Below, piece by piece: positions 1-64,000 of a DNA stretch of 64,000 bases. The translations under genes were made by a program, and so were the position numbers. The notes under the pieces are model-generated. The model was given only the letters and a program-made list of their open reading frames with translations. It was not told where the DNA came from and searched no databases. Source of the stretch: Actinomycetota bacterium (GTDB lineage Bacteria > Actinomycetota > UBA4738 > HRBIN12); NCBI GenBank assembly GCA_035697485.1, contig DASSCU010000011.1, positions 62,001 to 126,000 of the forward strand. Reading direction: 5' to 3'. Position 1 is the stretch's first letter. Every line of letters starts with the position of its first letter.

Positions 1-2
1 TG

Positions 3-137
3 GGTGACGCGGGAGCCGTGCTGGAACCCGATCCCCGCGTGCGCAAGGAGACCCGAAGCCTGCTGTACGGCTTCGCCGAGTACCACCTGGAGCGGCGGAT
101 GAAATCGGTGCCGATGCTGGTGAGGACGGCGACATGA
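3..137 (+). CDS. recO: DNA repair protein RecO, C-terminal end (partial)
   Basis: Only the last 44 codons are in the window; the frame is open at the left edge. The end reads LLYGFAEYHLERRMKSVP, which resembles the helical C-terminus of RecO, where a HLxRRLRS-type segment is usual. RecO helps load RecA on gapped DNA in RecFOR repair. The stop overlaps the uppS start (ATGA at 134), so the two are probably co-translated; recO next to uppS is a common actinobacterial arrangement. The call rests on this short tail plus the neighbour, so it is moderate. Confidence 0.6.
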   Translation, partial: GDAGAVLEPDPRVRKETRSLLYGFAEYHLERRMKSVPMLVRTAT

Positions 138-874
138 GCTTCCTGCTCGACATCGATCGCTCGCGCGTGCCCGAGCACGTCGCGATCGTGATGGACGGCA
201 ACGGCCGGTGGGCGCAGCAGCGAGGGCTGGCCCGTACCGAGGGCCACGGCGCCGGTGAGGAGGCCCTCTGGGACACCGTGAAGGGCGCGAACGAGGTCGG
301 CGTGCGATGGCTCACGGTCTACGCGTTCAGCACCGAGAACTGGAAGCGCCCCCAGCCCGAGGTGCTCTACCTGATGAACTTCAACCGCGATCTGCTGCGG
401 CGCCGTCGCGACGAGCTCAACGGCATGAACGTGCGCATCCGATGGGCCGGCCGGCGCGACTGGCGCATGCCGCGCAGCGTGCTGAAGGAGATGCGAATCT
501 CCGAGCAGCTCACGCGTGACAACACGGGCATGACGCTCACGATCGCGTTCAACTACGGAGGCCGAGCGGAGATCGTCGATGCGGTGAAGGACCTGGCGCG
601 TGACGTCCGGGACGGCACGCTCAAGCCCGAGAAGGTGAACGAGCGCGAGATCGCCAAGCGCCTGTACCACGCCGACATGCCTGAACCCGACCTGCTGATC
701 CGCACGAGCGGCGAGGAGCGCATCTCGAACTTCCTGCTGTGGGAGGTCGCGTACTCCGAACTGTGGTTCACGCCCGTCTTCTGGCCGGACTTCACGCGCG
801 AGACGCTCTTCGAGGCGATCCGCGACTTCCAGAAGCGCACCCGTCGGTTCGGGGCGCTGCGCGAGGACGACTGA
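134..874 (+). CDS. uppS: Isoprenyl (undecaprenyl-type) diphosphate synthase
   Basis: Cis-prenyltransferase that condenses isopentenyl diphosphate onto an allylic primer to make the polyprenyl carrier for cell-wall synthesis. At 246 residues it has the usual family length. The signature VMDGNGRWAQQRG lies at about residues 19-31, with the catalytic Asp in MDGNGRWA, then HGAGEEAL, YAFSTENWKRP, FNYGGRAEIVDAV, and the C-terminal PDLLIRTSGEERISNFLLW and ELWFTPVFWPDF motifs. All expected conserved blocks are present. The start overlaps the recO stop. The chain length of the product cannot be read from sequence. Confidence 0.96.
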   Translation: MSFLLDIDRSRVPEHVAIVMDGNGRWAQQRGLARTEGHGAGEEALWDTVKGANEVGVRWLTVYAFSTENWKRPQPEVLYLMNFNRDLLRRRRDELNGMNVRIRWAGRRDWRMPRSVLKEMRISEQLTRDNTGMTLTIAFNYGGRAEIVDAVKDLARDVRDGTLKPEKVNEREIAKRLYHADMPEPDLLIRTSGEERISNFLLWEVAYSELWFTPVFWPDFTRETLFEAIRDFQKRTRRFGALREDD

Positions 875-992
875 CCGAACGGCGCGGTCGTGACGTTCCC
901 GTTGCGGTCCGGGTCCGTGTGCGGGACACCGGTACGATGGTCTCCACGCCAGCGGCCGCCGCCAGCGGCCGGGAGAAGGGAGACCCGCACCG

Positions 993-2318
993 ATGACCGA
1001 CCTCATGGAGGCCGTCACCAGCCTCGCGAAGCGCCGGGGCATCGCGTTCCAGTCCGCGGAGATCTACGGCGGGTTGCGCTCGTCGTGGGACTACGGCCCC
1101 CTCGGGGTCGAGCTGCGGCGGAACATCCGCAACGCCTGGTGGCGCTCGACCGTGCAACTGCGCGACGACGTCGTCGGCGTCGAGGCCGCGGTGATCACGA
1201 GCCCCCGTGTCTGGCAGGCGAGCGGACACCTCGACACGTTCCACGACCCGCTCGTCGAATGCACGAATTGCCACCAGCGCTGGCGTGAGGATCACCTCGC
1301 GGCCGATGCGAACGGCATCGTGACGTGTCCGAACTGTGGTGGGGCCGAGTTCACCGAGCCGAAGCAGTTCAACCTGATGCTGAAGACGTTCCTCGGCCCG
1401 ATCGAGGACGACGACGCCGTCGCGTATCTGCGTCCCGAGACGGCCCAGGGCATGTTCGTGAACTTCTCGGCGATCCAGACCGTGTCTCGCAAGAAGCTCC
1501 CGTTCGGCATCGCCCAGATCGGGAAGTCATTCCGCAACGAGATCACGCCGGGGAACTTCATCTTCCGCACGCGCGAGTTCGAGCAGATGGAGATGGAGTT
1601 CTTCGTCGAGCCCGGCAGCGACGAGGAGTGGTTCGAGTACTGGGTCGAGCAGCGTCTGAACTGGTACCTCGAGCTCGGGGTGTCGAAGGAGAAGCTGCAG
1701 CTGCGCCCGCACGACGCGGAAGAGCTCGCGCACTACGCGAAGGCGGCCACCGACGTCGAGTACGAGTTCCCGTTCGGCTGGCAGGAGCTCGAGGGCATCG
1801 CGAACCGCACGGACTACGACCTGAACGCGCACCAGTCCGCAAGCGGCGAGGACCTCACGTACTTCGATCAGGAGCAGGAATCGCGGTACCTGCCGTACGT
1901 GGTCGAGCCGGCCGTGGGCGTCGATCGGGCGCTGCTCGTGTTCCTGCTCGACGCGTATCGCGTCGAGGAGGTGCCAACCGCGAAGGGCGACACCGACAAG
2001 CGCACGGTGCTGGGGCTGCACCGCGACCTCGCGCCGATCAAGGTGGCCGTGTTGCCGTTGTCGCGCAACGAGAAGCTCGTGCCCGAGGCCCGCCTCGTGC
2101 ACGACCTGGTCAAGCCCGAATGGATCACCCAGTACGACGACGCCGGAGCGATCGGGCGCCGGTACCGACGGCAGGACGAGGTCGGCACGCCGTTCTGCGT
2201 GACCGTCGACTTCGACTCGCTCGACGACCGCCAGGTGACGGTGCGAGAGCGCGACACGATGCAGCAGGATCGCGTCGCGATCGACGGCCTGGTGGCGTAC
2301 CTGCGGGAGCGTCTGTGA
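993..2318 (+). CDS. glyS: Glycine--tRNA ligase, dimeric (class II) type
   Basis: Charges tRNA-Gly. The 441 residues fit the alpha2-type GlyRS found in Actinobacteria, not the alpha2-beta2 form. Visible: N-terminal FQSAEIYGG and [12 protein letters not shown]; a zinc-type insertion with CTNCHQRW and CPNCGG (two CxxC pairs); [12 protein letters not shown]; motif 2 region [19 protein letters not shown]; motif 3 [18 protein letters not shown]; and a C-terminal anticodon-binding domain ([10 protein letters not shown]). A ribosome binding site (GAAGGGAG) precedes the ATG. The 118-bp gap after uppS holds a possible TACGAT -10 box at 933-938, so it may have its own promoter. Confidence 0.97.
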
Positions 2319-2524
2319 ACGACGAGGCACCGACCCCCCGGCCGCGCGGCTCGATGGTGCTGTACGCCGCAGGGTTCGTGGCGATGCTCGCGGCCGGCGT
2401 CCTGCTGGGCATCGCGGCGAGAGAGTTCCTACGCGAGAGCGGCCTGCTGTGGGCCTCGATCGCGCTGTCCGCTGGCGCGGTCGTGCTCGCCGTGCTGAGC
2501 GTGCTCGTGCCGAGGCGGTCGTGA
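2315..2524 (+). CDS. Small two-helix membrane protein
   Basis: A 69-residue reading frame starting at a GTG that overlaps the glyS stop (GTGA). The N-terminus is polar and proline-rich ([12 protein letters not shown]), followed by two hydrophobic segments at about residues 15-34 ([20 protein letters not shown]) and 43-64 ([20 protein letters not shown]), and it ends VPRRS. The tight overlaps on both sides (the next gene starts at 2521) argue for real translation coupled to glyS. No function can be named. Confidence 0.7.
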
Positions 2525-3882
2525 GGCGCGCGCGCCTCGCTGCGATCGTCGCCGTCCTCGCGACGGTGGCGGCGGCATGCTCGGGCGACGGCATCAGCAT
2601 CGAGATCGGATCCCCCCAAGCGTCGGGATCGGCGGTCGGCGGTCCGAGCGAGGCAGCCGGTCGCACCGGCCTCACCGTCGACCCCGTGCACACCGGCGAG
2701 GAGCGTGCCCTCGGGGCGATGCGGGCACTCTGTGTCGGCCCCACCCCCACCGGCACCGATGACGACGGCGCACCGGCCGACACGCCGGCCGACGTCGAGG
2801 AGTTGGAGGCGCAGGTCGAGCAGGTCCGGGAGCGGGAGTTCCTCCGCGACGTCGTCGTGCAACCGGTCAGCGCCGACGAGATCGCGGCGAAGCTGGAAGG
2901 GGCATTCGACGAGACGTATCCGAAGGAGTTCTACGACCGGCGCTCCGTCGCCTGGCAGACGATCGGGGTGCTGCCCGATACGGGCTCGATCCGCGACGCG
3001 CTGCTCGCGTACCAGACGGGCCAGGTGGTGGGGTTCTACAACCCGCTCGACGGCGAGCTGGTCTACAGAGCCGACGGCGATCTCGACCTCCTGGAACGAG
3101 TGACGCTGGCCCACGAGCTGACACACGCGATCGATGACCAGCACTTCGACCTCGCGCGCATCGACGAGGTCGCAGCCGCCTGCCGTGACGAAGCGTTCCA
3201 GGCGGCCCTCGGCGCCGTCGAGGGGAGCGCCCAGTTCTTCTCGATCAGGGTCCTGTTCGAGTTCCCGCCAGCCGACGGCGACTTCTCCGGGCTCGACGGA
3301 GGTGGCGGCATGCCCGACGCGGTGCCGCCGTTCGTCGCCGAGCTCCAGCTGTGGCCCTACGCCGCCGGGCAGAGCTTCATCACCCAGCTCGACGCGAACG
3401 GCGGCGTCGCCGAGATCGACGAGGCGCTCCGCACGTTTCCTCTCACCACCGAGCAGATCCTGCACCCCGAGCGCTACCCGTCGGATCGTCCGTCGCCGGT
3501 CGACGTCCCCGACCTCTCGAGCGAGCTCGGCGACGGCTGGGGCGACCTCGACGTGATGCAGGTGGGGGAGGCCTGGCTGGCGGCGATGTTGGGCCTGCGC
3601 CTCGAATCAGCCACCGCCGATGCAGCTGCTGCAGGCTGGGACGGCGGCCTCTACCGCGCGTTCACCGACGGCGACGACGCAGCGGTCGTCCTCGCGACGG
3701 CATGGGACTCGAGGGCCGACGCCGACGCGTTCGAGCAGGCGGCGAGGGAGTGGTTCGCCGCGGACGACGCCCCGGGGATCGTCGGTCGACCGAGCGCCAC
3801 GCGGGTCACCATGGCGATCGCGACCACCGGCGACGCTCAGGTTCGCGCCGCGCTTGCGGGTGCCGCCGACGCCGACGTTTGA
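2521..3882 (+). CDS. Lipoprotein with HExxH metallopeptidase motif
   Basis: A 453-residue exported protein. The GTG at 2521, overlapping the previous stop, gives a good lipoprotein signal: basic RRARLA, a hydrophobic core and lipobox TVAAAC, so the mature protein is probably anchored to the outer face of the membrane. HELTH (residues 198-202) within LAHELTHAIDDQHFDL is a zinc-binding HExxH motif. About 40 residues later EGSAQFF offers a Glu in the position of a gluzincin third ligand. This layout is seen in an uncharacterised actinobacterial family of predicted zinc peptidases. The protease activity is inferred; the substrate is unknown. A start further upstream would lose the signal peptide. 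Confidence 0.75.
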   Translation: MRRARLAAIVAVLATVAAACSGDGISIEIGSPQASGSAVGGPSEAAGRTGLTVDPVHTGEERALGAMRALCVGPTPTGTDDDGAPADTPADVEELEAQVEQVREREFLRDVVVQPVSADEIAAKLEGAFDETYPKEFYDRRSVAWQTIGVLPDTGSIRDALLAYQTGQVVGFYNPLDGELVYRADGDLDLLERVTLAHELTHAIDDQHFDLARIDEVAAACRDEAFQAALGAVEGSAQFFSIRVLFEFPPADGDFSGLDGGGGMPDAVPPFVAELQLWPYAAGQSFITQLDANGGVAEIDEALRTFPLTTEQILHPERYPSDRPSPVDVPDLSSELGDGWGDLDVMQVGEAWLAAMLGLRLESATADAAAAGWDGGLYRAFTDGDDAAVVLATAWDSRADADAFEQAAREWFAADDAPGIVGRPSATRVTMAIATTGDAQVRAALAGAADADV

Positions 3883-3890
3883 AGGGTCGC

Positions 3891-4385
3891 CTAGGCGGTG
3901 TCGGAGATCGGCGGAGGGGGCACGTCGGGGATCTCGAGGTCGAGGAACTGGAAGTCGACGATGTGGCTCGCGTACGTGCGGACCGAGGCTCCCAGTGCCG
4001 CGAGGACCCGATGGGTGAGCGCGGGATCCTCGGAGGCGAGCGTCAGCCAGCGAGCACGGTCGACCTCGAGCAGCACGGTCGGCTCGATCGCGATCGCGGT
4101 CGCGGCGCGCGGACCCCCGTCGAGCAGCGCCATCTCGCCGAAGAGCTGCCCCGGCTCGACGATCGTCACCGTCATCTCTTCTCCGTAACCTGGGATGAAC
4201 GCCCGCACCCGGCCGGTGACGACGACGTAGAACTCGGTCGCGAGGTCCCCCGCGAAGTAGACGTGCTGCCCGAGTGGGATCGACCACTCGGAGGAGATGT
4301 CGGCGACGTGACCGAGGGTGACGTCGCCGACTCCCCGGAAGAGCTCGACGTGCGACAGAGCTGCGACGGTCGCGGCCCGATCCAT
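3891..4385 (-). CDS. Cyclic-nucleotide-binding domain protein (no DNA-binding domain)
   Basis: 164 residues, almost entirely one cNMP-binding beta-roll: LFRGVGDVTLGHVAD, then PLGQHVYFAGDLATEFYVVV, GYGEEMTVTIVEPGQLFGE and MALLDGGPRAATA. The FGEMALLDGGPRAAT stretch is the phosphate-binding cassette of CRP/FNR-type domains. A short helical tail follows, with no helix-turn-helix, so it is probably a ligand sensor acting on a partner, not a transcription factor. It converges on the metallopeptidase gene (8 bp apart) and diverges from the ECF sigma gene. Notably, a class III cyclase is encoded at 25.2 kb. Confidence 0.85.
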   Translation of the reverse strand: MDRAATVAALSHVELFRGVGDVTLGHVADISSEWSIPLGQHVYFAGDLATEFYVVVTGRVRAFIPGYGEEMTVTIVEPGQLFGEMALLDGGPRAATAIAIEPTVLLEVDRARWLTLASEDPALTHRVLAALGASVRTYASHIVDFQFLDLEIPDVPPPPISDTA

Positions 4386-4477
4386 GGCCGGAGCTTAGTC
4401 CCAAGTCCGCGAGCACAACTCGATGCGATCTTTCCCTCTCGCTGTAAGCGCATAGGCGATCGTCGGGATAGAACCGT

Positions 4478-4972
4478 GTGGTGGCCGACCGTGAGGGCTT
4501 CGAGCGGTTCTTCCGGGCGAGATATCCGCAGTTGGTGCGGGCGTGCGCCCTCGTGACCCTCGACGTGGCCGCCGCAGAAGAGATCGCGGCAGAGGCGTTC
4601 TCGCGATCGTGGCCACGGTGGGGACAGATGCACGACGACGACCACGCAGGCGGATACGTGTACACGACGGCGATGCGGCTCTGCTCGAAGCGACGGACCC
4701 GGGCTCGCCGGGAAGTCGTCGGCGACGTGGTCGAGCGTCCATCGAGTCGTGACGAGACAGGCACGGCGCTCGATCGCGCCGAGGTGTTCGCTGCCCTCGC
4801 CCGACTCTCGCTCCGCCAGCGGCAGGCGGTCACTCTGCGCGACTGGGCAGGGTTCGAGACCGACGAGGTGGCTTCGATGCTCGGCTTGAGCGCGAGCACG
4901 GTACGCGTGCACGTGGCGCGTGGCCGCGCGTCTCTGCGCGAGACGCTCGGCGTGAAGGAGCCGGAAGCATGA
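4478..4972 (+). CDS. ECF RNA polymerase sigma factor, SigE-like
   Basis: 164 residues with sigma region 2 at about 6-70 (GFERFFRARYPQLVRACAL, then AAEEIAAEAFSRSWPRW) and region 4 at about 108-155 (LSLRQRQAVTLRDWAGF, EVASMLGLSASTVRVH). This is the SAF-type ECF layout usual in Actinobacteria. The start is GTG at 4478 or the next codon, GTG 4481. The stop overlaps the downstream membrane protein start (ATGA at 4969), the usual arrangement of a sigma factor with its regulator. Confidence 0.9.
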   Translation: MVADREGFERFFRARYPQLVRACALVTLDVAAAEEIAAEAFSRSWPRWGQMHDDDHAGGYVYTTAMRLCSKRRTRARREVVGDVVERPSSRDETGTALDRAEVFAALARLSLRQRQAVTLRDWAGFETDEVASMLGLSASTVRVHVARGRASLRETLGVKEPEA

Positions 4973-6501
4973 AGACCGACGACCGCGACGAGCCCCTCGG
5001 GGCAGCCCTTGAGGACGCGGTGACCGACCTCCGGCCGCGGTCGCCCGACCCCGGGCTGCTGATGCGCAGGGGGACGAGCCGGCGACTCGCCGTGCTCTCT
5101 GCGGCCCTGCTCACCGTCGTGGTCTTCATCGCGGCGGTCGGGCTCGCGGCAACCCAGGTCGGCAAGGAAGCAGACGGCAGTATCGCGGGAGCCCGCGCGT
5201 CCAGGACGTTCGCGTCGCCGGACTACCGCTGGACGATGCCGGTCCCCGACGGCTGGCGTGTGTTCGCGACGCGATCAGTCGGAGGCCCTCGGGATATCGT
5301 CCAAGGACTCCGCACGAGCCTGGTGACCGACTCCTCTGCCGATCTGCGCGGGGTCCAATCGGTCGCGTCTGAGCTCCCACCGGACGTCCCCGATTCCGAC
5401 GTGATCGTGTTCGTTGATCCGTTCGTCGGAACGGGCGCCGCCGAGCCGACGACGCTCGTGTTGGGAGCTGAGCGCGATGACGACGCCAATGTCGGCTGGA
5501 CCTGGCGCGACGGGAAGCTCTGCGGAACGACCGGGTGCGCCCGTGTCTACCTTTGGCACGGCCCAAACGCGAGCAGAGCGGCCGTGGAAGACGGCTTACA
5601 GGTCGCGCGGGGTGTCCGCCTCGTCGAGTCGCGCCCGAACCCCACAGAGGTCACGCCGACGATCACCTACCAGAACCTCGGGCGGAACGCTTTCCGGGTG
5701 GAGTACCCGACAGGGTGGACGAGCGCAGACGAGAGCCTGGCGCCGGATCTCTTCGATCCTCGCGAGATCCTGTCGATCGGAACGTTCCCGCTTCGACCCG
5801 GCGGCACGGCACCCACCGAGGCGGTCCTCCCCGGAAATGCGATCGCCGACATCGGCCCGGGCGACGTGTTCCTCACGGTGCAGGAACGAGTCGGGCGCTC
5901 GGGGGGTCTGGACTTCCCGACCCGGCCGTCGGGCTTCGGTCCGGGCACGGGTTGCCCCTCCGGCGACGAGGCATGCTTGGAAGGCACGTCGATGGCGATC
6001 GAGGGGCTCCGCGCATGGTGGATCCCGTTCTCGGACCGTCCGTCGGGCAGAGACTTCTACGCATTCGTGGCGATGGGTGAGGAAGCCTACCGGGACCCAG
6101 CTCGGTCGGCCGCGGCGTGGAGGGTCCTCGATTCGTTGGCGTTCGACCCGGAACAGCAGCTCACCGAGCTCCCTCCTCCGATCCGCGACGACTACCGGTC
6201 GGAATTCGTGAGCGACGAGCGCGGCTATCGCTTCTGGCCACGGTCAGGGCCCGCCGAGCGCGGCGCCATCTACCGATTCGAGGTGCCCCACTGCGGGCTC
6301 GACTGGCTGGTCGACTTCGACGGCAGCTTCTGGGAGCCCGTCTACGTGATGCCGGACCGTAAGCCCGACTCTGCGATCAACAGCGACATCGGCACGATCA
6401 CGCTGGTCGAACCTGATGAGGCCAGGTATGTGAGCTCGACCGATGAGCAGGTCAGCCTCTTCCGGGTCGACGGACCGATCGTCCGCCAGCTCTGCTATTG
6501 A
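4969..6501 (+). CDS. Single-pass membrane protein, probable regulator of the adjacent ECF sigma
   Basis: 510 residues: a short cytoplasmic N-terminus (about 40 residues), one transmembrane helix at about 42-64 (LAVLSAALLTVVVFIAAVG) and a large outer domain of some 440 residues. The outer part has two similar-looking stretches (YRWTMPVPDGWRVFATR and FRVEYPTGWTSADESLAP), perhaps an internal duplication. It is translationally coupled to the sigma factor, which suggests an anti-sigma or co-sensor role, but I see no ZAS zinc motif or other known anti-sigma signature, so the role is inferred from position only. Confidence 0.65.
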   Translation: MKTDDRDEPLGAALEDAVTDLRPRSPDPGLLMRRGTSRRLAVLSAALLTVVVFIAAVGLAATQVGKEADGSIAGARASRTFASPDYRWTMPVPDGWRVFATRSVGGPRDIVQGLRTSLVTDSSADLRGVQSVASELPPDVPDSDVIVFVDPFVGTGAAEPTTLVLGAERDDDANVGWTWRDGKLCGTTGCARVYLWHGPNASRAAVEDGLQVARGVRLVESRPNPTEVTPTITYQNLGRNAFRVEYPTGWTSADESLAPDLFDPREILSIGTFPLRPGGTAPTEAVLPGNAIADIGPGDVFLTVQERVGRSGGLDFPTRPSGFGPGTGCPSGDEACLEGTSMAIEGLRAWWIPFSDRPSGRDFYAFVAMGEEAYRDPARSAAAWRVLDSLAFDPEQQLTELPPPIRDDYRSEFVSDERGYRFWPRSGPAERGAIYRFEVPHCGLDWLVDFDGSFWEPVYVMPDRKPDSAINSDIGTITLVEPDEARYVSSTDEQVSLFRVDGPIVRQLCY

Positions 6502-6577
6502 GCTTTTCCGCGGAAGCGTCGCGACCTCGCCGTAGACTGGCGGCTCCGAACCGCATCGACCGTGCCGGAGGCATGCC

Positions 6578-9268
6578 GTGACCAAGTACGTCTACGACTT
6601 CTCTGAAGGCAACAAGGACATGAAGGACCTGCTCGGCGGGAAGGGAGCCAACCTCGCCGAGATGACGAACATGGGGCTGCCCGTTCCCCACGGGTTCACG
6701 ATCACCACCGAGGCGTGCCTGAGCTATTTGGCCGAGGGCGGCTTCCCCTCCGGATCGATGGACGAGGTCGAACAGCACGTGCAGACACTCGAGTCCTCGA
6801 TGGGCAAGCGGCTCGGCGATCCTTCCGACCCGCTGCTCGTGAGCGTGCGTTCTGGCGCCAAGTTCTCGATGCCCGGCATGATGGACACGGTCCTGAACCT
6901 GGGGCTCAACGAGGAGTCGATGAAGGGTCTCGCCGAGCAGTCGGGCGGCGACGTGCGGTTCGCACGGGACGCGTATCGGCGGTTCATCCAGATGTTCGGC
7001 AAGATCGTGATGGACGTGCCCGGCGACGCGTTCGAGGAAGCTCTCGACAACGCGAAGGAGCGGAAGGGCGAGGGGGCGACCGACACCGACCTCGACGCCG
7101 ACGACCTCGAGCAGCTCACGGGCGAGTTCCTCGGCATCTACCACGAGCACACGGGCCAGGACTTCCCGATCGATCCCCGGGAGCAGATGCGTCTCGCGAT
7201 CGAGGCCGTCTTCAAGAGCTGGAACGGCAAGCGCGCGATCGACTACAGGCGCCAGAACAAGATCTCCGACACCCTCGGGACTGCGGTGAACGTGCAGTCG
7301 ATGGTCTTCGGGAACCGCGGCGACGACTCGGGCACCGGCGTCGCGTTCACGCGCGACCCGGCCACGGGCGAGAAGGTCCCCTACGGCGACTACTTGGGCA
7401 ACGCGCAAGGGGAGGACGTGGTCGCCGGCATCCGCAACACCCTGCCGCTCGCCGACCTCGAGCATGTCGACCCGACGTCGTACGCACAGCTGCGCGACGT
7501 GATGCACACGCTCGAGCAGCACTACCGGGACATGTGCGACATCGAGTTCACGATCGAGAAGGGCCGACTCTGGATCCTGCAGACCCGGGTCGGCAAGCGC
7601 ACCGCGTTCGGCGAGTGGGTGATGGCCTACGACATGCTCGAGGAGAGCCTGATCGACGAGGCCGAGGCGCTGCTGCGGGTCGACGCGAACAGGCTCGAGG
7701 AGCTGTTCAAGCGCAGGGTCGACGCGACCGGTGCGACCCCGATCGCAACCGGGCTCAACGCCTCGCCCGGCGCCGCGACCGGCGCGGTGGTGTTCACGGC
7801 CGATGATGCGCAGGCTCGCGGACAGGCCGGGGAGCGGGTCATCCTCGTGCGCCGGGAGACCACCCCCGACGACTACCACGGCATGATCGCGGCCCAGGGC
7901 ATCCTCACGAGCGCGGGCGGAACGAACTCGCACGCGGCCGTCGTCGCGCGCGGAGAAGGTATCCCGGCGGTCTGCGGCGCCGACGCGATCAAGCTCCGTG
8001 TGGCCGACGGTGAGTTCAACGCCAACGGCACGATCGTGCGTCAGGGCGACACGATCACGATCGACGGCTTCACCGGTCACGTGTTCGTCGGCGAGCTTCC
8101 TCTTCAGGAGTCGCTGCTCGAGCGGGCCCGCCAGGGCGACGCCGAGGCCCGCGAGGAAACCCTCTGGAGATCGTTCGAACGCCTGATGGCGGTGGCCGAC
8201 GAGCGCCGCCGGCTGAGGGTGCGGGCGAACGCGGATACGCCCGATCAGTCGGTGAACGCCCGCGATCGCGGGGCCGAGGGGATCGGCTTGTGCCGCACCG
8301 AGCACATGTTCCTCGGTGAGGAACGCGTGCTGGCGGTGCGACAGATGATCTTCGCGGAGAGCGCCGAAGAGGAACAGGCCGCCTACGACACCCTGCTGCC
8401 GCTGCAGCGCGGCGACTTCGTCGGCATCTTCACGGCGATGAGCGGCCTGCCGGTCACCGTGCGGCTGCTCGATCCGCCCTTGCACGAGTTCCTGCCCGAT
8501 CAGGTCGAGCTCGCCGTCGACGTGGCCCTGGGTAAGGCGAACGGCAACGACGTCGCCGAGCAGGAGCGCGTACTGCAGAAGGTGAACGAGCTGCACGAGA
8601 CGAACCCGATGCTCGGTCTCCGAGGGGTACGCCTCGGCATCGTCAAGCCCGGGCTCTACGCGATGCAGGTGCGGGCGATCGTCGAGGCGGCGGTCGAGGT
8701 CAAGCGGGCGGGAGCCGACCCGAAGGTGGAGATCATGATCCCGCTCGTGGCGACGGCCCCGGAGCTGTCGCAGATGCGCGCCGAGCTCGAGCCGGTGGCG
8801 ACCGAGATCCTCGAGCGCGAGGAGGTCACGCTCGACCACCTCGAGTGGGGCACGATGATCGAGTTGCCTCGGGCCGCGGTGACGGCGGGCGAGATCGCCG
8901 AGACGGCCGAGTTCTTCTCGTTCGGCACGAACGACCTCACGCAGACCGCGTTCGGGTTCAGCCGTGACGACATCGGCAAGTTCGTCGGCATGTACGAGGA
9001 GCGCAAGCTCGTGCCCGCCAACCCCTTCGTGACGATCGACCGGCCGGGCGTGGGGTCGCTCATGCGCACCGCCGTCGAGGCCGGGAAGGGAGCGAACCCG
9101 TCGCTGCACCTCGGCATCTGCGGCGAGCACGGGGGCGACCCGGCGAGCGTGGTGTTCTGCCACGACCTCGGGCTCGACTACGTAAGCTGCTCGCCGTTCC
9201 GGGTCGAGACGGCGCGCCTCGCGGCCGGACAGGCGGCGGTCGGCGAGGCGGAGGTCGCGTCGAAGTAG
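6578..9268 (+). CDS. ppdK: Pyruvate, phosphate dikinase
   Basis: Interconverts pyruvate/ATP/Pi and PEP/AMP/PPi. The 896 residues match the family. Present: N-terminal ATP-grasp part (GGKGANLAEMTNMGLPVPHG), the swivelling phosphohistidine domain GGTNSHAAVVARGEG with catalytic His about 452, and the TIM-barrel PEP domain with GLCRTEHMF, GTMIELPRAA, FSFGTNDLTQTAFGFSRDD and the catalytic-Cys motif ICGEHGGDP (Cys about 848). The start is GTG with a GGAGG site 8 bp upstream. A TAGACT box at 6533-6538 may be its -10. It could serve gluconeogenesis or PPi-linked glycolysis; direction cannot be read from sequence. Confidence 0.98.
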   Translation: MTKYVYDFSEGNKDMKDLLGGKGANLAEMTNMGLPVPHGFTITTEACLSYLAEGGFPSGSMDEVEQHVQTLESSMGKRLGDPSDPLLVSVRSGAKFSMPGMMDTVLNLGLNEESMKGLAEQSGGDVRFARDAYRRFIQMFGKIVMDVPGDAFEEALDNAKERKGEGATDTDLDADDLEQLTGEFLGIYHEHTGQDFPIDPREQMRLAIEAVFKSWNGKRAIDYRRQNKISDTLGTAVNVQSMVFGNRGDDSGTGVAFTRDPATGEKVPYGDYLGNAQGEDVVAGIRNTLPLADLEHVDPTSYAQLRDVMHTLEQHYRDMCDIEFTIEKGRLWILQTRVGKRTAFGEWVMAYDMLEESLIDEAEALLRVDANRLEELFKRRVDATGATPIATGLNASPGAATGAVVFTADDAQARGQAGERVILVRRETTPDDYHGMIAAQGILTSAGGTNSHAAVVARGEGIPAVCGADAIKLRVADGEFNANGTIVRQGDTITIDGFTGHVFVGELPLQESLLERARQGDAEAREETLWRSFERLMAVADERRRLRVRANADTPDQSVNARDRGAEGIGLCRTEHMFLGEERVLAVRQMIFAESAEEEQAAYDTLLPLQRGDFVGIFTAMSGLPVTVRLLDPPLHEFLPDQVELAVDVALGKANGNDVAEQERVLQKVNELHETNPMLGLRGVRLGIVKPGLYAMQVRAIVEAAVEVKRAGADPKVEIMIPLVATAPELSQMRAELEPVATEILEREEVTLDHLEWGTMIELPRAAVTAGEIAETAEFFSFGTNDLTQTAFGFSRDDIGKFVGMYEERKLVPANPFVTIDRPGVGSLMRTAVEAGKGANPSLHLGICGEHGGDPASVVFCHDLGLDYVSCSPFRVETARLAAGQAAVGEAEVASK

Positions 9269-9360
9269 ACGCCGCGGCGTGATCGGCGTCACCGAACGAT
9301 CGGGCCCGACCCACTAGTCTCTGCGCTCCTCCCACCTCCCCCGAGCAGGAGGTGGTTCGC

Positions 9361-9978
9361 ATGCAGGGCTCGTCGATCCGTACGAGCGCCGTATGGCTCG
9401 CCCTCGTCGCCGCGGTCGGGCTCTCGCTGTACACCGGGACCGCGGCCGTGGCGGGTCATATGTCCGACTGGTCGCACGACCACTCGAAGGACGGCATCCC
9501 ACCGAGGCCGAGCGGGCTGTCGGAGCTGAACGACGTCTTCGGAGACCGGTGCAGCAACCGGGCGAACAACGCCCGATCGTGGTGGCCGCACGCAGATTGG
9601 GATCCGTTCGGTGCCGGCGCGTACGTCGAGTACCACACGTACCTTGCCCGCAACATCGGGTTCAACATCCGCAACCACATCAACGCCGCGCATCGTGACG
9701 GCGCCCTGTACCCGGGCATCGGCGCGTACAACTGCCGGCTGATCGACGGATCGACGTCCTGGTCGGTTCACTCCTGGGGAGCCGCCGTCGACACGAACTG
9801 GCAGCGCAATCCGCGCTACCAGGACCACTGGAACGGCCGTGGTTTCGACGGCCAGAACCACGGCACGTACATCCCCGACGTCTGGCGAGGCGGGTTCCCA
9901 GGGCATCGCTTCTTCTGGGGGCTCAACTGGGACTCGGCGCCCGACCCCATGCACTTCCAGTACGTCACCAACTATTGA
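9361..9978 (+). CDS. Secreted M15-type peptidase (D-Ala-D-Ala carboxypeptidase-like)
   Basis: 205 residues with a signal peptide (RTSAVWLALVAAVGLSLYTG, cleavage near AVAGHM). The C-terminal half has the zinc-site pattern of the peptidase M15_4 group: SVHSWGAAVDTN supplies a His and an Asp, and DPMHFQYV the second His, with FFWGLNW between them. These enzymes cut D-Ala-D-Ala or related bonds in peptidoglycan. ATG 9361 is chosen over the in-frame GTG at 9352 because AGGAGG ends 9 bp before it. Confidence 0.82.
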   Translation: MQGSSIRTSAVWLALVAAVGLSLYTGTAAVAGHMSDWSHDHSKDGIPPRPSGLSELNDVFGDRCSNRANNARSWWPHADWDPFGAGAYVEYHTYLARNIGFNIRNHINAAHRDGALYPGIGAYNCRLIDGSTSWSVHSWGAAVDTNWQRNPRYQDHWNGRGFDGQNHGTYIPDVWRGGFPGHRFFWGLNWDSAPDPMHFQYVTNY

Positions 9979-10001
9979 GCGTTCGGTCGGAGGAGGCAGC
10001 A

Positions 10002-11294
10002 ATGGTGAGGAAGCTCGTGATCGGCCTGACCGCGATGATCGCGGTGGGCGCCGGACTGGTCAGCGGTCAGGAACGCGGCGACTCGGCCGCTCCGGCGCGG
10101 GCGCCGGGCACGGCGGGGTGCAGGCCACTCCCGGTGTTCGCCCGAGGCGAGGCGCCCGGCCTCGCGACGGGTCGAGGTGTCTGGGCCGTGGCCGGGGGCA
10201 CCCTCGTCTCGGCGACGGCGGGCCGGTCCTTGCCCGCCCGGGTCGCGGAGGGCGAGACGATCCGGCACGTGGCGACCGCACGAGGGCTCGGCACCGCGTA
10301 CGTCGTCGATCGTCCAGGCACCGACGAGGTCGTGGTGGTCACACGCTTCGGCACGCGCCGCATCCCCGTGCACGCCGAAGCGACGCACCCGGCGTGGTCT
10401 CCCGACGGCGATCTCGCCTGGGCGACGGGCGGGGGCGTGGCCATCCTGCCTCACGACGGCGGGCGCATCGTCAGGGTCGATGGGCCGGTCTCCGGCGGCA
10501 CGGTCTTCTCGCCGGTGTTCCTCTCGCCGACCAGGCTGGCTGTGGCGGTCGCTGCTCGGCCGTCTCGCAACGCCCCCGAAGGCGGCCGGTACGACGATCT
10601 CTGGGTCACCGGTCTCGACGGCGGTGGGTGGCGACGGGTCACCTCGTTCCGGGCGAGCGGCGACCGCTGGGTGACGATCCGAACCCCGATCGTCGCCGAC
10701 GGCACGCTGTCCTTCGTCCGTGTCAGCGCTCGCGGCTCGGCAACGGGCGAGCCACGGTTCGAGCTCTGGCGATCCGAACCGGGGATCGTGCACCGAGCGC
10801 GACGGCTGCCCGGCGAGCGATACTTGGCGGGAGTTCGACGAGGCGATCTGGTCTGGAACGTGCCCGATCCCGAACACAACCGACTCCTGTTGACGGTCGC
10901 CGGCCGGACGATCGGGTGCGGAGCGGTCATGGCCGATCCACCCGACGCGGTCGACCCCGATCGGCGTTCCGGCCACGGTGTGCACGTTCCCCCTCGGGGT
11001 GACTGGCCGGAGCTCGACACGCCGACGCTGGATCACACCGAGGAAGTGGCGGTCATCGTCGGAGACTTCATGACCACCGGCGAGGCCGAGGCCGTCGCCG
11101 CGTCGATCATGGCCGTGTACCCGGACTCCCGGGTCGACGTCGTCGACTCGTCGGTCGCCCCGTTGGCGATCCGACCCGGGGTCTATGGGGCGCTGCTCCA
11201 CCTGCCTGTCGACGCCGACCCGACGGCTGCCCTGGCGGCCTTCCGCGAGCGGCTGCCGGGGTACGCGGCGAACAGCTGGATCGTGACGCCATGA
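10002..11294 (+). CDS. Secreted beta-propeller-like protein
   Basis: 430 residues. AGGAGG lies 5 bp before ATG 10002, and the signal peptide is KLVIGLTAMIAVGAGLVSG. The middle has propeller-like blades with WSPDGDLAWATGGG and repeated short beta elements (DDLWVTGLDGGGWRRVTSF). The last 80 residues (VAVIVGDFMTTGEAEAVAAS) form an alpha/beta unit that could be SPOR-like. It follows the M15 peptidase by 23 bp and overlaps the next lipoprotein gene (ATGA), so the three look like one envelope operon. Role unknown. Confidence 0.6.
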   Translation: MVRKLVIGLTAMIAVGAGLVSGQERGDSAAPARAPGTAGCRPLPVFARGEAPGLATGRGVWAVAGGTLVSATAGRSLPARVAEGETIRHVATARGLGTAYVVDRPGTDEVVVVTRFGTRRIPVHAEATHPAWSPDGDLAWATGGGVAILPHDGGRIVRVDGPVSGGTVFSPVFLSPTRLAVAVAARPSRNAPEGGRYDDLWVTGLDGGGWRRVTSFRASGDRWVTIRTPIVADGTLSFVRVSARGSATGEPRFELWRSEPGIVHRARRLPGERYLAGVRRGDLVWNVPDPEHNRLLLTVAGRTIGCGAVMADPPDAVDPDRRSGHGVHVPPRGDWPELDTPTLDHTEEVAVIVGDFMTTGEAEAVAASIMAVYPDSRVDVVDSSVAPLAIRPGVYGALLHLPVDADPTAALAAFRERLPGYAANSWIVTP

Positions 11295-11677
11295 CGACGA
11301 GCCGGCTCATCCACCTCGCCGGTCTCCTGCTGATCGTGGTGATCGCGCTCGCCGGGTGCGGAGGCGGAGGTGAGACGACGGAACCCTCGGCTCTTCCGTC
11401 CGTTCCGCCGGCAGCCGACGAGCGATGGCTCTCGGTGATCGAGGCGGCTCCCCGGGCCGACGATCTCGATGCCCTGACGCGACGCGTGCGCGACTCCCTC
11501 GGGCCGGCCCTGGTCGTGTCGCCCGTCTCCTGCTTCGAGGGTCTGCCGGCGGCGGCCGGTGAGGGATACGTGATCGGCGCGATCGCACAGTCACCCGTCG
11601 AGGCGGAACGTCTCGTGAGCGACACAGGGGAGCCGGTGCTGCTCACGGCGTCCGTGACGATCCTGTGTACGGACTGA
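11291..11677 (+). CDS. Small lipoprotein
   Basis: 128 residues with a clear lipoprotein signal (HLAGLLLIVVIALAGCGGGG, Cys at about 23), then a Ser/Pro linker and a compact domain of some 85 residues with one Cys near VSPVSCFEGL and a second at the C-terminus (TILCTD), which may pair. It overlaps the upstream gene by ATGA. No family recognised. Confidence 0.65.
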   Translation: MTTSRLIHLAGLLLIVVIALAGCGGGGETTEPSALPSVPPAADERWLSVIEAAPRADDLDALTRRVRDSLGPALVVSPVSCFEGLPAAAGEGYVIGAIAQSPVEAERLVSDTGEPVLLTASVTILCTD

Positions 11678-11697
11678 GCCGGAGGGGGAGGCGTTGC

Positions 11698-11703
11698 TAG
11701 CCT
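11698..11703 (+). promoter_or_regulatory. Candidate -10 box (TAGCCT) for the YdcF-type gene
   Basis: TAGCCT fits TANNNT and lies 3 bp before GTG 11707 and 6 bp before GTG 11710. The transcript would begin at or near the start codon, so the message may be leaderless. No clear -35. Confidence 0.35.
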
Positions 11704-11706
11704 TGG

Positions 11707-12318
11707 GTGGTGCGCCTCGTCCGAAGCCATCCGTTCCTCGCCGTGGTCTCCCTGCTGGCCGTGGCCTCCGTCGTCGCCCTGTCCTTCAGCGCCGTCACGG
11801 TCTGGCGTGAAGCCCATCACGACGACGCGCGCGATCACGATCGCGTGGACGCGATCGTGGTGCTGGGCGCCGCACAGTACGACGGCACGCCGTCTCCGGT
11901 GTTCGCCGGCCGCCTCGATCACGCGGCCCTGCTCTTCGAGCAGGGCCGCGCCGGCACCGTCTTCGTCCTAGGCGCGAACCAGCCGGGCGATCGCACGACC
12001 GAAGCGGAGGCCGGCCGCGACTACCTGGTCGCCCGAGGGGTGCCTGCCGCCGCCGTCGTTCCGCTGCCGGTGGGTGACTCGTCGTACACGAGCCTGCGAG
12101 CGGCGTCTGGTGCGATGCGCGATCGTGGCCTCTCGACCGCGTTCCTCGTCTCCGATCCGTGGCACAACGCCCGCATCCAGGCCATGGCGGCCGATCTGGG
12201 GATCGACGGGCATGCCTCGGCCACCTGGACGTCGGCCGCACGCACCGAGGAGACACGCCTGCCCGGCTACGCACGCGAGACGTTCGCATACCTGTACTAC
12301 CTCGTGACCGGGCACTGA
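11707..12318 (+). CDS. YdcF/DUF218 family protein (SanA-like)
   Basis: 203 residues: an N-terminal membrane helix (FLAVVSLLAVASVVALSFSAV) and a DUF218 domain with AIVVLGAAQYDGTPSPVFAGRLDHAA, FVLGANQPGDRTTEAEAG, and the late SDPWHNARIQAMA motif that replaces the family's SxxxHxxRA. YdcF/SanA proteins act at the envelope, and their biochemical role is poorly known. Start is GTG 11707 or 11710. No Shine-Dalgarno site is visible. Confidence 0.85.
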   Translation: MVRLVRSHPFLAVVSLLAVASVVALSFSAVTVWREAHHDDARDHDRVDAIVVLGAAQYDGTPSPVFAGRLDHAALLFEQGRAGTVFVLGANQPGDRTTEAEAGRDYLVARGVPAAAVVPLPVGDSSYTSLRAASGAMRDRGLSTAFLVSDPWHNARIQAMAADLGIDGHASATWTSAARTEETRLPGYARETFAYLYYLVTGH

Positions 12319-12393
12319 CGGGCATCGACCGAGCCTCGGCGCAGCGTCGAACCGGGGTCACCGTCATCCGGGAGAGCTGTCGCTCGTCGCCGC

Positions 12394-12399
12394 TACGAT
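12394..12399 (+). promoter_or_regulatory. Candidate -10 box (TACGAT) for dgt
   Basis: TACGAT ends 6 bp before the GTG start of dgt, which puts the expected transcription start at the start codon and suggests a leaderless mRNA. Confidence 0.4.
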
Positions 12400-12405
12400 G
12401 GGCGC

Positions 12406-13428
12406 GTGAGCGCCGCACCGACCCCCCGGGAGCGCACCGAGCAGCTCGAACGAGAGATGCTCTCGCCGCGCGCCGTGCTGGCCGCCGAGACGAAGGGTCG
12501 AGATCGCGACGAGCCGCTCGACCGCATCCGCACCGTGTTCCAGCGCGATCGTGACCGCATCCTGCACTCCAAGGCGTTCCGGCGGCTGAAGCACAAGACG
12601 CAGGTATTCCTCGCGCCCCAGGGCGACCACTATCGCGTGCGGCTCACGCACACGCTCGACGTCTCCCAGATCGCCCGCACGTGCGCCAGGGCGCTGCGGG
12701 TGAACGAGGACCTCACCGAGGCGATCGCACTCGGACACGACCTCGGACACACCCCGTTCGGCCATCTCGGCGAGCAGGCGCTCACCCCTTTCCTCGGGCG
12801 GCCGTTCCGTCACAACGAGCAGTCGCTGCGCATCGTCGAGCACCTGGAGAACGACGGCACGGGGTTGAACCTGACCTGGGAGGTACGCGACGGCATCGTG
12901 CACCACCCGTGGTCCACGCCGATGCCCGCCACCCTCGAGGCGCAGCTCGTGCGGTTCGCCGACCGCATCGCCTACATCAACCACGACATCGACGACGCCG
13001 TCCGGGCCGGGGTGCTCGAGGAGAGGGAGCTGCCGGCCGACGCGGTCCGCGTGCTCGGGGCCACGCACTCAGACCGCATCGACACGCTCGTCAGCGACCT
13101 CGTCGCCCAGAGCGACGACCGCGACGAGATCGCGCTCTCGGCTCCCGTGTTCGCTGCGCTCGACGCCCTGCGCGACTTCATGTTCAGCGAGGTCTACCTG
13201 GGCGAGAGCGCGCGCGACGACCACGAGCGCGCGACGAAGCTGATCCGTGACCTGTTCGGCTACTTCCTCGATCACCCCGACGAGATGCCGTCGGAGTACC
13301 ATGGGGCGCCCGGCGACCTGGCGACCCACGTGGCCGACTACATCTCGGGCATGACCGATCGCTACGCGATCCGCACGTACGAGCGGCTCTTCCTTCCCCG
13401 GGGCTGGCTGCTCGACCGGGACCTCTAG
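12406..13428 (+). CDS. dgt: Deoxyguanosinetriphosphate triphosphohydrolase-like protein
   Basis: HD-superfamily enzyme that hydrolyses dNTPs to nucleoside and tripolyphosphate. 340 residues. It shows LHSKAFRRLKHKTQVF, the first HD-domain His in RLTHTLDVSQIART, the HD pair in ALGHDLGHTPFGHLGE, and the later conserved YINHDIDDAVRAG. It lies just before dnaG (28 bp), a standard actinobacterial pair. It begins with GTG and probably has a leaderless message. Exact substrate preference cannot be read. Confidence 0.93.
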   Translation: MSAAPTPRERTEQLEREMLSPRAVLAAETKGRDRDEPLDRIRTVFQRDRDRILHSKAFRRLKHKTQVFLAPQGDHYRVRLTHTLDVSQIARTCARALRVNEDLTEAIALGHDLGHTPFGHLGEQALTPFLGRPFRHNEQSLRIVEHLENDGTGLNLTWEVRDGIVHHPWSTPMPATLEAQLVRFADRIAYINHDIDDAVRAGVLEERELPADAVRVLGATHSDRIDTLVSDLVAQSDDRDEIALSAPVFAALDALRDFMFSEVYLGESARDDHERATKLIRDLFGYFLDHPDEMPSEYHGAPGDLATHVADYISGMTDRYAIRTYERLFLPRGWLLDRDL

Positions 13429-13456
13429 GCGCCCGTGCGAGCAGGGGAAGGAACCG

Positions 13457-15253
13457 TTGGCCGGACGCATCCGTGACGACGACATCCAGGCGGTGAAGGA
13501 ACGCACCGACCTGGTGCAGCTGGCGTCGCAGTACCTCACGCTCAAGAAGGCGGGCGCCGACCGCATGGTCGGGCTCTGTCCGTTCCACCAGGAGAAGACG
13601 CCGTCGTTCGGCATCTCGCCGTCGAAGCAGCTGTACTACTGCCACGGCTGCGGCGCGGGCGGCGATGCGATCCGCTTCGTGCGAGAGCTCGAGCATCTGA
13701 GCTACGTCGAGGCGGTCGAGCGCCTCGCGCAGCAGGCGGGGGTCCACCTGCGGTACGAGGGCGATTCGCCCGAAGCCCGGCGGGCCGCCGCCCGCCGGCA
13801 GGCCCTGTTCCGCGCCAACGAGCAGGCCGCCGAGCTCTACGCACGCATGCTGGCCGACGGCAAGGAAGCCCAGGATGCCCGAGCATACGTCACCGAGCGT
13901 GGCATCTCGGCCGAGGCTGTCGAGATGTTCGGCGTCGGATACGCCCCCGGGTATCCCGACTTCCTACTGCGGCGGCTCTCCCAGGCGCGCGATCTGAGCC
14001 CGGAGATCCTGCTCGAGGCGGGCCTCGCGACGCGGGGTGACGACGGCACGGTGCGAGACCGGTTCCGTGGACGGCTGATCTTCCCGATCCACGACCTGCA
14101 GGGCCACGGCATCGGGTTCGGCGCCCGCATCCTGCCGAACGATCCACGCGCTGGCGAGCAGGCCAAGTACCTGAACACCGCCGAGACGCCGATCTACAAG
14201 AAGCACGAGGTCCTCTACAACCTGCATCGGGCTCGCGCGGCGATCGCGAAGAGGGGCGAGGTGTTCGTGGTCGAGGGGTATACCGATGTGATCGGGTTCT
14301 CGCAGGCGGGCATCGAGAACACGGTCGCGACCTGCGGTACGGCGCTGGGGGAAGGGCACTTCCGGCAGCTCGCTCGGTTCACCCAGCGGGCGGTCATGGC
14401 GTTCGACTCCGACGAGGCGGGCGCCCGCGCGGCCGAGCGTGCGGCCGAATTCCAGGAGCGATTCCCGTCGGTGCAGACGGTGGTGATGATCATGCCGGAC
14501 GGCCTCGATCCGGCGGACTTCGTCGAGAAGCACGGCGCCGACGCGGTCCGCGAGGCGGCGAGAGGAGCCCGGCCCCTCGTGGAGTACATGGTGCGGCGCA
14601 CGATCGGCCGCCACGATCTCTCGAGCGTGGAAGGGCAATCGCGGGCCGTGGCCGACGCGATGCCTCTCATCGAGGGACTCGGCGACCCGGTCCGTCGCAG
14701 CGAGTACGCGCATCTCGTCGCCGACCTCGCGGGGGTGACCGAGTTCTCGGTCGTGCAGGCGCTCGACGCCCGTCGTCACGGGCGTTCGAGCGAGGTGGTC
14801 GTCGAGACGCCTCGACGGATGAGTGCTCGTGACAAGGTCGAGCGCGAGATGCTGAAACTGCTCGTGCGCGACCGTGTCGTCTACGACGAGTACGCTCCTC
14901 GGCTCACCGACGAGCACTTCCGCGGCGCGGCGGCGCGCAGGGCGCTCGCGGCGCTGCGGGAGGCGGGCGGCGATGCCTCGGTCGTCGCCGGAGGCGATGA
15001 CGAGCGGCTAGGTGCACTGCTCAGCTCCCTCGCGGTGGAGCCGCTCGACGGTGACGGAGGTCCCGACTACGTCCTCTCGGTCTGGTCGCGACTCCAAGAG
15101 TTCGCGCTCAAGCATCAGAGCGACGCCCTGCGCATGCAGCTCCAGAAGCTGAACCCGACCACCGACGATGGCTACGACGAACTCTTCGCCAGGCTGGTCG
15201 CGATCGACGGCGAGCTCCGTCGGTTGCGCCAAGGAATCCGCAGCGCCGTCTGA
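13457..15253 (+). CDS. dnaG: DNA primase
   Basis: Makes RNA primers at the replication fork. 598 residues, starting at TTG with GGGAAGGA 7 bp upstream. The N-terminal zinc ribbon is [18 protein letters not shown] followed by [11 protein letters not shown] (CHC2 pattern). The catalytic core has GFGARIL, the Toprim motif [12 protein letters not shown], and the acidic [12 protein letters not shown]. The C-terminal part (from about residue 440) is the helicase-binding region. All catalytic motifs are intact. Confidence 0.97.
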
Positions 15254-15311
15254 TCGAGATCCTCGCCGCACGGTCGTTCGGTGCGGAAGGGTCGCCGCGT
15301 TCTGCGTTCCG

Positions 15312-15317
15312 TACACT
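15312..15317 (+). promoter_or_regulatory. Candidate -10 box (TACACT) upstream of sigA
   Basis: TACACT sits 46 bp before the TTG start. The AGGAG ribosome binding site lies between them, so this transcript would have a leader, unlike those of dgt or xthA. No confident -35 was found. Confidence 0.3.
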
Positions 15318-15363
15318 GAGTCGTCGTGCCGAACCCCCATCCGACCACTCCCGAGGAGACCTG

Positions 15364-16683
15364 TTGGCTGTTCCGGCCCGCGATGAACCCCCGTTGAGCC
15401 TCGACGAGGTCAAGGAGTCGATCACCGCCAAAGGGCGTGAGCGTGGCTTCGTCACGTCCGAGGACCTCCTCGAAGCGGTCCCGGTCGACGACTTCACCCC
15501 CGAGCAGGTGGAGGAGTTCCTCACCCAGGTCGGCGACCACCTCACGACCGAGGGCATCGAGGTGATCGAGGTCCCCGGCGAGGAGACCGACGCCGCGACC
15601 CAGGTGCGCATCGAGGTCGACCTGCTGAAGGCGCCGACCAACGACCCGGTGCGCATGTACCTGAAGGAGATCGGCAAGGTCCCCCTGCTGAACGCTCCGC
15701 AGGAGATCGATCTCGCCCGCCGTATCGAGGCAGGCGAGATGTCGACGGCGCTGCAGGTCCAGCTGCGCGACGAGGACGAGGCCAAGGTCGATCCCCACGA
15801 CCTGAAGGTCTGCGTGACCAAGGTCTGGGAGATCCGCGACCATCAGCTCAGCGCGTTCGGCAAGGTCGAAGGCATCGGTCGCGAGAAGATCGCGAAGAGC
15901 TACCGGCCGAAGAGCGACGACGAGTTGCAGGCGTGGCTGCACCGGGTCGAGCGCGACGGTCAGCTGGCCAAGCGCAAGCTGATCGAAGCGAACCTGCGCC
16001 TGGTCGTCAGCATCGCCAAGCGCTACGTCGGGCGCGGCATGCTCTTCCTCGACCTGATCCAGGAAGGCAACCTCGGCCTGATCCGCGCGGTCGAGAAGTT
16101 CGACTACGCGAAGGGCTTCAAGTTCTCGACGTACGCGACGTGGTGGATCCGCCAGGCGATCACTCGCGCGATCGCCGACCAGGCGCGCACGATCCGCATC
16201 CCGGTGCACATGGTCGAGACGATCAACAAGCTCGTGCGCGTGCAGCGCCAGCTGCTGCAGGACCTCGGACGTGAGCCGACGCCCGACGAGATCGGCAGGA
16301 ACATGGGCATCAGCGCCGAGAAGGTGCGCGAGATCCAGAAGGTGTCGCAGGAGCCCGTCTCGCTCGAGACGCCGATCGGTGAGGAGGAGGATTCTCACCT
16401 CGGCGACTTCATCGAGGACGCCGACGCCGTCGTACCGGTCGACGCGGCGAGCTTCATCCTGCTGCAGGAGCAGCTCGAGTCGGTCCTGCACACCCTCTCC
16501 GAGCGAGAGAAGAAGGTGATCCAGCTGCGGTTCGGTCTCGTCGACGGTCACCCGCGCACGCTGGAAGAGGTCGGCCGCGAGTTCGGTGTCACGCGTGAGC
16601 GCATCCGCCAGATCGAGTCGAAGACGCTGTCGAAGCTGCGCCACCCGAGCCGCTCGCAGAAGCTCCGCGATTACCTCGAATAG
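15364..16683 (+). CDS. rpoD: Principal RNA polymerase sigma factor (RpoD/SigA)
   Basis: Primary sigma-70 factor, 439 residues, starting at TTG with AGGAG upstream. The first 80 residues match a region 1.1-like domain. Region 1.2 is [16 protein letters not shown]. Region 2 includes [17 protein letters not shown] and [20 protein letters not shown]. Region 3 follows [13 protein letters not shown]. Region 4.2 ends in [19 protein letters not shown]. The full set of regions and the dgt-dnaG-sigma order identify it as the housekeeping factor. Confidence 0.97.
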
Positions 16684-16787
16684 GGTACGCGGCGCCCGCC
16701 GGGCGGACTCAAGTGGTTCCCGGATGGACTCCGATGCTCCTCACGGTGGGCGTTGGACGGCCCGGCGCCTCGAGGACGGGGAGCGCC

Positions 16788-17285
16788 ATGATCCGGATGT
16801 CGGATCTTCACGACGAAGACGGGTTCACACTGATCGAGCTGATGGTCGTGGTCACGATCCTGGCCGTCCTCTTGCTCATGTCCGTGAGCACATTCATCGG
16901 CGTGAAGAAGCGAGCCAGCGATTCCGCCGCGAAGCAGATGGCTGCCACGACACTCGAGATCGCGCGGGTCGTCTTCACCGATCACGCGACGTACGCGAAC
17001 GCCACGCCGACGGAGCTCATGGCGGCCGAGCCTTCGTTAGACGCGGTTCCCCAGGCCATCAACAGCTCCGGCCCGGGTTCCGCCAGCGTCTTCCCCGACC
17101 CCACCGCCACGGGAAACACGTTCGTGGCCGCTGTCTATAGCGAAACGGGCAGGTGCTTCTTCATCCGCGATTGGATCGGGGGCGTTGGGATCGGGTTCGC
17201 TGTCGATGACGGCGTCGCGGCGGCGGACTGCAGGGCGGATCGGCATGGTTCGCTCAGCTTCCTGATCCGCTGGCCCGCCGGCTGA
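16788..17285 (+). CDS. Type IV pilin-like (prepilin) protein
   Basis: 165 residues from ATG 16788, preceded by GGGGAG. The N-terminus has a short basic/acidic leader, then the prepilin peptidase site G|FTLIELMVVVTILAVLLLM, with Glu at mature position 5. The rest is a small globular domain with two Cys (RCFFIRDWI and AADCRA) that could form the pilin D-loop disulfide. No pilus assembly genes (pilB, pilC, pilD) are in the window, so this is an orphan major or minor pilin. Confidence 0.85.
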   Translation: MIRMSDLHDEDGFTLIELMVVVTILAVLLLMSVSTFIGVKKRASDSAAKQMAATTLEIARVVFTDHATYANATPTELMAAEPSLDAVPQAINSSGPGSASVFPDPTATGNTFVAAVYSETGRCFFIRDWIGGVGIGFAVDDGVAAADCRADRHGSLSFLIRWPAG

Positions 17286-17314
17286 CCCGAGCGAAGGAGT
17301 CGCCGGACCGATCG

Positions 17315-17584
17315 TCAGTTCCAGGCAGCGTCGTCGAAGGTTTCGTTCTCGCCCAAGCGCGTGCGGATCGCCCCCCGCGCCCGCCGGATCGCCTCGAGAC
17401 TGCGCACGCTCGCCTGGTCGGCGATCCGCTGCGCCTGGCCCGTGACGAGTTGCAGCCCAGGTGATTTCGCCGACTTCCGCTGTGGACCTCGCACGACCTC
17501 GGGGTCGTCCTCGTGCATCTTCTGGGCGATCGTGTAACCGATGCCGATGCCTGCGGCCACGAGCACGAGCGAACGGAGCTTCAT
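17315..17584 (-). CDS. Small membrane-anchored protein
   Basis: 89 residues from the ATG at 17584, preceded by AGGAAGGA. One N-terminal hydrophobic helix (LRSLVLVAAGIGIGYTIAQK) is followed by a charged, helical cytoplasmic tail (QRIADQASVRSLEAIRRARG) ending FDDAAWN. Similar one-helix proteins with IGYTIAQ are found in several actinobacterial genomes without known function. Confidence 0.65.
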   Translation of the reverse strand: MKLRSLVLVAAGIGIGYTIAQKMHEDDPEVVRGPQRKSAKSPGLQLVTGQAQRIADQASVRSLEAIRRARGAIRTRLGENETFDDAAWN

Positions 17585-17675
17585 GCGGTGATCCTTCCTG
17601 ACGACGGGGATCGGGTGATGGGACAGCCTACCGTTGCGCGGTGGTCCGCGTACCGGCCGGCGAGAGGGCCACTGG

Positions 17676-17681
17676 TAGACT
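17676..17681 (+). promoter_or_regulatory. Candidate -10 box (TAGACT) of tRNA-Asn
   Basis: TAGACT lies 16 bp before the tRNA 5' end, an acceptable distance for a short precursor leader. Confidence 0.4.
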
Positions 17682-17697
17682 GCCCGACGCTCCACTT

Positions 17698-17770
17698 TCC
17701 GGGGTAGCTCAACCGGCAGAGCGGCGGACTGTTAATCCGTAGGTTGTGGGTTCGAGTCCCACCCCCGGAG
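17698..17770 (+). tRNA. tRNA-Asn (anticodon GTT)
   Basis: A complete cloverleaf of 73 nt. The acceptor stem TCCGGGG pairs with CCCCGGA, with discriminator G. The D arm is GCTCAACCGGCAGAGC, the anticodon arm CGGACTGTTAATCCG with GTT, and the T arm GTGGGTTCGAGTCCCAC. CCA is not encoded. The sequence immediately downstream is a decayed accessory region, so this gene may be an integration target, though I found no repeat of its 3' end. Confidence 0.97.
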
Positions 17771-17998
17771 CACTTCGGACCTGCGGCGATGCGTCGCAGC
17801 GTCGGAGTCAACGATCCTGCGCTGTGACTGAACGGTGACAAGAGGTGCGTAGAATCCTGCCCCCTGTGGATGCCAAGAGCGAACAATAGGCCCCCCAACG
17901 ACGCACGGGATCGGAGGGCGGCAAGGCAGGCGAAGGTCGCCAGACGCGCGGCGAGTTCATGGCGGGGCTGATCGTCCGAGTCATTGACTGCTAGCGAC

Positions 17999-18123
17999 AT
18001 CCCGCCAACGCTCCGCGACGACCTCCTGACGTCCCAGTTCTGCACTCGCCCGACCGAGCCCGTCTGATCGCCAAGCGGTGGTCCGCAAACAAGGCTCGAG
18101 ACTCCCGCCTCGAGACGGAGTGA
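17999..18123 (+). pseudogene. Remnant of cassette family B
   Basis: The reading IPPTLRDDLLTSQFCT matches the start of the intact small protein at 39048 (IPPTLRDDLLTYLFCTSP). A one-base loss after TTCTGCAC breaks the frame; reading on in the next frame gives SPDRARLIAKRW. The copy lacks its own start and its C-terminal half. It is one of three copies of this family (others at 39048 and about 48.7-49.0 kb). Confidence 0.65.
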
Positions 18124-18159
18124 CCCACTTGCACCGTCGTCCACGCGGACGTCGCCGGC

Positions 18160-18540
18160 CTACCGGCCGTTGATGTGGAGGATGTTTCCGTCGGGGTCCT
18201 TGAACCACGCCGCCTTGAAGCCTTCGGCCACGTGCACATCACCCTCGCGCCGCAGCCCCGGCAGGTCGTCGTATCGCTCGAATACGACCCCGCGGTCACG
18301 GAGCGTCTGCACGATGCTGTCGAAGGCGTCGCCGACCGACCACGCCAATGCGTTGGCTTGGTTCGTTCCGGCGTAATCGGATTCGTAGAGCGCGATCGGG
18401 GTTGCACCGCTCTCGAATGCGACGATGCCATCGCCTGAGTCATCGCGCACCGCGAACCCCAGCACGTCCGAGTAGAAGGCGCGAGCCCCGTCCAGATCGT
18501 GCGTCGCCAGCATCGCCGTCGCATCGATACGTTCGAACAT
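18160..18540 (-). CDS. VOC (glyoxalase/bleomycin-resistance fold) family protein
   Basis: 126 residues, the size of a single VOC module. It begins MFERIDATAMLATHDLDGARAFY with VLGFAVRDD, shows the second half-motif around GLRREGDVHVAEGFKAAWF, and ends KDPDGNILHINGR, the usual C-terminal metal-ligand region of glyoxalase-fold proteins. Substrate is unknown. It is intact although surrounded by remnants, so it is either recently acquired or under selection. Confidence 0.85.
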   Translation of the reverse strand: MFERIDATAMLATHDLDGARAFYSDVLGFAVRDDSGDGIVAFESGATPIALYESDYAGTNQANALAWSVGDAFDSIVQTLRDRGVVFERYDDLPGLRREGDVHVAEGFKAAWFKDPDGNILHINGR

Positions 18541-18665
18541 GTCGCTCCCTTCTGCCCATGGCTTGCCCTCAATGGCAGGTATTCGGTCTCACGTTGGCGC
18601 CTCTCAGGGTTGCCAAAGCTCAGGATCAGCCGGCCGGAAGTCCCTTGCCTCCCCGGATACGGATC

Positions 18666-18836
18666 TCAACACCCGACGTCATCACTCAGGACGACGTCAC
18701 CGACCCGCTGCCCGGCGACCTCCTCGTTCCGCAGCCCGGAGAACTGCGACATCATATCCGGGGAGTGGGAGGTGTCGTCGATCTCGAGAAGCAGCATGGC
18801 TGTGCGGTCCGGCAGGGGGAACACCATCGGACTCAC
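18666..18836 (-). CDS. Possible small protein or gene tail
   Basis: A 56-residue frame from GTG 18836 (SPMVFPLPDRTAMLLLEIDD, then MMSQFSGLRNEEVAG, ending LSDDVGC). It reads like coding sequence but has no recognised family and no clear ribosome binding site. It may be the 3' end of the degraded minus-strand gene at about 18.9-19.6 kb. Confidence 0.3.
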   Translation of the reverse strand: MSPMVFPLPDRTAMLLLEIDDTSHSPDMMSQFSGLRNEEVAGQRVGDVVLSDDVGC

Positions 18837-18879
18837 GCCGAGAAGATCAACCCTCGCACGCGTGAGGCGTACGACGCTC

Positions 18880-19600
18880 TATCCGGGTTCAATACGACTC
18901 TTGCTTCGACACCGCCGTTCGAAGGCGTTGGGTCGGATGGCTGCCCGGAATGCTTGGACGTACCAAGTCCTGGCCCAGCTTCGCGGCGGCTTCCTCGGCG
19001 TCATTGCGGGTGGGGGGTAGCAGCGGCTGATCGTGAAGGCGAAGGAGCCATGGCCGGGCCCTCTTGTGAACCATCTCGGGGGAGATGCCCACGGACCCAT
19101 CCGGTGATCGCGGTGTGGCGGGTGGAGTAGAAGGCCCAACCACTGAACACCGGGATTCTCGGCGAGAAAACTGTCGCGCAGCCGCTCGAAGCAGTCGATG
19201 ATGCGCTGGGAATGGATGGGCCCGGTGGGGGAGAAGACGTCGCCGTCGAGACCCACGACGCGCAGAGACGGCGGGCCGATGAGTGGCGGGGCTCATGCGT
19301 CGGACCAGCAGCGTTACTGCCCGCACTGTTCGTGCGGGGCTGGTCGAATGAGCAGCCGATCGATAGACGTCTCTTCCAACATCCAGCCCAGACGTCTTCC
19401 TCGTCGACGATCGCCGGCACGGCGAAGACGTCCGCTTGCCAGGTGTCGTCCCAGGCCGTCAGCCCTGCAGCCGCCACCGGGCCGCCCTCGTCGAACCAGA
19501 CCGGGAGCGCCAGCTCGTGGTCGCCCGCGGGCGGCGCCACCACCACGGGTGTCCAGACAGCCGCGCAGCGGGTGGTGCATAGCGCAAGTGCCACACTGAG
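18880..19600 (-). pseudogene. Degraded gene of unknown family
   Basis: Coding-like stretches follow one another on the minus strand but in different frames: PVVVAPPAGDHELALPVWFD and DDTWQADVFAVPAIVDEED (19.4-19.55 kb), then GLDGDVFSPTGPIHSQRIID and CFERLRDSFLAENPG (19.1-19.26 kb), then LRLHDQPLLPPTRNDAEEA (18.95-19.05 kb). No single frame spans them, which suggests a gene broken by several frameshifts. The family is not recognised. Confidence 0.35.
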
Positions 19601-19786
19601 TCGTAACCTCGCGTTGTCAGCCCCGCCAAAAGGCAGGCTTGAAATCGGGAAGCACTGCCTCACCTGACGTAGGGAAGTAGGCCCTTCAGCCGATTCAAGC
19701 CCATTCATACGCTTGTCGGATGGAACTCCCGTTTCCGCCTCTCTCCGCGATCCACGCCGCGCGATTGCTCTTGATCGTCTGGGCGG

Positions 19787-20487
19787 TTGCCGCAATCGCC
19801 TACACAGCCCTCCGCGCCTCGGGCCGCTGAAGCCATCGCGAAGTCGATCTCGGCGTCCTGCCAGCGCTGCGCCATGCTGGATGAGCCGAACTACATCACC
19901 GGGGCCGGCGCGGACGAGTCCACGATCGTGGGCTTGGGAGCTGTGTCCGAGGTGTTCCTCATCATCGCCAACGTCGGCACCGCCGTGGTGCTGTTCCCGA
20001 TCATGAAGCGCTTCAGCGAAACAGGTGCGGTCGCCTACGTCTCCGCTCGTCTCGTCGAGGCCATGTTCATCGCCATCGGCATCATCAGCATCCTCGCGAT
20101 CTTGTTCCTTCGGGAGGACTCCCCGAGGATCGGGGACGCCGCTCTCGGCCAGGTGCTCCTCTCGATCCACGATCGGTCGTTCCTGGTCGGGCCGGGGTTC
20201 TTCGCCGGCCTCGCGAACGGCCTAATCCTAGGCTACCTGATGTACCGGACCGGATTGGTGCCGCGAGGCATGGCGATGCTGGGCTCATCGGAGGGCCGCT
20301 GGTCATGCTCTCGGGGATCGCCATCATGCTCGGCCTCTTCGAGCGGGGCGATGCGCTCCAGGGGATCGCGACCATCCCCGAGTTCCTCTGGGAGCTGTCG
20401 CTCGGCATCTACTGCGTCGTCAAGGGGTTCAGACCGTCCCCAATCATCACCGGCGATGCCCGTGTGTCTGATGCCGTCGCCGGCTGA
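19787..20487 (+). pseudogene. DUF4386-type membrane protein, frameshifted
   Basis: The first part reads LDEPNYITGAGADES, FLIIANVGTAVVLFPIMKR, ARLVEAMFIAIGIISILA and GLANGLILGYLMYRTGLVP, then MAML; this is the DUF4386 integral-membrane pattern. At about 20283 the frame breaks. One missing base after ATGCTGGG would restore GLIGGPLVMLSGIAIMLG, and the other frame continues with GIATIPEFLWELSLGIY and VVKGFRPSPI to a stop at 20487. The first transmembrane segment upstream also looks disrupted. Confidence 0.75.
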
Positions 20488-20560
20488 CATCTGGACGGGC
20501 TCGACGAGCGGGTGGCCGAGGACCTGACCCGCGCGGTCACGTGCCGCGTCGAGGACCGGG

Positions 20561-20637
20561 GTCGAGACGCGCAGCGACCCCCGGGCTACGGGGAACCGAA
20601 AGCGCGGGGGCCTCTACGTTCCGACGGGTGTCCTAGG
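20561..20637 (+). repeat. Module D, copy 1 (inverted relative to 36301-36406)
   Basis: Two near-identical blocks, GAGACGCGCAGCGACCCCCG and CCTCTACGTTCCGACGGGTG, recur on the opposite strand at 36301-36406 with a different spacer. Both copies can encode ETRSDPR, then GGLY(V/A)PTGVL, so this may be the remnant of a gene family and not a non-coding repeat. Confidence 0.6.
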
Positions 20638-20828
20638 TCGCGGACCCCGGCTTCTGCAGATTGTAAGGTCCGACCGATTCGGAGCTGCGTCGGTCCCTGC
20701 AGGATAGACCTGACCTCTGCGTCGTGTAACCCCTCCGCATGTCGCGTCCGGATGTCGGGATAGCCTGGCCCGTGCCGGCGATCCTGGTGCACCACCCGAG
20801 TGACCGAGTCTCCCGAGTCGTCGTCCGA

Positions 20829-21005
20829 TCACTTCGAGTCAGATGGGGCCAGTGTGAACCCGCTGCAGCCGCACTCGGAGTAGAGACACCTGCGAGCCTC
20901 GAAGTCGCCGTGAACGAACTCCGTGTGATCACACACCGTGCAGAGGACTCGACGCGGGTCGGCGGGGGGGAGGAGCACGGTCTGTTCAGAAGGGCGCGTC
21001 TGCAT
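20829..21005 (-). CDS. Tiny Cys-rich (zinc-ribbon-like) protein
   Basis: 58 residues from the ATG at 21005. The core VLCTVCDHTEFVHGDF is followed by RRCLYSECGCSGFTL, giving the pattern C-x2-C-x-H, then C-x4-C-x-C-x-G-F. This is typical of very small metal-binding proteins found in actinobacterial and phage genomes. The four Cys and the CDH/HGD histidines could bind one zinc. Only faint ribosome binding site; a shorter start at a GTG is possible. Confidence 0.55.
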   Translation of the reverse strand: MQTRPSEQTVLLPPADPRRVLCTVCDHTEFVHGDFEARRCLYSECGCSGFTLAPSDSK

Positions 21006-21191
21006 AGACCCCGACCGTAGGGCATCTGGGGGACCAGAAACATCGGCCGAACGTCTAAGCTTGCCGCGGTTGGTCTACGGGCTCCCGCCGACTCGAACCG
21101 CTGTTGCCCACCTCGTGATACGCGGGGAGGCGAGGAGGACTCCATCGGCGGGGCACGGCGAGATCGGCACCTGCGACTCTCGATCCGATGT

Positions 21192-21977
21192 TCAAGGGGG
21201 CGGTGCCGACGCCGGAACAGTCACCCCCGGCATGTCCGCAGCGACATCGCATCGCAGTGCGTCCTCGGGCTCGGGAACGAGCACGACCCGCTTCGAGCCC
21301 CTGTACTCGAGCCGGAACACGTGACGCTCGTCCGGACCGATGAGCCACAGGAACTGAGGGTGCATCTTGACCAGCCCCCTGTACTTGTTGTGGTGGTTGC
21401 CGCTCCGGCGCCTCAGCGTGACGCTGCACTTCTCCTTGTCGTGCGCACCGAGCCCGCTACATTCAGGGATGTCCTCCACGAGCTCGTCCACCTCCGACTG
21501 CTTCCACTTCGTCTCACCGGCGATCACGAGCTGATCCTTCGTCATCGGGTCATCCTGCGGACCGTACGCCGAGATTCCGAAGTACTCGGGCCGGGTCCGG
21601 AAGCCGAGCCGCTCTTCGGGCCAGCCGAGATCGAGGGCAAGCAGACCGGCCGCGGCGACGTCGAGCGGCCCCTCGTTGAGGAACGGGAGGCGCCCTTTCG
21701 AGGTCGGCCTGTCGAAGAGGGCACAGCGGCCTTTCGGCCAGTCCTTCGGGAGACCGAACGAGGTCGGTCTACGCTCGACGGGTCCTTCCTCCACGGCCCG
21801 AAGGAAACCCGCCGCGGTCACAGCGCTCGTCTTGATCTCGTCCGGGTTGAAGCTCAACGGGAGGCCGGGCACCACACGGCCGATGTACCTCCGATCGAGA
21901 TTCGCGATGTAGGTGGGCAGGTAGACGTTCCTCACCCTCTCCACGAACTCTGCGAGCGGATCGGCGTGGTCCACCAC
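21192..21977 (-). CDS. Hypothetical protein with PD-(D/E)XK-nuclease-like motif
   Basis: 261 residues from GTG 21977, with GAGGAGG 6 bp upstream. Two parts can be seen: an N-terminal region (FVERVRNVYLPTYIANLDRR, PFLNEGPLDVAAAGLLALDL) and a C-terminal region with DQLVIAGETKWKQSEVDELV. There, D-x6-G-E-T-K and the following Q-x3-D resemble motifs II-IV of PD-(D/E)XK nucleases. Two Cys and a His (ECSGLGAHDKEKC) follow. It could be a nuclease of a defence or mobile system; this is inference from the motif. Flanks are degraded sequence. Confidence 0.55.
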   Translation of the reverse strand: MVDHADPLAEFVERVRNVYLPTYIANLDRRYIGRVVPGLPLSFNPDEIKTSAVTAAGFLRAVEEGPVERRPTSFGLPKDWPKGRCALFDRPTSKGRLPFLNEGPLDVAAAGLLALDLGWPEERLGFRTRPEYFGISAYGPQDDPMTKDQLVIAGETKWKQSEVDELVEDIPECSGLGAHDKEKCSVTLRRRSGNHHNKYRGLVKMHPQFLWLIGPDERHVFRLEYRGSKRVVLVPEPEDALRCDVAADMPGVTVPASAPPP

Positions 21978-22842
21978 GTTCTCCTCCTCGGGTTGCCTTG
22001 GCCGGCCGGTAGACCCAGGTGGGTCACTCAGGCCGAAAGGTGTCTCGCCTCTGTGCGTCGAGGACCTGACCACGCTGCCCGGATCGTGATGATTGGACGG
22101 GGCGACCCTCCGACGCCGGGGGGAGGAGATCTCGCAGGCCCGAAGAACTGCGTGGCTCCGGAGGGCCGTCCCGCCGTCCGCACGTCGTGAACAGACCGAG
22201 CGACCGCAGGGCGGTGAGGCAGTCCGGAAGACCCCGCAGCCTCTCGGCGCCGCCGTTCGGAGAGCATTCCCCCCGGACGCTCTCCCAGACGACTCCCAGA
22301 GCCTGCCACGAGCGCACGCGCTGCGCAGTGGCCCGGACGACCGATTGTGCAGCCCCAATTCGACCGACGGCGTCGGCGCACCCGCGCCTGCCCTCGCACT
22401 CGATCGGACGCGGCCAGCTTCGTGACGCGGGACAGATGAGAGTGTTCGAGCATGCGACAGGCCCGCGGGGCGGTCCGAGAACAGGGCGGCCGAGCCCGTG
22501 ACCTCAACCTCCACGTCTCGGGACGACGTACCGAGGATCCCGTGGAGGCCGTCGACCGTATCGTCGCGGTGTCGAAGTCGCCCTTCTCGTTGGCGGCCCA
22601 CAGGGAGGCGCGTGCCGAACGCGTGTGCGACGTCTCGGTGCCGAGAACCGTCCCGCCGAAGAGCCACGCCCTCGGGCGTGAGGACGTCCTCGAAGGGTCA
22701 CATCGCGACGCGTGTTTCAGGATCGGGGTCTCGTGCCTCCGCCCCGGTGCGGCCCGAGACGGGTACCCTGAGGTTGACCACGAATCGATCAGGGGATCGC
22801 ACGGATCGATCCGCTCGCCCGACATCCGCCACGAGACGAGCC
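21978..22842. other. Region without a supported gene
   Basis: About 865 bp. Open frames on both strands have arginine/serine-rich translations typical of antisense or non-coding GC-rich DNA. The minus strand at 22.4-22.6 kb has a weakly coding-like stretch (DDTVDGLHGILGTSSRDVEV) that may be gene debris. No RNA gene or repeat was seen. Confidence 0.5.
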
Positions 22843-23469
22843 ATGTCCACCCAAGACCTCGCCATCCTCGCCGACGCGTTGACGTTCGCGCTGCTCATTG
22901 GGGCCGGCGGACTGATCGCGTGGGTTGTGATCAGGCGCGTGTTGCGCGGCCCCGGCGTCGGTCAGGGCCTGAAGGTCGGCCTGTCCACCGCCGCCCTCGT
23001 GGTGGTCGGTCTCGCAGCGGTCGCCCAGTGGCCCACCGCTCCCGATGTCGTCGATCCGGGCGCCGAGGGGGAGGGCGACCTGGTCGATCAGCCGACGACT
23101 GCCCCGAGATCAGCGCAGCTGATGGCGCCACAGGCCCCCACGATGTCATCCTCAGAGGGCCGCCGCGCCGACGGCGTCGAAGGATCCAGCGGCACCGGCA
23201 CCCCTTCCAACGCGTCGAGCCCGGGCGGCTCGTCAGTCGATCCGGGCACGGATCCGAGCGCCGAGCCGGATCCAGGAGACGATCCCAGCCCCGGGCCCGA
23301 TCCTTCGCCGACGCCCGACCCCTCTCCTTCGCCGGAGCCCTCGCCCGAGCCATCCCCATCGCCGTCACCGTCGCCGTCGGCTTCTCCGAGCGATCCACCC
23401 GGCGGTGGCCCACCCGGGGATCCACCCGGCGGTGGCCCACCACCCGGCGGCCCGCCGGGTCAAACCTGA
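22843..23469 (+). CDS. Membrane protein with long Pro/Ser-rich tail
   Basis: 208 residues from ATG 22843. Two hydrophobic helices (LTFALLIGAGGLIAWVVIRRV at about 12-32 and VGLSTAALVVVGLAAVAQW at about 45-63) precede about 145 residues of low-complexity outer tail, with DPSPGPDPSPTPDPSPS- and PGGGPPGDPPGGG-type repeats. The tail could span the cell wall. No family is recognised, and the tail's repeat composition makes homology calls unreliable. Confidence 0.6.
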   Translation: MSTQDLAILADALTFALLIGAGGLIAWVVIRRVLRGPGVGQGLKVGLSTAALVVVGLAAVAQWPTAPDVVDPGAEGEGDLVDQPTTAPRSAQLMAPQAPTMSSSEGRRADGVEGSSGTGTPSNASSPGGSSVDPGTDPSAEPDPGDDPSPGPDPSPTPDPSPSPEPSPEPSPSPSPSPSASPSDPPGGGPPGDPPGGGPPPGGPPGQT

Positions 23470-23492
23470 TCGCCCTCGACGACCTGGATCGT

Positions 23493-23702
23493 CTAGTGCT
23501 CGTCCCAGTGTCCGTGGTGGAACCAGTGGCGATGCCCGTCGTGCACGTAGTCGACGTGGTCGTCGTGGGGAACGGCCTCGTGACCGCAGCCCTCGCCGTG
23601 CTCGTGGTCGTGGTCGGGGTGGTGGTCGTGTTCGGCCTCCTCGACCTCTCGGTGCTCGAAGGCCTCGGGGTCCTGCCACATGCTGGGCGGGATGGTCGTC
23701 AT
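23493..23702 (-). CDS. Small histidine-rich, probably metal-binding protein
   Basis: 69 residues, about 17 of them His and many acidic: EAEHDHHPDHDHEHGEGCGH, then EAVPHDDHVDYVHDGHRHW and HHGHWDEH. A similar GCGHEAVPH(D/G)DHVDYxHDGH core occurs in small proteins near zinc or nickel handling genes in other bacteria. It is predicted to bind zinc, nickel or cobalt in the cytoplasm (no signal peptide). No metal transporter lies beside it here; the metal ATPase is 33 kb away. Confidence 0.7.
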   Translation of the reverse strand: MTTIPPSMWQDPEAFEHREVEEAEHDHHPDHDHEHGEGCGHEAVPHDDHVDYVHDGHRHWFHHGHWDEH

Positions 23703-23769
23703 CGGTGCCTCCTCATCGCTCGGGAGCCGTTCCTACCATGGATCCCCTCGGTCCGTCGCATGGACATGG

Positions 23770-25071
23770 TCACGGCGACCAAACGACGTAGACGCCTTCA
23801 CCGATGGCCGTGGGTCGCCCGCCGACCTCTTGCACGACGATCCGTCCCGTGCCGTCCTCACCCTCCGCCGGGTAGGCGAACGCCGAACCGTCCGGCGCCC
23901 ACGGCGTGGCGCTGTGGGCGTACTGTGTGAAGAACGGCGCGTAGTCGCGCAGCACCTCGATCGTGGGTGAGTGCCGCCCCCTGGCGTCGACCACGCGGCC
24001 GTCCTCCCAGACCTGCCAGAGGAACGGGATCGCTCCGGACGACTCGGGCTCGGGCGCCAGCGCGAGCAGTCGCTCCCCGTCGGGGCTCCACCAGAACGTC
24101 ATCGCACGGATCGAGGTGGCCATCCGGGTCCGGCCGGTGCGCACGTCGACGACACGCACGCCGTCGCCCGGTTGGGTCGCGCGTCGATCGAAGAAGTCGC
24201 CGTCCCCCTCGCCGAGGAGCTGGTAGGCGACCGCGCCGCCGTCGGGTCGCAGCACGAACGAGAGGGCTCCCTCCCCTTCGAACAGGACGCGGGGCGGCCC
24301 GTCATCCACGACCGCGACCAGCCGCTGTGACCCGCCTCCGACACGTTCGGCATACACGAGCGTCTTGCCGTCGACGCTCCAGGCAGGTGCGGCGAACAGA
24401 CCGGGTCGGTCGGTGACGCTGGTGGCACGCCCTGCGAGGTCGATCTCCTCGAGCCGGTCGAACCCGGCGTGGGCGAGGACCCCCCGCCCGTCGGGGGCCC
24501 AGACGAAGTAGAAGAACGGCTCACCCCCGGCGATGGCCCGGGCCTTCGCACGGTCGCTGGTCAGGTCGAGCACCCCCATCTCCACCGGCGCGGCGGGGTC
24601 GCCCCCCGCACCGAGGAACGCCACCCGTTCCCCGGTCGGATCCCACGCGAGGTAGTAGGGAAGGAAGGGCGTAGGGGTCACCGTCGGATCCTCGCCGCGG
24701 GGGCCGGCCACGACGATCGCCCCCGAGACCCCGTCCCCGCTGGTTTCCTGCACGACCCACGCCAGCCGGTCGCCGTCGGGCGACCAGGTCGGCTGGAGGG
24801 ACGGTCCGGCACCGGTCGAGACATCGACGCGATCGGACCCGTCCGCACGCATCGTGGCCAGCGAGCCGTCGGCGCCGACGACCGCGAGGCGGCCGGGAGC
24901 GCTGACGAGCGCTGCGGTGGGTGAGGGGTCATCGTCGGGCGAGATCGATGCGGGGGGCTGACTGGTTGGTGGTTCCGCCCCGCCCCGCTCCCCGAACGTG
25001 ATCGAGCAGCCTCCGGCGACGATGGCGAGGCATGGCGCGAGGAGCATCCACCGCGAGGGGAGAGTGGCCAT
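23770..25071 (-). CDS. PD40/TolB-type beta-propeller lipoprotein
   Basis: 433 residues. The signal RWMLLAPCLAIVAGGCS has a lipobox at AGGC. The body is a propeller with PD40-like blades: PTWSPDGDRLAWVV, AWDPTGERVAFLG, VWAPDGRGVLAHAG, AWSVDGKTLVYAE, WWSPDGERLLAL and PWAPDGSAFAYP. An acidic Pro/Ser linker joins the lipid anchor and the propeller. It is divergently transcribed from the cyclase gene across 134 bp. Probably a surface-bound scaffold or ligand-binding protein; no catalytic motif was seen. Confidence 0.8.
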   Translation of the reverse strand: MATLPSRWMLLAPCLAIVAGGCSITFGERGGAEPPTSQPPASISPDDDPSPTAALVSAPGRLAVVGADGSLATMRADGSDRVDVSTGAGPSLQPTWSPDGDRLAWVVQETSGDGVSGAIVVAGPRGEDPTVTPTPFLPYYLAWDPTGERVAFLGAGGDPAAPVEMGVLDLTSDRAKARAIAGGEPFFYFVWAPDGRGVLAHAGFDRLEEIDLAGRATSVTDRPGLFAAPAWSVDGKTLVYAERVGGGSQRLVAVVDDGPPRVLFEGEGALSFVLRPDGGAVAYQLLGEGDGDFFDRRATQPGDGVRVVDVRTGRTRMATSIRAMTFWWSPDGERLLALAPEPESSGAIPFLWQVWEDGRVVDARGRHSPTIEVLRDYAPFFTQYAHSATPWAPDGSAFAYPAEGEDGTGRIVVQEVGGRPTAIGEGVYVVWSP

Positions 25072-25205
25072 CGACCGACGCTATCGTAGGGAGCGGGAAC
25101 GTGCAGCGGAAGGGTTCCGTTCGATCGCACGTCTTGTGTACGGTTGGAACGGCTCTCTTTCGAAGGATCGGTGTCAGTGCCGCTCTCGGGCAGACCCTCG
25201 ATGCC

Positions 25206-28200
25206 ATGGTGACCGCACCCACGGTCCGCGCCAGCCTGCAGCCCTACGTCCCGCGGCTCACGCTGCAGTGGCTCGACGCCGAACCGGATCAGCTCCACCG
25301 CGAGGTGCAGGCGTCGATGGTCTTCGTCGACATCTCCGGATTCACCAAGCTCTCGGAGAAGCTCGCGAAGCTCGGCAAGCTCGGCGCGGAAGAGATCGCC
25401 GCATCGATCGATGCGTGCTTCGCCCAGCTGCTCGAGGTCGCCTACCGCGACGATGGGAGCCTGCTGAAGTTCGGCGGTGACGCCCTGCTCCTGTTGTTCA
25501 CGGGGGACGAACCCGCCGAACACGCCGAGCGGGCATGCAGGGCGGCTGCCGGCATGCGTCAGCGGCTGCGCGAGATCGGCCGGCTCGATACCGCGGGTGG
25601 ACGGGTGACCCTTCGGATGTCGGTCGGGGTGCACACCGGGGCCTATCAGATGTTCCTGGTGGGGGGGTCGCATCGGGAACTGATCATCACCGGGCCCGCG
25701 GTGTCCGACCTCACGGACATGGAAGGGGCAGCCGACGCCGGTGAGATCCTGGTGAGCAGGGCCACGGCGGCGCTGCTCCCGGTGTCGTGGACGGGGGCCG
25801 CCAAAGGGCCTGGCGTCCTGTTGCGCGCAGCCAAGGGCGATCCGCTCGATCGTGTCTCGTTGATGCCGTCCCCTCCCGAGGAGCGGCTCGAGGCCTGTAT
25901 CCCGCTCGCGACACGCGAGTACCTCTCGTACGGTCGACCAGAGCCTGAGCACCGGCAGGTGTCGACCGCGTTCATCCACTTCGACGGCACCGACGAGATG
26001 CTCGAGCGGCTGGGACCTGCACGGTTCGCGAAGAAGCTCGACCGCCTCGTCCGAGGCGTGCAGCTGGCCGCGGACGAGCTGAAGGTGTGCTTCCTGTCCT
26101 CCGACGTCGATCACGACGGAGGGAAGATCATCCTCACTGCCGGCGCGCCGCGGGTCACCGGCGACGACGAGGAACGACTGCTGATGGCCGCGCATCGGAT
26201 CGTCGCCGGAGAGAGGACGATCCCGGTTCGGATCGGCTTGAACAAGGGACATGTGTTCGCCGGAGACGTCGGTCCGACCTACCGGCGGACGTACACAGTG
26301 ATGGGCGATGCCGTGAACCTCGCCGCCCGGGTCATGGCCCGCGCGGAGCCGGGCCAGCTTCTCGCCACGAAGGATGTGCTGGAGCGGTCCGAGACCCTCT
26401 TCGACCTCACCCCCCTCGAGCCGTTCTCCGTCAAGGGCAAGGCGGCACCCGTCGAAGCGTGGTCGGTCGGGGCGCCGGTCGGATCGAGGAGCCGGCCGGG
26501 CGAGCGACCCGATGAGGCGCTCGACTCCGCGCCACTCATCGGGCGACGGGAGGAGATGGCGGCCCTCCGCGCCGCTCTCCGGTCCGCGACGGATGGCCGA
26601 GGGCGGCTGGTCTCGCTCGTCGGTGACGTCGGGGCGGGCAAGTCGCGACTGGTCGACGAGCTTCGGGCCGAGTCAACCGAGATGCGCGTGCTGCGAGCCA
26701 CGGGCGAGTCCTACACCTCGTCGACCCCTTACATCGCGTGGCGCGAGCTGCTTCGAGAGATGCTGGACATCGGTTGGGAGGATCCCGCGGACGTGGTCCT
26801 CGACCGCCTCACATCGGCGATCACCGAGAGCGATCCCAGCCTCCTGCCGTGGCTCCCGTTGATCGCGCTGACGCTCGACGTGAACGCCCCTCCGACGCCG
26901 GAGGTCGAGATGCTCGCCGAGGAGTTCCGGCGGGCGAAACTCCACGAGGCGATGCTGCGGTTCCTCGACGTCCAACTCGCCGAACCGACCCTCATCGAGA
27001 TCGAGGACGTCCAGTACATGGACGAGGCGTCGGCGGCGTTGCTCACGCATGTGGTCGAGGCGGTCGGCGAACGTCCGTGGCTCATCGTCGTGACACGCCG
27101 CGAGGAAGGCGGCGGGTTCCGTTCGTCGCAGAGCCCCGAGGTGCTCCCGATCGAGGTCGGGCCGCTCGGCCCTGCAGACGCGATCGCGCTCGCCGAGGCG
27201 TCCACCGAGCACGATCCGATGCCACCGCACGTGATCAAGACGCTGGCGGAGCGTTCCGGCGGGAACCCGCAGTTCCTGCGAGACCTCATCAGGGCCGTCG
27301 CGGAGACCGGGAGCATCGACGAGCTCCCCGACAGCCTGGAGTCGGCCGCGATGGCCCGCATCGACCGGCTCGACGTAGGCGATCGAGCGGTGCTCCGTCG
27401 GGCAGCCGTGCTGGGTCTCAGCTTCCACCCGAGGATGCTCGGGTGGCTCACGCTCGACGGTGAGCCCGCCCCGGAGGTCGAGTCACTGGAGCGGCTCGGG
27501 GGCTACTTCGAGGAAGACGGCGCCGGCTACCTGCGGTTCCGCCATGCGCTCGTCCGCGAAGCCGCCTACCAGGGCCTGCCCTTCAGGACCCGTCGCCGAC
27601 TCCACGAGGCGGCCGGTCGCGCCCTGGAGAGCGAGACCGAGGAACCCGAAGAGCTCTCCGGACTCCTTTCCAGGCACTTCTCCCTCGCCGGCGACGACGT
27701 CCGTGCGTGGCGGTTCAGCCGCCTGGCTGCAGAGCGGGCCCGCAATGCGTGGGCGTACGAGGAAGCCGCGGGACTCTATCGCCGGGCGTTGGACGCCGCC
27801 GCCGGTGCGGCGGTCGACGCGATGGAGCTCGCCGACGTCTGGGAGGCGTTCGGCCTGGCCGAGGAGCAGGTCGGCGAGCCGCACGCCGCGATGCAGTCGT
27901 ACACGGCGGCCCGACGGCTGGTGAGAGGAGACCGGATCCGAGAGGCGGAGCTGCTGTACCGCCACTCCGGGGTCGATGGCCGTTCAGGACGGATCGTGCC
28001 GGCGGTGCGGTGGGCGCGCCGAGGTCTCCGCACGATCGAGGGCATCATCGAACCGCGGGCTGTGGCCTGTCGCGCCCGTCTCTACACGATGCTCGCCGGT
28101 ATCCGCGTTCGACAGGGGCAATACGCAGAAGCCATCGAGCTGGCACGGCACTCGATCAGAGCCGCGGAGATATCCGGTGAACAAGCCTCGCTCGCGAACA

Positions 28201-29045
28201 GCTGTCTCGTGATCGGATGGGCGCTCACGTCGCAGGGTGACTCCGGTGACGAGCCGTACCTGCGTCGCGCGCTCGGCATCTATGAGGGCCTCGGTGATCT
28301 GGAGGGTCAGTCGCGGGCGCTCAACAACCTCGGAACGAGCGCGTACTGGCAGGGACGGTGGGAAGACGCGGTCGAGCTCTGGACGAGGGCCGTCGAGACG
28401 AGCGAGCGCGCCGGGGACGCGCTCGGCCCTGCCTTCGGTGACTGCAACATCGCCGAGGTGCTCTCCGACCAGGGCCGGTTCGACGAAGCGGAAGCACGTC
28501 TGCGGCGCGCCTTGCGGGTGTGGCGCGGCACCAACGACGAGCAGGGCATCGCGTACGCATCCGCACAGCTCGGACGGACCTGTATCCGCAGCGGACGGCT
28601 CGGCGAGGGCCTCGAGCTCCTGCACGACGCGCTCGCTCGGTACCGCACGCTCCACGTCGAGGGTGACGCACTCGACGCCGAGGTCTGGATCGCCGAGGGC
28701 GAAGTTGCACAGGGTGACCCGTCGGGTCAGCGCACGATCGCGCGGCTCGCGGCACAGGTCGAGGAGGGATCACCCGCCCAGCGCTCCCTCGAGCGCCTCG
28801 TCGCCTACGCGTTCGCACAACATGGCGACGTCGACGCTGCCCGGGATCAGCTCACCGAGGCCGCGCAGCACGCCCGAGAGGCGGAGAGCCCCTACGATCT
28901 GGCGCTCACGCTCGACGCGCTCGTGAAGCTCGAAGTGACCGACGAAATCGCTCTGAAGGCCATGTCGAACGAGCGTGAGTCGATCCTCGGCTCGCTCGGC
29001 GTCGTGCGCCTCCCGGAGCCGCCCCTGCGGAGCCGCTCCGGGTGA
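25206..29045 (+). CDS. Tandem class III adenylate/guanylate cyclase, AAA ATPase and TPR protein
   Basis: 1279 residues from ATG 25206 (an upstream GTG is possible). Cyclase domain 1 (about 35-210) has FVDISGFTKLSEKL with metal Asp 42 and KFGGDALLLLF with the second acidic site. Domain 2 (about 250-425) has SSDVDHDGGKIIL and GDAVNLAARVMARA, but FIHFDGTDE replaces the first metal Asp region, so it may be inactive. An STAND/AAA-type ATPase follows with Walker A GDVGAGKS (about 473) and Walker B IEIEDVQYMDEA. From about 830 to the end are TPR helices. Large soluble sensor; cAMP or cGMP as product is inferred. A cNMP-binding protein is encoded at 3.9 kb. Confidence 0.9.
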   Translation: MVTAPTVRASLQPYVPRLTLQWLDAEPDQLHREVQASMVFVDISGFTKLSEKLAKLGKLGAEEIAASIDACFAQLLEVAYRDDGSLLKFGGDALLLLFTGDEPAEHAERACRAAAGMRQRLREIGRLDTAGGRVTLRMSVGVHTGAYQMFLVGGSHRELIITGPAVSDLTDMEGAADAGEILVSRATAALLPVSWTGAAKGPGVLLRAAKGDPLDRVSLMPSPPEERLEACIPLATREYLSYGRPEPEHRQVSTAFIHFDGTDEMLERLGPARFAKKLDRLVRGVQLAADELKVCFLSSDVDHDGGKIILTAGAPRVTGDDEERLLMAAHRIVAGERTIPVRIGLNKGHVFAGDVGPTYRRTYTVMGDAVNLAARVMARAEPGQLLATKDVLERSETLFDLTPLEPFSVKGKAAPVEAWSVGAPVGSRSRPGERPDEALDSAPLIGRREEMAALRAALRSATDGRGRLVSLVGDVGAGKSRLVDELRAESTEMRVLRATGESYTSSTPYIAWRELLREMLDIGWEDPADVVLDRLTSAITESDPSLLPWLPLIALTLDVNAPPTPEVEMLAEEFRRAKLHEAMLRFLDVQLAEPTLIEIEDVQYMDEASAALLTHVVEAVGERPWLIVVTRREEGGGFRSSQSPEVLPIEVGPLGPADAIALAEASTEHDPMPPHVIKTLAERSGGNPQFLRDLIRAVAETGSIDELPDSLESAAMARIDRLDVGDRAVLRRAAVLGLSFHPRMLGWLTLDGEPAPEVESLERLGGYFEEDGAGYLRFRHALVREAAYQGLPFRTRRRLHEAAGRALESETEEPEELSGLLSRHFSLAGDDVRAWRFSRLAAERARNAWAYEEAAGLYRRALDAAAGAAVDAMELADVWEAFGLAEEQVGEPHAAMQSYTAARRLVRGDRIREAELLYRHSGVDGRSGRIVPAVRWARRGLRTIEGIIEPRAVACRARLYTMLAGIRVRQGQYAEAIELARHSIRAAEISGEQASLANSCLVIGWALTSQGDSGDEPYLRRALGIYEGLGDLEGQSRALNNLGTSAYWQGRWEDAVELWTRAVETSERAGDALGPAFGDCNIAEVLSDQGRFDEAEARLRRALRVWRGTNDEQGIAYASAQLGRTCIRSGRLGEGLELLHDALARYRTLHVEGDALDAEVWIAEGEVAQGDPSGQRTIARLAAQVEEGSPAQRSLERLVAYAFAQHGDVDAARDQLTEAAQHAREAESPYDLALTLDALVKLEVTDEIALKAMSNERESILGSLGVVRLPEPPLRSRSG

Positions 29046-29075
29046 CGCCGAACGCGTGACGCGCTCGCTGAGACG

Positions 29076-30530
29076 CTACCGGTTCCTCGGGTCGAGGTTG
29101 TACGGACCCGGAACGCTGGCCTTGACGATCGCGTCGCCGTTCACCTTGTTCTGCTGGAAGATGCACGGGAAGACTGAGGCGTCCACCTTGTTGCAGGTGG
29201 GGAGCAGTCCGGGCCCGAACCAACCGGGTTCGCCCGCCGTCGCTGGGGATTCCGTGATGCCGTCCTCGAGCATGAAGGGCAGTTTCGCCTGGAAGCAGAC
29301 CTCGAGCTTGGAGGCACCGTTGTTCGCCAACTCGTTGAAGAGCTTCTTCTTCACGGTCGTCTCGATCGTCCCGGTGCGCTCATCGTTGCTGTATTCGTAC
29401 TCGGAGTAGAAGTCGGTGAACTCGATGTAGGTCGTGCCGTCGAGGTAGGAGCAGTCGAGCGTTCCGGGGCCGGCGCCCTCGGTGGCCGTCCAGCCCGGGT
29501 CGGTGATGAACCTGTTCGTCAGGACGCCGGTGTCGGTGTCGCCCCCGGGGTTGAACTCGTTCATGGTGATCGTCTTCGAGCTGAGGCCGCCGTTGCCGGT
29601 GAACGAGGTCGAGCAGTCCACGTCCTCAGGACAGAACTGCTGCACGATCATGAAGTCCGCCGACGAGACGTCCGCGGCTCCGGAGGTGCTGGCGACGAGC
29701 GTGTAGGTCTCGGTGGAGGCTTTGTCAACGGAGAGGTCGTCGAACGTGGCGACGCCGGCGTTCGCCGACTTGGTCTTCGTACCCGAGAGGGTCGCCGTGG
29801 GGTCCCCGCCGCTGAGCGCGACGCTGATGGTGCCGGTGAAGGAGGCGATCGGGAGCGAGGTGGCCGGGTCGACGAGAGCCACCTGGGGGCTCGTTGCGTC
29901 TGGTGGCGTCAGCTGCGCACCGAAATCCTGGGTGCCTGTGATGCGCCGACCCTCCTCGGCGTCCTGTGGCTGGGTCACGAACCGGAGCTCACACGAGTCG
30001 GCCGGGAACGTGGTCGTCAGGCTGGTGAGCGGCGAACCCGTCGTCGTATTGAGCTTGAAGTCGTTGCCGGGCGAGCCGGAGAAGTTGTTGGACTGCTTCG
30101 CACGGATACCCCACGTCTTCATTCCACCGCTGCACCCGGCGGAAGCGGTGAACAGCGGAGCCGCCGGCGTCTTGCTCGTGCCTGGGGCGATCGCGAGGTT
30201 GCGCAGTTGGATCGTGCCGGCGTAAGTCACCCCGCCGTAAGTCACCGCGCCACTCACGTACTTCGCGTTCGTGGCGACGTTCGTGATCGTGACTCCGGCC
30301 GGAACGTACAGATCGGCCGAGCCGAGTTGCTGCGTCCCGGCGTCGTTGTAGAGCGTCAGGGTGAGCCCAGCGGTCGATGAGGCGGGGTTGGCCGGCAGGA
30401 GGGTTGCCCGGTAGGGCTTCACTTCGGTGGCCGCCATCGCGCCAGGGACGAGCGCGACGAGGGACGCGAGGAACGCCAACGCTGTCACGAGGATCGTGGC
30501 ATTGGTGGATCTCCGAGCGGGGGGTCGCAT
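29076..30530 (-). CDS. Large secreted Ig-like/beta-sandwich protein
   Basis: 484 residues from ATG 30530 with GGAAGGAA upstream. Signal peptide: TNATILVTALAFLASLVALVPG, cleaved near AMA|ATE. The mature chain is Thr/Ser/Gly-rich with several beta-sandwich blocks, such as SLPIASFTGTISVALSGG and SVDKASTETYTLVASTSG, resembling bacterial Ig-like or invasin-type repeats. Six or more Cys occur in the last 150 residues (FCPEDVDCS, LDCSYLDG, LEVCFQ, TCNKVDASVFPCIF). No sortase or anchor signal was seen, so it is probably a released surface protein. Confidence 0.65.
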   Translation of the reverse strand: MRPPARRSTNATILVTALAFLASLVALVPGAMAATEVKPYRATLLPANPASSTAGLTLTLYNDAGTQQLGSADLYVPAGVTITNVATNAKYVSGAVTYGGVTYAGTIQLRNLAIAPGTSKTPAAPLFTASAGCSGGMKTWGIRAKQSNNFSGSPGNDFKLNTTTGSPLTSLTTTFPADSCELRFVTQPQDAEEGRRITGTQDFGAQLTPPDATSPQVALVDPATSLPIASFTGTISVALSGGDPTATLSGTKTKSANAGVATFDDLSVDKASTETYTLVASTSGAADVSSADFMIVQQFCPEDVDCSTSFTGNGGLSSKTITMNEFNPGGDTDTGVLTNRFITDPGWTATEGAGPGTLDCSYLDGTTYIEFTDFYSEYEYSNDERTGTIETTVKKKLFNELANNGASKLEVCFQAKLPFMLEDGITESPATAGEPGWFGPGLLPTCNKVDASVFPCIFQQNKVNGDAIVKASVPGPYNLDPRNR

Positions 30531-30646
30531 CTGTGCGGTTCCTTCCATTCCGATGGCATGAGCGGTCGCCCAGCAACCCGCGAAGCATACGACGTAGGTG
30601 GTTCGGTTGGGAAGCCCTCCGCCGTTCGGCCGACACGCGCCGGTCG

Positions 30647-30652
30647 TAGGCT
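30647..30652 (+). promoter_or_regulatory. Candidate -10 box (TAGGCT) for xthA
   Basis: TAGGCT ends 7 bp before GTG 30660, consistent with a leaderless transcript. Confidence 0.4.
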
Positions 30653-30659
30653 CTGGTCC

Positions 30660-31445
30660 GTGCGCGTGATCACCTGGAACGTGAACTCGATCCGGCAACG
30701 CCTGCCTCGGTTGCTAGCCCTGTTGTCTCGACAAGCACCCGATGTGGTGTGTTTGCAGGAAACGAAGGTCACGGATGCCGACTTCCCGATCGAGCCGCTC
30801 CTCGAGCAGGGGTACGGCGCCCTCAGCCACGGGCAGGGCGGGCGCAACGGGGTCGCGATCGTCTCGCGCCTGCCGATGGAGGAGGTCGGCAGGGGTCTGC
30901 CCGGCTCGCCCGTGCCCGACGACGCTCGGGTGCTGGCGGCGAGGGTGGACGACGTGACCGTGGCGAGCATCTACGCGGTGAACGGCAAGGAGGTCGGCGA
31001 CCCGGCCTACGAGACAAAACTCGACTGGTACGACGCGTTGGTCGCCTGGCTGCGTGCGACGATCGATCCCGCCGTGCCGGCCCTGCTGGCCGGCGACTTC
31101 AACGTCACTCCCGACGATCGTGACGTCTACGACCCCGAGCTCTGGCGCGGGCGGAACCTCGCGAGCGAGCCGGAACGCGAGCGGCTGCGAGCGGTCATGG
31201 GTGCGGGGCTGGTCGACCTCGGCCGTCATGCCGCGGGCGACATCGAAGGCCCGTTCACCTTCTGGGACTACCGCATGGGCGCGTTCCACCGAGGGTGGGG
31301 GCTGCGCATCGACCTCGCACTCGGCACTGCCCCAGTGGCCGACCGGCTGGTCTCGGTCGAGGTCGATCGCGAGGAACGCAAGCCGACGGCGGGCGAGGGC
31401 AAACCGAGCGACCACGCTCCCGTGATCGTCACGTTGCGCGACTGA
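30660..31445 (+). CDS. xthA: Exodeoxyribonuclease III (AP endonuclease family)
   Basis: 261 residues of the EEP fold. It shows VITWNVNSIRQRLPRLL, the metal Glu in DVVCLQETKV, the Asn/Asp pair in AGDFNVTPDDRDVY, IDLALGTAP, and the catalytic His in KPSDHAPVIV. The enzyme cuts at abasic sites and removes 3' blocking groups in base excision repair. The GTG start at 30660 gives the standard N-terminus (MRVITWN). Confidence 0.95.
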   Translation: MRVITWNVNSIRQRLPRLLALLSRQAPDVVCLQETKVTDADFPIEPLLEQGYGALSHGQGGRNGVAIVSRLPMEEVGRGLPGSPVPDDARVLAARVDDVTVASIYAVNGKEVGDPAYETKLDWYDALVAWLRATIDPAVPALLAGDFNVTPDDRDVYDPELWRGRNLASEPERERLRAVMGAGLVDLGRHAAGDIEGPFTFWDYRMGAFHRGWGLRIDLALGTAPVADRLVSVEVDREERKPTAGEGKPSDHAPVIVTLRD

Positions 31446-31475
31446 GGGCTCGACCGCGCTTCGAACGGGCCTCGG

Positions 31476-31481
31476 TATCCT
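31476..31481 (+). promoter_or_regulatory. Candidate -10 box (TATCCT) for the sulfurtransferase gene
   Basis: TATCCT ends 7 bp before GTG 31489. There is no Shine-Dalgarno site, so a leaderless message is likely. Confidence 0.4.
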
Positions 31482-31488
31482 CCGTTGC

Positions 31489-32364
31489 GTGGAACTGCCG
31501 GAGATGCTCGTCGAGCCGAAATGGTTGCGCGCGCGACTATCTGCCGATGGGCTCGATGGCACGGTGATCGCCGACGTGCGCTGGGTTCCGGGGGGGCACG
31601 CTCGCGAGCGATACGCGCTCGGGCATATCCCCGGGGCGGTCTGCGTGGACGTCGACACCGATCTCGCTGCCGCTCCGTTCGAAGGCCCGGGACGGCACCC
31701 GCTCCCGTCGCCGGATGCGTTCGCGTCCTCGATGTCGCGCCTCGGGATCGGTGACGACAGCGCCGTGATCGCCTACGACGACGTCGGGGGCTGGGTTGCG
31801 GCGAGGCTGTGGTGGATGCTGCGCGTGCTGGGTCGCCGTGCGGCGCTGCTCGACCTCCCGTCGCTCGATACCTGGATCGACGGGGGAGGGTCGCTCGAGA
31901 CCGGCTCGTGGGGGGTCCCCACGCAGGCGTCGTTCACGCCGTCGCCATGGCCCGCCGACCGCGTCGTCGACGCCGACGCGGTGGGTCGAACGCTGAGGGA
32001 AGGCTCGGCCGTCGTGCTCGACGTCCGCTCGGGAGAGCGCTATCGGGGCGAGGACGAACCGATCGACCCGGTGCCTGGGCACATCCCCGGGTCGGTGAGC
32101 GCCGAGTGGGCCGGCAACCGCGACGAACAGGGTCGGTTCCTCGATCCGGGGGCGCTGCGCCGCCGATACGAGGGCCTCGGGGTTCGCGACGACGGCAGCG
32201 CGATCGCGTCGTGCGGCTCCGGCGTGACGGCGGCGTTCGGGCTGTTCGCGATGGAGCGCGCCGGACTCGGCCTCGGGCGGTTGTACGAAGGCTCGTGGTC
32301 GGACTGGGTGTCGGATGCCGCACGCCCCGTCGCGACCGGACCGGAGCCCGGCGAACCCCGCTGA
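31489..32364 (+). CDS. Sulfurtransferase with two rhodanese domains
   Basis: 291 residues, the thiosulfate/3-mercaptopyruvate sulfurtransferase layout. The N-terminal inactive rhodanese domain has ADVRWVPGG, YALGHIPGAVCVDVDTDL and AYDDVGGWVAARLWWML. The C-terminal active domain has VLDVRSGERYRGEDEPID, GHIPGSVSAEW and the catalytic loop SCGSGVTA with Cys 242. The loop CGSGVT is closer to mercaptopyruvate-type enzymes than to the CRKGVT of classic thiosulfate types. Substrate not certain. Confidence 0.92.
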   Translation: MELPEMLVEPKWLRARLSADGLDGTVIADVRWVPGGHARERYALGHIPGAVCVDVDTDLAAAPFEGPGRHPLPSPDAFASSMSRLGIGDDSAVIAYDDVGGWVAARLWWMLRVLGRRAALLDLPSLDTWIDGGGSLETGSWGVPTQASFTPSPWPADRVVDADAVGRTLREGSAVVLDVRSGERYRGEDEPIDPVPGHIPGSVSAEWAGNRDEQGRFLDPGALRRRYEGLGVRDDGSAIASCGSGVTAAFGLFAMERAGLGLGRLYEGSWSDWVSDAARPVATGPEPGEPR

Positions 32365-32376
32365 GTGAGCGGGTGC

Positions 32377-32832
32377 TCAGACCGTGAAGCGTTTGTTCGG
32401 CTGCTCGACCAGCGGCCGCGTGAGCGGGGAGAATCGCACATCCTGCTCCCAGTCGCGGCGACGTCGGTAGGCGGAGGGACTCACGCCCGTGTGCTGATGG
32501 AACGTCGTCGTGAAGTGGGACAGGCTGTTGAAGCCCACCCGGTGACAGATCTGGGTGACGGTGAGCTCGGTCTCGCGAAGGAGCTGCTGCGCGCGGTCGA
32601 TGCGGAGCCCGATCAGGTACCGGTACGGCGGGACCCCCACGAACGCCGTGAACTGGCGCGTGAAGTAATAGGGACTCAGCGCCGCTTCGTGCGCGATCGC
32701 CCGCAGGTCGACGTCCCGGTCGAGGTTGGCGGCGAGGAAGACCTGAACCTCGCGGATCCTGCGCTGCAGGTGCGGGCTGGGCAGTTCGTGATCGGTCACG
32801 CTCAACTCCGGGAACCCCCTTGCTCCCTGCAT
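32377..32832 (-). CDS. AraC-family transcriptional regulator, short
   Basis: 151 residues, mostly one AraC double helix-turn-helix domain at about 24-125: IREVQVFLAANLDRDVDL, AIAHEAALSPYYFTRQFTAF, GVPPYRYLIGLRIDRAQQLL and QICHRVGFNSLSHFTTTFHQ, then GVSPSAYRRRRDWEQ. There is no N-terminal sensor domain. It converges on the sulfurtransferase gene, with 12 bp between stops. Targets unknown. Confidence 0.9.
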   Translation of the reverse strand: MQGARGFPELSVTDHELPSPHLQRRIREVQVFLAANLDRDVDLRAIAHEAALSPYYFTRQFTAFVGVPPYRYLIGLRIDRAQQLLRETELTVTQICHRVGFNSLSHFTTTFHQHTGVSPSAYRRRRDWEQDVRFSPLTRPLVEQPNKRFTV

Positions 32833-32880
32833 GATGGTACGCCGGTGCGGCGCGTTCCGGCTTCAGGAATCCTGCCGTTC

Positions 32881-34272
32881 CTAAACCATGCCCTCGGGCT
32901 TGACCTGCCGGTCGTACTCCTCCTCGGAGAGGTGCCCGAGGGCGATCGCCGCTTCCTTCAGGGTGAGGCCCTCGTGGTGGGCCTTCTTCGCGATCGCCGC
33001 GGCATTGTCGTAGCCGATGCTGGGCGCGAGCGCGGTCACGAGCATCAGCGACCGGTCGACGAGCTCCTGGATGCGCTCACGGTCCGCCTCGAGGCCCTCG
33101 ATGCAGAACTCCCGGAACGTCCGGCTCACGTCGGCGAGCAACGCCGTCGAATGCAGGAAGTTGCGGATCATCACGGGCTTGAAGACATTGAGCTCGAAGT
33201 TGCCCATCGATCCCGCGACCTTGATCGCGGTGTCGTTGCCGATCACCTGACACGCGACCATGGTGACCGCCTCGGATTGCGTGGGGTTCACCTTGCCGGG
33301 CATGATCGAGGACCCCGGCTCGTTCTCGGGGAGCACGAGCTCGCCCAGCCCGCTGCGGGGGCCGGATCCGAGCCAGCGGATGTCGTTGGCGATCTTCATG
33401 AGGCTGGCGGCGAGCGTGGCCTCGGCCCCGCTCGCGAACACGATCGCGTCGTGGGCCGCGAGCGCGGCGAACTTGTTCGGCGCGGTCACGAACGGCAAGC
33501 CGGTGAGCTCGGCGATCTTCGCCGCGACCGCCTCGGCGAACCCCGGAGGCGAGTTCAGTCCGGTGCCGACCGCGGTCCCTCCAGCGGCGAGCTCGTAGAG
33601 CCCGGGCAGCGCGAACTGGAGTCGTTCGAGGTCGGCGTCGAGCTGAGCGGCGTACCCGCCGAACTCCTGCCCGAGCGTGAGGGGCACGGCGTCCTGCAGG
33701 TGGGTGCGGCCGATCTTCACGATGTCGGCGAACTCTTCAGCACGCGCGGCGATCGCGTCGCGGAGCGCGCGCACCGAAGGGAGCAGCCTCTCCACGATCG
33801 CCTGGGCCGCCGCGATGTGCATCGCGGTCGGGAACGTGTCGTTCGAGCTCTGGGACATGTTCACGTGGTCGTTCGGATGCACCGGCGACTTCGAGCCGAG
33901 GTCGCCGCCGGCGATCTCGATCGCGCGGTTCGAGATGACCTCGTTGACGTTCATGTTCGTCTGGGTGCCCGAGCCCGTCTGCCACACGTAGAGCGGGAAG
34001 TGCTCGTCGTGGCGCCCCTCGATCACCTCGTCGGCCGCTTGCACGATCAGGGCGGCGATCGCGGGGTCGAGGGCCCCGGACGCCTCGTTCACCAGCGCAG
34101 CCGCCTTCTTCAAGATCGCCTGGGCGCGGATCACCTCGAGTGGCATGCGATCGGCCTCGGCGTGCCCGATCGAGAAATGATGCAGCGATCGTTGGGTCTG
34201 CGCGCCCCAGTAGCGGTCGGTGCCGACGTCGATCTCGCCGAGGGAGTCGGACTCGGTGCGGTGCTCGGTCAT
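32881..34272 (-). CDS. fumC: Fumarate hydratase, class II
   Basis: Interconverts fumarate and malate in the TCA cycle. 463 residues from the ATG at 34272, a standard length; an in-frame ATG at 34296 is an alternative. Visible: [56 protein letters not shown], the [10 protein letters not shown] region, and the signature [16 protein letters not shown] (catalytic Ser loop). The cofactor-free class II type is clear. Confidence 0.96.
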
Positions 34273-34459
34273 CGTCGTTCGGCCTTCCGGGAGCATGCCG
34301 CCATCCTCCCAAAGCACGGCTTCCCTCGCCCGCCTAGGTCGTACGGCCCATGGGACGCGTCGACCGATGCAGGTTGTCCAGAGCCCGACTCACCCGTAGG
34401 GTAGGTCCGACAAGGAACCCCAGACATCCCCCCGGACCAGGCAAGGAGTGATCCCCCCG

Positions 34460-35830
34460 ATGCGGTCTTCGTTCGCCCGTCTTCTCACCGTGCTCTGTCT
34501 CGCCCTCGGCGGCCTTGCCGTCATGCCGTCACCGGCCACGGCGCTCAGTCAGAACCCCGATCCCTCGACGTGGATGGCCAACGGCAAGATCTTCGCCAGC
34601 GTGCGGTACGGCGACGTGATGTTCATCGGGGGAACGTTCAAGAAGCTCCGCGAATCGCTCTCGCCCGGGCCGGCCTCCGGCCCGCAGGTCACCGGCCTGA
34701 CCGGGCTCGCCGCGATCGACCTCACCACCGGGGAAGGCATCCCGAGCTTCAAGCCGCAGATCACCGTGAGTGGCAACCAGACCCTCGAGGTGCAGTCGCT
34801 CGCGATCGTGGGTGACACCTTGTACGTCGGTGGGCAGTTCAGCGAGGTCGACGGTCGGCCCCGGCTGAACATCGCAGCGATCGACATCGACCCCAACACG
34901 ATGACGGGCACGGTCGACCCGACGTTCGACCCCGTCGTGGGGGCGCCCGACGGCAACCTCGCCAACTTCGAGGTCCTCAAGATCCTGCCCGGCTCGAACG
35001 CCCTGTACATCAGCGGAGCCTTCAGCAAGGTCGACGGTAAGGGCCGGAACAAGATGGCCAAGCTGAGCTACGCGGGCGTCGTCGACAACACCTTCAAGCC
35101 GGGGTCCACGAACGGGGCGGTCCGGGACCTCGAATGGGCAGCCGACGGGCAGACGCTCTTCGCCAGCGGCAACTTCTACACCCTGAGCGGCGCCGCACGC
35201 CTGGCGGTTGGCCGGATCGACCCGACGACCGGCGCGGCGACGAACTGGGCGGTTCCCTCGGGGCAGATCCCGGCGAGTGGCAGTCCTGCGAAGCAGATCT
35301 GCTGGGACATCATCGCGACCTCGACGCGGTTGTTCGCCGGGTGCGGTAAGGGTCCGAACTTCATCGCCGCGTTCCGGGTCGACACGGGAGACACCGGCAG
35401 CCGCACCTGGATCCTCAGCACGGGTGGCAACGTCGTGAGCCTGCACCTGCTCGCCGGCGGAGACGCGATCGCGTTCGGCGGTCACTTCGGCATCAACAGC
35501 ACCGGGAGCTACAACGGCCTGATGCCCGTGTGCGGCAACGTTGGCCCCACCCGGTACCTCCGTGCGCTCGGCATCCTGCGCAACATCAACCAGACGACAG
35601 CGTCATCGGCGATCAGGAACGGGGACACCAGCACGGCGACTGCCTACCTCGACTGCAGTTTCACCCCGAACTTCGAGGGCCAGGACCCCGACGGCCCGAA
35701 CTTCACAGGCACGAACCCGTTCGGCGGTGTCTGGGAGATCCAGGTCACGGGACAGCACATCTGGGCGCTGGGTGAGTTCAAGTACGTCAACGCCAACGTC
35801 CGTCGCGCGATCGCCCGCTTCCCGCTGTAG
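34460..35830 (+). CDS. Secreted beta-propeller protein (delta-60-type repeats)
   Basis: 456 residues. ATG 34460 lies 11 bp after AAGGAG. Signal: SSFARLLTVLCLALGGLAVM, cleaved near ATA|LSQ. The body has repeats of the type LYVGGQFSEVDGRPRLNIAA, LYISGAFSKVDGKGRNKMAK, LFASGNFYTLSGAARLAVGR and IWALGEFKYVNANVRRAIAR, which match the delta-60 (DUF5122) seven-bladed propeller pattern. No catalytic residues are seen. It is the last intact gene before the broken tRNA(CAT). Confidence 0.8.
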   Translation: MRSSFARLLTVLCLALGGLAVMPSPATALSQNPDPSTWMANGKIFASVRYGDVMFIGGTFKKLRESLSPGPASGPQVTGLTGLAAIDLTTGEGIPSFKPQITVSGNQTLEVQSLAIVGDTLYVGGQFSEVDGRPRLNIAAIDIDPNTMTGTVDPTFDPVVGAPDGNLANFEVLKILPGSNALYISGAFSKVDGKGRNKMAKLSYAGVVDNTFKPGSTNGAVRDLEWAADGQTLFASGNFYTLSGAARLAVGRIDPTTGAATNWAVPSGQIPASGSPAKQICWDIIATSTRLFAGCGKGPNFIAAFRVDTGDTGSRTWILSTGGNVVSLHLLAGGDAIAFGGHFGINSTGSYNGLMPVCGNVGPTRYLRALGILRNINQTTASSAIRNGDTSTATAYLDCSFTPNFEGQDPDGPNFTGTNPFGGVWEIQVTGQHIWALGEFKYVNANVRRAIARFPL

Positions 35831-35863
35831 GGGAGCGGGCGAGCGTCGTCGTCGGGCTGGGTC

Positions 35864-35869
35864 TACCCT
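35864..35869 (+). promoter_or_regulatory. Candidate -10 box (TACCCT) before the tRNA remnant
   Basis: TACCCT lies 9 bp before the 5' end of the truncated tRNA, so this was probably the promoter of the original tRNA gene. Confidence 0.35.
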
Positions 35870-35878
35870 GTCGATCGC

Positions 35879-35921
35879 GGGGCCGTAGCTCAGTCGGTCA
35901 GAGCAGGGGACTCATAATCCC
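35879..35921 (+). repeat. Truncated tRNA(CAT), 5' half only
   Basis: 43 nt matching the 5' half of the intact tRNA at 51434 with only two differences (acceptor position 6 and one D-loop base). It contains the acceptor 5' strand GGGGCCG, the D arm GCTCAGTCGGTCAGAGC and the anticodon arm with CTCATAA. After the anticodon stem the sequence diverges; there is no T arm or acceptor 3' strand. I read this as one side of an integration or rearrangement in a tRNA gene. Confidence 0.85.
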
Positions 35922-35930
35922 CTGGGAGCA

Positions 35931-36537
35931 ACGTACGGCGAAGACCGGTCACATCCTCTGAACTGCGAGAACGTCCGGAGCGTCGGCGGTCGCATTCCTG
36001 ACGTGGGGCGGAAGTTCGTACATGGATTCGTACAACGCTTCCTCGGAGGGCATCCCGAGAGATCGGCCTCAATGACCCGGGGTCCCACCCCGGGGGTAGT
36101 CGAAAAAGCGCGGGGTCGCTTCGGGTGCCGGCAGCTGCCGGTGAGGGCGTATCACCGAGGCCACCCGCAGAGGCCTATCGATTCACTCCTACGGACCCTC
36201 GGGAATGGCACACGTCAGCAGGGATAGGACTAGGGTAGGAGGGACGACGCGGCTCCTAATCGGTCGGACCGCCGTAGGCGCAACCTTCGAAGGCCCGCAA
36301 CCTAAGGACACCCGTCGGAGCGTAGAGGCCGCCGAGCCGTCTGCCTCCCGGAGCGGCGAACCGCGATGGGACCCAGACCACCCGGGGGTCGCTGCGCGTC
36401 TCGCTCACTCCCGTCGATGACCGCGCCGTGATCGGTGGCGAGCTCCGTGACCACAGCCCCGGGAGGTAGAGGAGCGGCCTCGCCGCAGCTCGCCGAAGAG
36501 GCTCTGCCCGCACCATAACCGGCGGGACTGCAGACAA
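35931..36537. other. Region without an intact gene
   Basis: About 600 bp after the broken tRNA. It contains an 8-bp GC hairpin (CCCGGGGT / ACCCCGGG near 36078-36096, no T run) and module D copy 2 at 36301-36406. Open frames look non-coding. Confidence 0.5.
36301..36406 (-). repeat. Module D, copy 2
   Basis: The reverse complement carries GAGACGCGCAGCGACCCCCG and CCTCTACGCTCCGACGGGTG, matching 20561-20637 with one or two changes in each block. The encoded ETRSDPRVVW and GGLYAPTGVLRL resemble the first copy. It may be the 3' part of a broken gene on the minus strand (36256-36537). Confidence 0.6.
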
Positions 36538-36792
36538 TCATCGTTCCCTTCCCTCGACGTTGCCTGAGGACTCGGTGAGCCGGCGTACGGCCACGGAGAG
36601 GCGGGAACGAGCGAGGGCCGTCCCGAGTTGCTCTCCCTCGTCGTGGCTGATGATCTCCAGATGGGTCCCGAGATCGATCATCGTTCGGGCTTGGGCGTGG
36701 CGTTGGTCCTTGAGGCTGCCACCCTTCTCATGCATCGTCGCTTCCTCGCCCAACCGCTTGAGGAACTCGGCACGCTGCTGCTCTGCGTTCAT
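36538..36792 (-). CDS. Small charged helical protein
   Basis: 84 residues from ATG 36792. It is almost entirely helix-forming and charged: NAEQQRAEFLKRLGEEATMH, QRHAQARTMIDLGTHLEI and EQLGTALARSRLSVAVRRLT. No family recognised; the size and charge suit a small regulator or nucleoid-type protein of a mobile region. No strong ribosome binding site. Confidence 0.45.
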   Translation of the reverse strand: MNAEQQRAEFLKRLGEEATMHEKGGSLKDQRHAQARTMIDLGTHLEIISHDEGEQLGTALARSRLSVAVRRLTESSGNVEGRER

Positions 36793-37064
36793 GCATTGCA
36801 ACCCTGGACTTCGGTGCCGCCCGTTGTCCACCCATCGCCACCTGCGGGAAGGCGAGACATGCAGGTGGTGGTCGCCATACTCGCAGTACAGCGGCTACCT
36901 CAAGTCTGGGTTCCACCGGCCGGTGATACCGTCAGGTCTACGGCACCGACTGCCTCGTCGATCACGCTGGCGCCTTTCGGAAGTCGAGAGCCAGAGAGGG
37001 CGAACGAGGGCTCCACCGAGGCAGTCTCCGAGCCCGCCGAGCGCTACCGAGTGTAGGAGCGAGC

Positions 37065-37709
37065 ATGAAGGAGACAACCAACTACCTGGTTCCCGTCGTT
37101 GTCGAGCAGACGAGCCGTGGCGAGCGCTCCTTCGATATCTACTCTCGCTTGCTGAGCGAGCGCATCGTTTTCTTGGGCACGCCCCTCGACGACGCGGTCG
37201 GCAACCTGATCATGGCCCAGCTCCTGCACCTCGAGAGCGAGAACCCGGACAAGGACATCAACCTCTACATCAACTCGCCGGGCGGCAGCATGACGACGCT
37301 GTTTGCGATCTACGACACCATGCAGTACATCAAGCCCGACGTGTCGACCATCGTGATGGGGCAGGCGGCCTCGGCTGCGGCCGTCTTGGCGCTGGCCGGT
37401 GCGAAGGGCAAGCGCTACACGCTTCCCCACGCGCGGATCCTCCTGCACCAGCCCTACGGCGGCGCGGAGGGCCAGGCCGTCGACATCGAGATCCAGGCGA
37501 AGGAGATCGTTCGCAACCGGGAGCTGATGAACGAGATCATCGCCACGCACACCGGCCAGCCGCTCGAGCGCGTGTCCAAGGACTCCGACCGCGACTTCAT
37601 CCTCACCGCCGAGCAGGCCGTGGACTACGGAGTGGTGGACGAGATCATCACCAGCCGTGGAATCACACCCGAACTTGCGGCAGTGGCCGCGGCCGACTTC
37701 AAGGACTAG
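37065..37709 (+). CDS. clpP: ATP-dependent Clp protease proteolytic subunit (island copy)
   Basis: 214 residues, the full ClpP fold. Catalytic Ser 103 in [13 protein letters not shown], His 128 in [15 protein letters not shown], and the Asp in [18 protein letters not shown]. Also [17 protein letters not shown] and [16 protein letters not shown]. The N-terminus [20 protein letters not shown] is well conserved. TAGGAG precedes the ATG by 7 bp. No clpX or trigger factor gene is adjacent, unlike the usual chromosomal clpP locus, so this is probably an extra copy. Confidence 0.95.
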
Positions 37710-37885
37710 TTCTCGTGACCCCCTGCTCTGGCGTGAGGTGTCGGGCTGGCTCGAGCGCGACTGGCCGTTCGAGCGGGTCGCGTGCACTCCGCGAGGCTGA
37801 CGCGTAAGCGCACACTGGATAGTGATTCAGCGTAGCGACCCGCGATTCTGAGATGCCCCCCTCTCGCAGGTACCGTCATGAGCGG

Positions 37886-38026
37886 ATGGGCCTACGAGAG
37901 ATTGAGATGGCTGGGCAGCTGCACCTGACGATTCGTCAGTACCGCTCCCTCGAAGCCGGCGAGCTGCACATCACGTTCAACCTGTATGAGCGGATCGTCG
38001 AGCTCTGCGGGTGGCCACGCGGCTAG
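37886..38026 (+). pseudogene. Cassette family A: Xre-like helix-turn-helix fragment
   Basis: 46 residues from ATG 37886: LHLTIRQYRSLEAGELHIT, then FNLYERIVELCGWPRG. This resembles the second half of an Xre-type HTH domain (TxRQYRxLEAGExxxxxxxYERIxxLxGWP), with the first two helices missing. It is probably a remnant, or an N-terminally eroded regulator. Related pieces lie at 38823 and about 49.5 kb. Confidence 0.6.
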
Positions 38027-38215
38027 CCACCCCGCTTGACCCATTCCTCCGGCACGGCGAAGGATGGGACCGCAAAGCCATCGGTCATCCCCCAGGAGGT
38101 GGCGAGTGGACCGTTCGCTCATCCTGTCAGTGGCGAGAGTCGGCCCCTCACGGGACCCGCCAGCCCCGACGCTCCGACTTGATCGTGAAGGCACGCAACA
38201 AGACGGAGGCTGCTG

Positions 38216-38743
38216 ATGCATCGGAAAGTTCTCGCAATCCTCTCGACGGCGATCGTCTTTATCGCCTCGATGGCGATGGGCTCGTTCGCTGGCGGAGCGC
38301 CAACACCAAGGGACCACGCGCCCAACCTCGTCCGCCTCCTCGGACGGGAGACGTTCGAAGCCAATGCCCTGGTCACCTCCACATTCCGGTTCTCGCCCGA
38401 GCGCGAGTTCCTGCACACCGGCGAACGCGTCCGGTGGATCGATCAGGACCAGGTGCCGGACCCCCACACGATGACCGTCGTGCGGAAGTCGCAGTTGCCG
38501 ACCTCCTTCGCAGAAGCGTTCGCGTGCGAGCCGTGCAACGACGCCCTGGACGCGCATTTCGGCACGACGCCGCCAACCACGAGGGTCGATGTCGGAGCGG
38601 CAGGGTTCGGCCAACCCGGCGACTCACTGTTGATCCTCGACGGGGCAAGCATCGGAGCAACGGTCAGCGCTCCTGCTGGCACGAGCGTGTTCTACCTGTG
38701 CGCTCTCCATCCCTGGATGCAGGGGTCGCTCAGGGTCGGCTAG
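38216..38743 (+). CDS. Secreted cupredoxin-like copper protein
   Basis: 175 residues with a signal peptide (ILSTAIVFIASMAMGSFAGG). The C-terminal half has a type 1 copper pattern: a His in PDPHTMTVVRKS and Cys-His-Met in FYLCALHPWMQGSLRVG (C-x2-H-x2-M). An extra CEPC pair occurs in FACEPCNDALD, within an insertion between the copper ligands. It may carry electrons or bind copper outside the cell. It stands alone in the island. Confidence 0.75.
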   Translation: MHRKVLAILSTAIVFIASMAMGSFAGGAPTPRDHAPNLVRLLGRETFEANALVTSTFRFSPEREFLHTGERVRWIDQDQVPDPHTMTVVRKSQLPTSFAEAFACEPCNDALDAHFGTTPPTTRVDVGAAGFGQPGDSLLILDGASIGATVSAPAGTSVFYLCALHPWMQGSLRVG

Positions 38744-38822
38744 AACACCGGGCGGAACTGATTCGGCAGGCGTGCCCGAGGGCGGAACAGGATGAGGGGC
38801 ACGCCTGCCGTTCCTCCCCAGA

Positions 38823-38906
38823 AGGTTCGACCTATACGAGCAGATCGCGCACCTATGCGAGGGCGCGCCGCTAGTAGGCGGGTCGCGTGTCAGACTTGGG
38901 CGGTGA
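38823..38906 (+). pseudogene. Cassette family A, second fragment
   Basis: A 27-residue remnant, RFDLYEQIAHLCEGAPLVGG, aligning with FNLYERIVELCGWP of the copy at 37886. It lies 141 bp upstream of the intact family B gene on the same strand, an order repeated at 49.5/48.9 kb. Confidence 0.45.
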
Positions 38907-39047
38907 GTCGTCTGGTCACCGTCCGTCCGGCTCGTCGCTGGGGCTGGTGGATCGAAGGGCGAAAGAGTTCCGGCGGTTTGTTCATGAAGACGTGGTGGCC
39001 GACTGAGGGGATGGCAAGGGCCATAGGCCGATGGATCGGAGACGACG

Positions 39048-39260
39048 ATGCCTCCCCTTGAAGGCATCCCGCCGACTCTCCGCGACGACCTCTTGACGTA
39101 CCTGTTCTGCACGTCGCCCGACCGAGCCCGCATCATCGCCGAGCGACTGACGAGGGACCCGGGCATGGGCGAGCTGGTGGCAGACCTCGAAGCCGATGAC
39201 GACGTGCGAGCCAGGTTTGAGATCGAGTTGCTCAACAGGGCTAACCTCGGAAAGCGCTGA
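39048..39260 (+). CDS. Cassette family B small protein (intact copy)
   Basis: 70 residues: LEGIPPTLRDDLLTYLFCT, SPDRARIIAERLTRDPGMGE, LVADLEADDDVRARFEIELL. All-helical and acidic, with no recognised family. Two broken copies (17999 and 48727-49021) keep the same core, so PxTLRDDLLTYLFCTSPxRARIIAE and GELxADLEADDxxRARFEIELL are the conserved parts. It lies directly after a family A HTH fragment, so it may have been the partner of that regulator. Confidence 0.65.
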   Translation: MPPLEGIPPTLRDDLLTYLFCTSPDRARIIAERLTRDPGMGELVADLEADDDVRARFEIELLNRANLGKR

Positions 39261-39335
39261 GCCTGGTCAACGCCCCAGATGGGGCATAGGGTCTGAACAG
39301 CTCCATTCCCCGAGTGCCCGCAGTGAGGGGTAGTC

Positions 39336-40268
39336 ATGAAACGGTCACTTGGAGCGGTTGTCGTCGCGACCGTTGTCGGACTGGTCACGGTCAACGCGTC
39401 GATGGCGCTCGCCACAACGTCAGGGAACAACGGGCGGATCGTGTTCTCTGCAGATGATGGGTCGGGCTTCGAGCTGTTCAGCATCAGGGCTGACGGCACC
39501 GGACTCATCCAGCTCACGGATGTCGATGGGGATGCGGTGACTCCGGACTGGTCGCCCGACGGCCGCCGAATCGTGTTCGCGTTGGAAGACGAGACCACCT
39601 CACGCCTCTTCGTCATCAACCGGAAAGGCAGCAACATGCACGAGCTGACTTCCGGATTCCAAGGGCAGCCGGCGTTTACCCCCGATGGGCATCACGTCGT
39701 CTTCGAGGACTGCGAATGTCCCCAGCAAGGCATCTTCATCATGCGCGATGACGGCACGGAGCGTCGCCGTCTCACGACCCATGAGTTCGAGGGCAACCCG
39801 GATACGGATCCCAACGTGTCACCCGACGGTGGGACGGTCACGTTCGTTCGACACAAGGAGACAGGAGTGCTGCAGGCGCTGTTCGCCATCGACAGAGATG
39901 GTGGCAACGTCCGGAAGCTCGTCCCCTATCGGTTCGAGATCGCCATCAAGCATGACTGGGCCCCAGACGGCCGGCGCATCGCGGTGACCGTCAACGCCGA
40001 CTACCCCGGAGGTCGTTCTCCCAACGTGGCGACGGTGGCCGCAGACGGTTCCGGCATGCAGATGCTGACGACGCTCAACCGACCAGACATGGGGGCCTTC
40101 GCGGGGTCCTATTCCCCGAACGGGCGCTGGATTGTCTTCCGACAAGAGAATCTGGCGACCGAGCGGTTCCGGCTCTTCAAGTTGCGCCCGGACGGGAGCC
40201 ACCGTGTTCTGATTGCGGAGCTGCCGTTCGCCCCGCGTCACATCGACTGGGGCCCCTCTCCCACGTAG
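39336..40268 (+). CDS. Secreted PD40/TolB-type beta-propeller protein
   Basis: 310 residues. Signal peptide KRSLGAVVVATVVGLVTVNA (cleaved near ALA|TTS). Propeller blades: PDWSPDGRRIVFALED, AFTPDGHHVVFEDCE, NVSPDGGTVTFVRH, DWAPDGRRIAVTVN and SYSPNGRWIVFRQE, alternating with LFxIxxDGxxxxxL units (LFVINRKGSNMHELTS). This is the same class as the genes at 44765, 46653 and 52388. No lipobox. Intact. Confidence 0.8.
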   Translation: MKRSLGAVVVATVVGLVTVNASMALATTSGNNGRIVFSADDGSGFELFSIRADGTGLIQLTDVDGDAVTPDWSPDGRRIVFALEDETTSRLFVINRKGSNMHELTSGFQGQPAFTPDGHHVVFEDCECPQQGIFIMRDDGTERRRLTTHEFEGNPDTDPNVSPDGGTVTFVRHKETGVLQALFAIDRDGGNVRKLVPYRFEIAIKHDWAPDGRRIAVTVNADYPGGRSPNVATVAADGSGMQMLTTLNRPDMGAFAGSYSPNGRWIVFRQENLATERFRLFKLRPDGSHRVLIAELPFAPRHIDWGPSPT

Positions 40269-40569
40269 AGATCGGCCGCACGAACGGGGCGAGACCCCCT
40301 CACCATCCTCCGACCTGTTCCCTTCGAAGCCGCAGAGCGAGTTGGCCCTTGGCGCTTCCTAGGATGGCGATCAACGCTCGTTCGTTCCTTTGATCGTGCA
40401 GGCCGGAGAGACGCGGATGCCGTCCACGGTCTCGATCAGATTCAGGGTCACACCGGCGCGAGCGAAGACGGCTGTCCAACAGCGTGAACGCGGTCGAGCC
40501 GGATGACACGCGGTTGGACAACCCCGCGGGTAAGTAGCCTCGGTGAAGTTCGCACTCGGACGTGCAGGA
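40269..40569. other. Region without a supported gene
   Basis: 300 bp. On the minus strand a short coding-like tail (VTLNLIETVDGIRVSPACTI, ending KGTNER and a stop near 40384) may be debris of a lost gene. Nothing else was seen. Confidence 0.4.
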
Positions 40570-41013
40570 TCAGTCGGAATCGGCTCGACCGAGCCACCGA
40601 TCTGGTCTGACCACGAGCGTTACGGTGTCGGCGTACTCCTCGTCAGCGGCGGAGCCGGAATCGCGCCCGTATCTGAGGTCGAGCGCTTCGAGATCGGCCT
40701 GGTCGAGGCCGTCCTCTATCCGGACCGGTCCTTCCACGGTGACGTACCTGCGCTCCCCGTCGACGTCGGCGGTCACGCACAGGGTGGCGCGGCCGGTCCG
40801 CAGAGCGTTGCGAACCTTCACGGAACCCTTCTCGGCGATGAACCGGATCTCGCCATCGATGAACACGAAGTGGATCGGAACCGAGTGCACGGACCCGTCA
40901 GCCGCAACGGTCGAGAAGACCGCGGGGAGCGGGAGATCGAGCAGTGCGACGCGCTCGGCGTCTGCCAAAGGGCGATCCAGTGGATCATCGGAGGGCGGCG
41001 CGGTCTCCGTCAC
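40570..41013 (-). CDS. PPOX-class (F420/FMN) oxidoreductase-like protein
   Basis: 147 residues from the GTG at 41013. Split-barrel FMN/F420-binding fold: LPAVFSTVAADGSVHSVPIH, EIRFIAEKGSVKVRNALRTG, RATLCVTADVDGERRYVTVE and GPVRIEDGLDQADLEAL. This pattern is usual for F420-dependent PPOX-class proteins of Actinobacteria. A longer frame upstream runs antisense to the RTX remnant and is not used. Substrate unknown. Confidence 0.82.
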   Translation of the reverse strand: MTETAPPSDDPLDRPLADAERVALLDLPLPAVFSTVAADGSVHSVPIHFVFIDGEIRFIAEKGSVKVRNALRTGRATLCVTADVDGERRYVTVEGPVRIEDGLDQADLEALDLRYGRDSGSAADEEYADTVTLVVRPDRWLGRADSD

Positions 41014-41106
41014 ACGACGAAGTGTATGTCCGCCAACGTTCAACCGATCGAGCGACACACGGCTACCCGCGCTGCGGGTTACACGCGACATCCCGACCGG
41101 ATCAAA

Positions 41107-41334
41107 GCCCAGGGCAAGAACGACTTCGTCCACAGGGGCGGCGGCAGCGAGCGAATCATTGGGGGACCTGACAACGACACGCTCCTGGGTGGGAGCGGCG
41201 ACGACGTGATCAGGGCGGGCGCAGGACGGGGGTGACGACAACGATACGGTCTACGGGGCGGCGGTACGACACGTGGTTACCTCGACACCCTCGACAACCA
41301 GCTCGGCTGCGAGGACGTCATCCTGCCTGTCTGA
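41107..41334 (+). pseudogene. Remnant of an RTX (hemolysin-type calcium-binding) protein
   Basis: GGSERIIGGPDNDTLLGGSG and DDVIRAGAG are RTX nonapeptide repeats (GGxGxDxLx). The frame stops at 41235 and resumes in another as DNDTVYGGG, then LDTLDNQLGCEDVIL to the stop at 41334. Only the C-terminal repeats survive, so it is a truncated and frameshifted gene. Confidence 0.7.
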
Positions 41335-41558
41335 TCACTTGTCAGGCATCCATAGCCGAGGCTTCGCGTCGAGCCACCGCTCCACATCCTTGCGTCGCCA
41401 CAACCGGTGCCGTCCGATTACCTTCGCCGGGGGCAGTCCTCACGCTCGGCAACGATCTGGCTCACGCGCTGCTTGGTCACACCGAGGTTCGGTGCGATGT
41501 CGATGACGCGCATGTAGCCCTGCTCGACCAGGGCGCGGATCTCGGCTGACTCAGGCAT
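41335..41558 (-). pseudogene. Cassette family C: AlpA/MerR-like DNA-binding protein, frameshifted
   Basis: From the ATG at 41558: PESAEIRALVEQGYMRVIDI, APNLGVTKQRVSQIVAERED, a helix-turn-helix, then a stop because of a frameshift in a run of Cs. The next frame continues PAKVIGRHRLWRRKDVERWL and DAKPRLWMPD. The whole resembles excisionase-like winged-helix proteins of mobile elements. Nucleotide identity to the copy at 51517-51726 is high. Confidence 0.7.
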
Positions 41559-41707
41559 GCACGGGGAGGTCTATCTCCGTCGTGAGCGAGTCGTGAACGG
41601 AACTGTCCCCTTGACGGGCATCACCTCGGCAGGTCACAGTGCCGAGGACTTGCCCGCCCGATCCGCCGGATGCCTTGTATCGGACCGTCCGTGAGAGGGG
41701 GAGCATC

Positions 41708-42640
41708 GTGCGACGACTACTCGGGCTGGGGCTCACCCTCGCGCTCATCTCGGTGGCGGGCATCGCTGCCGCCGCGACGCCCGAGGTCGTATTGAACGAT
41801 CCGGCGGTCAACGAGCGGTTCCCCTCCGCTTCCGACGGTTACCTCGTCTGGAGCGCGAACAGCGAAGCGAGGCCCAACCGAACCCACAGCTACGTGATGG
41901 CCGATGGAGGCGACCCGGTCCGGGTCAACCCGGCTGGCACGCAGAGCTTCGAGGCAGCGATCGACGGCACGACGGTCGCGTACCAGCAAGTGACCTCCGA
42001 CGGTGCAGATATCTGGTTCTACGACGTGCTGACCGAGGAGCGGACGCCGGCTCCGAGCGGTGTGAACACCCCGAATTGGGAGTCTCGACCGACGCTCTCA
42101 GGCAACTGGCTGTTGTTCACGCGGTTGATCTTCTCGTCGAAGGCCTCGGTCAGGGTCGTGCTGTTCAACCTGATGACCGACGTGCGGATCGTGCTCCGGG
42201 AGGTACCCAGCCGTCGCCACTACCTCGTGAGCGACCAGGTGAACGGCGACTGGGCCACGTTCGAGTCCTGCCGGTACATGCGGGGCAGGTTTTCCAACTG
42301 CCAGGTGTTCCGCTACCAGATCTCGACCGAGGAGCTCGTGAAGGTCCCGAACCCGGGCGTGCAACAGTACGGGGGAGCGGTCTCGGCCGACGGCACGGTC
42401 TATCTCGTGCGCACGCGGAACCGCGATCACTGGGTGTGTGGGAGCCACACGAAGCTGGTCCGCATGGATGGCGGCAACGGAACGGTGATCGCAACCCTTC
42501 CAGACGGCAGGGACTCACTGACGCCTTTCGCCCTCGACGAGACCGGCGGTTCGACGACGCTGTACCTCGACCGGTACAGGTGCAGAAGCAGCGCGAGCGG
42601 TATCTACCGCATCCCCGACGCCGACTCAGCGACTCTCTGA
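41708..42640 (+). CDS. Secreted beta-propeller-like protein
   Basis: 310 residues from GTG 41708, with GAGGGGGA upstream. Signal: RRLLGLGLTLALISVAGIAAAA. The mature part starts PEVVLNDPAVNERFPSASDG and has blades such as YLVWSANSEARPNRTHSYVM, GTTVAYQQVTSDGADIWFYD and NWESRPTLSGNWLLFTRLIF; Cys pairs occur in FESCRYMRGRFSNCQVF and near the end. It is a propeller of the TolB/YncE type but lacks the typical WSPDG motif. Confidence 0.65.
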   Translation: MRRLLGLGLTLALISVAGIAAAATPEVVLNDPAVNERFPSASDGYLVWSANSEARPNRTHSYVMADGGDPVRVNPAGTQSFEAAIDGTTVAYQQVTSDGADIWFYDVLTEERTPAPSGVNTPNWESRPTLSGNWLLFTRLIFSSKASVRVVLFNLMTDVRIVLREVPSRRHYLVSDQVNGDWATFESCRYMRGRFSNCQVFRYQISTEELVKVPNPGVQQYGGAVSADGTVYLVRTRNRDHWVCGSHTKLVRMDGGNGTVIATLPDGRDSLTPFALDETGGSTTLYLDRYRCRSSASGIYRIPDADSATL

Positions 42641-43194
42641 GCTGGCCTGCGGCCCGACCGCAGGGCCCACTCGAATGTGTGCTGGGTAGCCTGAGCCATG
42701 CTCTCGATCCTCGTGCAGCACCTCCCGCGGGACCGTGAGCGGATGGGCTTCGCGACGTGCAGATGGCAGGCCGTCTGGAACCGACCCTCGCCGTGCCCGC
42801 ACTCATGAGTGCAGCGTGGAGGCCTGGTCGTGGAGCTTCCCTGAGCTGCATGAAAATCGGAGGCAACCGCCTCGCGCCCTCGGGGACCCCAAATGGCAGT
42901 TCGGCGAGGAGCACATCCCGCTGGTGATCGACGCGCTCGACGCCGCCCTGGCATCGCAGGGGCCGCTAGGCTCGGCCGCGGACTTGCGCCGGTCTCAGGC
43001 CAGCTGATCGCTCTACGCGCCAAAGTAGAAGCCGGCGAATGGTCATAGCCGGTCTTGTCGCTCTTTCTTCGCCTATATGTCCCTGGGTCACAAGTGTTCT
43101 CCCCCCTGTCCCTCATCTGACCGATGGTCGATATAGGCCAAAGGTCTACGACGTTGCTTAGGGAAGGGTCCTGCCCGCAGAAAGGGAGGACGGC
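42641..43194. other. Region with one doubtful small frame
   Basis: At 42840-43007 (+) a coding-like end, PKWQFGEEHIPLVIDALDAA, runs to a stop at 43005-43007 and may be a gene fragment. The rest of the 550 bp shows nothing recognisable. Confidence 0.4.
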
Positions 43195-43698
43195 ATGAGG
43201 AAAAGGATTCAGGCAACGGCGGTAACGGCGTTCGTCCTGGTCGGGATGATGTCGAGCGCCGCCCTCGCAGTCAGCCCGCACTTCGTACGTGCGAGCGCCA
43301 GGCTGAGCGGGACGAACTTGGTCGTCTCGTTCAAGGAGGCGGGGCTCGGCAACAACCAGTTGATCGACTACGTCGCGTCGGCGGACGCCACGGCGACGTA
43401 TGTGTGCGTCAACAACGGTGGCGGGAACCCGTCGGCTCAGAACAAGACGACCGTGACCGAGCCGGTCAGCGAGACTGGGACCTTCAGCTCTGGGAAGAAC
43501 GGCACGATCTCCCAGAGCCTGACGATCTCGCCGCCGGGGGAGGGCAGCTTCTCCTGCCCGCCGGGCCAGTCGCTCGAGATCGCGCAGGTGACGTACACGA
43601 ACGTGGCGATCACCGACACGACGAACAGCATCACCGAGCCGATCCCGGGGACGTTCGACACGGGGTGCCTGCTCCCCAACGTCAGGAACGCGTGCTGA
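43195..43698 (+). CDS. Small secreted protein
   Basis: 167 residues; GGGAGGACGGC precedes the ATG. Signal peptide RIQATAVTAFVLVGMMSSAA (cleaved near ALA|VSP). The mature chain (PHFVRASARLSGTNLVVSFK, EAGLGNNQLIDYVASADATA) is Ser/Thr-rich with four Cys (YVCVNNG, FSCPPGQ, DTGCLLP, RNAC), which could form two disulfides. Similar secreted proteins occur in other Actinobacteria without known role. A clean terminator follows. Confidence 0.65.
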   Translation: MRKRIQATAVTAFVLVGMMSSAALAVSPHFVRASARLSGTNLVVSFKEAGLGNNQLIDYVASADATATYVCVNNGGGNPSAQNKTTVTEPVSETGTFSSGKNGTISQSLTISPPGEGSFSCPPGQSLEIAQVTYTNVAITDTTNSITEPIPGTFDTGCLLPNVRNAC

Positions 43699-43942
43699 AC
43701 GGGTAAGTCGTAGGGGGGGAACGCGAAGGGACCCTGGAGACGGGGTCCCTTCGTCTTTTTCCAGATACCCCAAGTCCCTGGGCGACCGCGAGGATGCGCT
43801 GCACGATGAAGACCGCGTTCGCTTCGATGCGGACCGTGCTCGTGTTCGTCTTGCCCGCGTTCTCTTCGAAGGTGGCGATGCGCACCTGCGAGGTGTAGAG
43901 CGTGCCGAGCGCGTTCGGGTCGAGCACGTACGGCGTCGTCAA
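43682..43942 (-). CDS. Doubtful small protein
   Basis: An 86-residue frame from TTG 43942. The first 58 residues look like real protein (PYVLDPNALGTLYTSQVRIA, then TSTVRIEANAVFIVQRILAV), but the last part is antisense to the terminator and to the end of the secreted-protein gene. It may be the N-terminal part of a broken gene. No family recognised. Confidence 0.3.
   Translation of the reverse strand: MTTPYVLDPNALGTLYTSQVRIATFEENAGKTNTSTVRIEANAVFIVQRILAVAQGLGVSGKRRRDPVSRVPSRSPPTTYPFSTRS
43726..43760 (+). terminator. Rho-independent terminator
   Basis: A perfect 9-bp stem, AAGGGACCC / GGGTCCCTT, with an 8-nt loop, followed by CGTCTTTTT. It lies 28 bp after the stop of the secreted-protein gene at 43195-43698. 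This is the clearest intrinsic terminator in the window. Confidence 0.9.
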
Positions 43943-44188
43943 CCCGCTGACCGCGACCCGCTACAGTCGGTCCAGCGGAATCTGCTTCCTGCTGACACGT
44001 AGTCACCGCTCGATGGCTGCGTCATCAACAGCAGGCCGATCAGGTCCTGCGGGGCTGGCCGCCTCTCAAATCCAAGCCTATCGTCGGCTGACGGTCCGGT
44101 AACGCGCGCTTCCTGTGCCCGCAACGCATCTGGCACCCCATCCCCCTCGGTACCTCCCAGAGGGGGGCATCCCAGAATCGCGGGTCGC

Positions 44189-44557
44189 CTACGCCGAATC
44201 ACCGTAGGGCCCGCTCGGCTCCCCGAGCGCATCCAGCTCTTCTGCCCACTGCTCGACGAGCGAGGGGCCGACGCTTACCTCCTGGGACGAGTGAGGTCCG
44301 ACGCCGACCCGGTCGAGGATGGCCATGGCCGCACGGATCTTGTCAGCGTCTCGCGCGTCGCTGGTCAGGATCTGGCCAAGCGTTGCTGCTGCCGGCTCGG
44401 CGAGTAGGGCAAGCTCCTGCCTTGTCTGCGTCACGCGATCTCGGAGATTCTGTTCACGCTTGGCTGCTCCCTTCGCGCCCATCTCTTTCGCGTTGTCGGA
44501 TGTGATCCGTCCTTTGGGGTCCGCTTCATGCGGTGGGACCTGCGGACTCGTGGACAT
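44189..44557 (-). CDS. Small protein, possibly phage terminase small-subunit-like
   Basis: 122 residues from the ATG at 44557, with GGAGGTGA 6 bp upstream, a strong site. It has a charged N-terminus (NAKEMGAKGAAKREQNLRDR) and a helical core (LLAEPAAATLGQILTSDARD, ADKIRAAMAILDRVGVGPHS) resembling the end of small phage packaging or DNA-binding proteins, where a repeat of IxxAxxILDRxGxG is common. The assignment is weak; the mobile context supports it. Confidence 0.5.
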   Translation of the reverse strand: MSTSPQVPPHEADPKGRITSDNAKEMGAKGAAKREQNLRDRVTQTRQELALLAEPAAATLGQILTSDARDADKIRAAMAILDRVGVGPHSSQEVSVGPSLVEQWAEELDALGEPSGPYGDSA

Positions 44558-44764
44558 GAGCTGATCACCTCCATCGCGAAGGTTAGGGCCAGGGTCTGAC
44601 GATGCTGGAGCGGGGCTGGGATGGAGGTGGCGGAGCGTCAGGGGGGAGCTTGAGCCTCGGGGCGACCGACCGTGGCGTCCCACGCGGCAATCGGGAGCGG
44701 GAGGCGGCGCAGCCCTGCTGTCACCGCGCCCATCCATTCCTCATCGAGGCTCGAAGGCGGGGCC

Positions 44765-45709
44765 TCAGGGCGACAGCGCCTGCCAGGACCGCGGGAACTC
44801 GCGGCGGTTCGGGGTGTGGGTCAAGGGCTGCACGTTGGAGCCATCGACCGCCATCGTGAACATGTCGCTCATCCCGTATCCATCATGGGCATAGATGTGG
44901 AGGAACGCGATCCGCGTGCCGTCGGGCGAGAAGACGGGGGCGTACTCGGTCCTTCGAGGGGTGTCGGTGAGGGCGGCGAGACCGGACCCGACGGCATCGA
45001 CGATCCACAGGTCGGGATGACGTTCTTCGAAGCTGGTGGAGCCGACCACGATGCGGGCACCGTCGGGCGACCAACTCGGAGAGGAAAAGACGGCCGCCCG
45101 GTCGGCGTCGCGGCCAGAGATCACGACCACCCTGTCGGAGCCATCAGGGTCCATCGTGACGATCTTCGCGCCGGACCCGAACGCCTCGGCGGCGATCCGC
45201 TCGGTCGGTCCCCAGTCCGGCTGGCACTCTTGGCGGTTGCCAGAGATCCGGACGAGAGCCGTTCCGTCGACTCCGACGGTGAAGAGCGAGGTCCCCGAGC
45301 CTCGCCTGACTGCGCAGAAGACGATCGCATCGCCATCGGGCGAGATGCCGAGCGAATCGATGAACCGCGTGTCCGGGACGTCATCGGACCTGATGACGAG
45401 GGACCGTTCTCCCGTCGCAACATCAAGCATCACGACACGGTTCGGCTCCTTCCCGAGGACCATCGCGACTCGTGTGCCGTCGGATGACCATTCCACGTCG
45501 GGAAGGCCGACGCCTGGACGAGCGAGGACGCGCCCGGGAGCGCCGTTGGGTTCGATCGTCCGCAGCGTGGACGGCACGCGCTTCCCGCCGTGACGCGCAT
45601 ACGCGATCTCGCCGTTGGTTCCGGGATATGTCGCGCTCGCCGATCTCGCGGTGATGAGCACCGCGATCGCGATCGGCAGTGCCACTACTCGTCGCTTCGA
45701 TCCGGTCAT
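44765..45709 (-). CDS. Secreted PD40/TolB-type beta-propeller protein
   Basis: 314 residues from the ATG at 45709 (45727 possible). Signal: RRVVALPIAIAVLITARSAS (cleaved near ASA|TYP), then YPGTNGEIAYARHGG. Blades: VEWSSDGTRVAMVLG, GISPDGDAIVFCAVR, PSWSPDGARIVVGSTSF and PVFSPDGTRIAFLHIYA. Close in style to the gene at 52388 (both start their mature part with a (Y/F)PG(T/G)NG(E/K)IAY motif). Confidence 0.8.
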   Translation of the reverse strand: MTGSKRRVVALPIAIAVLITARSASATYPGTNGEIAYARHGGKRVPSTLRTIEPNGAPGRVLARPGVGLPDVEWSSDGTRVAMVLGKEPNRVVMLDVATGERSLVIRSDDVPDTRFIDSLGISPDGDAIVFCAVRRGSGTSLFTVGVDGTALVRISGNRQECQPDWGPTERIAAEAFGSGAKIVTMDPDGSDRVVVISGRDADRAAVFSSPSWSPDGARIVVGSTSFEERHPDLWIVDAVGSGLAALTDTPRRTEYAPVFSPDGTRIAFLHIYAHDGYGMSDMFTMAVDGSNVQPLTHTPNRREFPRSWQALSP

Positions 45710-46182
45710 GCGCAAGCCGCCCTTCATCGGGGTTGCTCGGGCACGATAGCCCGAGCTTCTTTTCGAAGCGAGAAGCATGCAGCCCGAGGCTGGTCCGGCA
45801 TGGTCGTCTCGCCCCGAGATCTTGAGATCGGCGACGGAATGGCCCCACCGGCGACTGACGGGTTGCCTCCGAGTATGCGGACGGAACCACGACGCAGGCG
45901 GTACCTTTGCCCAATTTCGGACCGCATAGGGCGTGGATGATCCATGCATGCTTAAGTGCCGCCGGTCCCAGGGTTGGAGGCGCAACTCCTTCCCGGAGCC
46001 CGGCGGCTGACTGAATGCTGGATGGGACCCACTGCCGGCAGCGGGTTGCCTCCGAGTCGTCTCGACCAGTCCCTAAGTCCGCCAACACGCGGTTCAACAC
46101 CTAGTCTATGAGCTGGCGGTGTTAGGGCGAAAAGATCCGCTCGCCCTAAGCGCGACGACCTCTCCGAGGCGTCTAATCAGGC
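45710..46182. other. Intergenic region upstream of the second ECF sigma gene
   Basis: 473 bp between divergent genes. A 15-bp word GGGTTGCCTCCGAGT occurs twice, at 45860-45874 and 46043-46057. A TAGTCT box lies near 46101 and TCTAAT at 46172. It probably holds regulatory sites for one or both flanking genes. Confidence 0.45.
46172..46177 (+). promoter_or_regulatory. Candidate -10 box (TCTAAT) for the ECF sigma gene
   Basis: TCTAAT ends 5 bp before GTG 46183, compatible with a leaderless message. It does not fit TANNNT perfectly. Confidence 0.3.
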
Positions 46183-46656
46183 GTGAGCACGGACGAGGAC
46201 GCGCGCTTCGAAGCGTTCTTCAAGGAACAGTTCCCGAGGGTGGCGAGAACCACCGCCTTCGTTACGGGCGACCTCCAAGAAGGGATGGACATCGCCCAGG
46301 AGGCCATGGCCCGTGTCTACCAACATTGGCGCAAGGTCTCGGCGATGGATCGTCCGGATGCGTGGGTGCACAGGGTCGCGACGAACCTCGCTCTGTCACG
46401 GCTCCGCCGCCGCCGTCCGGAGAAGCTCGTCACCGAGCCGCCGTCGCTGCAACCCGCCCCCTTGGATGACGAGCTGCTGGATGCGGTCCGTTCGCTCTCA
46501 CCGGCCCAGCGCTCTGTCATCGCCCTTCGCTTCTATCTCGACTGGTCGGTCGAGGACGTAGCCGAGGCGCTAGGCAAGAAGCCCGGCACGGTGCGCGCCC
46601 TGACCCATCAAGGCATGGAGCGGCTTCGGTCGCTCCTGCTGGAGGAGACCCCATGA
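46183..46656 (+). CDS. ECF RNA polymerase sigma factor, SigE-like (island copy)
   Basis: 157 residues, GTG start. Region 2: FEAFFKEQFPRVARTTAFVT, then EGMDIAQEAMARVYQHWRKV and DAWVHRVATNLALSRLRRRR. Region 4: RSLSPAQRSVIALRFYLDWS, VEDVAEALGKKPGTVRALTH. Same SAF/SigE-like type as the gene at 4478. Its stop overlaps the membrane propeller gene (ATGA). Confidence 0.9.
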   Translation: MSTDEDARFEAFFKEQFPRVARTTAFVTGDLQEGMDIAQEAMARVYQHWRKVSAMDRPDAWVHRVATNLALSRLRRRRPEKLVTEPPSLQPAPLDDELLDAVRSLSPAQRSVIALRFYLDWSVEDVAEALGKKPGTVRALTHQGMERLRSLLLEETP

Positions 46657-48566
46657 ACGAGCACGACGAACTCGCTCGAGAGATCCGAGATCGAGCCGAG
46701 CGGCTCCCGATCGAGATCCCCTCGCCGACAAGCGCCATGGCCCGCGGGCGTCAGCGTCGACGAGTCTCTCGCGTCGCCACCGCGCTGGCAGCCATCGTCA
46801 TCGCCGTCGGCGTCGCGGTGCCGCTCCGCGCCTTGATGCATCTCGGAGAGGACGCCCCTCCGGTGTCGCTCGGTCCCTCGCCGTCGGGGGAGAACGCTAC
46901 TCCCGACCCGACCGGCACGATCGCCTTCATCGGCGGTGGCCAAGCCTTCGGCCCGATCACGTTGTTGGATGTCGCCTCAGGAATGACGGAGCCGCTCACG
47001 AAGCAGTCGTTCACCTCGGTGAGCCTCGCGTGGTCGCCGGATGGGTCACTCATCGCGATGACGAGGGGATTGTCGGAAGGGACCGGCGAACTGGTGCTCG
47101 TCTCGACGAGGACCGGCGAGCTGACTCAGACGATGCCTATCGACCCTCTCCTCAACCCGCAAGATGTGGATTGGTCTCCGGACGGCACCCTTCTCGCATT
47201 CACGGACACCTACGCCACGCTCCACACGATAGAGCCCGACGGTTCGCATCTTCGAAGCGTTGCAACCGACAGCCGAGGCCTCAACATCGCCTTCTCTCCG
47301 TCGGGAGACCACATCGCCTTCGTCGGCGACGAGGGGGATCTCTCGGTCCTGGACCTTGAGACCGGAGTGACGACGAACGTGTTCTCGGCCCCGGCGAAGC
47401 ATCGGGTCTGGTTCGGGCCGACGTGGTCGCCGGACGGGTCCATGCTCGCGTTCTCGATGTTCGAGGAAGGGGGCAGTTCGATCAACATCGTCAACGCGGA
47501 CGGGACGGGGTTCAGACAGGTCCTGGAACCCTCCCATGATGGTGTCAGCCCATCCTGGTCGCCGGACGGAAACTGGATCGCGTTCGAAGGCGGAGGGGAG
47601 CGCGGGGATCTTTTCGCGGTCACGACGGACGGCGCGACCGTTCGCCAGCTCACCGACACCGGCGTCGGAGAGTTCGGTCCAGATTGGGGAACGCCGCAAC
47701 TCGTGAGCTCTTCGGTGACCGAAGTGGCTCCGACGTCGGCCGAGTATCTGCCGCTCGTTTTCGCCCAGTTCGGGGATGGATGGAAGGTCCGCAACTTCGG
47801 CAGCGTCGAAGAGGGAACCCCCACGAAGGCTTGGGCGGCGACCGTGGCGATCGACGCTCGCGATCTCGGCCCACGAAAGCCCGCGATCCCCGTCCATACG
47901 ATCGAGAGCCTGCCTCCAGGTGAGGCCGTCATCGTGGCGCTGGCCACTCCCTGGCATTTCGATCCGAGCGAAGGCCCCTATCCATCGGGATCCCTCGACC
48001 CTCTCAACTTATCGGATGCAACGATCCGGGGCCCCGAGGCCGAGGAGCCGGAGGGCGACTACACGATCTATGACGTTCAGAACGGGTACACGGCGGTCCG
48101 AGTCTTCTTCGGAGACACACCGACCGGGGCAGAGCTTGAGGCGGCGCAGGCTGAACTCGCGACTCTCCAAGTACCCCCAACCTGCCCGATCGGATACGAG
48201 GCATCGGCGAGTCCCACCGAAGCGGAGCCTGGCGAAACCGTGACACTGACCGGACCGATGCCGTTCCAGTTCGAGGACGGGTCGTATGACGCGGAAGGCC
48301 GCACGATCGCTATCGCGTGGTGGAACGCGGACGAGAAGGATTGGCCATACTTGTCCTCGTTCTCAACTCGTTCGCCATCTCCGGTGGCGTCGGGACCGAT
48401 CGTTCGGCTCGGTGAAGGCGGCGTGGGCCAATGCTCCTTCGCTATCACGTTCACGGTTCCGGACGTACCGCCCGGTGACTATCCGATCGTCGTGATTCAA
48501 GAGGGGCCACTCCGGAGCCCCGATAGTTCGGCCATCTTGGCCTCGCTATCGGTTCGAGTGGGGTGA
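46653..48566 (+). CDS. Membrane protein with extracellular PD40 propeller, coupled to ECF sigma
   Basis: 637 residues: a short cytoplasmic N-terminus (EHDELAREIRDRAERLPIEI), one transmembrane helix at about 33-54 (RVATALAAIVIAVGVAVPL), an outer propeller at about 85-350 (AWSPDGSLIAMTRG, DWSPDGTLLAFTDT, AFSPSGDHIAFVGDEG, TWSPDGSMLAFSMF, SWSPDGNWIAFEGG, PDWGTP), and a C-terminal region of about 270 residues with a beta-sandwich-like end (YEASASPTEAEPGETVTLTG). The layout suggests an anti-sigma/sensor: the outer propeller could bind a ligand and release the sigma factor. No ZAS motif was seen; the role is inferred. Confidence 0.75.
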   Translation: MNEHDELAREIRDRAERLPIEIPSPTSAMARGRQRRRVSRVATALAAIVIAVGVAVPLRALMHLGEDAPPVSLGPSPSGENATPDPTGTIAFIGGGQAFGPITLLDVASGMTEPLTKQSFTSVSLAWSPDGSLIAMTRGLSEGTGELVLVSTRTGELTQTMPIDPLLNPQDVDWSPDGTLLAFTDTYATLHTIEPDGSHLRSVATDSRGLNIAFSPSGDHIAFVGDEGDLSVLDLETGVTTNVFSAPAKHRVWFGPTWSPDGSMLAFSMFEEGGSSINIVNADGTGFRQVLEPSHDGVSPSWSPDGNWIAFEGGGERGDLFAVTTDGATVRQLTDTGVGEFGPDWGTPQLVSSSVTEVAPTSAEYLPLVFAQFGDGWKVRNFGSVEEGTPTKAWAATVAIDARDLGPRKPAIPVHTIESLPPGEAVIVALATPWHFDPSEGPYPSGSLDPLNLSDATIRGPEAEEPEGDYTIYDVQNGYTAVRVFFGDTPTGAELEAAQAELATLQVPPTCPIGYEASASPTEAEPGETVTLTGPMPFQFEDGSYDAEGRTIAIAWWNADEKDWPYLSSFSTRSPSPVASGPIVRLGEGGVGQCSFAITFTVPDVPPGDYPIVVIQEGPLRSPDSSAILASLSVRVG

Positions 48567-48726
48567 TGAGCGGGTCGCCCAACCCTCAGAGCAAGGCACC
48601 ACCCTCTGTCCCATCCAGTGGGCGATCAAGTCCGCCAGATGCTGCGACGCCGAGACGCTCACGTTCGTGGGCTAGACGCCGTCGATCCGGAACCTCCGAG
48701 GGGGTGGTTCCAGAAACGCAGCTCGC

Positions 48727-49021
48727 TCACGCGGAATCACCACCCTGCTGGCTCCGCTGGTTCCGGCTCAGGACTCCTTCTCGGCCGCGCGCACCGTCGA
48801 GCAGCTCGATCTCAAACCTGGCTCGTAGTTCATCGTCGGCTTCAAGGTCGGCCAGTAGCTCGCCCCATCCCAGGGTGTCGCACCAGTAGCTCGGCGATGA
48901 TGCGGGCGCGGGCGGGCGACGTGCAGAACAGGTACGTCAGGAGGTCGTCGCGTAGCGCTAGTGGAATCTCAGCCACCGGCTTCTCCGTGATCGGCTTCGC
49001 GACGCCACACTTCTCCATCAT
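48727..49021 (-). pseudogene. Cassette family B, frameshifted copy
   Basis: From the ATG at 49021: CGVAKPITEKPVAEIPLALR, DDLLTYLFCTSPARARIIAE, LLVRHPGMG, then a stop after an extra G in GGGATGGGGCG. The next frame continues GELLADLEADDELRARFEIE, LLDGARGRE to 48727. It is 65-70% similar at protein level to the intact copy at 39048 by eye. An alternative start at 49060 exists. Confidence 0.7.
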
Positions 49022-49064
49022 CGCCGCAACCTCGACGAAACGCGCGAAGCATAGGATCAAACCG

Positions 49065-49371
49065 ATGGATTCGGACGAGCCCGACCGTTCGCCTGAAGCA
49101 GGACCGACAACGGACCAAGGGTCGGGAACGCCATCGCGGGAGTCTCGCTTGCTCTCGGCACCGTAATCACGATCCTCGCGGTCCTCGCATTGCGGCCGCT
49201 GTCCGACATCGGCATACTCCTTGGCCCCGTCGCCGCCCTCTTTGGCTTGGCTGGGTTCATGTTGGCTCGGGCCGGAACGCGTGCGAAGGGCATGGCGGCC
49301 GCGGGGATGATTCTCGGGGGACCGGGTTCATGATTGCCGTGATCAGAATCCTGAGTTCCGTCCCACGATGA
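49065..49371 (+). pseudogene. Small membrane protein (DUF4190-like), frameshifted
   Basis: From ATG 49065: DSDEPDRSPEAGPTTDQGSG, then a one-base shift leads to NAIAGVSLALGTVITILAVL, LGPVAALFGLAGFMLARAGT, RAKGMAAAGMILGGPG. A second shift near 49326 gives FMIAVIRILSSVPR. The parts form a two- to three-helix protein with the GxAxxGxxLG spacing of DUF4190-type proteins. It lies between the A and B remnants on the opposite strand. Confidence 0.6.
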
Positions 49372-49483
49372 CCCGTAAGGTCATGGGTGCTAGACCCCGG
49401 TTCCGGGTGGGGCGAGCGGAGCATCCGGGGCGGTTGAGTAAGACCACCCCTCGTCGGCCAACCGCACAACTCCACGATCCGCT

Positions 49484-49565
49484 CGTACAGGTCGAAGGTG
49501 ATGTGCAGCTCGCTGGCTTCGAAGCTCGATACGCCGGAATGTCGGTCGAGTGTCATTCCTACCAA
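49484..49565 (-). pseudogene. Cassette family A, third fragment
   Basis: SSFEASELHITFDLYERIVE, LCGWP matches LEAGELHITFNLYERIVELCGWP of the 37886 copy. The upstream half of the helix-turn-helix is absent. It is followed on the same strand by the family B copy, as at 38.8/39.0 kb. Confidence 0.55.
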
Positions 49566-50011
49566 TCCTCAGAACCAGGGCGACAGGCCCACACCGACAC
49601 GAGCCACCACTCGTCAGTCTTCGGCGTGCTCATGCTGATCTCCGCGAAGATCTGATTGTCGAGATAGATCCGGAGGCGTTCTGCGTCGAACCGGTCTAAG
49701 CCAAATCGGGCGGCGAACGCGGCCTCGAGTCGAGATAACTCAACGCCGTGCATACGGGCAGCTGAAGACAGCCATGCCTCAATCGCCGCCTCACGAGTCA
49801 CGTATGCTCGCGCCCCTGGCTCCTCGGCGGGGAAGCTGTTCGCACGATCATCTCGTTCGCACGGCCAGGAAGCTCCGTCCGAGCACGATGAGAGGAAAAC
49901 GGCCACGAGCGTCAAGGCTGCCGCTCGCCGGATCAGGCGGCTGAGGCCTCCGCATGCCCAGACCCGGTCGCGACCGGTGGGCTGTCGGGCCGAAGCTAAA
50001 CGAAGGCTCAC
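49559..50011 (-). CDS. Small lipoprotein
   Basis: 150 residues if the GTG at 50011 is used; the N-terminus before the signal is unusually long (about 30 residues). RRAAALTLVAVFLSSCSDGA is a lipoprotein signal with Cys at about 46. The mature part (EPGARAYVTREAAIEAWLSS, LEAAFAARFGLDRFDAERLR) is a compact alpha/beta domain ending WWLVSVWACRPGSEDW. The frame is open further upstream into the broken membrane gene, so the two may have been fused or both broken. Confidence 0.5.
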   Translation of the reverse strand: MSLRLASARQPTGRDRVWACGGLSRLIRRAAALTLVAVFLSSCSDGASWPCERDDRANSFPAEEPGARAYVTREAAIEAWLSSAARMHGVELSRLEAAFAARFGLDRFDAERLRIYLDNQIFAEISMSTPKTDEWWLVSVWACRPGSEDW

Positions 50012-50034
50012 AATCTCAACCTGATCACGGCTGA

Positions 50035-50382
50035 TCACGATTGCGGTTCGTGCGGTTCGAGATCGATGGTCTGCCAATGCTTCGGCCACGGTGCTGACGA
50101 GGGCCGCCAATCCCAAGACGATGACTCCGACCCCAAGCAGGGGACCAAGACAACTGGTCCGAGCAGGAACACCCAGCCCCCAGGGGTCGAGGAGGCATCG
50201 TTTACGCCGCGAATGACCGAAATGAGGATCATGAACACGCCGAAGGGTGCGACGATCCACCGCAGCACCACGACGATTCCCCGCAGCACCTTGACGATCC
50301 CCCGATGTACCACCTCGGAGAGAGGCCGAGGGCCCGTCGGCTCGATGCTCGGCAAGTCTCGCCCTGGCGGCATCCGTTCCAT
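50035..50382 (-). pseudogene. Membrane protein, frameshifted
   Basis: From the ATG at 50382: PPGRDLPSIEPTGPRPLSEV, VHRGIVKVLRGIVVVLRWIV, APFGVFMILISVIRGVNDAS, GGWVFLLGPVVLVPCLG, then a nonsense-like tail. A one-base shift restores VGVIVLGLAALVSTVAEALA, a third helix, in the frame that runs on into the lipoprotein. Likely a three-helix protein broken in a G-rich spot near 50120. Confidence 0.55.
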
Positions 50383-50511
50383 GGGGCCGAGTATCGGGAT
50401 TGATATCCGGCTCGGGAAGAGGTGCGAGGCAACCACCACCTATGCGCCACAAGTCCACACCACCTAGTCAGAGGGGGTGCCTGGTCTCAAGCGCGTGCGT
50501 AACCTCCAAGA

Positions 50512-50790
50512 GTGCCTGAGTCAGCTGAAGTCCTCGCCCTGGTCGAGCAGGGCTATGTGCGAGTTACCGACATGCCCGCAATGTTCGGCGTTTCTCGGCA
50601 GGCTGCTCGCACCTCACCCGCCGCGAGGACTTCCCACCCCCGGCGAAGGTGGTCGGCACCAGACGGCTGTGGCGGCGAGAAGACGTGTGGAGTCACGTCG
50701 GGGGATTCGAGGAGGGGGAGTTCATCCCCCCCTGTTCCAGGCGTTTCGCCCCGCCATCGATGCTTTGCCAGATGACGTCCGCCAGACGGA
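50512..50790 (+). pseudogene. Cassette family C, second copy, frameshifted
   Basis: From GTG 50512: PESAEVLALVEQGYVRVTDM, PAMFGVSRQAART, then a shift to the next frame: LTRREDFPPPAKVVGTRRLW, RREDVWSHVGGFEEGEF. The two parts give a complete winged-helix protein of the same family as 41335-41558. It is immediately followed by UDG-like and recombinase fragments. Confidence 0.65.
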
Positions 50791-50998
50791 TGTGAACGAT
50801 GGCTTCCTCCTTGGCAGGGAGGGACGACTGGCCGTCTTCTACGCGCCGTTCGACTGGATCAACGTCGATGCCCGCATCGTCATCCTCGGTCTCACGCCTG
50901 GCTGCAAGCAGACCAAGATCGCGTTCGAGACGGTCCACGCTGCTCTGCGCCGTGGCCAGTCCGACGAAGATGCGATCAGGGCAGCGAAGGACATAGAC
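50735..50998 (+). pseudogene. Uracil-DNA-glycosylase-like gene fragment
   Basis: LFQAFRPAIDALPDDVRQTD, GREGRLAVFYAPFDWINVDA, RIVILGLTPGCKQTKIAFET, VHAALRRGQSDEDAIRAAKD. The ILGLTPG motif with the following Q and helix matches the N-terminal motif of a UDG-superfamily group seen in phages and other bacteria. The rest of the gene is missing; at about 51000 it is joined in frame to recombinase sequence. Confidence 0.6.
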
Positions 50999-50999
50999 G

Positions 51000-51355
51000 G
51001 CTCGACCATCGCCGCGCTCGCGGGGCTGCGTGATCGGCAGTCCGCCGAGCCTGTCGCCGACGTGGGCGGGCTGGTGTTTGAGCATCCGACTTCGGAGGGG
51101 TTCCTGCCGTGGCGTCCGGACTCGACGACTCACGCCCTTCCAGCGACTCTCGAAGGCGGCGAAGGTCCCGGTGGCTCCGTTCCACTACCTGCGCCACGAC
51201 TGCGCGTCGTGGCTCCTGGAGGCGGGGCTCGACGTGGTGTCGGTCTGCGAACGACTCGACACTCGTCGCCGGACGTGACGTTGCGAATCTACTCCCACGC
51301 GCTTCCGGGTCGGCAGCGTGAGTTGGCTCGCGCCATCGGTGCTGCACTTTCGTAG
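51000..51355 (+). pseudogene. Tyrosine recombinase (integrase) C-terminal remnant
   Basis: Pieces in different frames: VGGLVFEHPTSEGFLPWRPD; then FQRLSKAAKVPVAPFHYLRH and DCASWLLEAGLDVVSVCERL (HxLRH box present); then SSPDVTLRIYSHALPGRQRE with the catalytic Tyr. At least two frameshifts (near 51137 and 51262). The N-terminal half is missing. It lies 79 bp before an intact tRNA, the typical place for a phage-type integrase next to its att site. Confidence 0.75.
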
Positions 51356-51433
51356 GGTTGTTCTTACATGATTCTGACATGCGCCCAACTGTGAGGATCG
51401 CGGGCTCCGCGTTCTTGCAGGTAGATGCGCGTG

Positions 51434-51507
51434 GGGGCGGTAGCTCAGTCGGTTAGAGCAGGGGACTCATAATCCCTCGGTCGCAGGTTCGAGTCCTGCC
51501 CGCCCCA
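51434..51507 (+). tRNA. tRNA with anticodon CAT (tRNA-Met, elongator type, or tRNA-Ile2)
   Basis: A complete 74-nt cloverleaf: acceptor GGGGCGG / CCGCCCC, D arm GCTCAGTCGGTTAGAGC, anticodon arm GGGGACTCATAATCCCT (one G-T pair), T arm GCAGGTTCGAGTCCTGC, discriminator A followed by CC. It is not initiator-like. Whether it reads AUG or, after lysidine modification, AUA cannot be decided by eye. Partial copies lie at 35879 and 56326. Confidence 0.93.
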
Positions 51508-51516
51508 CCTGCAATC

Positions 51517-51726
51517 CATACCCGAGGCTTCGCATCGAGCCACCGCTCCACATCCTTGCGTCGCCACAACCGATGCCGGCCGGCTGCCTTCGCCGGCTTT
51601 GGATGTCGTCGCGCTCGGCGACGATCTGGCTCACGTGCTGCTTGGTCACTCCGAGGATCGCGGCGATGTCGATGACGCGCAGGTAGCCCTGCTCGCCCAG
51701 GGCAGAACCTCGGATGACTCCGGCAC
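51517..51726 (-). pseudogene. Cassette family C, third copy, frameshifted
   Basis: From a GTG at 51726: PESSEVL, one-base shift, then EQGYLRVIDIAAILGVTKQH, VSQIVAERDDI, a second shift, then PAKAAGRHRLWRRKDVERWL, DAKPR. Near-identical to the copy at 41335-41558 over about 200 bp. Its 3' end runs straight into the tRNA at 51507. Confidence 0.7.
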
Positions 51727-51737
51727 GCTTGTTCGTT

Positions 51738-52304
51738 CTACGGCGCGGCGAGCTCCACGAGGTCCCCGCGCCGATCGATTTCGAGGAACGTCACACCTTC
51801 AGGAAGGGACGTGCCGGTGATCCGTGCGGGGTTCGATCTGCGTCGATCGGCCGCCCAGTCAAGAACCCCCGTCGTGCAGAGCTGCGCCTGATCGTCCTCG
51901 GTCAAGCTCGCATAGTTCAACTCGAACGTTCCCTCGGCGGAACCGAATCGCACGGTCCCGGCGAGGTGGAAGGAGTAGGAGGGCGGCTGTCCCGGTTGCG
52001 GGCGCAAGTCGTACTGGAACTCGCCGCCTTCGCCAAGGCGGAGCCGCTCTGCCCAGAAGCCGATGCCGATGCCAGGCAACCAACCGGTCGATCCGTCCTC
52101 ACAAGTCACGGTGAAGGAGATGAGGAACTCGCCGAGGAAGCGTCGCCCGCTGTCACGTTTCAAGACGTCCAGACGAACCCTCTCAGCCTCGGAGGTTTCA
52201 CCGCGGTAAGTGATGATCTGGCCCGCCGACGCTGAACCGACGAGCGTGACGACAAGCGTCGCGGTCAAAGTGAGCACGAGAGCGCATCGGGCGGGGGTCT
52301 TCAT
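51738..52304 (-). CDS. Small secreted protein
   Basis: 188 residues from ATG 52304, with GGAGG upstream. Signal: RCALVLTLTATLVVTLVGSA (cleaved near ASA|GQI). The mature part (ITYRGETSEAERVRLDVLKR, RFLGEFLISFTVTCEDGSTG) is beta-rich, with two Cys (VTCEDG and AQLCTTG) and RFGSAEGTFELNYAS. No family recognised. Confidence 0.65.
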   Translation of the reverse strand: MKTPARCALVLTLTATLVVTLVGSASAGQIITYRGETSEAERVRLDVLKRDSGRRFLGEFLISFTVTCEDGSTGWLPGIGIGFWAERLRLGEGGEFQYDLRPQPGQPPSYSFHLAGTVRFGSAEGTFELNYASLTEDDQAQLCTTGVLDWAADRRRSNPARITGTSLPEGVTFLEIDRRGDLVELAAP

Positions 52305-52387
52305 GTGTGAGTCCTCCGTTCCACGGGTGAGCAACCAACGCGCGAGCGGATGTCCTCGCGAGCATCGTTCGTGGTCGGTGATCGCTC

Positions 52388-53272
52388 CTACGTGGCCTGC
52401 CAGCTCAGGATAGTGCCGGTTACCTTCATGTCGGTCACACGAACGACATCCGTTCCGGCCGTCGACATGATGAAGATGTCGCTGCGCGCAGTCCCATCGA
52501 CGAACGCGATCTTCGTGCCATCCGGCGAGAACACCGGCGTGAAATCCCATCGATTGGGAGTGTCCGTGAGCCGAACCCGGCGGGTGCCATCGCTGTTGAC
52601 CACGAACACGTCGGTGGCCGTCCGCCCAACGCCGCGCACGAAGGTGATCTGGGAGCCGTCAGGCGACCAGTCTGGGTCGCTGCCCCCACGGACCAGCATC
52701 GTCCTGTTCGAACCGTCGGGGTTCATCGTCGCCAGCCCTCGCCGGGTCGTGAAGGCGATCTGGTTGCCATCCGGTGACCACGATGGCCAAGAGTCCTGAT
52801 GACGACCGCGGCTGATCCTGGCTAAACCGGAGCCGTCGGCGTTGACCAGGTAGATCTTGAAATCCCACCTCCTGTCGTTGGAGGAGGTGAACCTGGCAGC
52901 GGTGCTGAATGCGATTCGCGTTCCGTCGGGCGACCACGCCGGGCGGCCGAAGAAGTAGTAGCGGTGTTTGGAGATCCGGCCTTGGATGAGGGTCCTCTCC
53001 GTCCCGTCGGCGTTCATGATGAACAATGAGGAAGGCTTGTTGCCACGCAGGAAGGCGATCTTGGATCCGTCGGGCGACCAGGCGGGGTTCCTGCTCCGTT
53101 TGTCGCCGAACGTCAGCTGCGCGTGACCTGACCCATCGGGATCGATCACGTGGATCTGCTTATGGTCGGAGTAGGCGATCTTGCCGTTGCCGCCCGGGAA
53201 GGTCGCCGACGCCGATTGCAGCGAGAGCAAGAGGAGCGCGAGGCACAACAGTCCCGTGCACGTACGACGCAT
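52388..53272 (-). CDS. Secreted PD40/TolB-type beta-propeller protein
   Basis: 294 residues. Signal: RTCTGLLCLALLLLSLQSAS, then FPGGNGKIAYSDHKQIHVID. Six blades with PAWSPDGSKIAFLRG, PAWSPDGTRIAFSTA, PSWSPDGNQIAFTTR, PDWSPDGSQITFVRG and PVFSPDGTKIAFVDG. The signal has a Cys (LLCLALLLL) but no good lipobox. This is the most regular PD40 propeller of the set. Confidence 0.85.
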   Translation of the reverse strand: MRRTCTGLLCLALLLLSLQSASATFPGGNGKIAYSDHKQIHVIDPDGSGHAQLTFGDKRSRNPAWSPDGSKIAFLRGNKPSSLFIMNADGTERTLIQGRISKHRYYFFGRPAWSPDGTRIAFSTAARFTSSNDRRWDFKIYLVNADGSGLARISRGRHQDSWPSWSPDGNQIAFTTRRGLATMNPDGSNRTMLVRGGSDPDWSPDGSQITFVRGVGRTATDVFVVNSDGTRRVRLTDTPNRWDFTPVFSPDGTKIAFVDGTARSDIFIMSTAGTDVVRVTDMKVTGTILSWQAT

Positions 53273-53627
53273 GAGGCTACTGCTCCTCTCGCGGACACGG
53301 GTAGGATCGGTCCGACGACGGTATCACGGAACATCAACCCTTACAGGCCCTAGGTCTCACACGATGGACGCTGGCCGAAACGATCCTGTTCACACTGGTT
53401 CGAGCTCGATGGAAAGGTCAACGCCGATGTGTGCGCGCTGCCGAGCTCGTCAAGCAACTCGATCCATGCGGCCATCACCGGATCCGGGCGGAGGCGTTCA
53501 CGTTCCTCGGCGCGGGCTCAATCGGCGGTAGATCGGCGGCTCCCTGTCGTGGGGGGAGTCCTGGACATTCGCGCACTCGGCACCGCAGCGTGATCGCCGT
53601 TGGGCCGGTGAGTCATTCGGGGCGTTC

Positions 53628-53786
53628 TCAGTCTGGGCGCTGCGGTGTTGCGTCGTCGTCTTCGGTTCGAGACCGTCGGGACGCGACGATGAGCAGCACC
53701 GCGCCGAGCAGCCAAAGCACAACCGCCACGAACAGGGCCGGGGAATAGCCGGCGACGCCGAAGACCCATGCCGCGGCGCCCAACAC
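53628..53786 (-). CDS. Small membrane protein
   Basis: 52 residues from the GTG at 53786: LGAAAWVFGVAGYSPALFVA, VVLWLLGAVLLIVASRRSRT, ending EDDDATPQRPD. Two hydrophobic helices and an acidic tail. The frame is open upstream (HPANRGRRTGLSAVLG) but without a good start. The rest of 53273-54068 holds no other convincing gene. Confidence 0.45.
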   Translation of the reverse strand: MLGAAAWVFGVAGYSPALFVAVVLWLLGAVLLIVASRRSRTEDDDATPQRPD

Positions 53787-54068
53787 GGCGGACAATCCTG
53801 TCCGGCGGCCTCGATTCGCCGGGTGACCGCGCGTGGGGGGCAGAATCTCTCCTCTCGATGAACCGATGCGCAGGTTCTCCCAGGCAGGCCTGCCACACGT
53901 TCAAGACGGTCAACACTCCGCGAACACGGTCGCATCAGGGTTCTGTTCCTCGACTGGAGGGGTCTTACGGCGAGCAGGGCATTCGACTCCATCTGAGTCG
54001 GATGCCGCTGCCATCGTGGTGTTGCCAACGTTGCAGCGGGCCGACAACCGAAGGTTGGAGGACGGGAC

Positions 54069-54761
54069 ATGAGGAGGCTCCGGCCGAGAGCGCGTCGGCT
54101 CTGTCTCGCGGCGGTTTCGGCCGCGACGGTCGTGTACGCCTCGTGGGTCCGGCCGCGGATGCGGAGCTGGGGCGCGACGCAAGCCGAAACGACCCGTAGC
54201 TTCCCCGGCGATAAGCTGGTCCCCGATCCGAACGGGGGGGCGACGATGGCCACGACCCTGCCAGCACCACCGGAGAAGGTCTGGCCCTGGCTGGTGCAGA
54301 TGGGAGGGAGCCGGGGAGGCTGGTACAGCTGGGACTGGGTGGACAACGACGGAGAACCGAGCGCGGATCGCATACAGCCCGAATGGCAGGACCTGGACGT
54401 GGGGCAGCATCTCTATCGGGCCCCCAAAGGCCCCACGAACTGGTGGACCGCCGTGATCGTGGAACCGAACCGCACCCTGGTGCTGCAGACGAGCTACGGC
54501 TTGTTCGGCAGGTCCTTCGAGCCGCGAACCGATGCGGTGCCGTGGGCTTCCACGGAAGGGACCTGGGCGTTCTACCTGAACGAGGCTCTCGACGGTCGAA
54601 CCCGCTTGGTGGTCCGGACGCGGAACCGCAGCCGCCCTCCGCTGCTCACCCTGCCTCTCGCCCTCTTGGTGGGAGAACCCGTGCATCTCATCATGCAGGC
54701 TCGCCAGTTCCACAACCTGCGCACTCGGCTCACCGCGAGGTCAACAGCCCCCGGACGGTAG
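54069..54761 (+). CDS. SRPBCC-like (START-fold) protein with N-terminal anchor
   Basis: 230 residues. A basic N-terminus with a short hydrophobic stretch (RRLCLAAVSAATVVYASWV) is followed by a SRPBCC-type domain: TLPAPPEKVWPWLVQMGGSR, GGWYSWDWVDNDGEPSADRI, LDVGQHLYRAPKGPTNWWTA and TWAFYLNEALDGRTRLVVRT. The PPEKVWPWLVQMG motif is typical of this actinobacterial group. Ligand unknown. Confidence 0.75.
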   Translation: MRRLRPRARRLCLAAVSAATVVYASWVRPRMRSWGATQAETTRSFPGDKLVPDPNGGATMATTLPAPPEKVWPWLVQMGGSRGGWYSWDWVDNDGEPSADRIQPEWQDLDVGQHLYRAPKGPTNWWTAVIVEPNRTLVLQTSYGLFGRSFEPRTDAVPWASTEGTWAFYLNEALDGRTRLVVRTRNRSRPPLLTLPLALLVGEPVHLIMQARQFHNLRTRLTARSTAPGR

Positions 54762-55276
54762 GCGCGTTCCCAGAGCCGTTCGACAAGCTGGCGAGATCGC
54801 CCCGCGGGAGCACCGCAACCCGTCGAACGTCAGAACTTCGACCATCACGATCGCGGCCCGGTGGTATCTGAGCGTGTCGTGCCCGCTGCAGGTGATCGTG
54901 TCGAGCCGGAACATGGACGAGGCCCCGGAGCAGGGGGAAGCCTAGGTCTGGGCCCTGCCCGGGGGCCTCGATGCGCCCCCAGCTCTCGTGTTGGGGGTCC
55001 CAATCCTGCGCTCTGCAGCCCGGATGCGCAAGAGTGAATCTCCCCGAGTCAAGACCGTGGGTCGTCGGATACCTGCCGATACGGCCGACGGTCTGTGATG
55101 TCGCTTGGCGACCCAGATGTTCAGGTCGAGTCGTCGACGCCAGCTCGGCACCATACCGGGTGATCGCGACCCAGGTTGGTCCCCAACGTCGAGCGGAACA
55201 ACCGGTAGCGCTCGGAACGGCCGAGGTGCGACACTCCGGTTCAGCCATCGCCGTCAGGCGACCGGGGAGGACGGAC
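54762..55276. other. Region without a supported gene
   Basis: 515 bp. A short plus-strand tail ending at about 54945 (TIAARWYLSVSCPLQVIV, then RNMDEAPEQGEA) may be gene debris. Nothing else seen. Confidence 0.4.
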
Positions 55277-56263
55277 ATGGACCAGCTGCGGACGATACGA
55301 AGGCCCCGCGGACTCGCCGTCCTCGCGGGGGTCGGGTTGGTCCTCGCGATGCTTCCCGCGCTCACTCCGGGGGCAGAGTCGGCCACGAACCGGTGCTGGG
55401 CGAAGAACGTGACCCGGGGTACCCCCGCCCGCTCGCGCCTGCAGGCCGTGATCGACGACGCCAGGCCGGGGGACCGGATCAAGGTCAGGCAGGTTTGCGT
55501 CGGCCACTTCAGGATCGGGAAACAGCTCACCCTCGTCGGCGAACGCACCCCCTCGGTAACGATCCCCGTCCTCCGCACGAACGGCGCGGGCAGGGTTCTC
55601 TTCATCGAGGCGCGGGTGACGCTCACCAACCTGAGGATCACCGGCGGAGCGGTGGAGCGGGGCGGTGGGATCTGGAACGCCGAGGGCTTCCTGATCCTGA
55701 ACCGCTCGTCGGTACGCGAAAACGAGGCGTCGCTCTACGGCGGTGGCATCGTGAACGACGGCGGCACCGTCGTGCTGAACGGCTCGTCCACCGTCACCGG
55801 GAACACGACCGGGGGGTTCGGCGGTGGCATCGTGAACGACGGCGGCGCCGTCGTGTTGAACGACTCGTCGGCGGTCCGCCTCAACTCGGCGGTCGATCTC
55901 GGCGGGGGCATCATCAACTCCAAAGGCACCGTCGTGATGCACGATGCTTCCTCGGTGAGCCGCAACACCGCAGCACTCGGGGGCGGCTTCTTCATCGACG
56001 ACGGGAGTTGGGTCACGATGACCGACTCGGCCTCGGTGCGAGGGAACACGGCCGACGAGGGGGGCGGGATCTACAACGACGACGGCACCGTCACGCTCAA
56101 GAACGCCTCCTCGGTGACCGGCAACACGGCGACGGACGGCGGCGGGATCCTGTTCGGTCTCGTCAGGGCATGCAACGGCGCCGGCGAGGACGAGTGGACC
56201 GGTGCGATCAGTCCGAACGATCCGGACGATCCGCCCACGGTGACCCTGTTCGCGTGCCCGTAG
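55277..56263 (+). CDS. Secreted right-handed beta-helix protein
   Basis: 328 residues from ATG 55277, with GGGGAGGAC upstream. Signal: GLAVLAGVGLVLAMLPALTP. From about 35: a parallel beta-helix start (RSRLQAVIDDARPGDRIKVR), then at least six imperfect repeats of about 27-30 residues of the type GGGIVNDGGTVVLNGSSTV, TGNTTGGFGGGIVNDGGAVV and GGGIYNDDGTVTLKNASSV. The repeats resemble the polymorphic outer membrane protein/pectate-lyase-like fold (GGGIxN, SxVxxNxA). No catalytic residues are obvious; likely surface or adhesive role. Confidence 0.75.
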   Translation: MDQLRTIRRPRGLAVLAGVGLVLAMLPALTPGAESATNRCWAKNVTRGTPARSRLQAVIDDARPGDRIKVRQVCVGHFRIGKQLTLVGERTPSVTIPVLRTNGAGRVLFIEARVTLTNLRITGGAVERGGGIWNAEGFLILNRSSVRENEASLYGGGIVNDGGTVVLNGSSTVTGNTTGGFGGGIVNDGGAVVLNDSSAVRLNSAVDLGGGIINSKGTVVMHDASSVSRNTAALGGGFFIDDGSWVTMTDSASVRGNTADEGGGIYNDDGTVTLKNASSVTGNTATDGGGILFGLVRACNGAGEDEWTGAISPNDPDDPPTVTLFACP

Positions 56264-56325
56264 GATGAACCTGCAGGTCACCGACCGGAACCTGCCGGGA
56301 CAGATCGGCTGAGCCGAGCCGCGTG

Positions 56326-56356
56326 CTCGGTCGCAGGTTCGATTCCTGCCCGCCCC
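56326..56356 (+). repeat. 3' fragment of tRNA(CAT) (candidate attachment site)
   Basis: 31 nt identical to the 3' end of the intact tRNA (51476-51506) except for one T-loop base (56343). It contains the T arm GCAGGTTCGATTCCTGC and the acceptor strand CCGCCCC. It ends 2 bp before the metal ATPase start. Confidence 0.85.
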
Positions 56357-56358
56357 GC

Positions 56359-58698
56359 ATGGCACGGATGGCGACACACGCCCCGCTCGACCTGAGCCGA
56401 TGGTGGCTCGCCTTGTCGATCGTCGGGCTCGCTGCGGGCGGCGTGCTCGCGCTCGCCTTCGACGAGGAACGGGCCGCCGGGCTCGTGTGGGCGGCGACCA
56501 CGGTGATCGGCGTCATCCCGATCGCGCGCGACGTGGTCGGGGGACTCATCCGCCGCGAACCAGGGGTGGATCTGATCGCGTTGATCGCGATGGTCACCGC
56601 GCTGGCGCTGCAGGAGTACCTGGCCGGCGCCGTGATCGCACTCATGCTGGCGACCGGGCACGCGCTCGAGTCCTACGCGGACCGTCGGGCCCACGCGGAG
56701 CTCTCGGCGCTGCTTTCCAGGGCTCCGAGGGTCGTCACCCGCTACGAGCACGACGGTCTCGTCACCCTGCCGATCGAGGAGGTCCGTCCGGGCGACCGGC
56801 TCCTCGTGAAGACCGGTGAGGTCGTGCCGGTCGACGGCGTGTTGATGGGGGACGCCGTACTCGACGAGTCGGCGCTGACGGGAGAGTCGCGACCGGTCGA
56901 CCGGCCCCACAACGACCTCGTCCGCTCGGGCGCCGTCAATGCGGGGCGCGGGTTCGACCTGCGGGCGACGGCATCCGCGGAGGACAGCACCTACGCGGGC
57001 ATCGTGCGGCTCGTGCAGGCCGCACAGGACGAGAAGGCGCCCGCCGTCCGCCTTGCGGACCGATACGCGGCGATCTTCATCCCCATCACGCTGGTGATCG
57101 CGCTCGGGGCATGGGCGGTCTCGGGCGACCCCCTGCGCTTCCTCACGGTCGTGATGGTCGCGACGCCGTGCCCGCTGATCCTCGCCGTGCCGATCGCGAT
57201 CGTGGCCGGCATCTCGCGCTCGGCGAAGCGAGGCATCATCGTGAAGGGCGGCGGAGCTCTCGAGACCCTCGCCCGAGGCTCCGTGCTGATGTTCGACAAG
57301 ACCGGCACCTTGACGTCGGGGGTCCCAACGGTCGCCGACGTGGAGCCGTTCGGGGCCACCGGGAGCGGAGAGCTGCTCCGCCTGGCGGCCTCGCTCGATC
57401 AGGTGTCGCCGCACGTGCTCGCGGGTGCGGTGGTCCGGTCTGCTCGTGAGCACGAGGTCGAGCTGGAGTTCCCCGACGCGGTGGTCGAGAAGCACGGGGC
57501 GGGCATCGAAGGTGATGTGGGGGAGCGCCGGGTCTCGCTCGGGAAGGCCTCGTTCGTCTCCGGCGGCGCCCCACTCCCGCGCGGAGCTCGCGATGCCCGG
57601 CGTCGATCGATGCTCGACGGATCGTCGTGCGTGTTCATCGCCGTCGACGGCGTGGTCGCGGGCGCGCTACTGATCGATGACCCGATCCGACCCGATACCC
57701 CGCGCGTGATCCGGTCCCTGCGGCGCACCGGCATCCGGCGGGTCGTGATGGTGACGGGCGACCACCCGGATGTCGCCGAGTCGGTCGGAGCCGCGCTCGG
57801 CGTGGACCGGATCCTCTCCGAGCGGAGCCCCGGCGAGAAGGTCGAGGCGGTCGATGCGGAGCGTGGTGAAGGTGGGGTCGTCATCATGGTGGGAGACGGC
57901 CTGAACGACGCGCCCGCGCTCGCCGCCGCCGACGTCGGGGTGGCGATGGGCGCTCGCGGCGCCACCGCCTCGTCGGAGGCGGCCGACGTCGTGCTCGTGG
58001 TCGACCGCCTCGACCGCCTGGTCGAGGCGATGACGATCGCGAAGCGTTCCCGCACGATCGCCGTGCAGAGCGTGCTGATGGGCATGGGGGTCGCGTTCGG
58101 GTTCATGTTCCTCGGGGCGTTCGGGCTGTTCGGACCGGTCGCGGCCGCGATCGTGCAGGAGGCCATCGACGTGGCCTCGATCCTCAACGCCCTGCGTGCC
58201 CTCGGCGGAGGTGCCGGACACGCTCGACGTCCGCCAGGCACCGACGTGGGGGAGCGGTTCCGCGAGGAGCACCGGCTCTTCGCGCCCGAGCTACACCGCA
58301 TCCGCTCGGTGGCCGATCGCCTCGAGACGCTGGCACCCGAGGAGGCACGAACGGAGCTCGAGGCGATCCGTGCGTTCCTGGTCAACCGGCTCCCACGGCA
58401 CGAGGAGGAGGAGGAGGCCGCCGTCTACCCGGTCGTCGCGCGGCTGATGGGCGGGGAGGACCCGATGGCGAGCATGGCGCGGGCGCACGTCGAGATCTCG
58501 CACCTCACCCGGGTGTTCCGCTCGCTCATCGACGACCTGCCCGCGGGCGTGCCGGGCCCCGACGACCTGATGGACCTGCGACGGGTGCTGTACGGCCTGC
58601 AGGCGATCCTGCGCCTGCACTTCGCCCAGGAGGAGGAGGCGTACGCGTGGCTCGCGGCCGAGGCCGACGCCGACGCGCGGGAGCCCTCGCCCGTCTAG
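56359..58698 (+). CDS. P1B-5-type heavy-metal ATPase with C-terminal hemerythrin domain
   Basis: 779 residues from ATG 56359 (56368 possible). P-type ATPase core: TGEVVPVDGVLMGDAVLDES and TGESRPVD (actuator), the membrane motif TPCP (269-272) in VATPCPLILAVPIAI, DKTGTLTSG with Asp 313, MVGDGLNDAPALAAADVGVA. TPC in the membrane motif marks subgroup P1B-5, linked to nickel and iron. From about 630: FREEHRLFAPELH, LVNRLPRHEEEEEAAVYPVV and LRLHFAQEEEAYAW, the His/Glu pattern of a hemerythrin HHE domain, known for this subgroup. There is no N-terminal metal-binding domain. It begins right at the tRNA fragment. Confidence 0.9.
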   Translation: MARMATHAPLDLSRWWLALSIVGLAAGGVLALAFDEERAAGLVWAATTVIGVIPIARDVVGGLIRREPGVDLIALIAMVTALALQEYLAGAVIALMLATGHALESYADRRAHAELSALLSRAPRVVTRYEHDGLVTLPIEEVRPGDRLLVKTGEVVPVDGVLMGDAVLDESALTGESRPVDRPHNDLVRSGAVNAGRGFDLRATASAEDSTYAGIVRLVQAAQDEKAPAVRLADRYAAIFIPITLVIALGAWAVSGDPLRFLTVVMVATPCPLILAVPIAIVAGISRSAKRGIIVKGGGALETLARGSVLMFDKTGTLTSGVPTVADVEPFGATGSGELLRLAASLDQVSPHVLAGAVVRSAREHEVELEFPDAVVEKHGAGIEGDVGERRVSLGKASFVSGGAPLPRGARDARRRSMLDGSSCVFIAVDGVVAGALLIDDPIRPDTPRVIRSLRRTGIRRVVMVTGDHPDVAESVGAALGVDRILSERSPGEKVEAVDAERGEGGVVIMVGDGLNDAPALAAADVGVAMGARGATASSEAADVVLVVDRLDRLVEAMTIAKRSRTIAVQSVLMGMGVAFGFMFLGAFGLFGPVAAAIVQEAIDVASILNALRALGGGAGHARRPPGTDVGERFREEHRLFAPELHRIRSVADRLETLAPEEARTELEAIRAFLVNRLPRHEEEEEAAVYPVVARLMGGEDPMASMARAHVEISHLTRVFRSLIDDLPAGVPGPDDLMDLRRVLYGLQAILRLHFAQEEEAYAWLAAEADADAREPSPV

Positions 58699-59477
58699 AG
58701 GTCGAGGTCGAGCGGCGTGACGGCGTCGCCGACCCGGACCGAACCGGGTTCCACGACACGGGCATAGACGCCGAACGGAAGGCCGCCGTCGCCGGGGATG
58801 CGCTGTCGGTACCTCGCGATCTGGGTGAGGGTGTCCCAGTCCTTCTCGCCGGTGTCAGGGTCCTTGGTGGTGAATACGCATCGCGGCACCTGGCCGCGGA
58901 CCTCGATCGTGGCCCCGCCCACCCGTACACGATGGCCCGCCCACGAGTCCTCCTCGTACGGGTCGCAGCCCTCGAGTTCGAGGTTGAGCCGGAACCGCCG
59001 TGCGTCGAGCGTCCCCTCGTACCTGCCTCGCTCGGCGAGGTCGCGCACGGACTCGGCCGAGACGACCGTGATCGGCTCCACGTCGGCACCGTCCCCCTCG
59101 CGGTCGCATCGCACCAGCCGGAGGGGGCGGGCGCAGTACACCGAGATCGCCTCGGCGAACGGTCCCTCGACGACGTGCGCGGCCACGGGCCGTCCGTAGA
59201 AGTCCGTGGTCTCCTCGGCGCCGAGCTCGTCGGCGGGCGCCTCGGTCAGGCTGCCGTCGGGGAAGCGGAGCTTCAGGCGTTCGGCCTCGGTGTCGTATTC
59301 GGCCACGATCGCGACCAGGGGGCCGAACGTGCTGCCGCTGAACAGCTCGCCCCACTCATCCACGATGTAGAACCGGCGATCCTGGGGGATCCCCGTTGGC
59401 GTGATGGTCGCCGACGAGGGGTGATGGATCGCGGTCCCCTTCACCGGGGTCACGCTGAGGCGGGCGAGCGTCGGCAT
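58695..59477 (-). CDS. MOSC domain protein
   Basis: 260 residues from the ATG at 59477. N-terminal beta-barrel part: LARLSVTPVKGTAIHHPSSA and GIPQDRRFYIVDEWGELFS. C-terminal MOSC domain: FRLNLELEGCDPYEEDSWAG, VRVGGATIEVRGQVPRCVFT and TKDPDTGEKDWDTL. The conserved Cys in VPRCVFT is the expected sulfur-carrying residue of molybdenum cofactor sulfurase-like and mARC-like proteins. Its stop overlaps that of the ATPase gene on the other strand (shared CTAG). Confidence 0.88.
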   Translation of the reverse strand: MPTLARLSVTPVKGTAIHHPSSATITPTGIPQDRRFYIVDEWGELFSGSTFGPLVAIVAEYDTEAERLKLRFPDGSLTEAPADELGAEETTDFYGRPVAAHVVEGPFAEAISVYCARPLRLVRCDREGDGADVEPITVVSAESVRDLAERGRYEGTLDARRFRLNLELEGCDPYEEDSWAGHRVRVGGATIEVRGQVPRCVFTTKDPDTGEKDWDTLTQIARYRQRIPGDGGLPFGVYARVVEPGSVRVGDAVTPLDLDL

Positions 59478-59568
59478 CGTCGACACACGGTAGCCGAATC
59501 GAACTGCGGGTTGAGCGCTTGCCTCGCCGACGCTAGGCTCGGGTCGGAACATCGGTTCGGGAGGGGAC

Positions 59569-59775
59569 GTGACCACGATCGAACGGCCGGCGCCGCACCG
59601 GGCGGTGCTCGAGCTCCAAGCCCGAGCACGCGACCGGGCGCTCGCCGAGCGCGTCGAACGCCTCGAGCGAGATGTCGCTCGCCTCGGTTCTCGCGTCGAC
59701 GGCGCGATGGTCACACTGGTACCCGAGGCCCTGGCCGGCGCGGCGCCGGAGGCACCCACGCAGCCTGCTCGATGA
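59569..59775 (+). CDS. Small coiled-coil protein
   Basis: 68 residues, GTG start with GGGAGGGG upstream. The middle (LQARARDRALAERVERLERD, VARLGSRVDGA) is a heptad-type coiled coil. The stop overlaps the next start (ATGA at 59772), which supports translation. Function unknown. Confidence 0.6.
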   Translation: MTTIERPAPHRAVLELQARARDRALAERVERLERDVARLGSRVDGAMVTLVPEALAGAAPEAPTQPAR

Positions 59776-60302
59776 TCATGAGCGATCGGCCCGGCGTCCC
59801 CGACGACGTCGTGATCGGACCCCTCGTATCCGGGCTGGCGCCGCTCGCTTGTCTGCTCGGCTCGTGGCGAGGCGGCGGGCGAGGCGCATTTCCGACGATC
59901 GACGCGTTCGACTACGGCGAGTGGATCCGATTCGAACACGTCGGCGACGGGTTCCTGCTGTCGTCGCAGCGCAGCTGGCTCGCCGCCGACGGTTCCCCGC
60001 TCCACTTCGAGCGCGGCTTCTGGCGGCCGGGGGGCTCGGCCGAACGCGTGGAGGTCACGCTCGCGCATCCGCTCGGGCTCACCGAGGTGGCCGAGGGAAC
60101 GGTTGCGACGGCGGGTCCTGTGACGACGATCGAGGTGGCGACGGGGACGATCGGTCGCACGAGCACCGGCATGGACGTGGTCGGCCTCGTCCGGCGTTAC
60201 CGGGTCGAGGGTGACGCGCTGAGCTACGAGATCGACATGGCCACGGGCACGACCCCGATGGCACGGCACCTCGCCGCCGAGCTGCGTCGCGTGTCCGACT
60301 GA
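59772..60302 (+). CDS. Nitrobindin-like heme-binding beta-barrel protein
   Basis: 176 residues. It resembles the nitrobindin (THAP4 C-terminal-like) fold: LACLLGSWRGGGRGAFPTID, FDYGEWIRFEHVGDGFLLSS, RGFWRPGGSAERVEVTLAHP, GLTEVAEGTVATAGPVTTIE, and the C-terminal PMARHLAAELRRV, which carries the His expected to bind heme iron. Bacterial members bind heme and can handle peroxynitrite or NO. Translationally coupled to the coiled-coil protein. Confidence 0.85.
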   Translation: MIMSDRPGVPDDVVIGPLVSGLAPLACLLGSWRGGGRGAFPTIDAFDYGEWIRFEHVGDGFLLSSQRSWLAADGSPLHFERGFWRPGGSAERVEVTLAHPLGLTEVAEGTVATAGPVTTIEVATGTIGRTSTGMDVVGLVRRYRVEGDALSYEIDMATGTTPMARHLAAELRRVSD

Positions 60303-60320
60303 CCGGGTCGAGCCTGGTCG

Positions 60321-61898
60321 TCAGGAAGCGAGGGCGCCTCCGTCGGCGCGTGGGTCGCTTCCCGCGGCGAAGCCACCCGCAACCGCGCGGATCATGTGCG
60401 CGTGTCCGACCGATCCGCTCTGCGCCGGCACGGTCGAGACGCGGTAGCCCGAGTCCGTGAGCGCGGAGGTCACCGGCGCTGGGACATCGGCCTCCGCGAG
60501 CACCTCGGGCGTCTCCCGCTCGGGGGCCATGCCGCCCACCAGCCAGCGCGGCGCGGTGACGGCCTCGGCGGGGCTCATGCCGAGGGCGAACGCTCGCGTC
60601 AGGGCCATCGTGAGGATCTGTGGCTGGGCCGAGCCGCCCATCGTGCCGGCGACCCCGTCGAGGCGTCCGTCGCGTTGCACGACGACCGGCATCAACGTGT
60701 GCGCCGGCCTCGCCCCGGGCGCGAGCAGGTTCGGGTGGTCCCGTGCGAGCGTGAAGCACGCGCCCCGGCTCTGGGCGACGACGCCGGTGGACGGTTCCAG
60801 CAGCCCGGACCCGAAGCCGTCGTAGAGGCTCTGGATCAGGGAGACCCCGCGGCCCTCGGCATCGGCGGTCACGAGCGCGATCGTATCGCCCGCGTGCCGC
60901 GCCAGGCCGGGCGGAGGACCGGGCACACCCGCGCGGACCTCGTCGGCGACCGCGCCCAGGTGCCCGTCGTCGAGCAGGGTCGACGGATGCACGCGCATGC
61001 GTTCGGGGTCGGCGAGGTGGCGGTCGCGATCGCGGGCCGAGGCGCGGAGCACGTGGGCCAAGACCCCCGCATCGGGTCCGAGCGGATCGGGATCGATCTC
61101 CAGACGCTCGATCAGCGCGAGGGCCTCGAGCAGTACGAAGCCCTGCGAGTTCGGTGGGTGCACGAGCACGTCGATGTCGCGGAAGCGGGTCCGCAGCGGC
61201 GTACCGAGATCGGCGCGGTGCCCGGCCATGTCGGCGAGGTCGATCGGCACGCCGAGCGCTCGCAGGCCGTCCGCGAATCGTGCGCCGAGCTCGCCTCCGT
61301 ACCACGCGCCCGTGCCCTGCTCGGCGAGCGCTTGGAGGGTGGCACCCAGCGCGGGCTGGCGGACCTGGGTGTGGACCTGCGCGGGCAGGCCGTCGGGGAA
61401 GAACACTTCCGCCATGCCGGCGTCGGCCACGAGTCGGTCGGCATCCTCGGCCAGGGTCGCCGCCAGGTCGGACGCCACGCTGACCCCTCCATGGGCGTAG
61501 GCCACCGCGGCGGTGAAGGCGTCCGACCATGTCAGGTTTCCCCCTTGACGGTGCAGCATCTCCCAGCCGCTGACCGCACCGGGGACGGTGACGCTCCAGG
61601 GACCGTGCTCCGGCATCCTGCCCGCCCCAGCGGCGCCCGCCGATGCCGGGTCGGCGCCCGCGGGGGCGCGGCCGCTGGCATTGATCGCGACCACGTCGCC
61701 CGCCGGGTGCTGCACCAGGGCGAAGAGATCGCCGCCGACACCGCACATGTGCGGGTAGACGACCGCGAGCGTGGTCGCCGCCGCGAGCGCCGCGTCGATC
61801 GCGTTCCCACCGCGCTCGAAGGCGATCGAGGCTGCCTCGGCCGCCAGCGCGTGCGGCGCCGCGACCGCCCACGTCCGACCGACCGCGTGCAGCTCCAT
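60321..61898 (-). CDS. ggt: Gamma-glutamyltransferase family protein
   Basis: 525 residues from the ATG at 61898. N-terminal: PHALAAEAASIAFERGGNAI, DAALAAATTLAVVYPHMCGV and GGDLF. The autocleavage/catalytic Thr lies in HAGDTIALVTADAEGRGVSL (GDT), followed by GSGLLEPSTGVVAQSRGACF and GGSAQPQILTMAL. There is no signal peptide, so it is probably cytoplasmic. The family also includes acylases; exact substrate unknown. Confidence 0.88.
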   Translation of the reverse strand: MELHAVGRTWAVAAPHALAAEAASIAFERGGNAIDAALAAATTLAVVYPHMCGVGGDLFALVQHPAGDVVAINASGRAPAGADPASAGAAGAGRMPEHGPWSVTVPGAVSGWEMLHRQGGNLTWSDAFTAAVAYAHGGVSVASDLAATLAEDADRLVADAGMAEVFFPDGLPAQVHTQVRQPALGATLQALAEQGTGAWYGGELGARFADGLRALGVPIDLADMAGHRADLGTPLRTRFRDIDVLVHPPNSQGFVLLEALALIERLEIDPDPLGPDAGVLAHVLRASARDRDRHLADPERMRVHPSTLLDDGHLGAVADEVRAGVPGPPPGLARHAGDTIALVTADAEGRGVSLIQSLYDGFGSGLLEPSTGVVAQSRGACFTLARDHPNLLAPGARPAHTLMPVVVQRDGRLDGVAGTMGGSAQPQILTMALTRAFALGMSPAEAVTAPRWLVGGMAPERETPEVLAEADVPAPVTSALTDSGYRVSTVPAQSGSVGHAHMIRAVAGGFAAGSDPRADGGALAS

Positions 61899-61944
61899 GA
61901 CGCCAGTGTGGCAGCCGCGTGGGGTCGGCGCCGAGGCGGTCCGA

Positions 61945-62733
61945 TCACCGTTGACAGCGGGGGCACCACCAGACGCTGCGGGCCCGTTCTCCCTGGCGTC
62001 GCGTGGCGATCGTGCTGCCGCATCGCGGGCACGCCCGCCCTGCTCGCTCGTAGACCGCGAATCCCCCGGGAACCGTCGTCCGTCGAGGCGTGCCGAGGTT
62101 CGCCCGGAGCAGCCGGCTCGCGGTCGCGTAGAGCGCCCGTCGCGTGGGTTCGCCGAGGCTCGCGATCGGGCGGAACGGATCGATCCCGCACGCCCACGCG
62201 GCCTCGGCCCGGTACACGTTGCCGATGCCCGCCGCCATCGTCTGGTCGAGGAGCGCGACCCCGGTCTCGGTGGCGGGGTCGAGGGACCGGAGCCTGTGCA
62301 CCACCTCGTCGAGGTCGGGATCGACGTCACAGAGGTCCGGGCCGAGCGCGGCGAGGACGGGATGGCGGTCGACCTCGTCGTCGGTGAGCAGCTCGACCAT
62401 CGGTGCAGCGAAGCAGACCGCGTCGACGTCGGCGGTGCCGATCGCGACCACCATGGATCGTGCGCTTCGGCGCCATCGCTGCCCGGAACGGTAAAGGTGC
62501 CACGATCCGTTCATGCGCATGTGGGTGTGCAGCGTCAGCCCTCCGGTGCACCGGATCAGCAGGTGCTTGCCTCGTGCCTCGACGCGATCGATGCGTTCCC
62601 CGGGGCGGGGGATCGGGTGGTGAGGTCCACGCGTCCGTCGAAGACGCGGCGTCTCGAACCGAGTCACCACCGAGTGGCCGAGCGCGGCCGCGAGGGAGGC
62701 CGCCGTGCGGTGGATCGTGTCGCCCTCGGGCAC
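61945..62733 (-). CDS. nei: Endonuclease VIII/formamidopyrimidine-DNA glycosylase family protein
   Basis: 262 residues. It begins MPEGDTIHRTAASLAAALG, with Pro 2/Glu 3 as catalytic residues in the actinobacterial Nei2-like form. Then RVEARGKHLLIRCTGGLTLH, THMRMNGSWHLYR, the helix-two-turn-helix at LLDQTMAAGIGNVYRAEAAW, and a C-terminal zinc finger CPRCGSTIATR...CPRCQR. Acts in base excision repair of oxidised bases. Confidence 0.93.
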   Translation of the reverse strand: MPEGDTIHRTAASLAAALGHSVVTRFETPRLRRTRGPHHPIPRPGERIDRVEARGKHLLIRCTGGLTLHTHMRMNGSWHLYRSGQRWRRSARSMVVAIGTADVDAVCFAAPMVELLTDDEVDRHPVLAALGPDLCDVDPDLDEVVHRLRSLDPATETGVALLDQTMAAGIGNVYRAEAAWACGIDPFRPIASLGEPTRRALYATASRLLRANLGTPRRTTVPGGFAVYERAGRACPRCGSTIATRRQGERARSVWWCPRCQR

Positions 62734-62742
62734 GCCGGCGCC

Positions 62743-64000
62743 TCAGCCTCGGAGCGTGAGCCCGCGGTACCCGTCGACGAACCCCGCCTGGCGCAGCCGC
62801 TCGGCGTGGGGCGACGACGCTGACGGCTCACCGTCGATGCGCACCAGCTCGACCCGACGGAGACGCCCGTCCTTCACGAGGGATGCGAGCGCGTCGGCCC
62901 AGGACCCGGCGTCGACGTCGAACGTGACGAGTGAGCGAGCGCCCCGCTCGAGGAAGGCGGCGACGCGACCGTCGACCAGCACGACGTACGCGCCGGCCGC
63001 GCGGGAGGCGCGCCCGGGGGCCTCGGGCCAGGCGAGCGCCGCTCCGTACGGCTGGGCCGGGTCGGCGGCGGCGAGCACGAGCGGGGCAGGGTCATCCAGC
63101 GACGCCGTCACCCTGGCCGCACGGAGCCGGTCGACGGCCCCCGGCATCGCGAACTGCGCCGCCCCGAGGCCGGCCACGAAGTACCCGCGGCGCACGGCGC
63201 CGGCTTCCTCGAGCGCCTTCAAGATCGGGTAGACGCCGGCGTAGCCGCCGGGGGTGCACTCGGCCAGGGCCGCCTCACGCGTCACGACGCCGTGGCGATC
63301 GAGCAGCTGCAGCGCTCTGGCGTGCGCGTTCTCGGTGGGCGAGAGACCCGGCTCGAGGAGGCCGGTGGTGAGAGACCATCGGCCGGCGCCGGCGGGCGGT
63401 CCGGTCCTGCGCAGCGCGCCCGGTCGGGGCCGCCTGCCGGGCTGCGGGGCCCGGATCCGAGCCGAGGCGCCTCGCACGAACGCGCGGAGCGGCGCCAGCG
63501 TGTCGTTCGTCACCTCGCCCGCCCACACCAGGTCCCACAGGGCGGTCAGGAGCACGCGCTCGTCGGCCGTGCCGGCCGCCTGCACGAGGTCGGTCCAGAA
63601 CGATGCCCCGCGCTCGGCCAGGTGCGAGCGGATCGCGTCGTGGACGGCGTCGTCGGGGCGTTCACCGTCGGAACGGTCGCGCAGGAGCGCGCTCGCCTGG
63701 CCGCGGAAGCTGAGCACCACCCGGCCGTCATCGGCGCCGAGGCCGCCGGCGCCGATCCAGACGAGGTCGCCGCTCGCGGCGATCGCGTCGAGGTCGGCGG
63801 GCCGATAGCCTCGCACGCGCGCCGGCAGTACGTCGGTCTCGAGGATCGATGCCGGGATCGCCGCCCCCTGCAGATGTCCGATCGCCTCGACGAGCGCGTC
63901 CGATGCTCCGTTCGGACGGTCGGCCCCTTGCCACGCGGGTAGGAATCGAGCGAACGCCGCAGCCTCGACCGGTTCGACCTCGCGACGGAGCGCGGCGAGC
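62743..64000 (-). CDS. lhr: Lhr-type ATP-dependent helicase, C-terminal part (partial)
   Basis: The frame is open to the right edge, so only about 419 C-terminal residues are seen. They include VEPVEAAAFARFLPAWQGAD, VRGYRPADLDAIAASGDLVW, a winged-helix-like region (LTTGLLEPGLSP, LLDRHGVVTREAALAECTPG), and GRASRAAGAYVVLVDGRVAA, FLERGARSLVTF at the end. These match the Lhr-C domains of actinobacterial large helicase-related proteins. The helicase core (Walker A, DEVH) lies outside the window. Follows nei by 9 bp, a pair also seen elsewhere in Actinobacteria. Confidence 0.88.
   Translation of the reverse strand, partial: LAALRREVEPVEAAAFARFLPAWQGADRPNGASDALVEAIGHLQGAAIPASILETDVLPARVRGYRPADLDAIAASGDLVWIGAGGLGADDGRVVLSFRGQASALLRDRSDGERPDDAVHDAIRSHLAERGASFWTDLVQAAGTADERVLLTALWDLVWAGEVTNDTLAPLRAFVRGASARIRAPQPGRRPRPGALRRTGPPAGAGRWSLTTGLLEPGLSPTENAHARALQLLDRHGVVTREAALAECTPGGYAGVYPILKALEEAGAVRRGYFVAGLGAAQFAMPGAVDRLRAARVTASLDDPAPLVLAAADPAQPYGAALAWPEAPGRASRAAGAYVVLVDGRVAAFLERGARSLVTFDVDAGSWADALASLVKDGRLRRVELVRIDGEPSASSPHAERLRQAGFVDGYRGLTLRG

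Follow-up and report, generated by a model that had tools for sequence, protein, structure and literature searches.

Two questions are raised by this locus: how the gene of a metal pump came to begin two nucleotides behind a piece of a tRNA, and what the hemerythrin-like domain at the end of the pump may sense. The locus lies in a 64,000-nt stretch of contig DASSCU010000011.1 (Actinomycetota bacterium, GCA_035697485.1), which is called the window below; all coordinates are window positions. A first-pass annotation had described a P1B-5 metal ATPase with a hemerythrin domain and had suggested that integration next door may have replaced its promoter. The gene and its parts are as follows.

56359 to 58698, plus strand: P1B-5 ATPase with a C-terminal hemerythrin-like domain, 779 residues (open reading frame, Pfam, tree)
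57163 to 57174, plus strand: TPCP motif of the transport helix, residues 269-272
57295 to 57309, plus strand: DKTGT phosphorylation motif, residues 313-317
58252 to 58644, plus strand: hemerythrin-like domain, residues 632-762, with likely ligands H638, H681, E685, H710, H754 and E758

The open reading frame is translated without an internal stop. Pfam matches were obtained with E1-E2_ATPase (3.4e-42), Hydrolase (1e-25) and Hemerythrin (PF01814, 3e-11, residues 632-762), and the last of these bears out the fusion of a hemerythrin domain to a metal ATPase. With the NCBIfam models, the protein scored above the cut-off for the heavy-metal and cadmium-family P-type ATPases and below that for the copper P-type ATPase. 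TPCP does lie in the transport helix, as had been claimed, and T, P, C and P are each present in 29 of the 29 aligned rows covering this helix. The full-length model has a mean pLDDT of 78.7 and shows helices at residues 13-32, 37-64, 71-83, 87-120, 228-255, 258-290 (broken near TPCP), 552-587 and 593-615; the eight modelled helices are read as putative transmembrane helices. A dN/dS of 0.10 was obtained across 319 codons against a relative of the same genus (G015), which indicates that the protein has been kept, though the average also covers the time before the insertion described below.

The subgroup of the ATPase was examined with a tree of 50 rows covering the ATPase core. All TPCP rows fell on the same side of a branch supported at 100/100, and the opposite side holds E. 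coli CopA, E. coli ZntA and two SPC, four APC, two CPH and two CPD rows. The 29 rows with both TPCP and the tail, Nia of Sinorhizobium among them, group at 98/95. The names of the P1B subgroups were given to the rows by the motifs that we take to define them. A stretch of pMOL30 considered as a P1B-4 reference contained none, and the SPC rows were taken from other plasmids. The P1B-5 assignment held in this tree: the ATPase groups with Nia apart from the P1B-1, -2, -3 and -4 references, which are thin for P1B-4 (two SPC rows) and P1B-2 (one row), and the placement in P1B-4 or P1B-1 that had been named as contrary evidence did not occur. Judged by its sequence, the window ATPase is a member of the already known P1B-5 type. 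A Planctomycetales ATPase (L064, 3001-4677) carries TPCP but lacks the hemerythrin tail; its long branch lies beside the group.

The pSymA gene used here is presumably Nia by its place and rank, in a record that carries no annotation. Nia (SMa1163, Sinorhizobium meliloti) shares with the window protein the clade, the domain order, TPCP and the ligand positions H/H/E/H/E/H/E, at about 48% identity. Ni2+ and Fe2+ are cited as its substrates in PMC4932525, where deletion of nia in another S. meliloti strain is described as leaving the tolerance to Cu, Zn, Cd, Pb and Ni unchanged. The P1B-5 ATPase of Acidothermus cellulolyticus (A0LQU2) has the same architecture by its description in PMC9388753.

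The ligands of the tail were compared in an alignment of 32 rows, which includes three C-terminal pieces; the TPCP counts are therefore out of 29. Two sequences with broken frames (L065, L063), one whose contig ends before the tail (L058) and an N-terminal piece (L025) were left out; L010-L016 and L018 are duplicates of included rows and L021 repeats L061. In L065 (G005, 3001-5274) the ATPase gene runs across several frames, by decay or by sequencing error in the contig. H638, H681, E682, H710, E712, H754 and E758 are invariant in all 32 rows, and position 685 is Glu in 28 and Asp in 4. Loss of the His/Glu ligands, the other contrary finding named in advance, was thus not seen, as the ligands are kept in every row. 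The tail fits the pattern H-HxxxE-H-HxxxE with H638, H681, E685, H710, H754 and E758. The canonical HxxxH of helix 3 is absent: position 714 (H710+4) is occupied by Ser in the window protein, and just 2 of the 32 rows have His. In helix 4, H754+4 is Glu in all rows, H754+5 is Glu in 27, Asp in 4 and Leu in 1 (Nia), and H754+6 is acidic throughout. A review gives the P1B-5 motif as H-HxxxE-HxE-HxxxxD (PMC9388753). Its HxE is present in the tail as H710 and E712, whereas its HxxxxD differs from the window group, in which every one of the 32 rows has Glu at +4 and an acid is not always present at +5; Nia, with Leu where the other rows are acidic, does not show the published HxxxxD. Since Nia has no acid at +5 and YtfE uses +4, we would prefer H754+4 over HxxxxD as the putative helix-4 ligand. 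The ligand residues make the tail pattern a hemerythrin-like (HHE) one and not that of an O2-carrier hemerythrin. The earlier label was therefore right about the domain family, but the ligand pattern is the hemerythrin-like one without the canonical HxxxH.

By sequence profile, the solved structures closest to the tail are those of YtfE (E 5e-6). The YtfE ligands are given as H84, H129, E133, H160, H204 and E208 (PMC9052748) and agree with those of the tail in order and spacing, the first four by alignment and the last two by spacing only. ScdA_N, the N-terminal domain of RIC/YtfE, was not among the Pfam matches of the ATPase at E 0.001 or better. The tail itself was modelled as a four-helix bundle (pLDDT 87.7), on which YtfE overlays poorly (TM 0.39), and YtfE is absent among the VIA-align rows listed for the tail; the YtfE bundle is described as left-handed and helix-swapped (PMC9268430). 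A Foldseek search of the tail against the PDB gave no match at E 0.001 or better. The best VIA-align rows were 3cax and 2p0n with Z 14.0, a value near the usual one for helical bundles. These two are presumably HHE-domain proteins, although their titles do not name the domain. The structure of FBXL5 (3v5y) overlays the tail with Z 10.8 and 3.5 A over 136 residues, again a value common for helical bundles. The structural neighbours of the tail model thus appear generic. A search for the domain in phages gave no match. The pattern H-HxxxE-H-HxxxE is also reported for plant BTS/HRZ (PMC12022348), so that the tail shares it with these iron-sensing hemerythrin-like domains; the domains of FBXL5 and BTS/HRZ are fused to ubiquitin ligases, whereas that of the window is fused to a pump.

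The gene neighbourhood was also considered. Two genes follow the ATPase gene in the window.

58695 to 59477, minus strand: MOSC-domain gene, convergent with the ATPase gene (PF03473, 5.7e-21; PF03476, 1.7e-8)
59772 to 60302, plus strand: nitrobindin gene, THAP4-like heme-binding barrel (PF08768, 8.1e-43)

Of 17 genomes in the window's family, 15 gave a match at E 1e-10 or better with the profile of the hemerythrin-like domain; the two misses are G015, whose contig ends inside the ATPase gene, and G016, which gave no match. Among ten genomes of the order outside the family, one matched, more weakly. Neighbours were counted in the 11 other family genomes that have the ATPase start and at least about 1.5 kb upstream of it (G001, G002, G003, G005, G006, G007, G010-G014). 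Nitrobindin lies directly upstream of the ATPase gene in six of them, with its end placed from a few bases of overlap up to 35 nt before the ATPase start; PF08768 was confirmed in three (G011, G012, G013) and the other three were recognised by similarity (G001, G002, G003). Nitrobindin was not found next to the ATPase gene in the remaining five. A MOSC gene is upstream on the opposite strand in six of the 11 (G006, G007, G010, G012, G013, G014). The order in the window is ATPase, MOSC (minus) and nitrobindin, as against nitrobindin directly upstream in the relatives; it would thus appear that the ATPase gene left its place behind nitrobindin and came to lie beyond MOSC. Nitrobindins are described as sequestering NO and isomerising peroxynitrite (PMC10094804); a single review was listed for nitrobindin together with hemerythrin. 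Five plasmid regions were also inspected: one ATPase with TPCP and the tail is near ferritin-family and VIT-family genes and another is near NRAMP and a metal-dependent regulator, while two regions have no iron gene and one further record is without annotation. Taken together, the neighbours fit the handling of iron and NO. In a Dormiibacterota sequence (L047, 5298-7727) a second P-type ATPase gene overlaps the end of the ATPase gene with TPCP and the tail, and a similar open reading frame is present in L049.

A different role of the tail was weighed, that of an O2 or redox sensor of the DcrH kind: the pump would be switched when the diiron centre binds O2 and autooxidises. In PMC9388753, oxy and met states are described for the tails of the A. 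cellulolyticus and S. meliloti P1B-5 ATPases, and this review leaves the choice between iron and O2/redox sensing by the tail open. The ligand pattern is nevertheless unlike that of O2 sensors, since the window protein lacks a His at H710+4 and just 2 of the 32 rows have one, and the nitrobindin context in six of the 11 relatives also speaks against such a role. A DcrH-like role is possible, though we lean against it.

The start of the gene leads to the second question. The features that bear on it are as follows.

51434 to 51509, plus strand: intact tRNA-Met(cat), of which no second intact copy was found in the genome
56326 to 56356, plus strand: displaced 3' part of tRNA-Met, positions 43-73, ending 2 nt before ATG 56359
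35879 to 35921, plus strand: displaced, decayed 5' part of tRNA-Met, positions 1-43, lying 20.4 kb upstream of the 3' part
35922 to 56325, no strand: island of 20,404 bp splitting tRNA-Met, absent from the same-genus relative
51030 to 51355, plus strand: frameshifted C-terminal remnant of a tyrosine recombinase (PF00589), just upstream of the intact tRNA-Met
54971 to 56263, plus strand: gene upstream of the tRNA fragment, ending 95 nt before ATG 56359, a possible source of read-through

The tRNA fragment noticed before the start codon is indeed a 3' part of tRNA-Met; it matches the intact copy at 96.8% over 31 nt (one mismatch, E 2e-10). A pattern search with up to three mismatches placed the 3' end of tRNA-Met at two places only in the genome, in the copy at 51434-51509 and at 56326-56356, and ARAGORN called no tRNA at the fragment. 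Both displaced parts break at the same tRNA position, 43. In G015, the only other genome of the genus that was compared, a single contig carries a match to window 30645-34313, then 41 nt, an intact tRNA-Met and the ATPase gene, and its ATPase side is collinear with the window from 56326 on. Because both flanks join at an intact tRNA-Met there, 35922-56325 is an insertion that split the tRNA. G015 is a draft in which the ATPase gene is cut by the contig end, and it is the sole genome with an intact junction of tRNA and ATPase. Relative to G015, the window has an extra gene at 34400-35830, left of the tRNA 5' part. The GC content is 65.1% in the island, against 68.5% in the left flank and 73.0% in the right one.

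The recombinase remnant was recognised by PF00589 on the open reading frame 51030-51278 (residues 37-76) with E 1.3e-4 and 22.2 bits, below the cut-off of 27.1, and it continues by eye in another frame. Several internal repeats, direct and inverted, of 43-216 nt and 78-95% identity are found in the island, for example 41348-41560 with 51514-51728; they look like related elements piled up at tRNA-Met. Since it holds a frameshifted recombinase remnant and several internal repeats, the island of decayed integrative elements is old and probably composite. The outer tRNA parts repeat 43 and 31 nt of the inner intact tRNA, and the two outer edges share about one tRNA base. A single element with direct repeats at both edges is unsupported by such edges; there may be either a tandem pair of elements or a single one that brought a tRNA with it. 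Rfam scored the left tRNA part with the bases after it (35879-35953) as a tRNA at 33.7 bits (cut-off 29), where ARAGORN made no call. Because GGTCGCATTCCTG near 35990 resembles the 3' half of the tRNA with a 7-nt gap, the left edge may once have held a complete tRNA that has since decayed and taken up an insert. The island also holds a Clp protease gene (36927-37709; CLP_protease, E 2.5e-79) and a gene of an ECF-type sigma factor (46177-46656; Sigma70_r4_2 4.8e-13, Sigma70_r2 1.9e-11). A frameshifted stretch at 51514-51760 (minus), which adjoins the intact tRNA-Met, has by eye the look of an excisionase-type helix-turn-helix. The tRNA-Arg(ccg) called by ARAGORN at 41748-41838 is probably false, since an open reading frame with coding-like GC3 surrounds it and the Rfam listing lacks it.

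ATG 56359 stands 2 nt after the acceptor strand of the tRNA fragment, in agreement with the spacing first described. As the frame is open from 56269, GTG 56323 and ATG 56368 are possible in-frame starts as well. In the comparison of upstream regions that had been proposed, G015 carries the intact tRNA-Met directly before the ATPase GTG, which follows the C after the discriminator base, and the window ATG is at the equivalent place. This GTG and one six bases on are the sole ATG/GTG/TTG codons between the tRNA-internal stop and the conserved start of the protein. Because the identical spacing is found behind an intact tRNA-Met, it is ancestral, and its creation by the integration is rejected. 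The integration next door was thus real and larger than the first-pass annotation saw, but it did not create the spacing. Direct abutment of tRNA-Met and ATPase was found at none of 11 other tRNA-Met loci (L125, L127-L136). In six other genomes (G002, G005, G006, G010, G013, G014) this tRNA is found on the strand of the ATPase gene, 3.9-19 kb before it. The linkage thus predates the genus, whereas direct abutment was seen in the genus only.

Cleavage of tRNA 3' ends between the Cs of encoded CCA ends is described in P. acnes and S. coelicolor (PMC3848588, PMC4681348), and a 5'-terminal ATG or GTG is described as necessary and sufficient for leaderless translation in mycobacteria (PMC4633059). 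By analogy, a cut between the Cs at this junction would put the start codon at the 5' end of the mRNA. A bolder idea is that the genus uses "tRNA punctuation" as in mitochondria, with 3' cleavage of tRNA-Met between the Cs giving a pump mRNA that begins at GUG or AUG; iron export would then be tied to tRNA output and the island would be a natural knock-out of this control. We offer this only tentatively and hold it to be unlikely as a whole. The literature titles and abstract openings listed gave no case of a tRNA-derived leaderless message in bacteria.

In the window, read-through is the simplest present source of a transcript, because the upstream gene ends 95 nt away and a terminator scan between it and the ATPase gene gave no match. 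The product of 54971-56263 looks secreted, with Gly/Asn-rich repeats and by eye a parallel beta-helix, and has no Pfam family. Folding of the RNA at both junctions gave z -1.85 and 0.18, which is uninformative beyond the tRNA itself.

Two other accounts of the expression were weighed, and both were judged improbable. According to the first, the ATPase gene is a dying leftover that was cut from its promoter by the island and is unexpressed. The tRNA and the DNA upstream of it were displaced, a promoter scan of window 55900-56500 gave no match, and no clear ribosome-binding site was seen by eye before the gene; the reading frame is nonetheless full length with every catalytic and ligand residue, the low dN/dS points the other way even though it includes the time before the insertion, and the missing terminator match leaves the gene open to read-through. 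According to the second, the gene always had its own promoter within the 3' half of the tRNA, and the island changed nothing. In the half kept before the gene just one of 31 nt is mismatched, which would agree with this, but a tRNA half conserved just after displacement needs no promoter as the cause, no promoter-like match was found near the G015 junction either, and TANNNT was not seen by eye at -10 for transcription starting at the codon. That the island and the split tRNA arose from assembly or binning is very improbable: the assembly is a draft in 64 contigs and the GC content changes at the island, but both flanks are collinear with one G015 contig across the tRNA and both displaced tRNA parts end at position 43.

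The reading that we consider probable is an Fe(II)/Ni(II)-exporting P1B-5 ATPase with a tail sensing iron and/or NO/O2, once expressed from the tRNA and later split off by the island. Following Nia, Fe(II) and/or Ni(II) would be the metals that the ATPase exports through the cytoplasmic membrane. The cytoplasmic tail, as in other hemerythrin-like domains, may bind a diiron centre and tune the pump to iron and/or NO/O2. The ancestor of the genus probably had the ATPase gene right behind tRNA-Met with the start codon at the would-be CCA end. Because the gene sits immediately behind tRNA-Met in G015, the tRNA promoter probably drove its expression, and 3' processing of the tRNA would have freed a leaderless message. 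In the window lineage, the comparison with G015 indicates that the 20.4-kb island of decayed elements split the tRNA and left its 3' end before the ATPase gene, which would now depend on read-through from the gene upstream or on some other promoter.

Three points are fresh: the linkage with nitrobindin, the hemerythrin-like ligand pattern as against the published motif, and a start that abuts a tRNA with a possible leaderless message processed from it. The ligand pattern and the abutment of an NO-binding nitrobindin in six of 11 relatives make the question of what the P1B-5 tail senses a testable one. A start codon exactly at the 3' processing site of a tRNA offers a clean way to test whether bacteria make leaderless messages through tRNA maturation.
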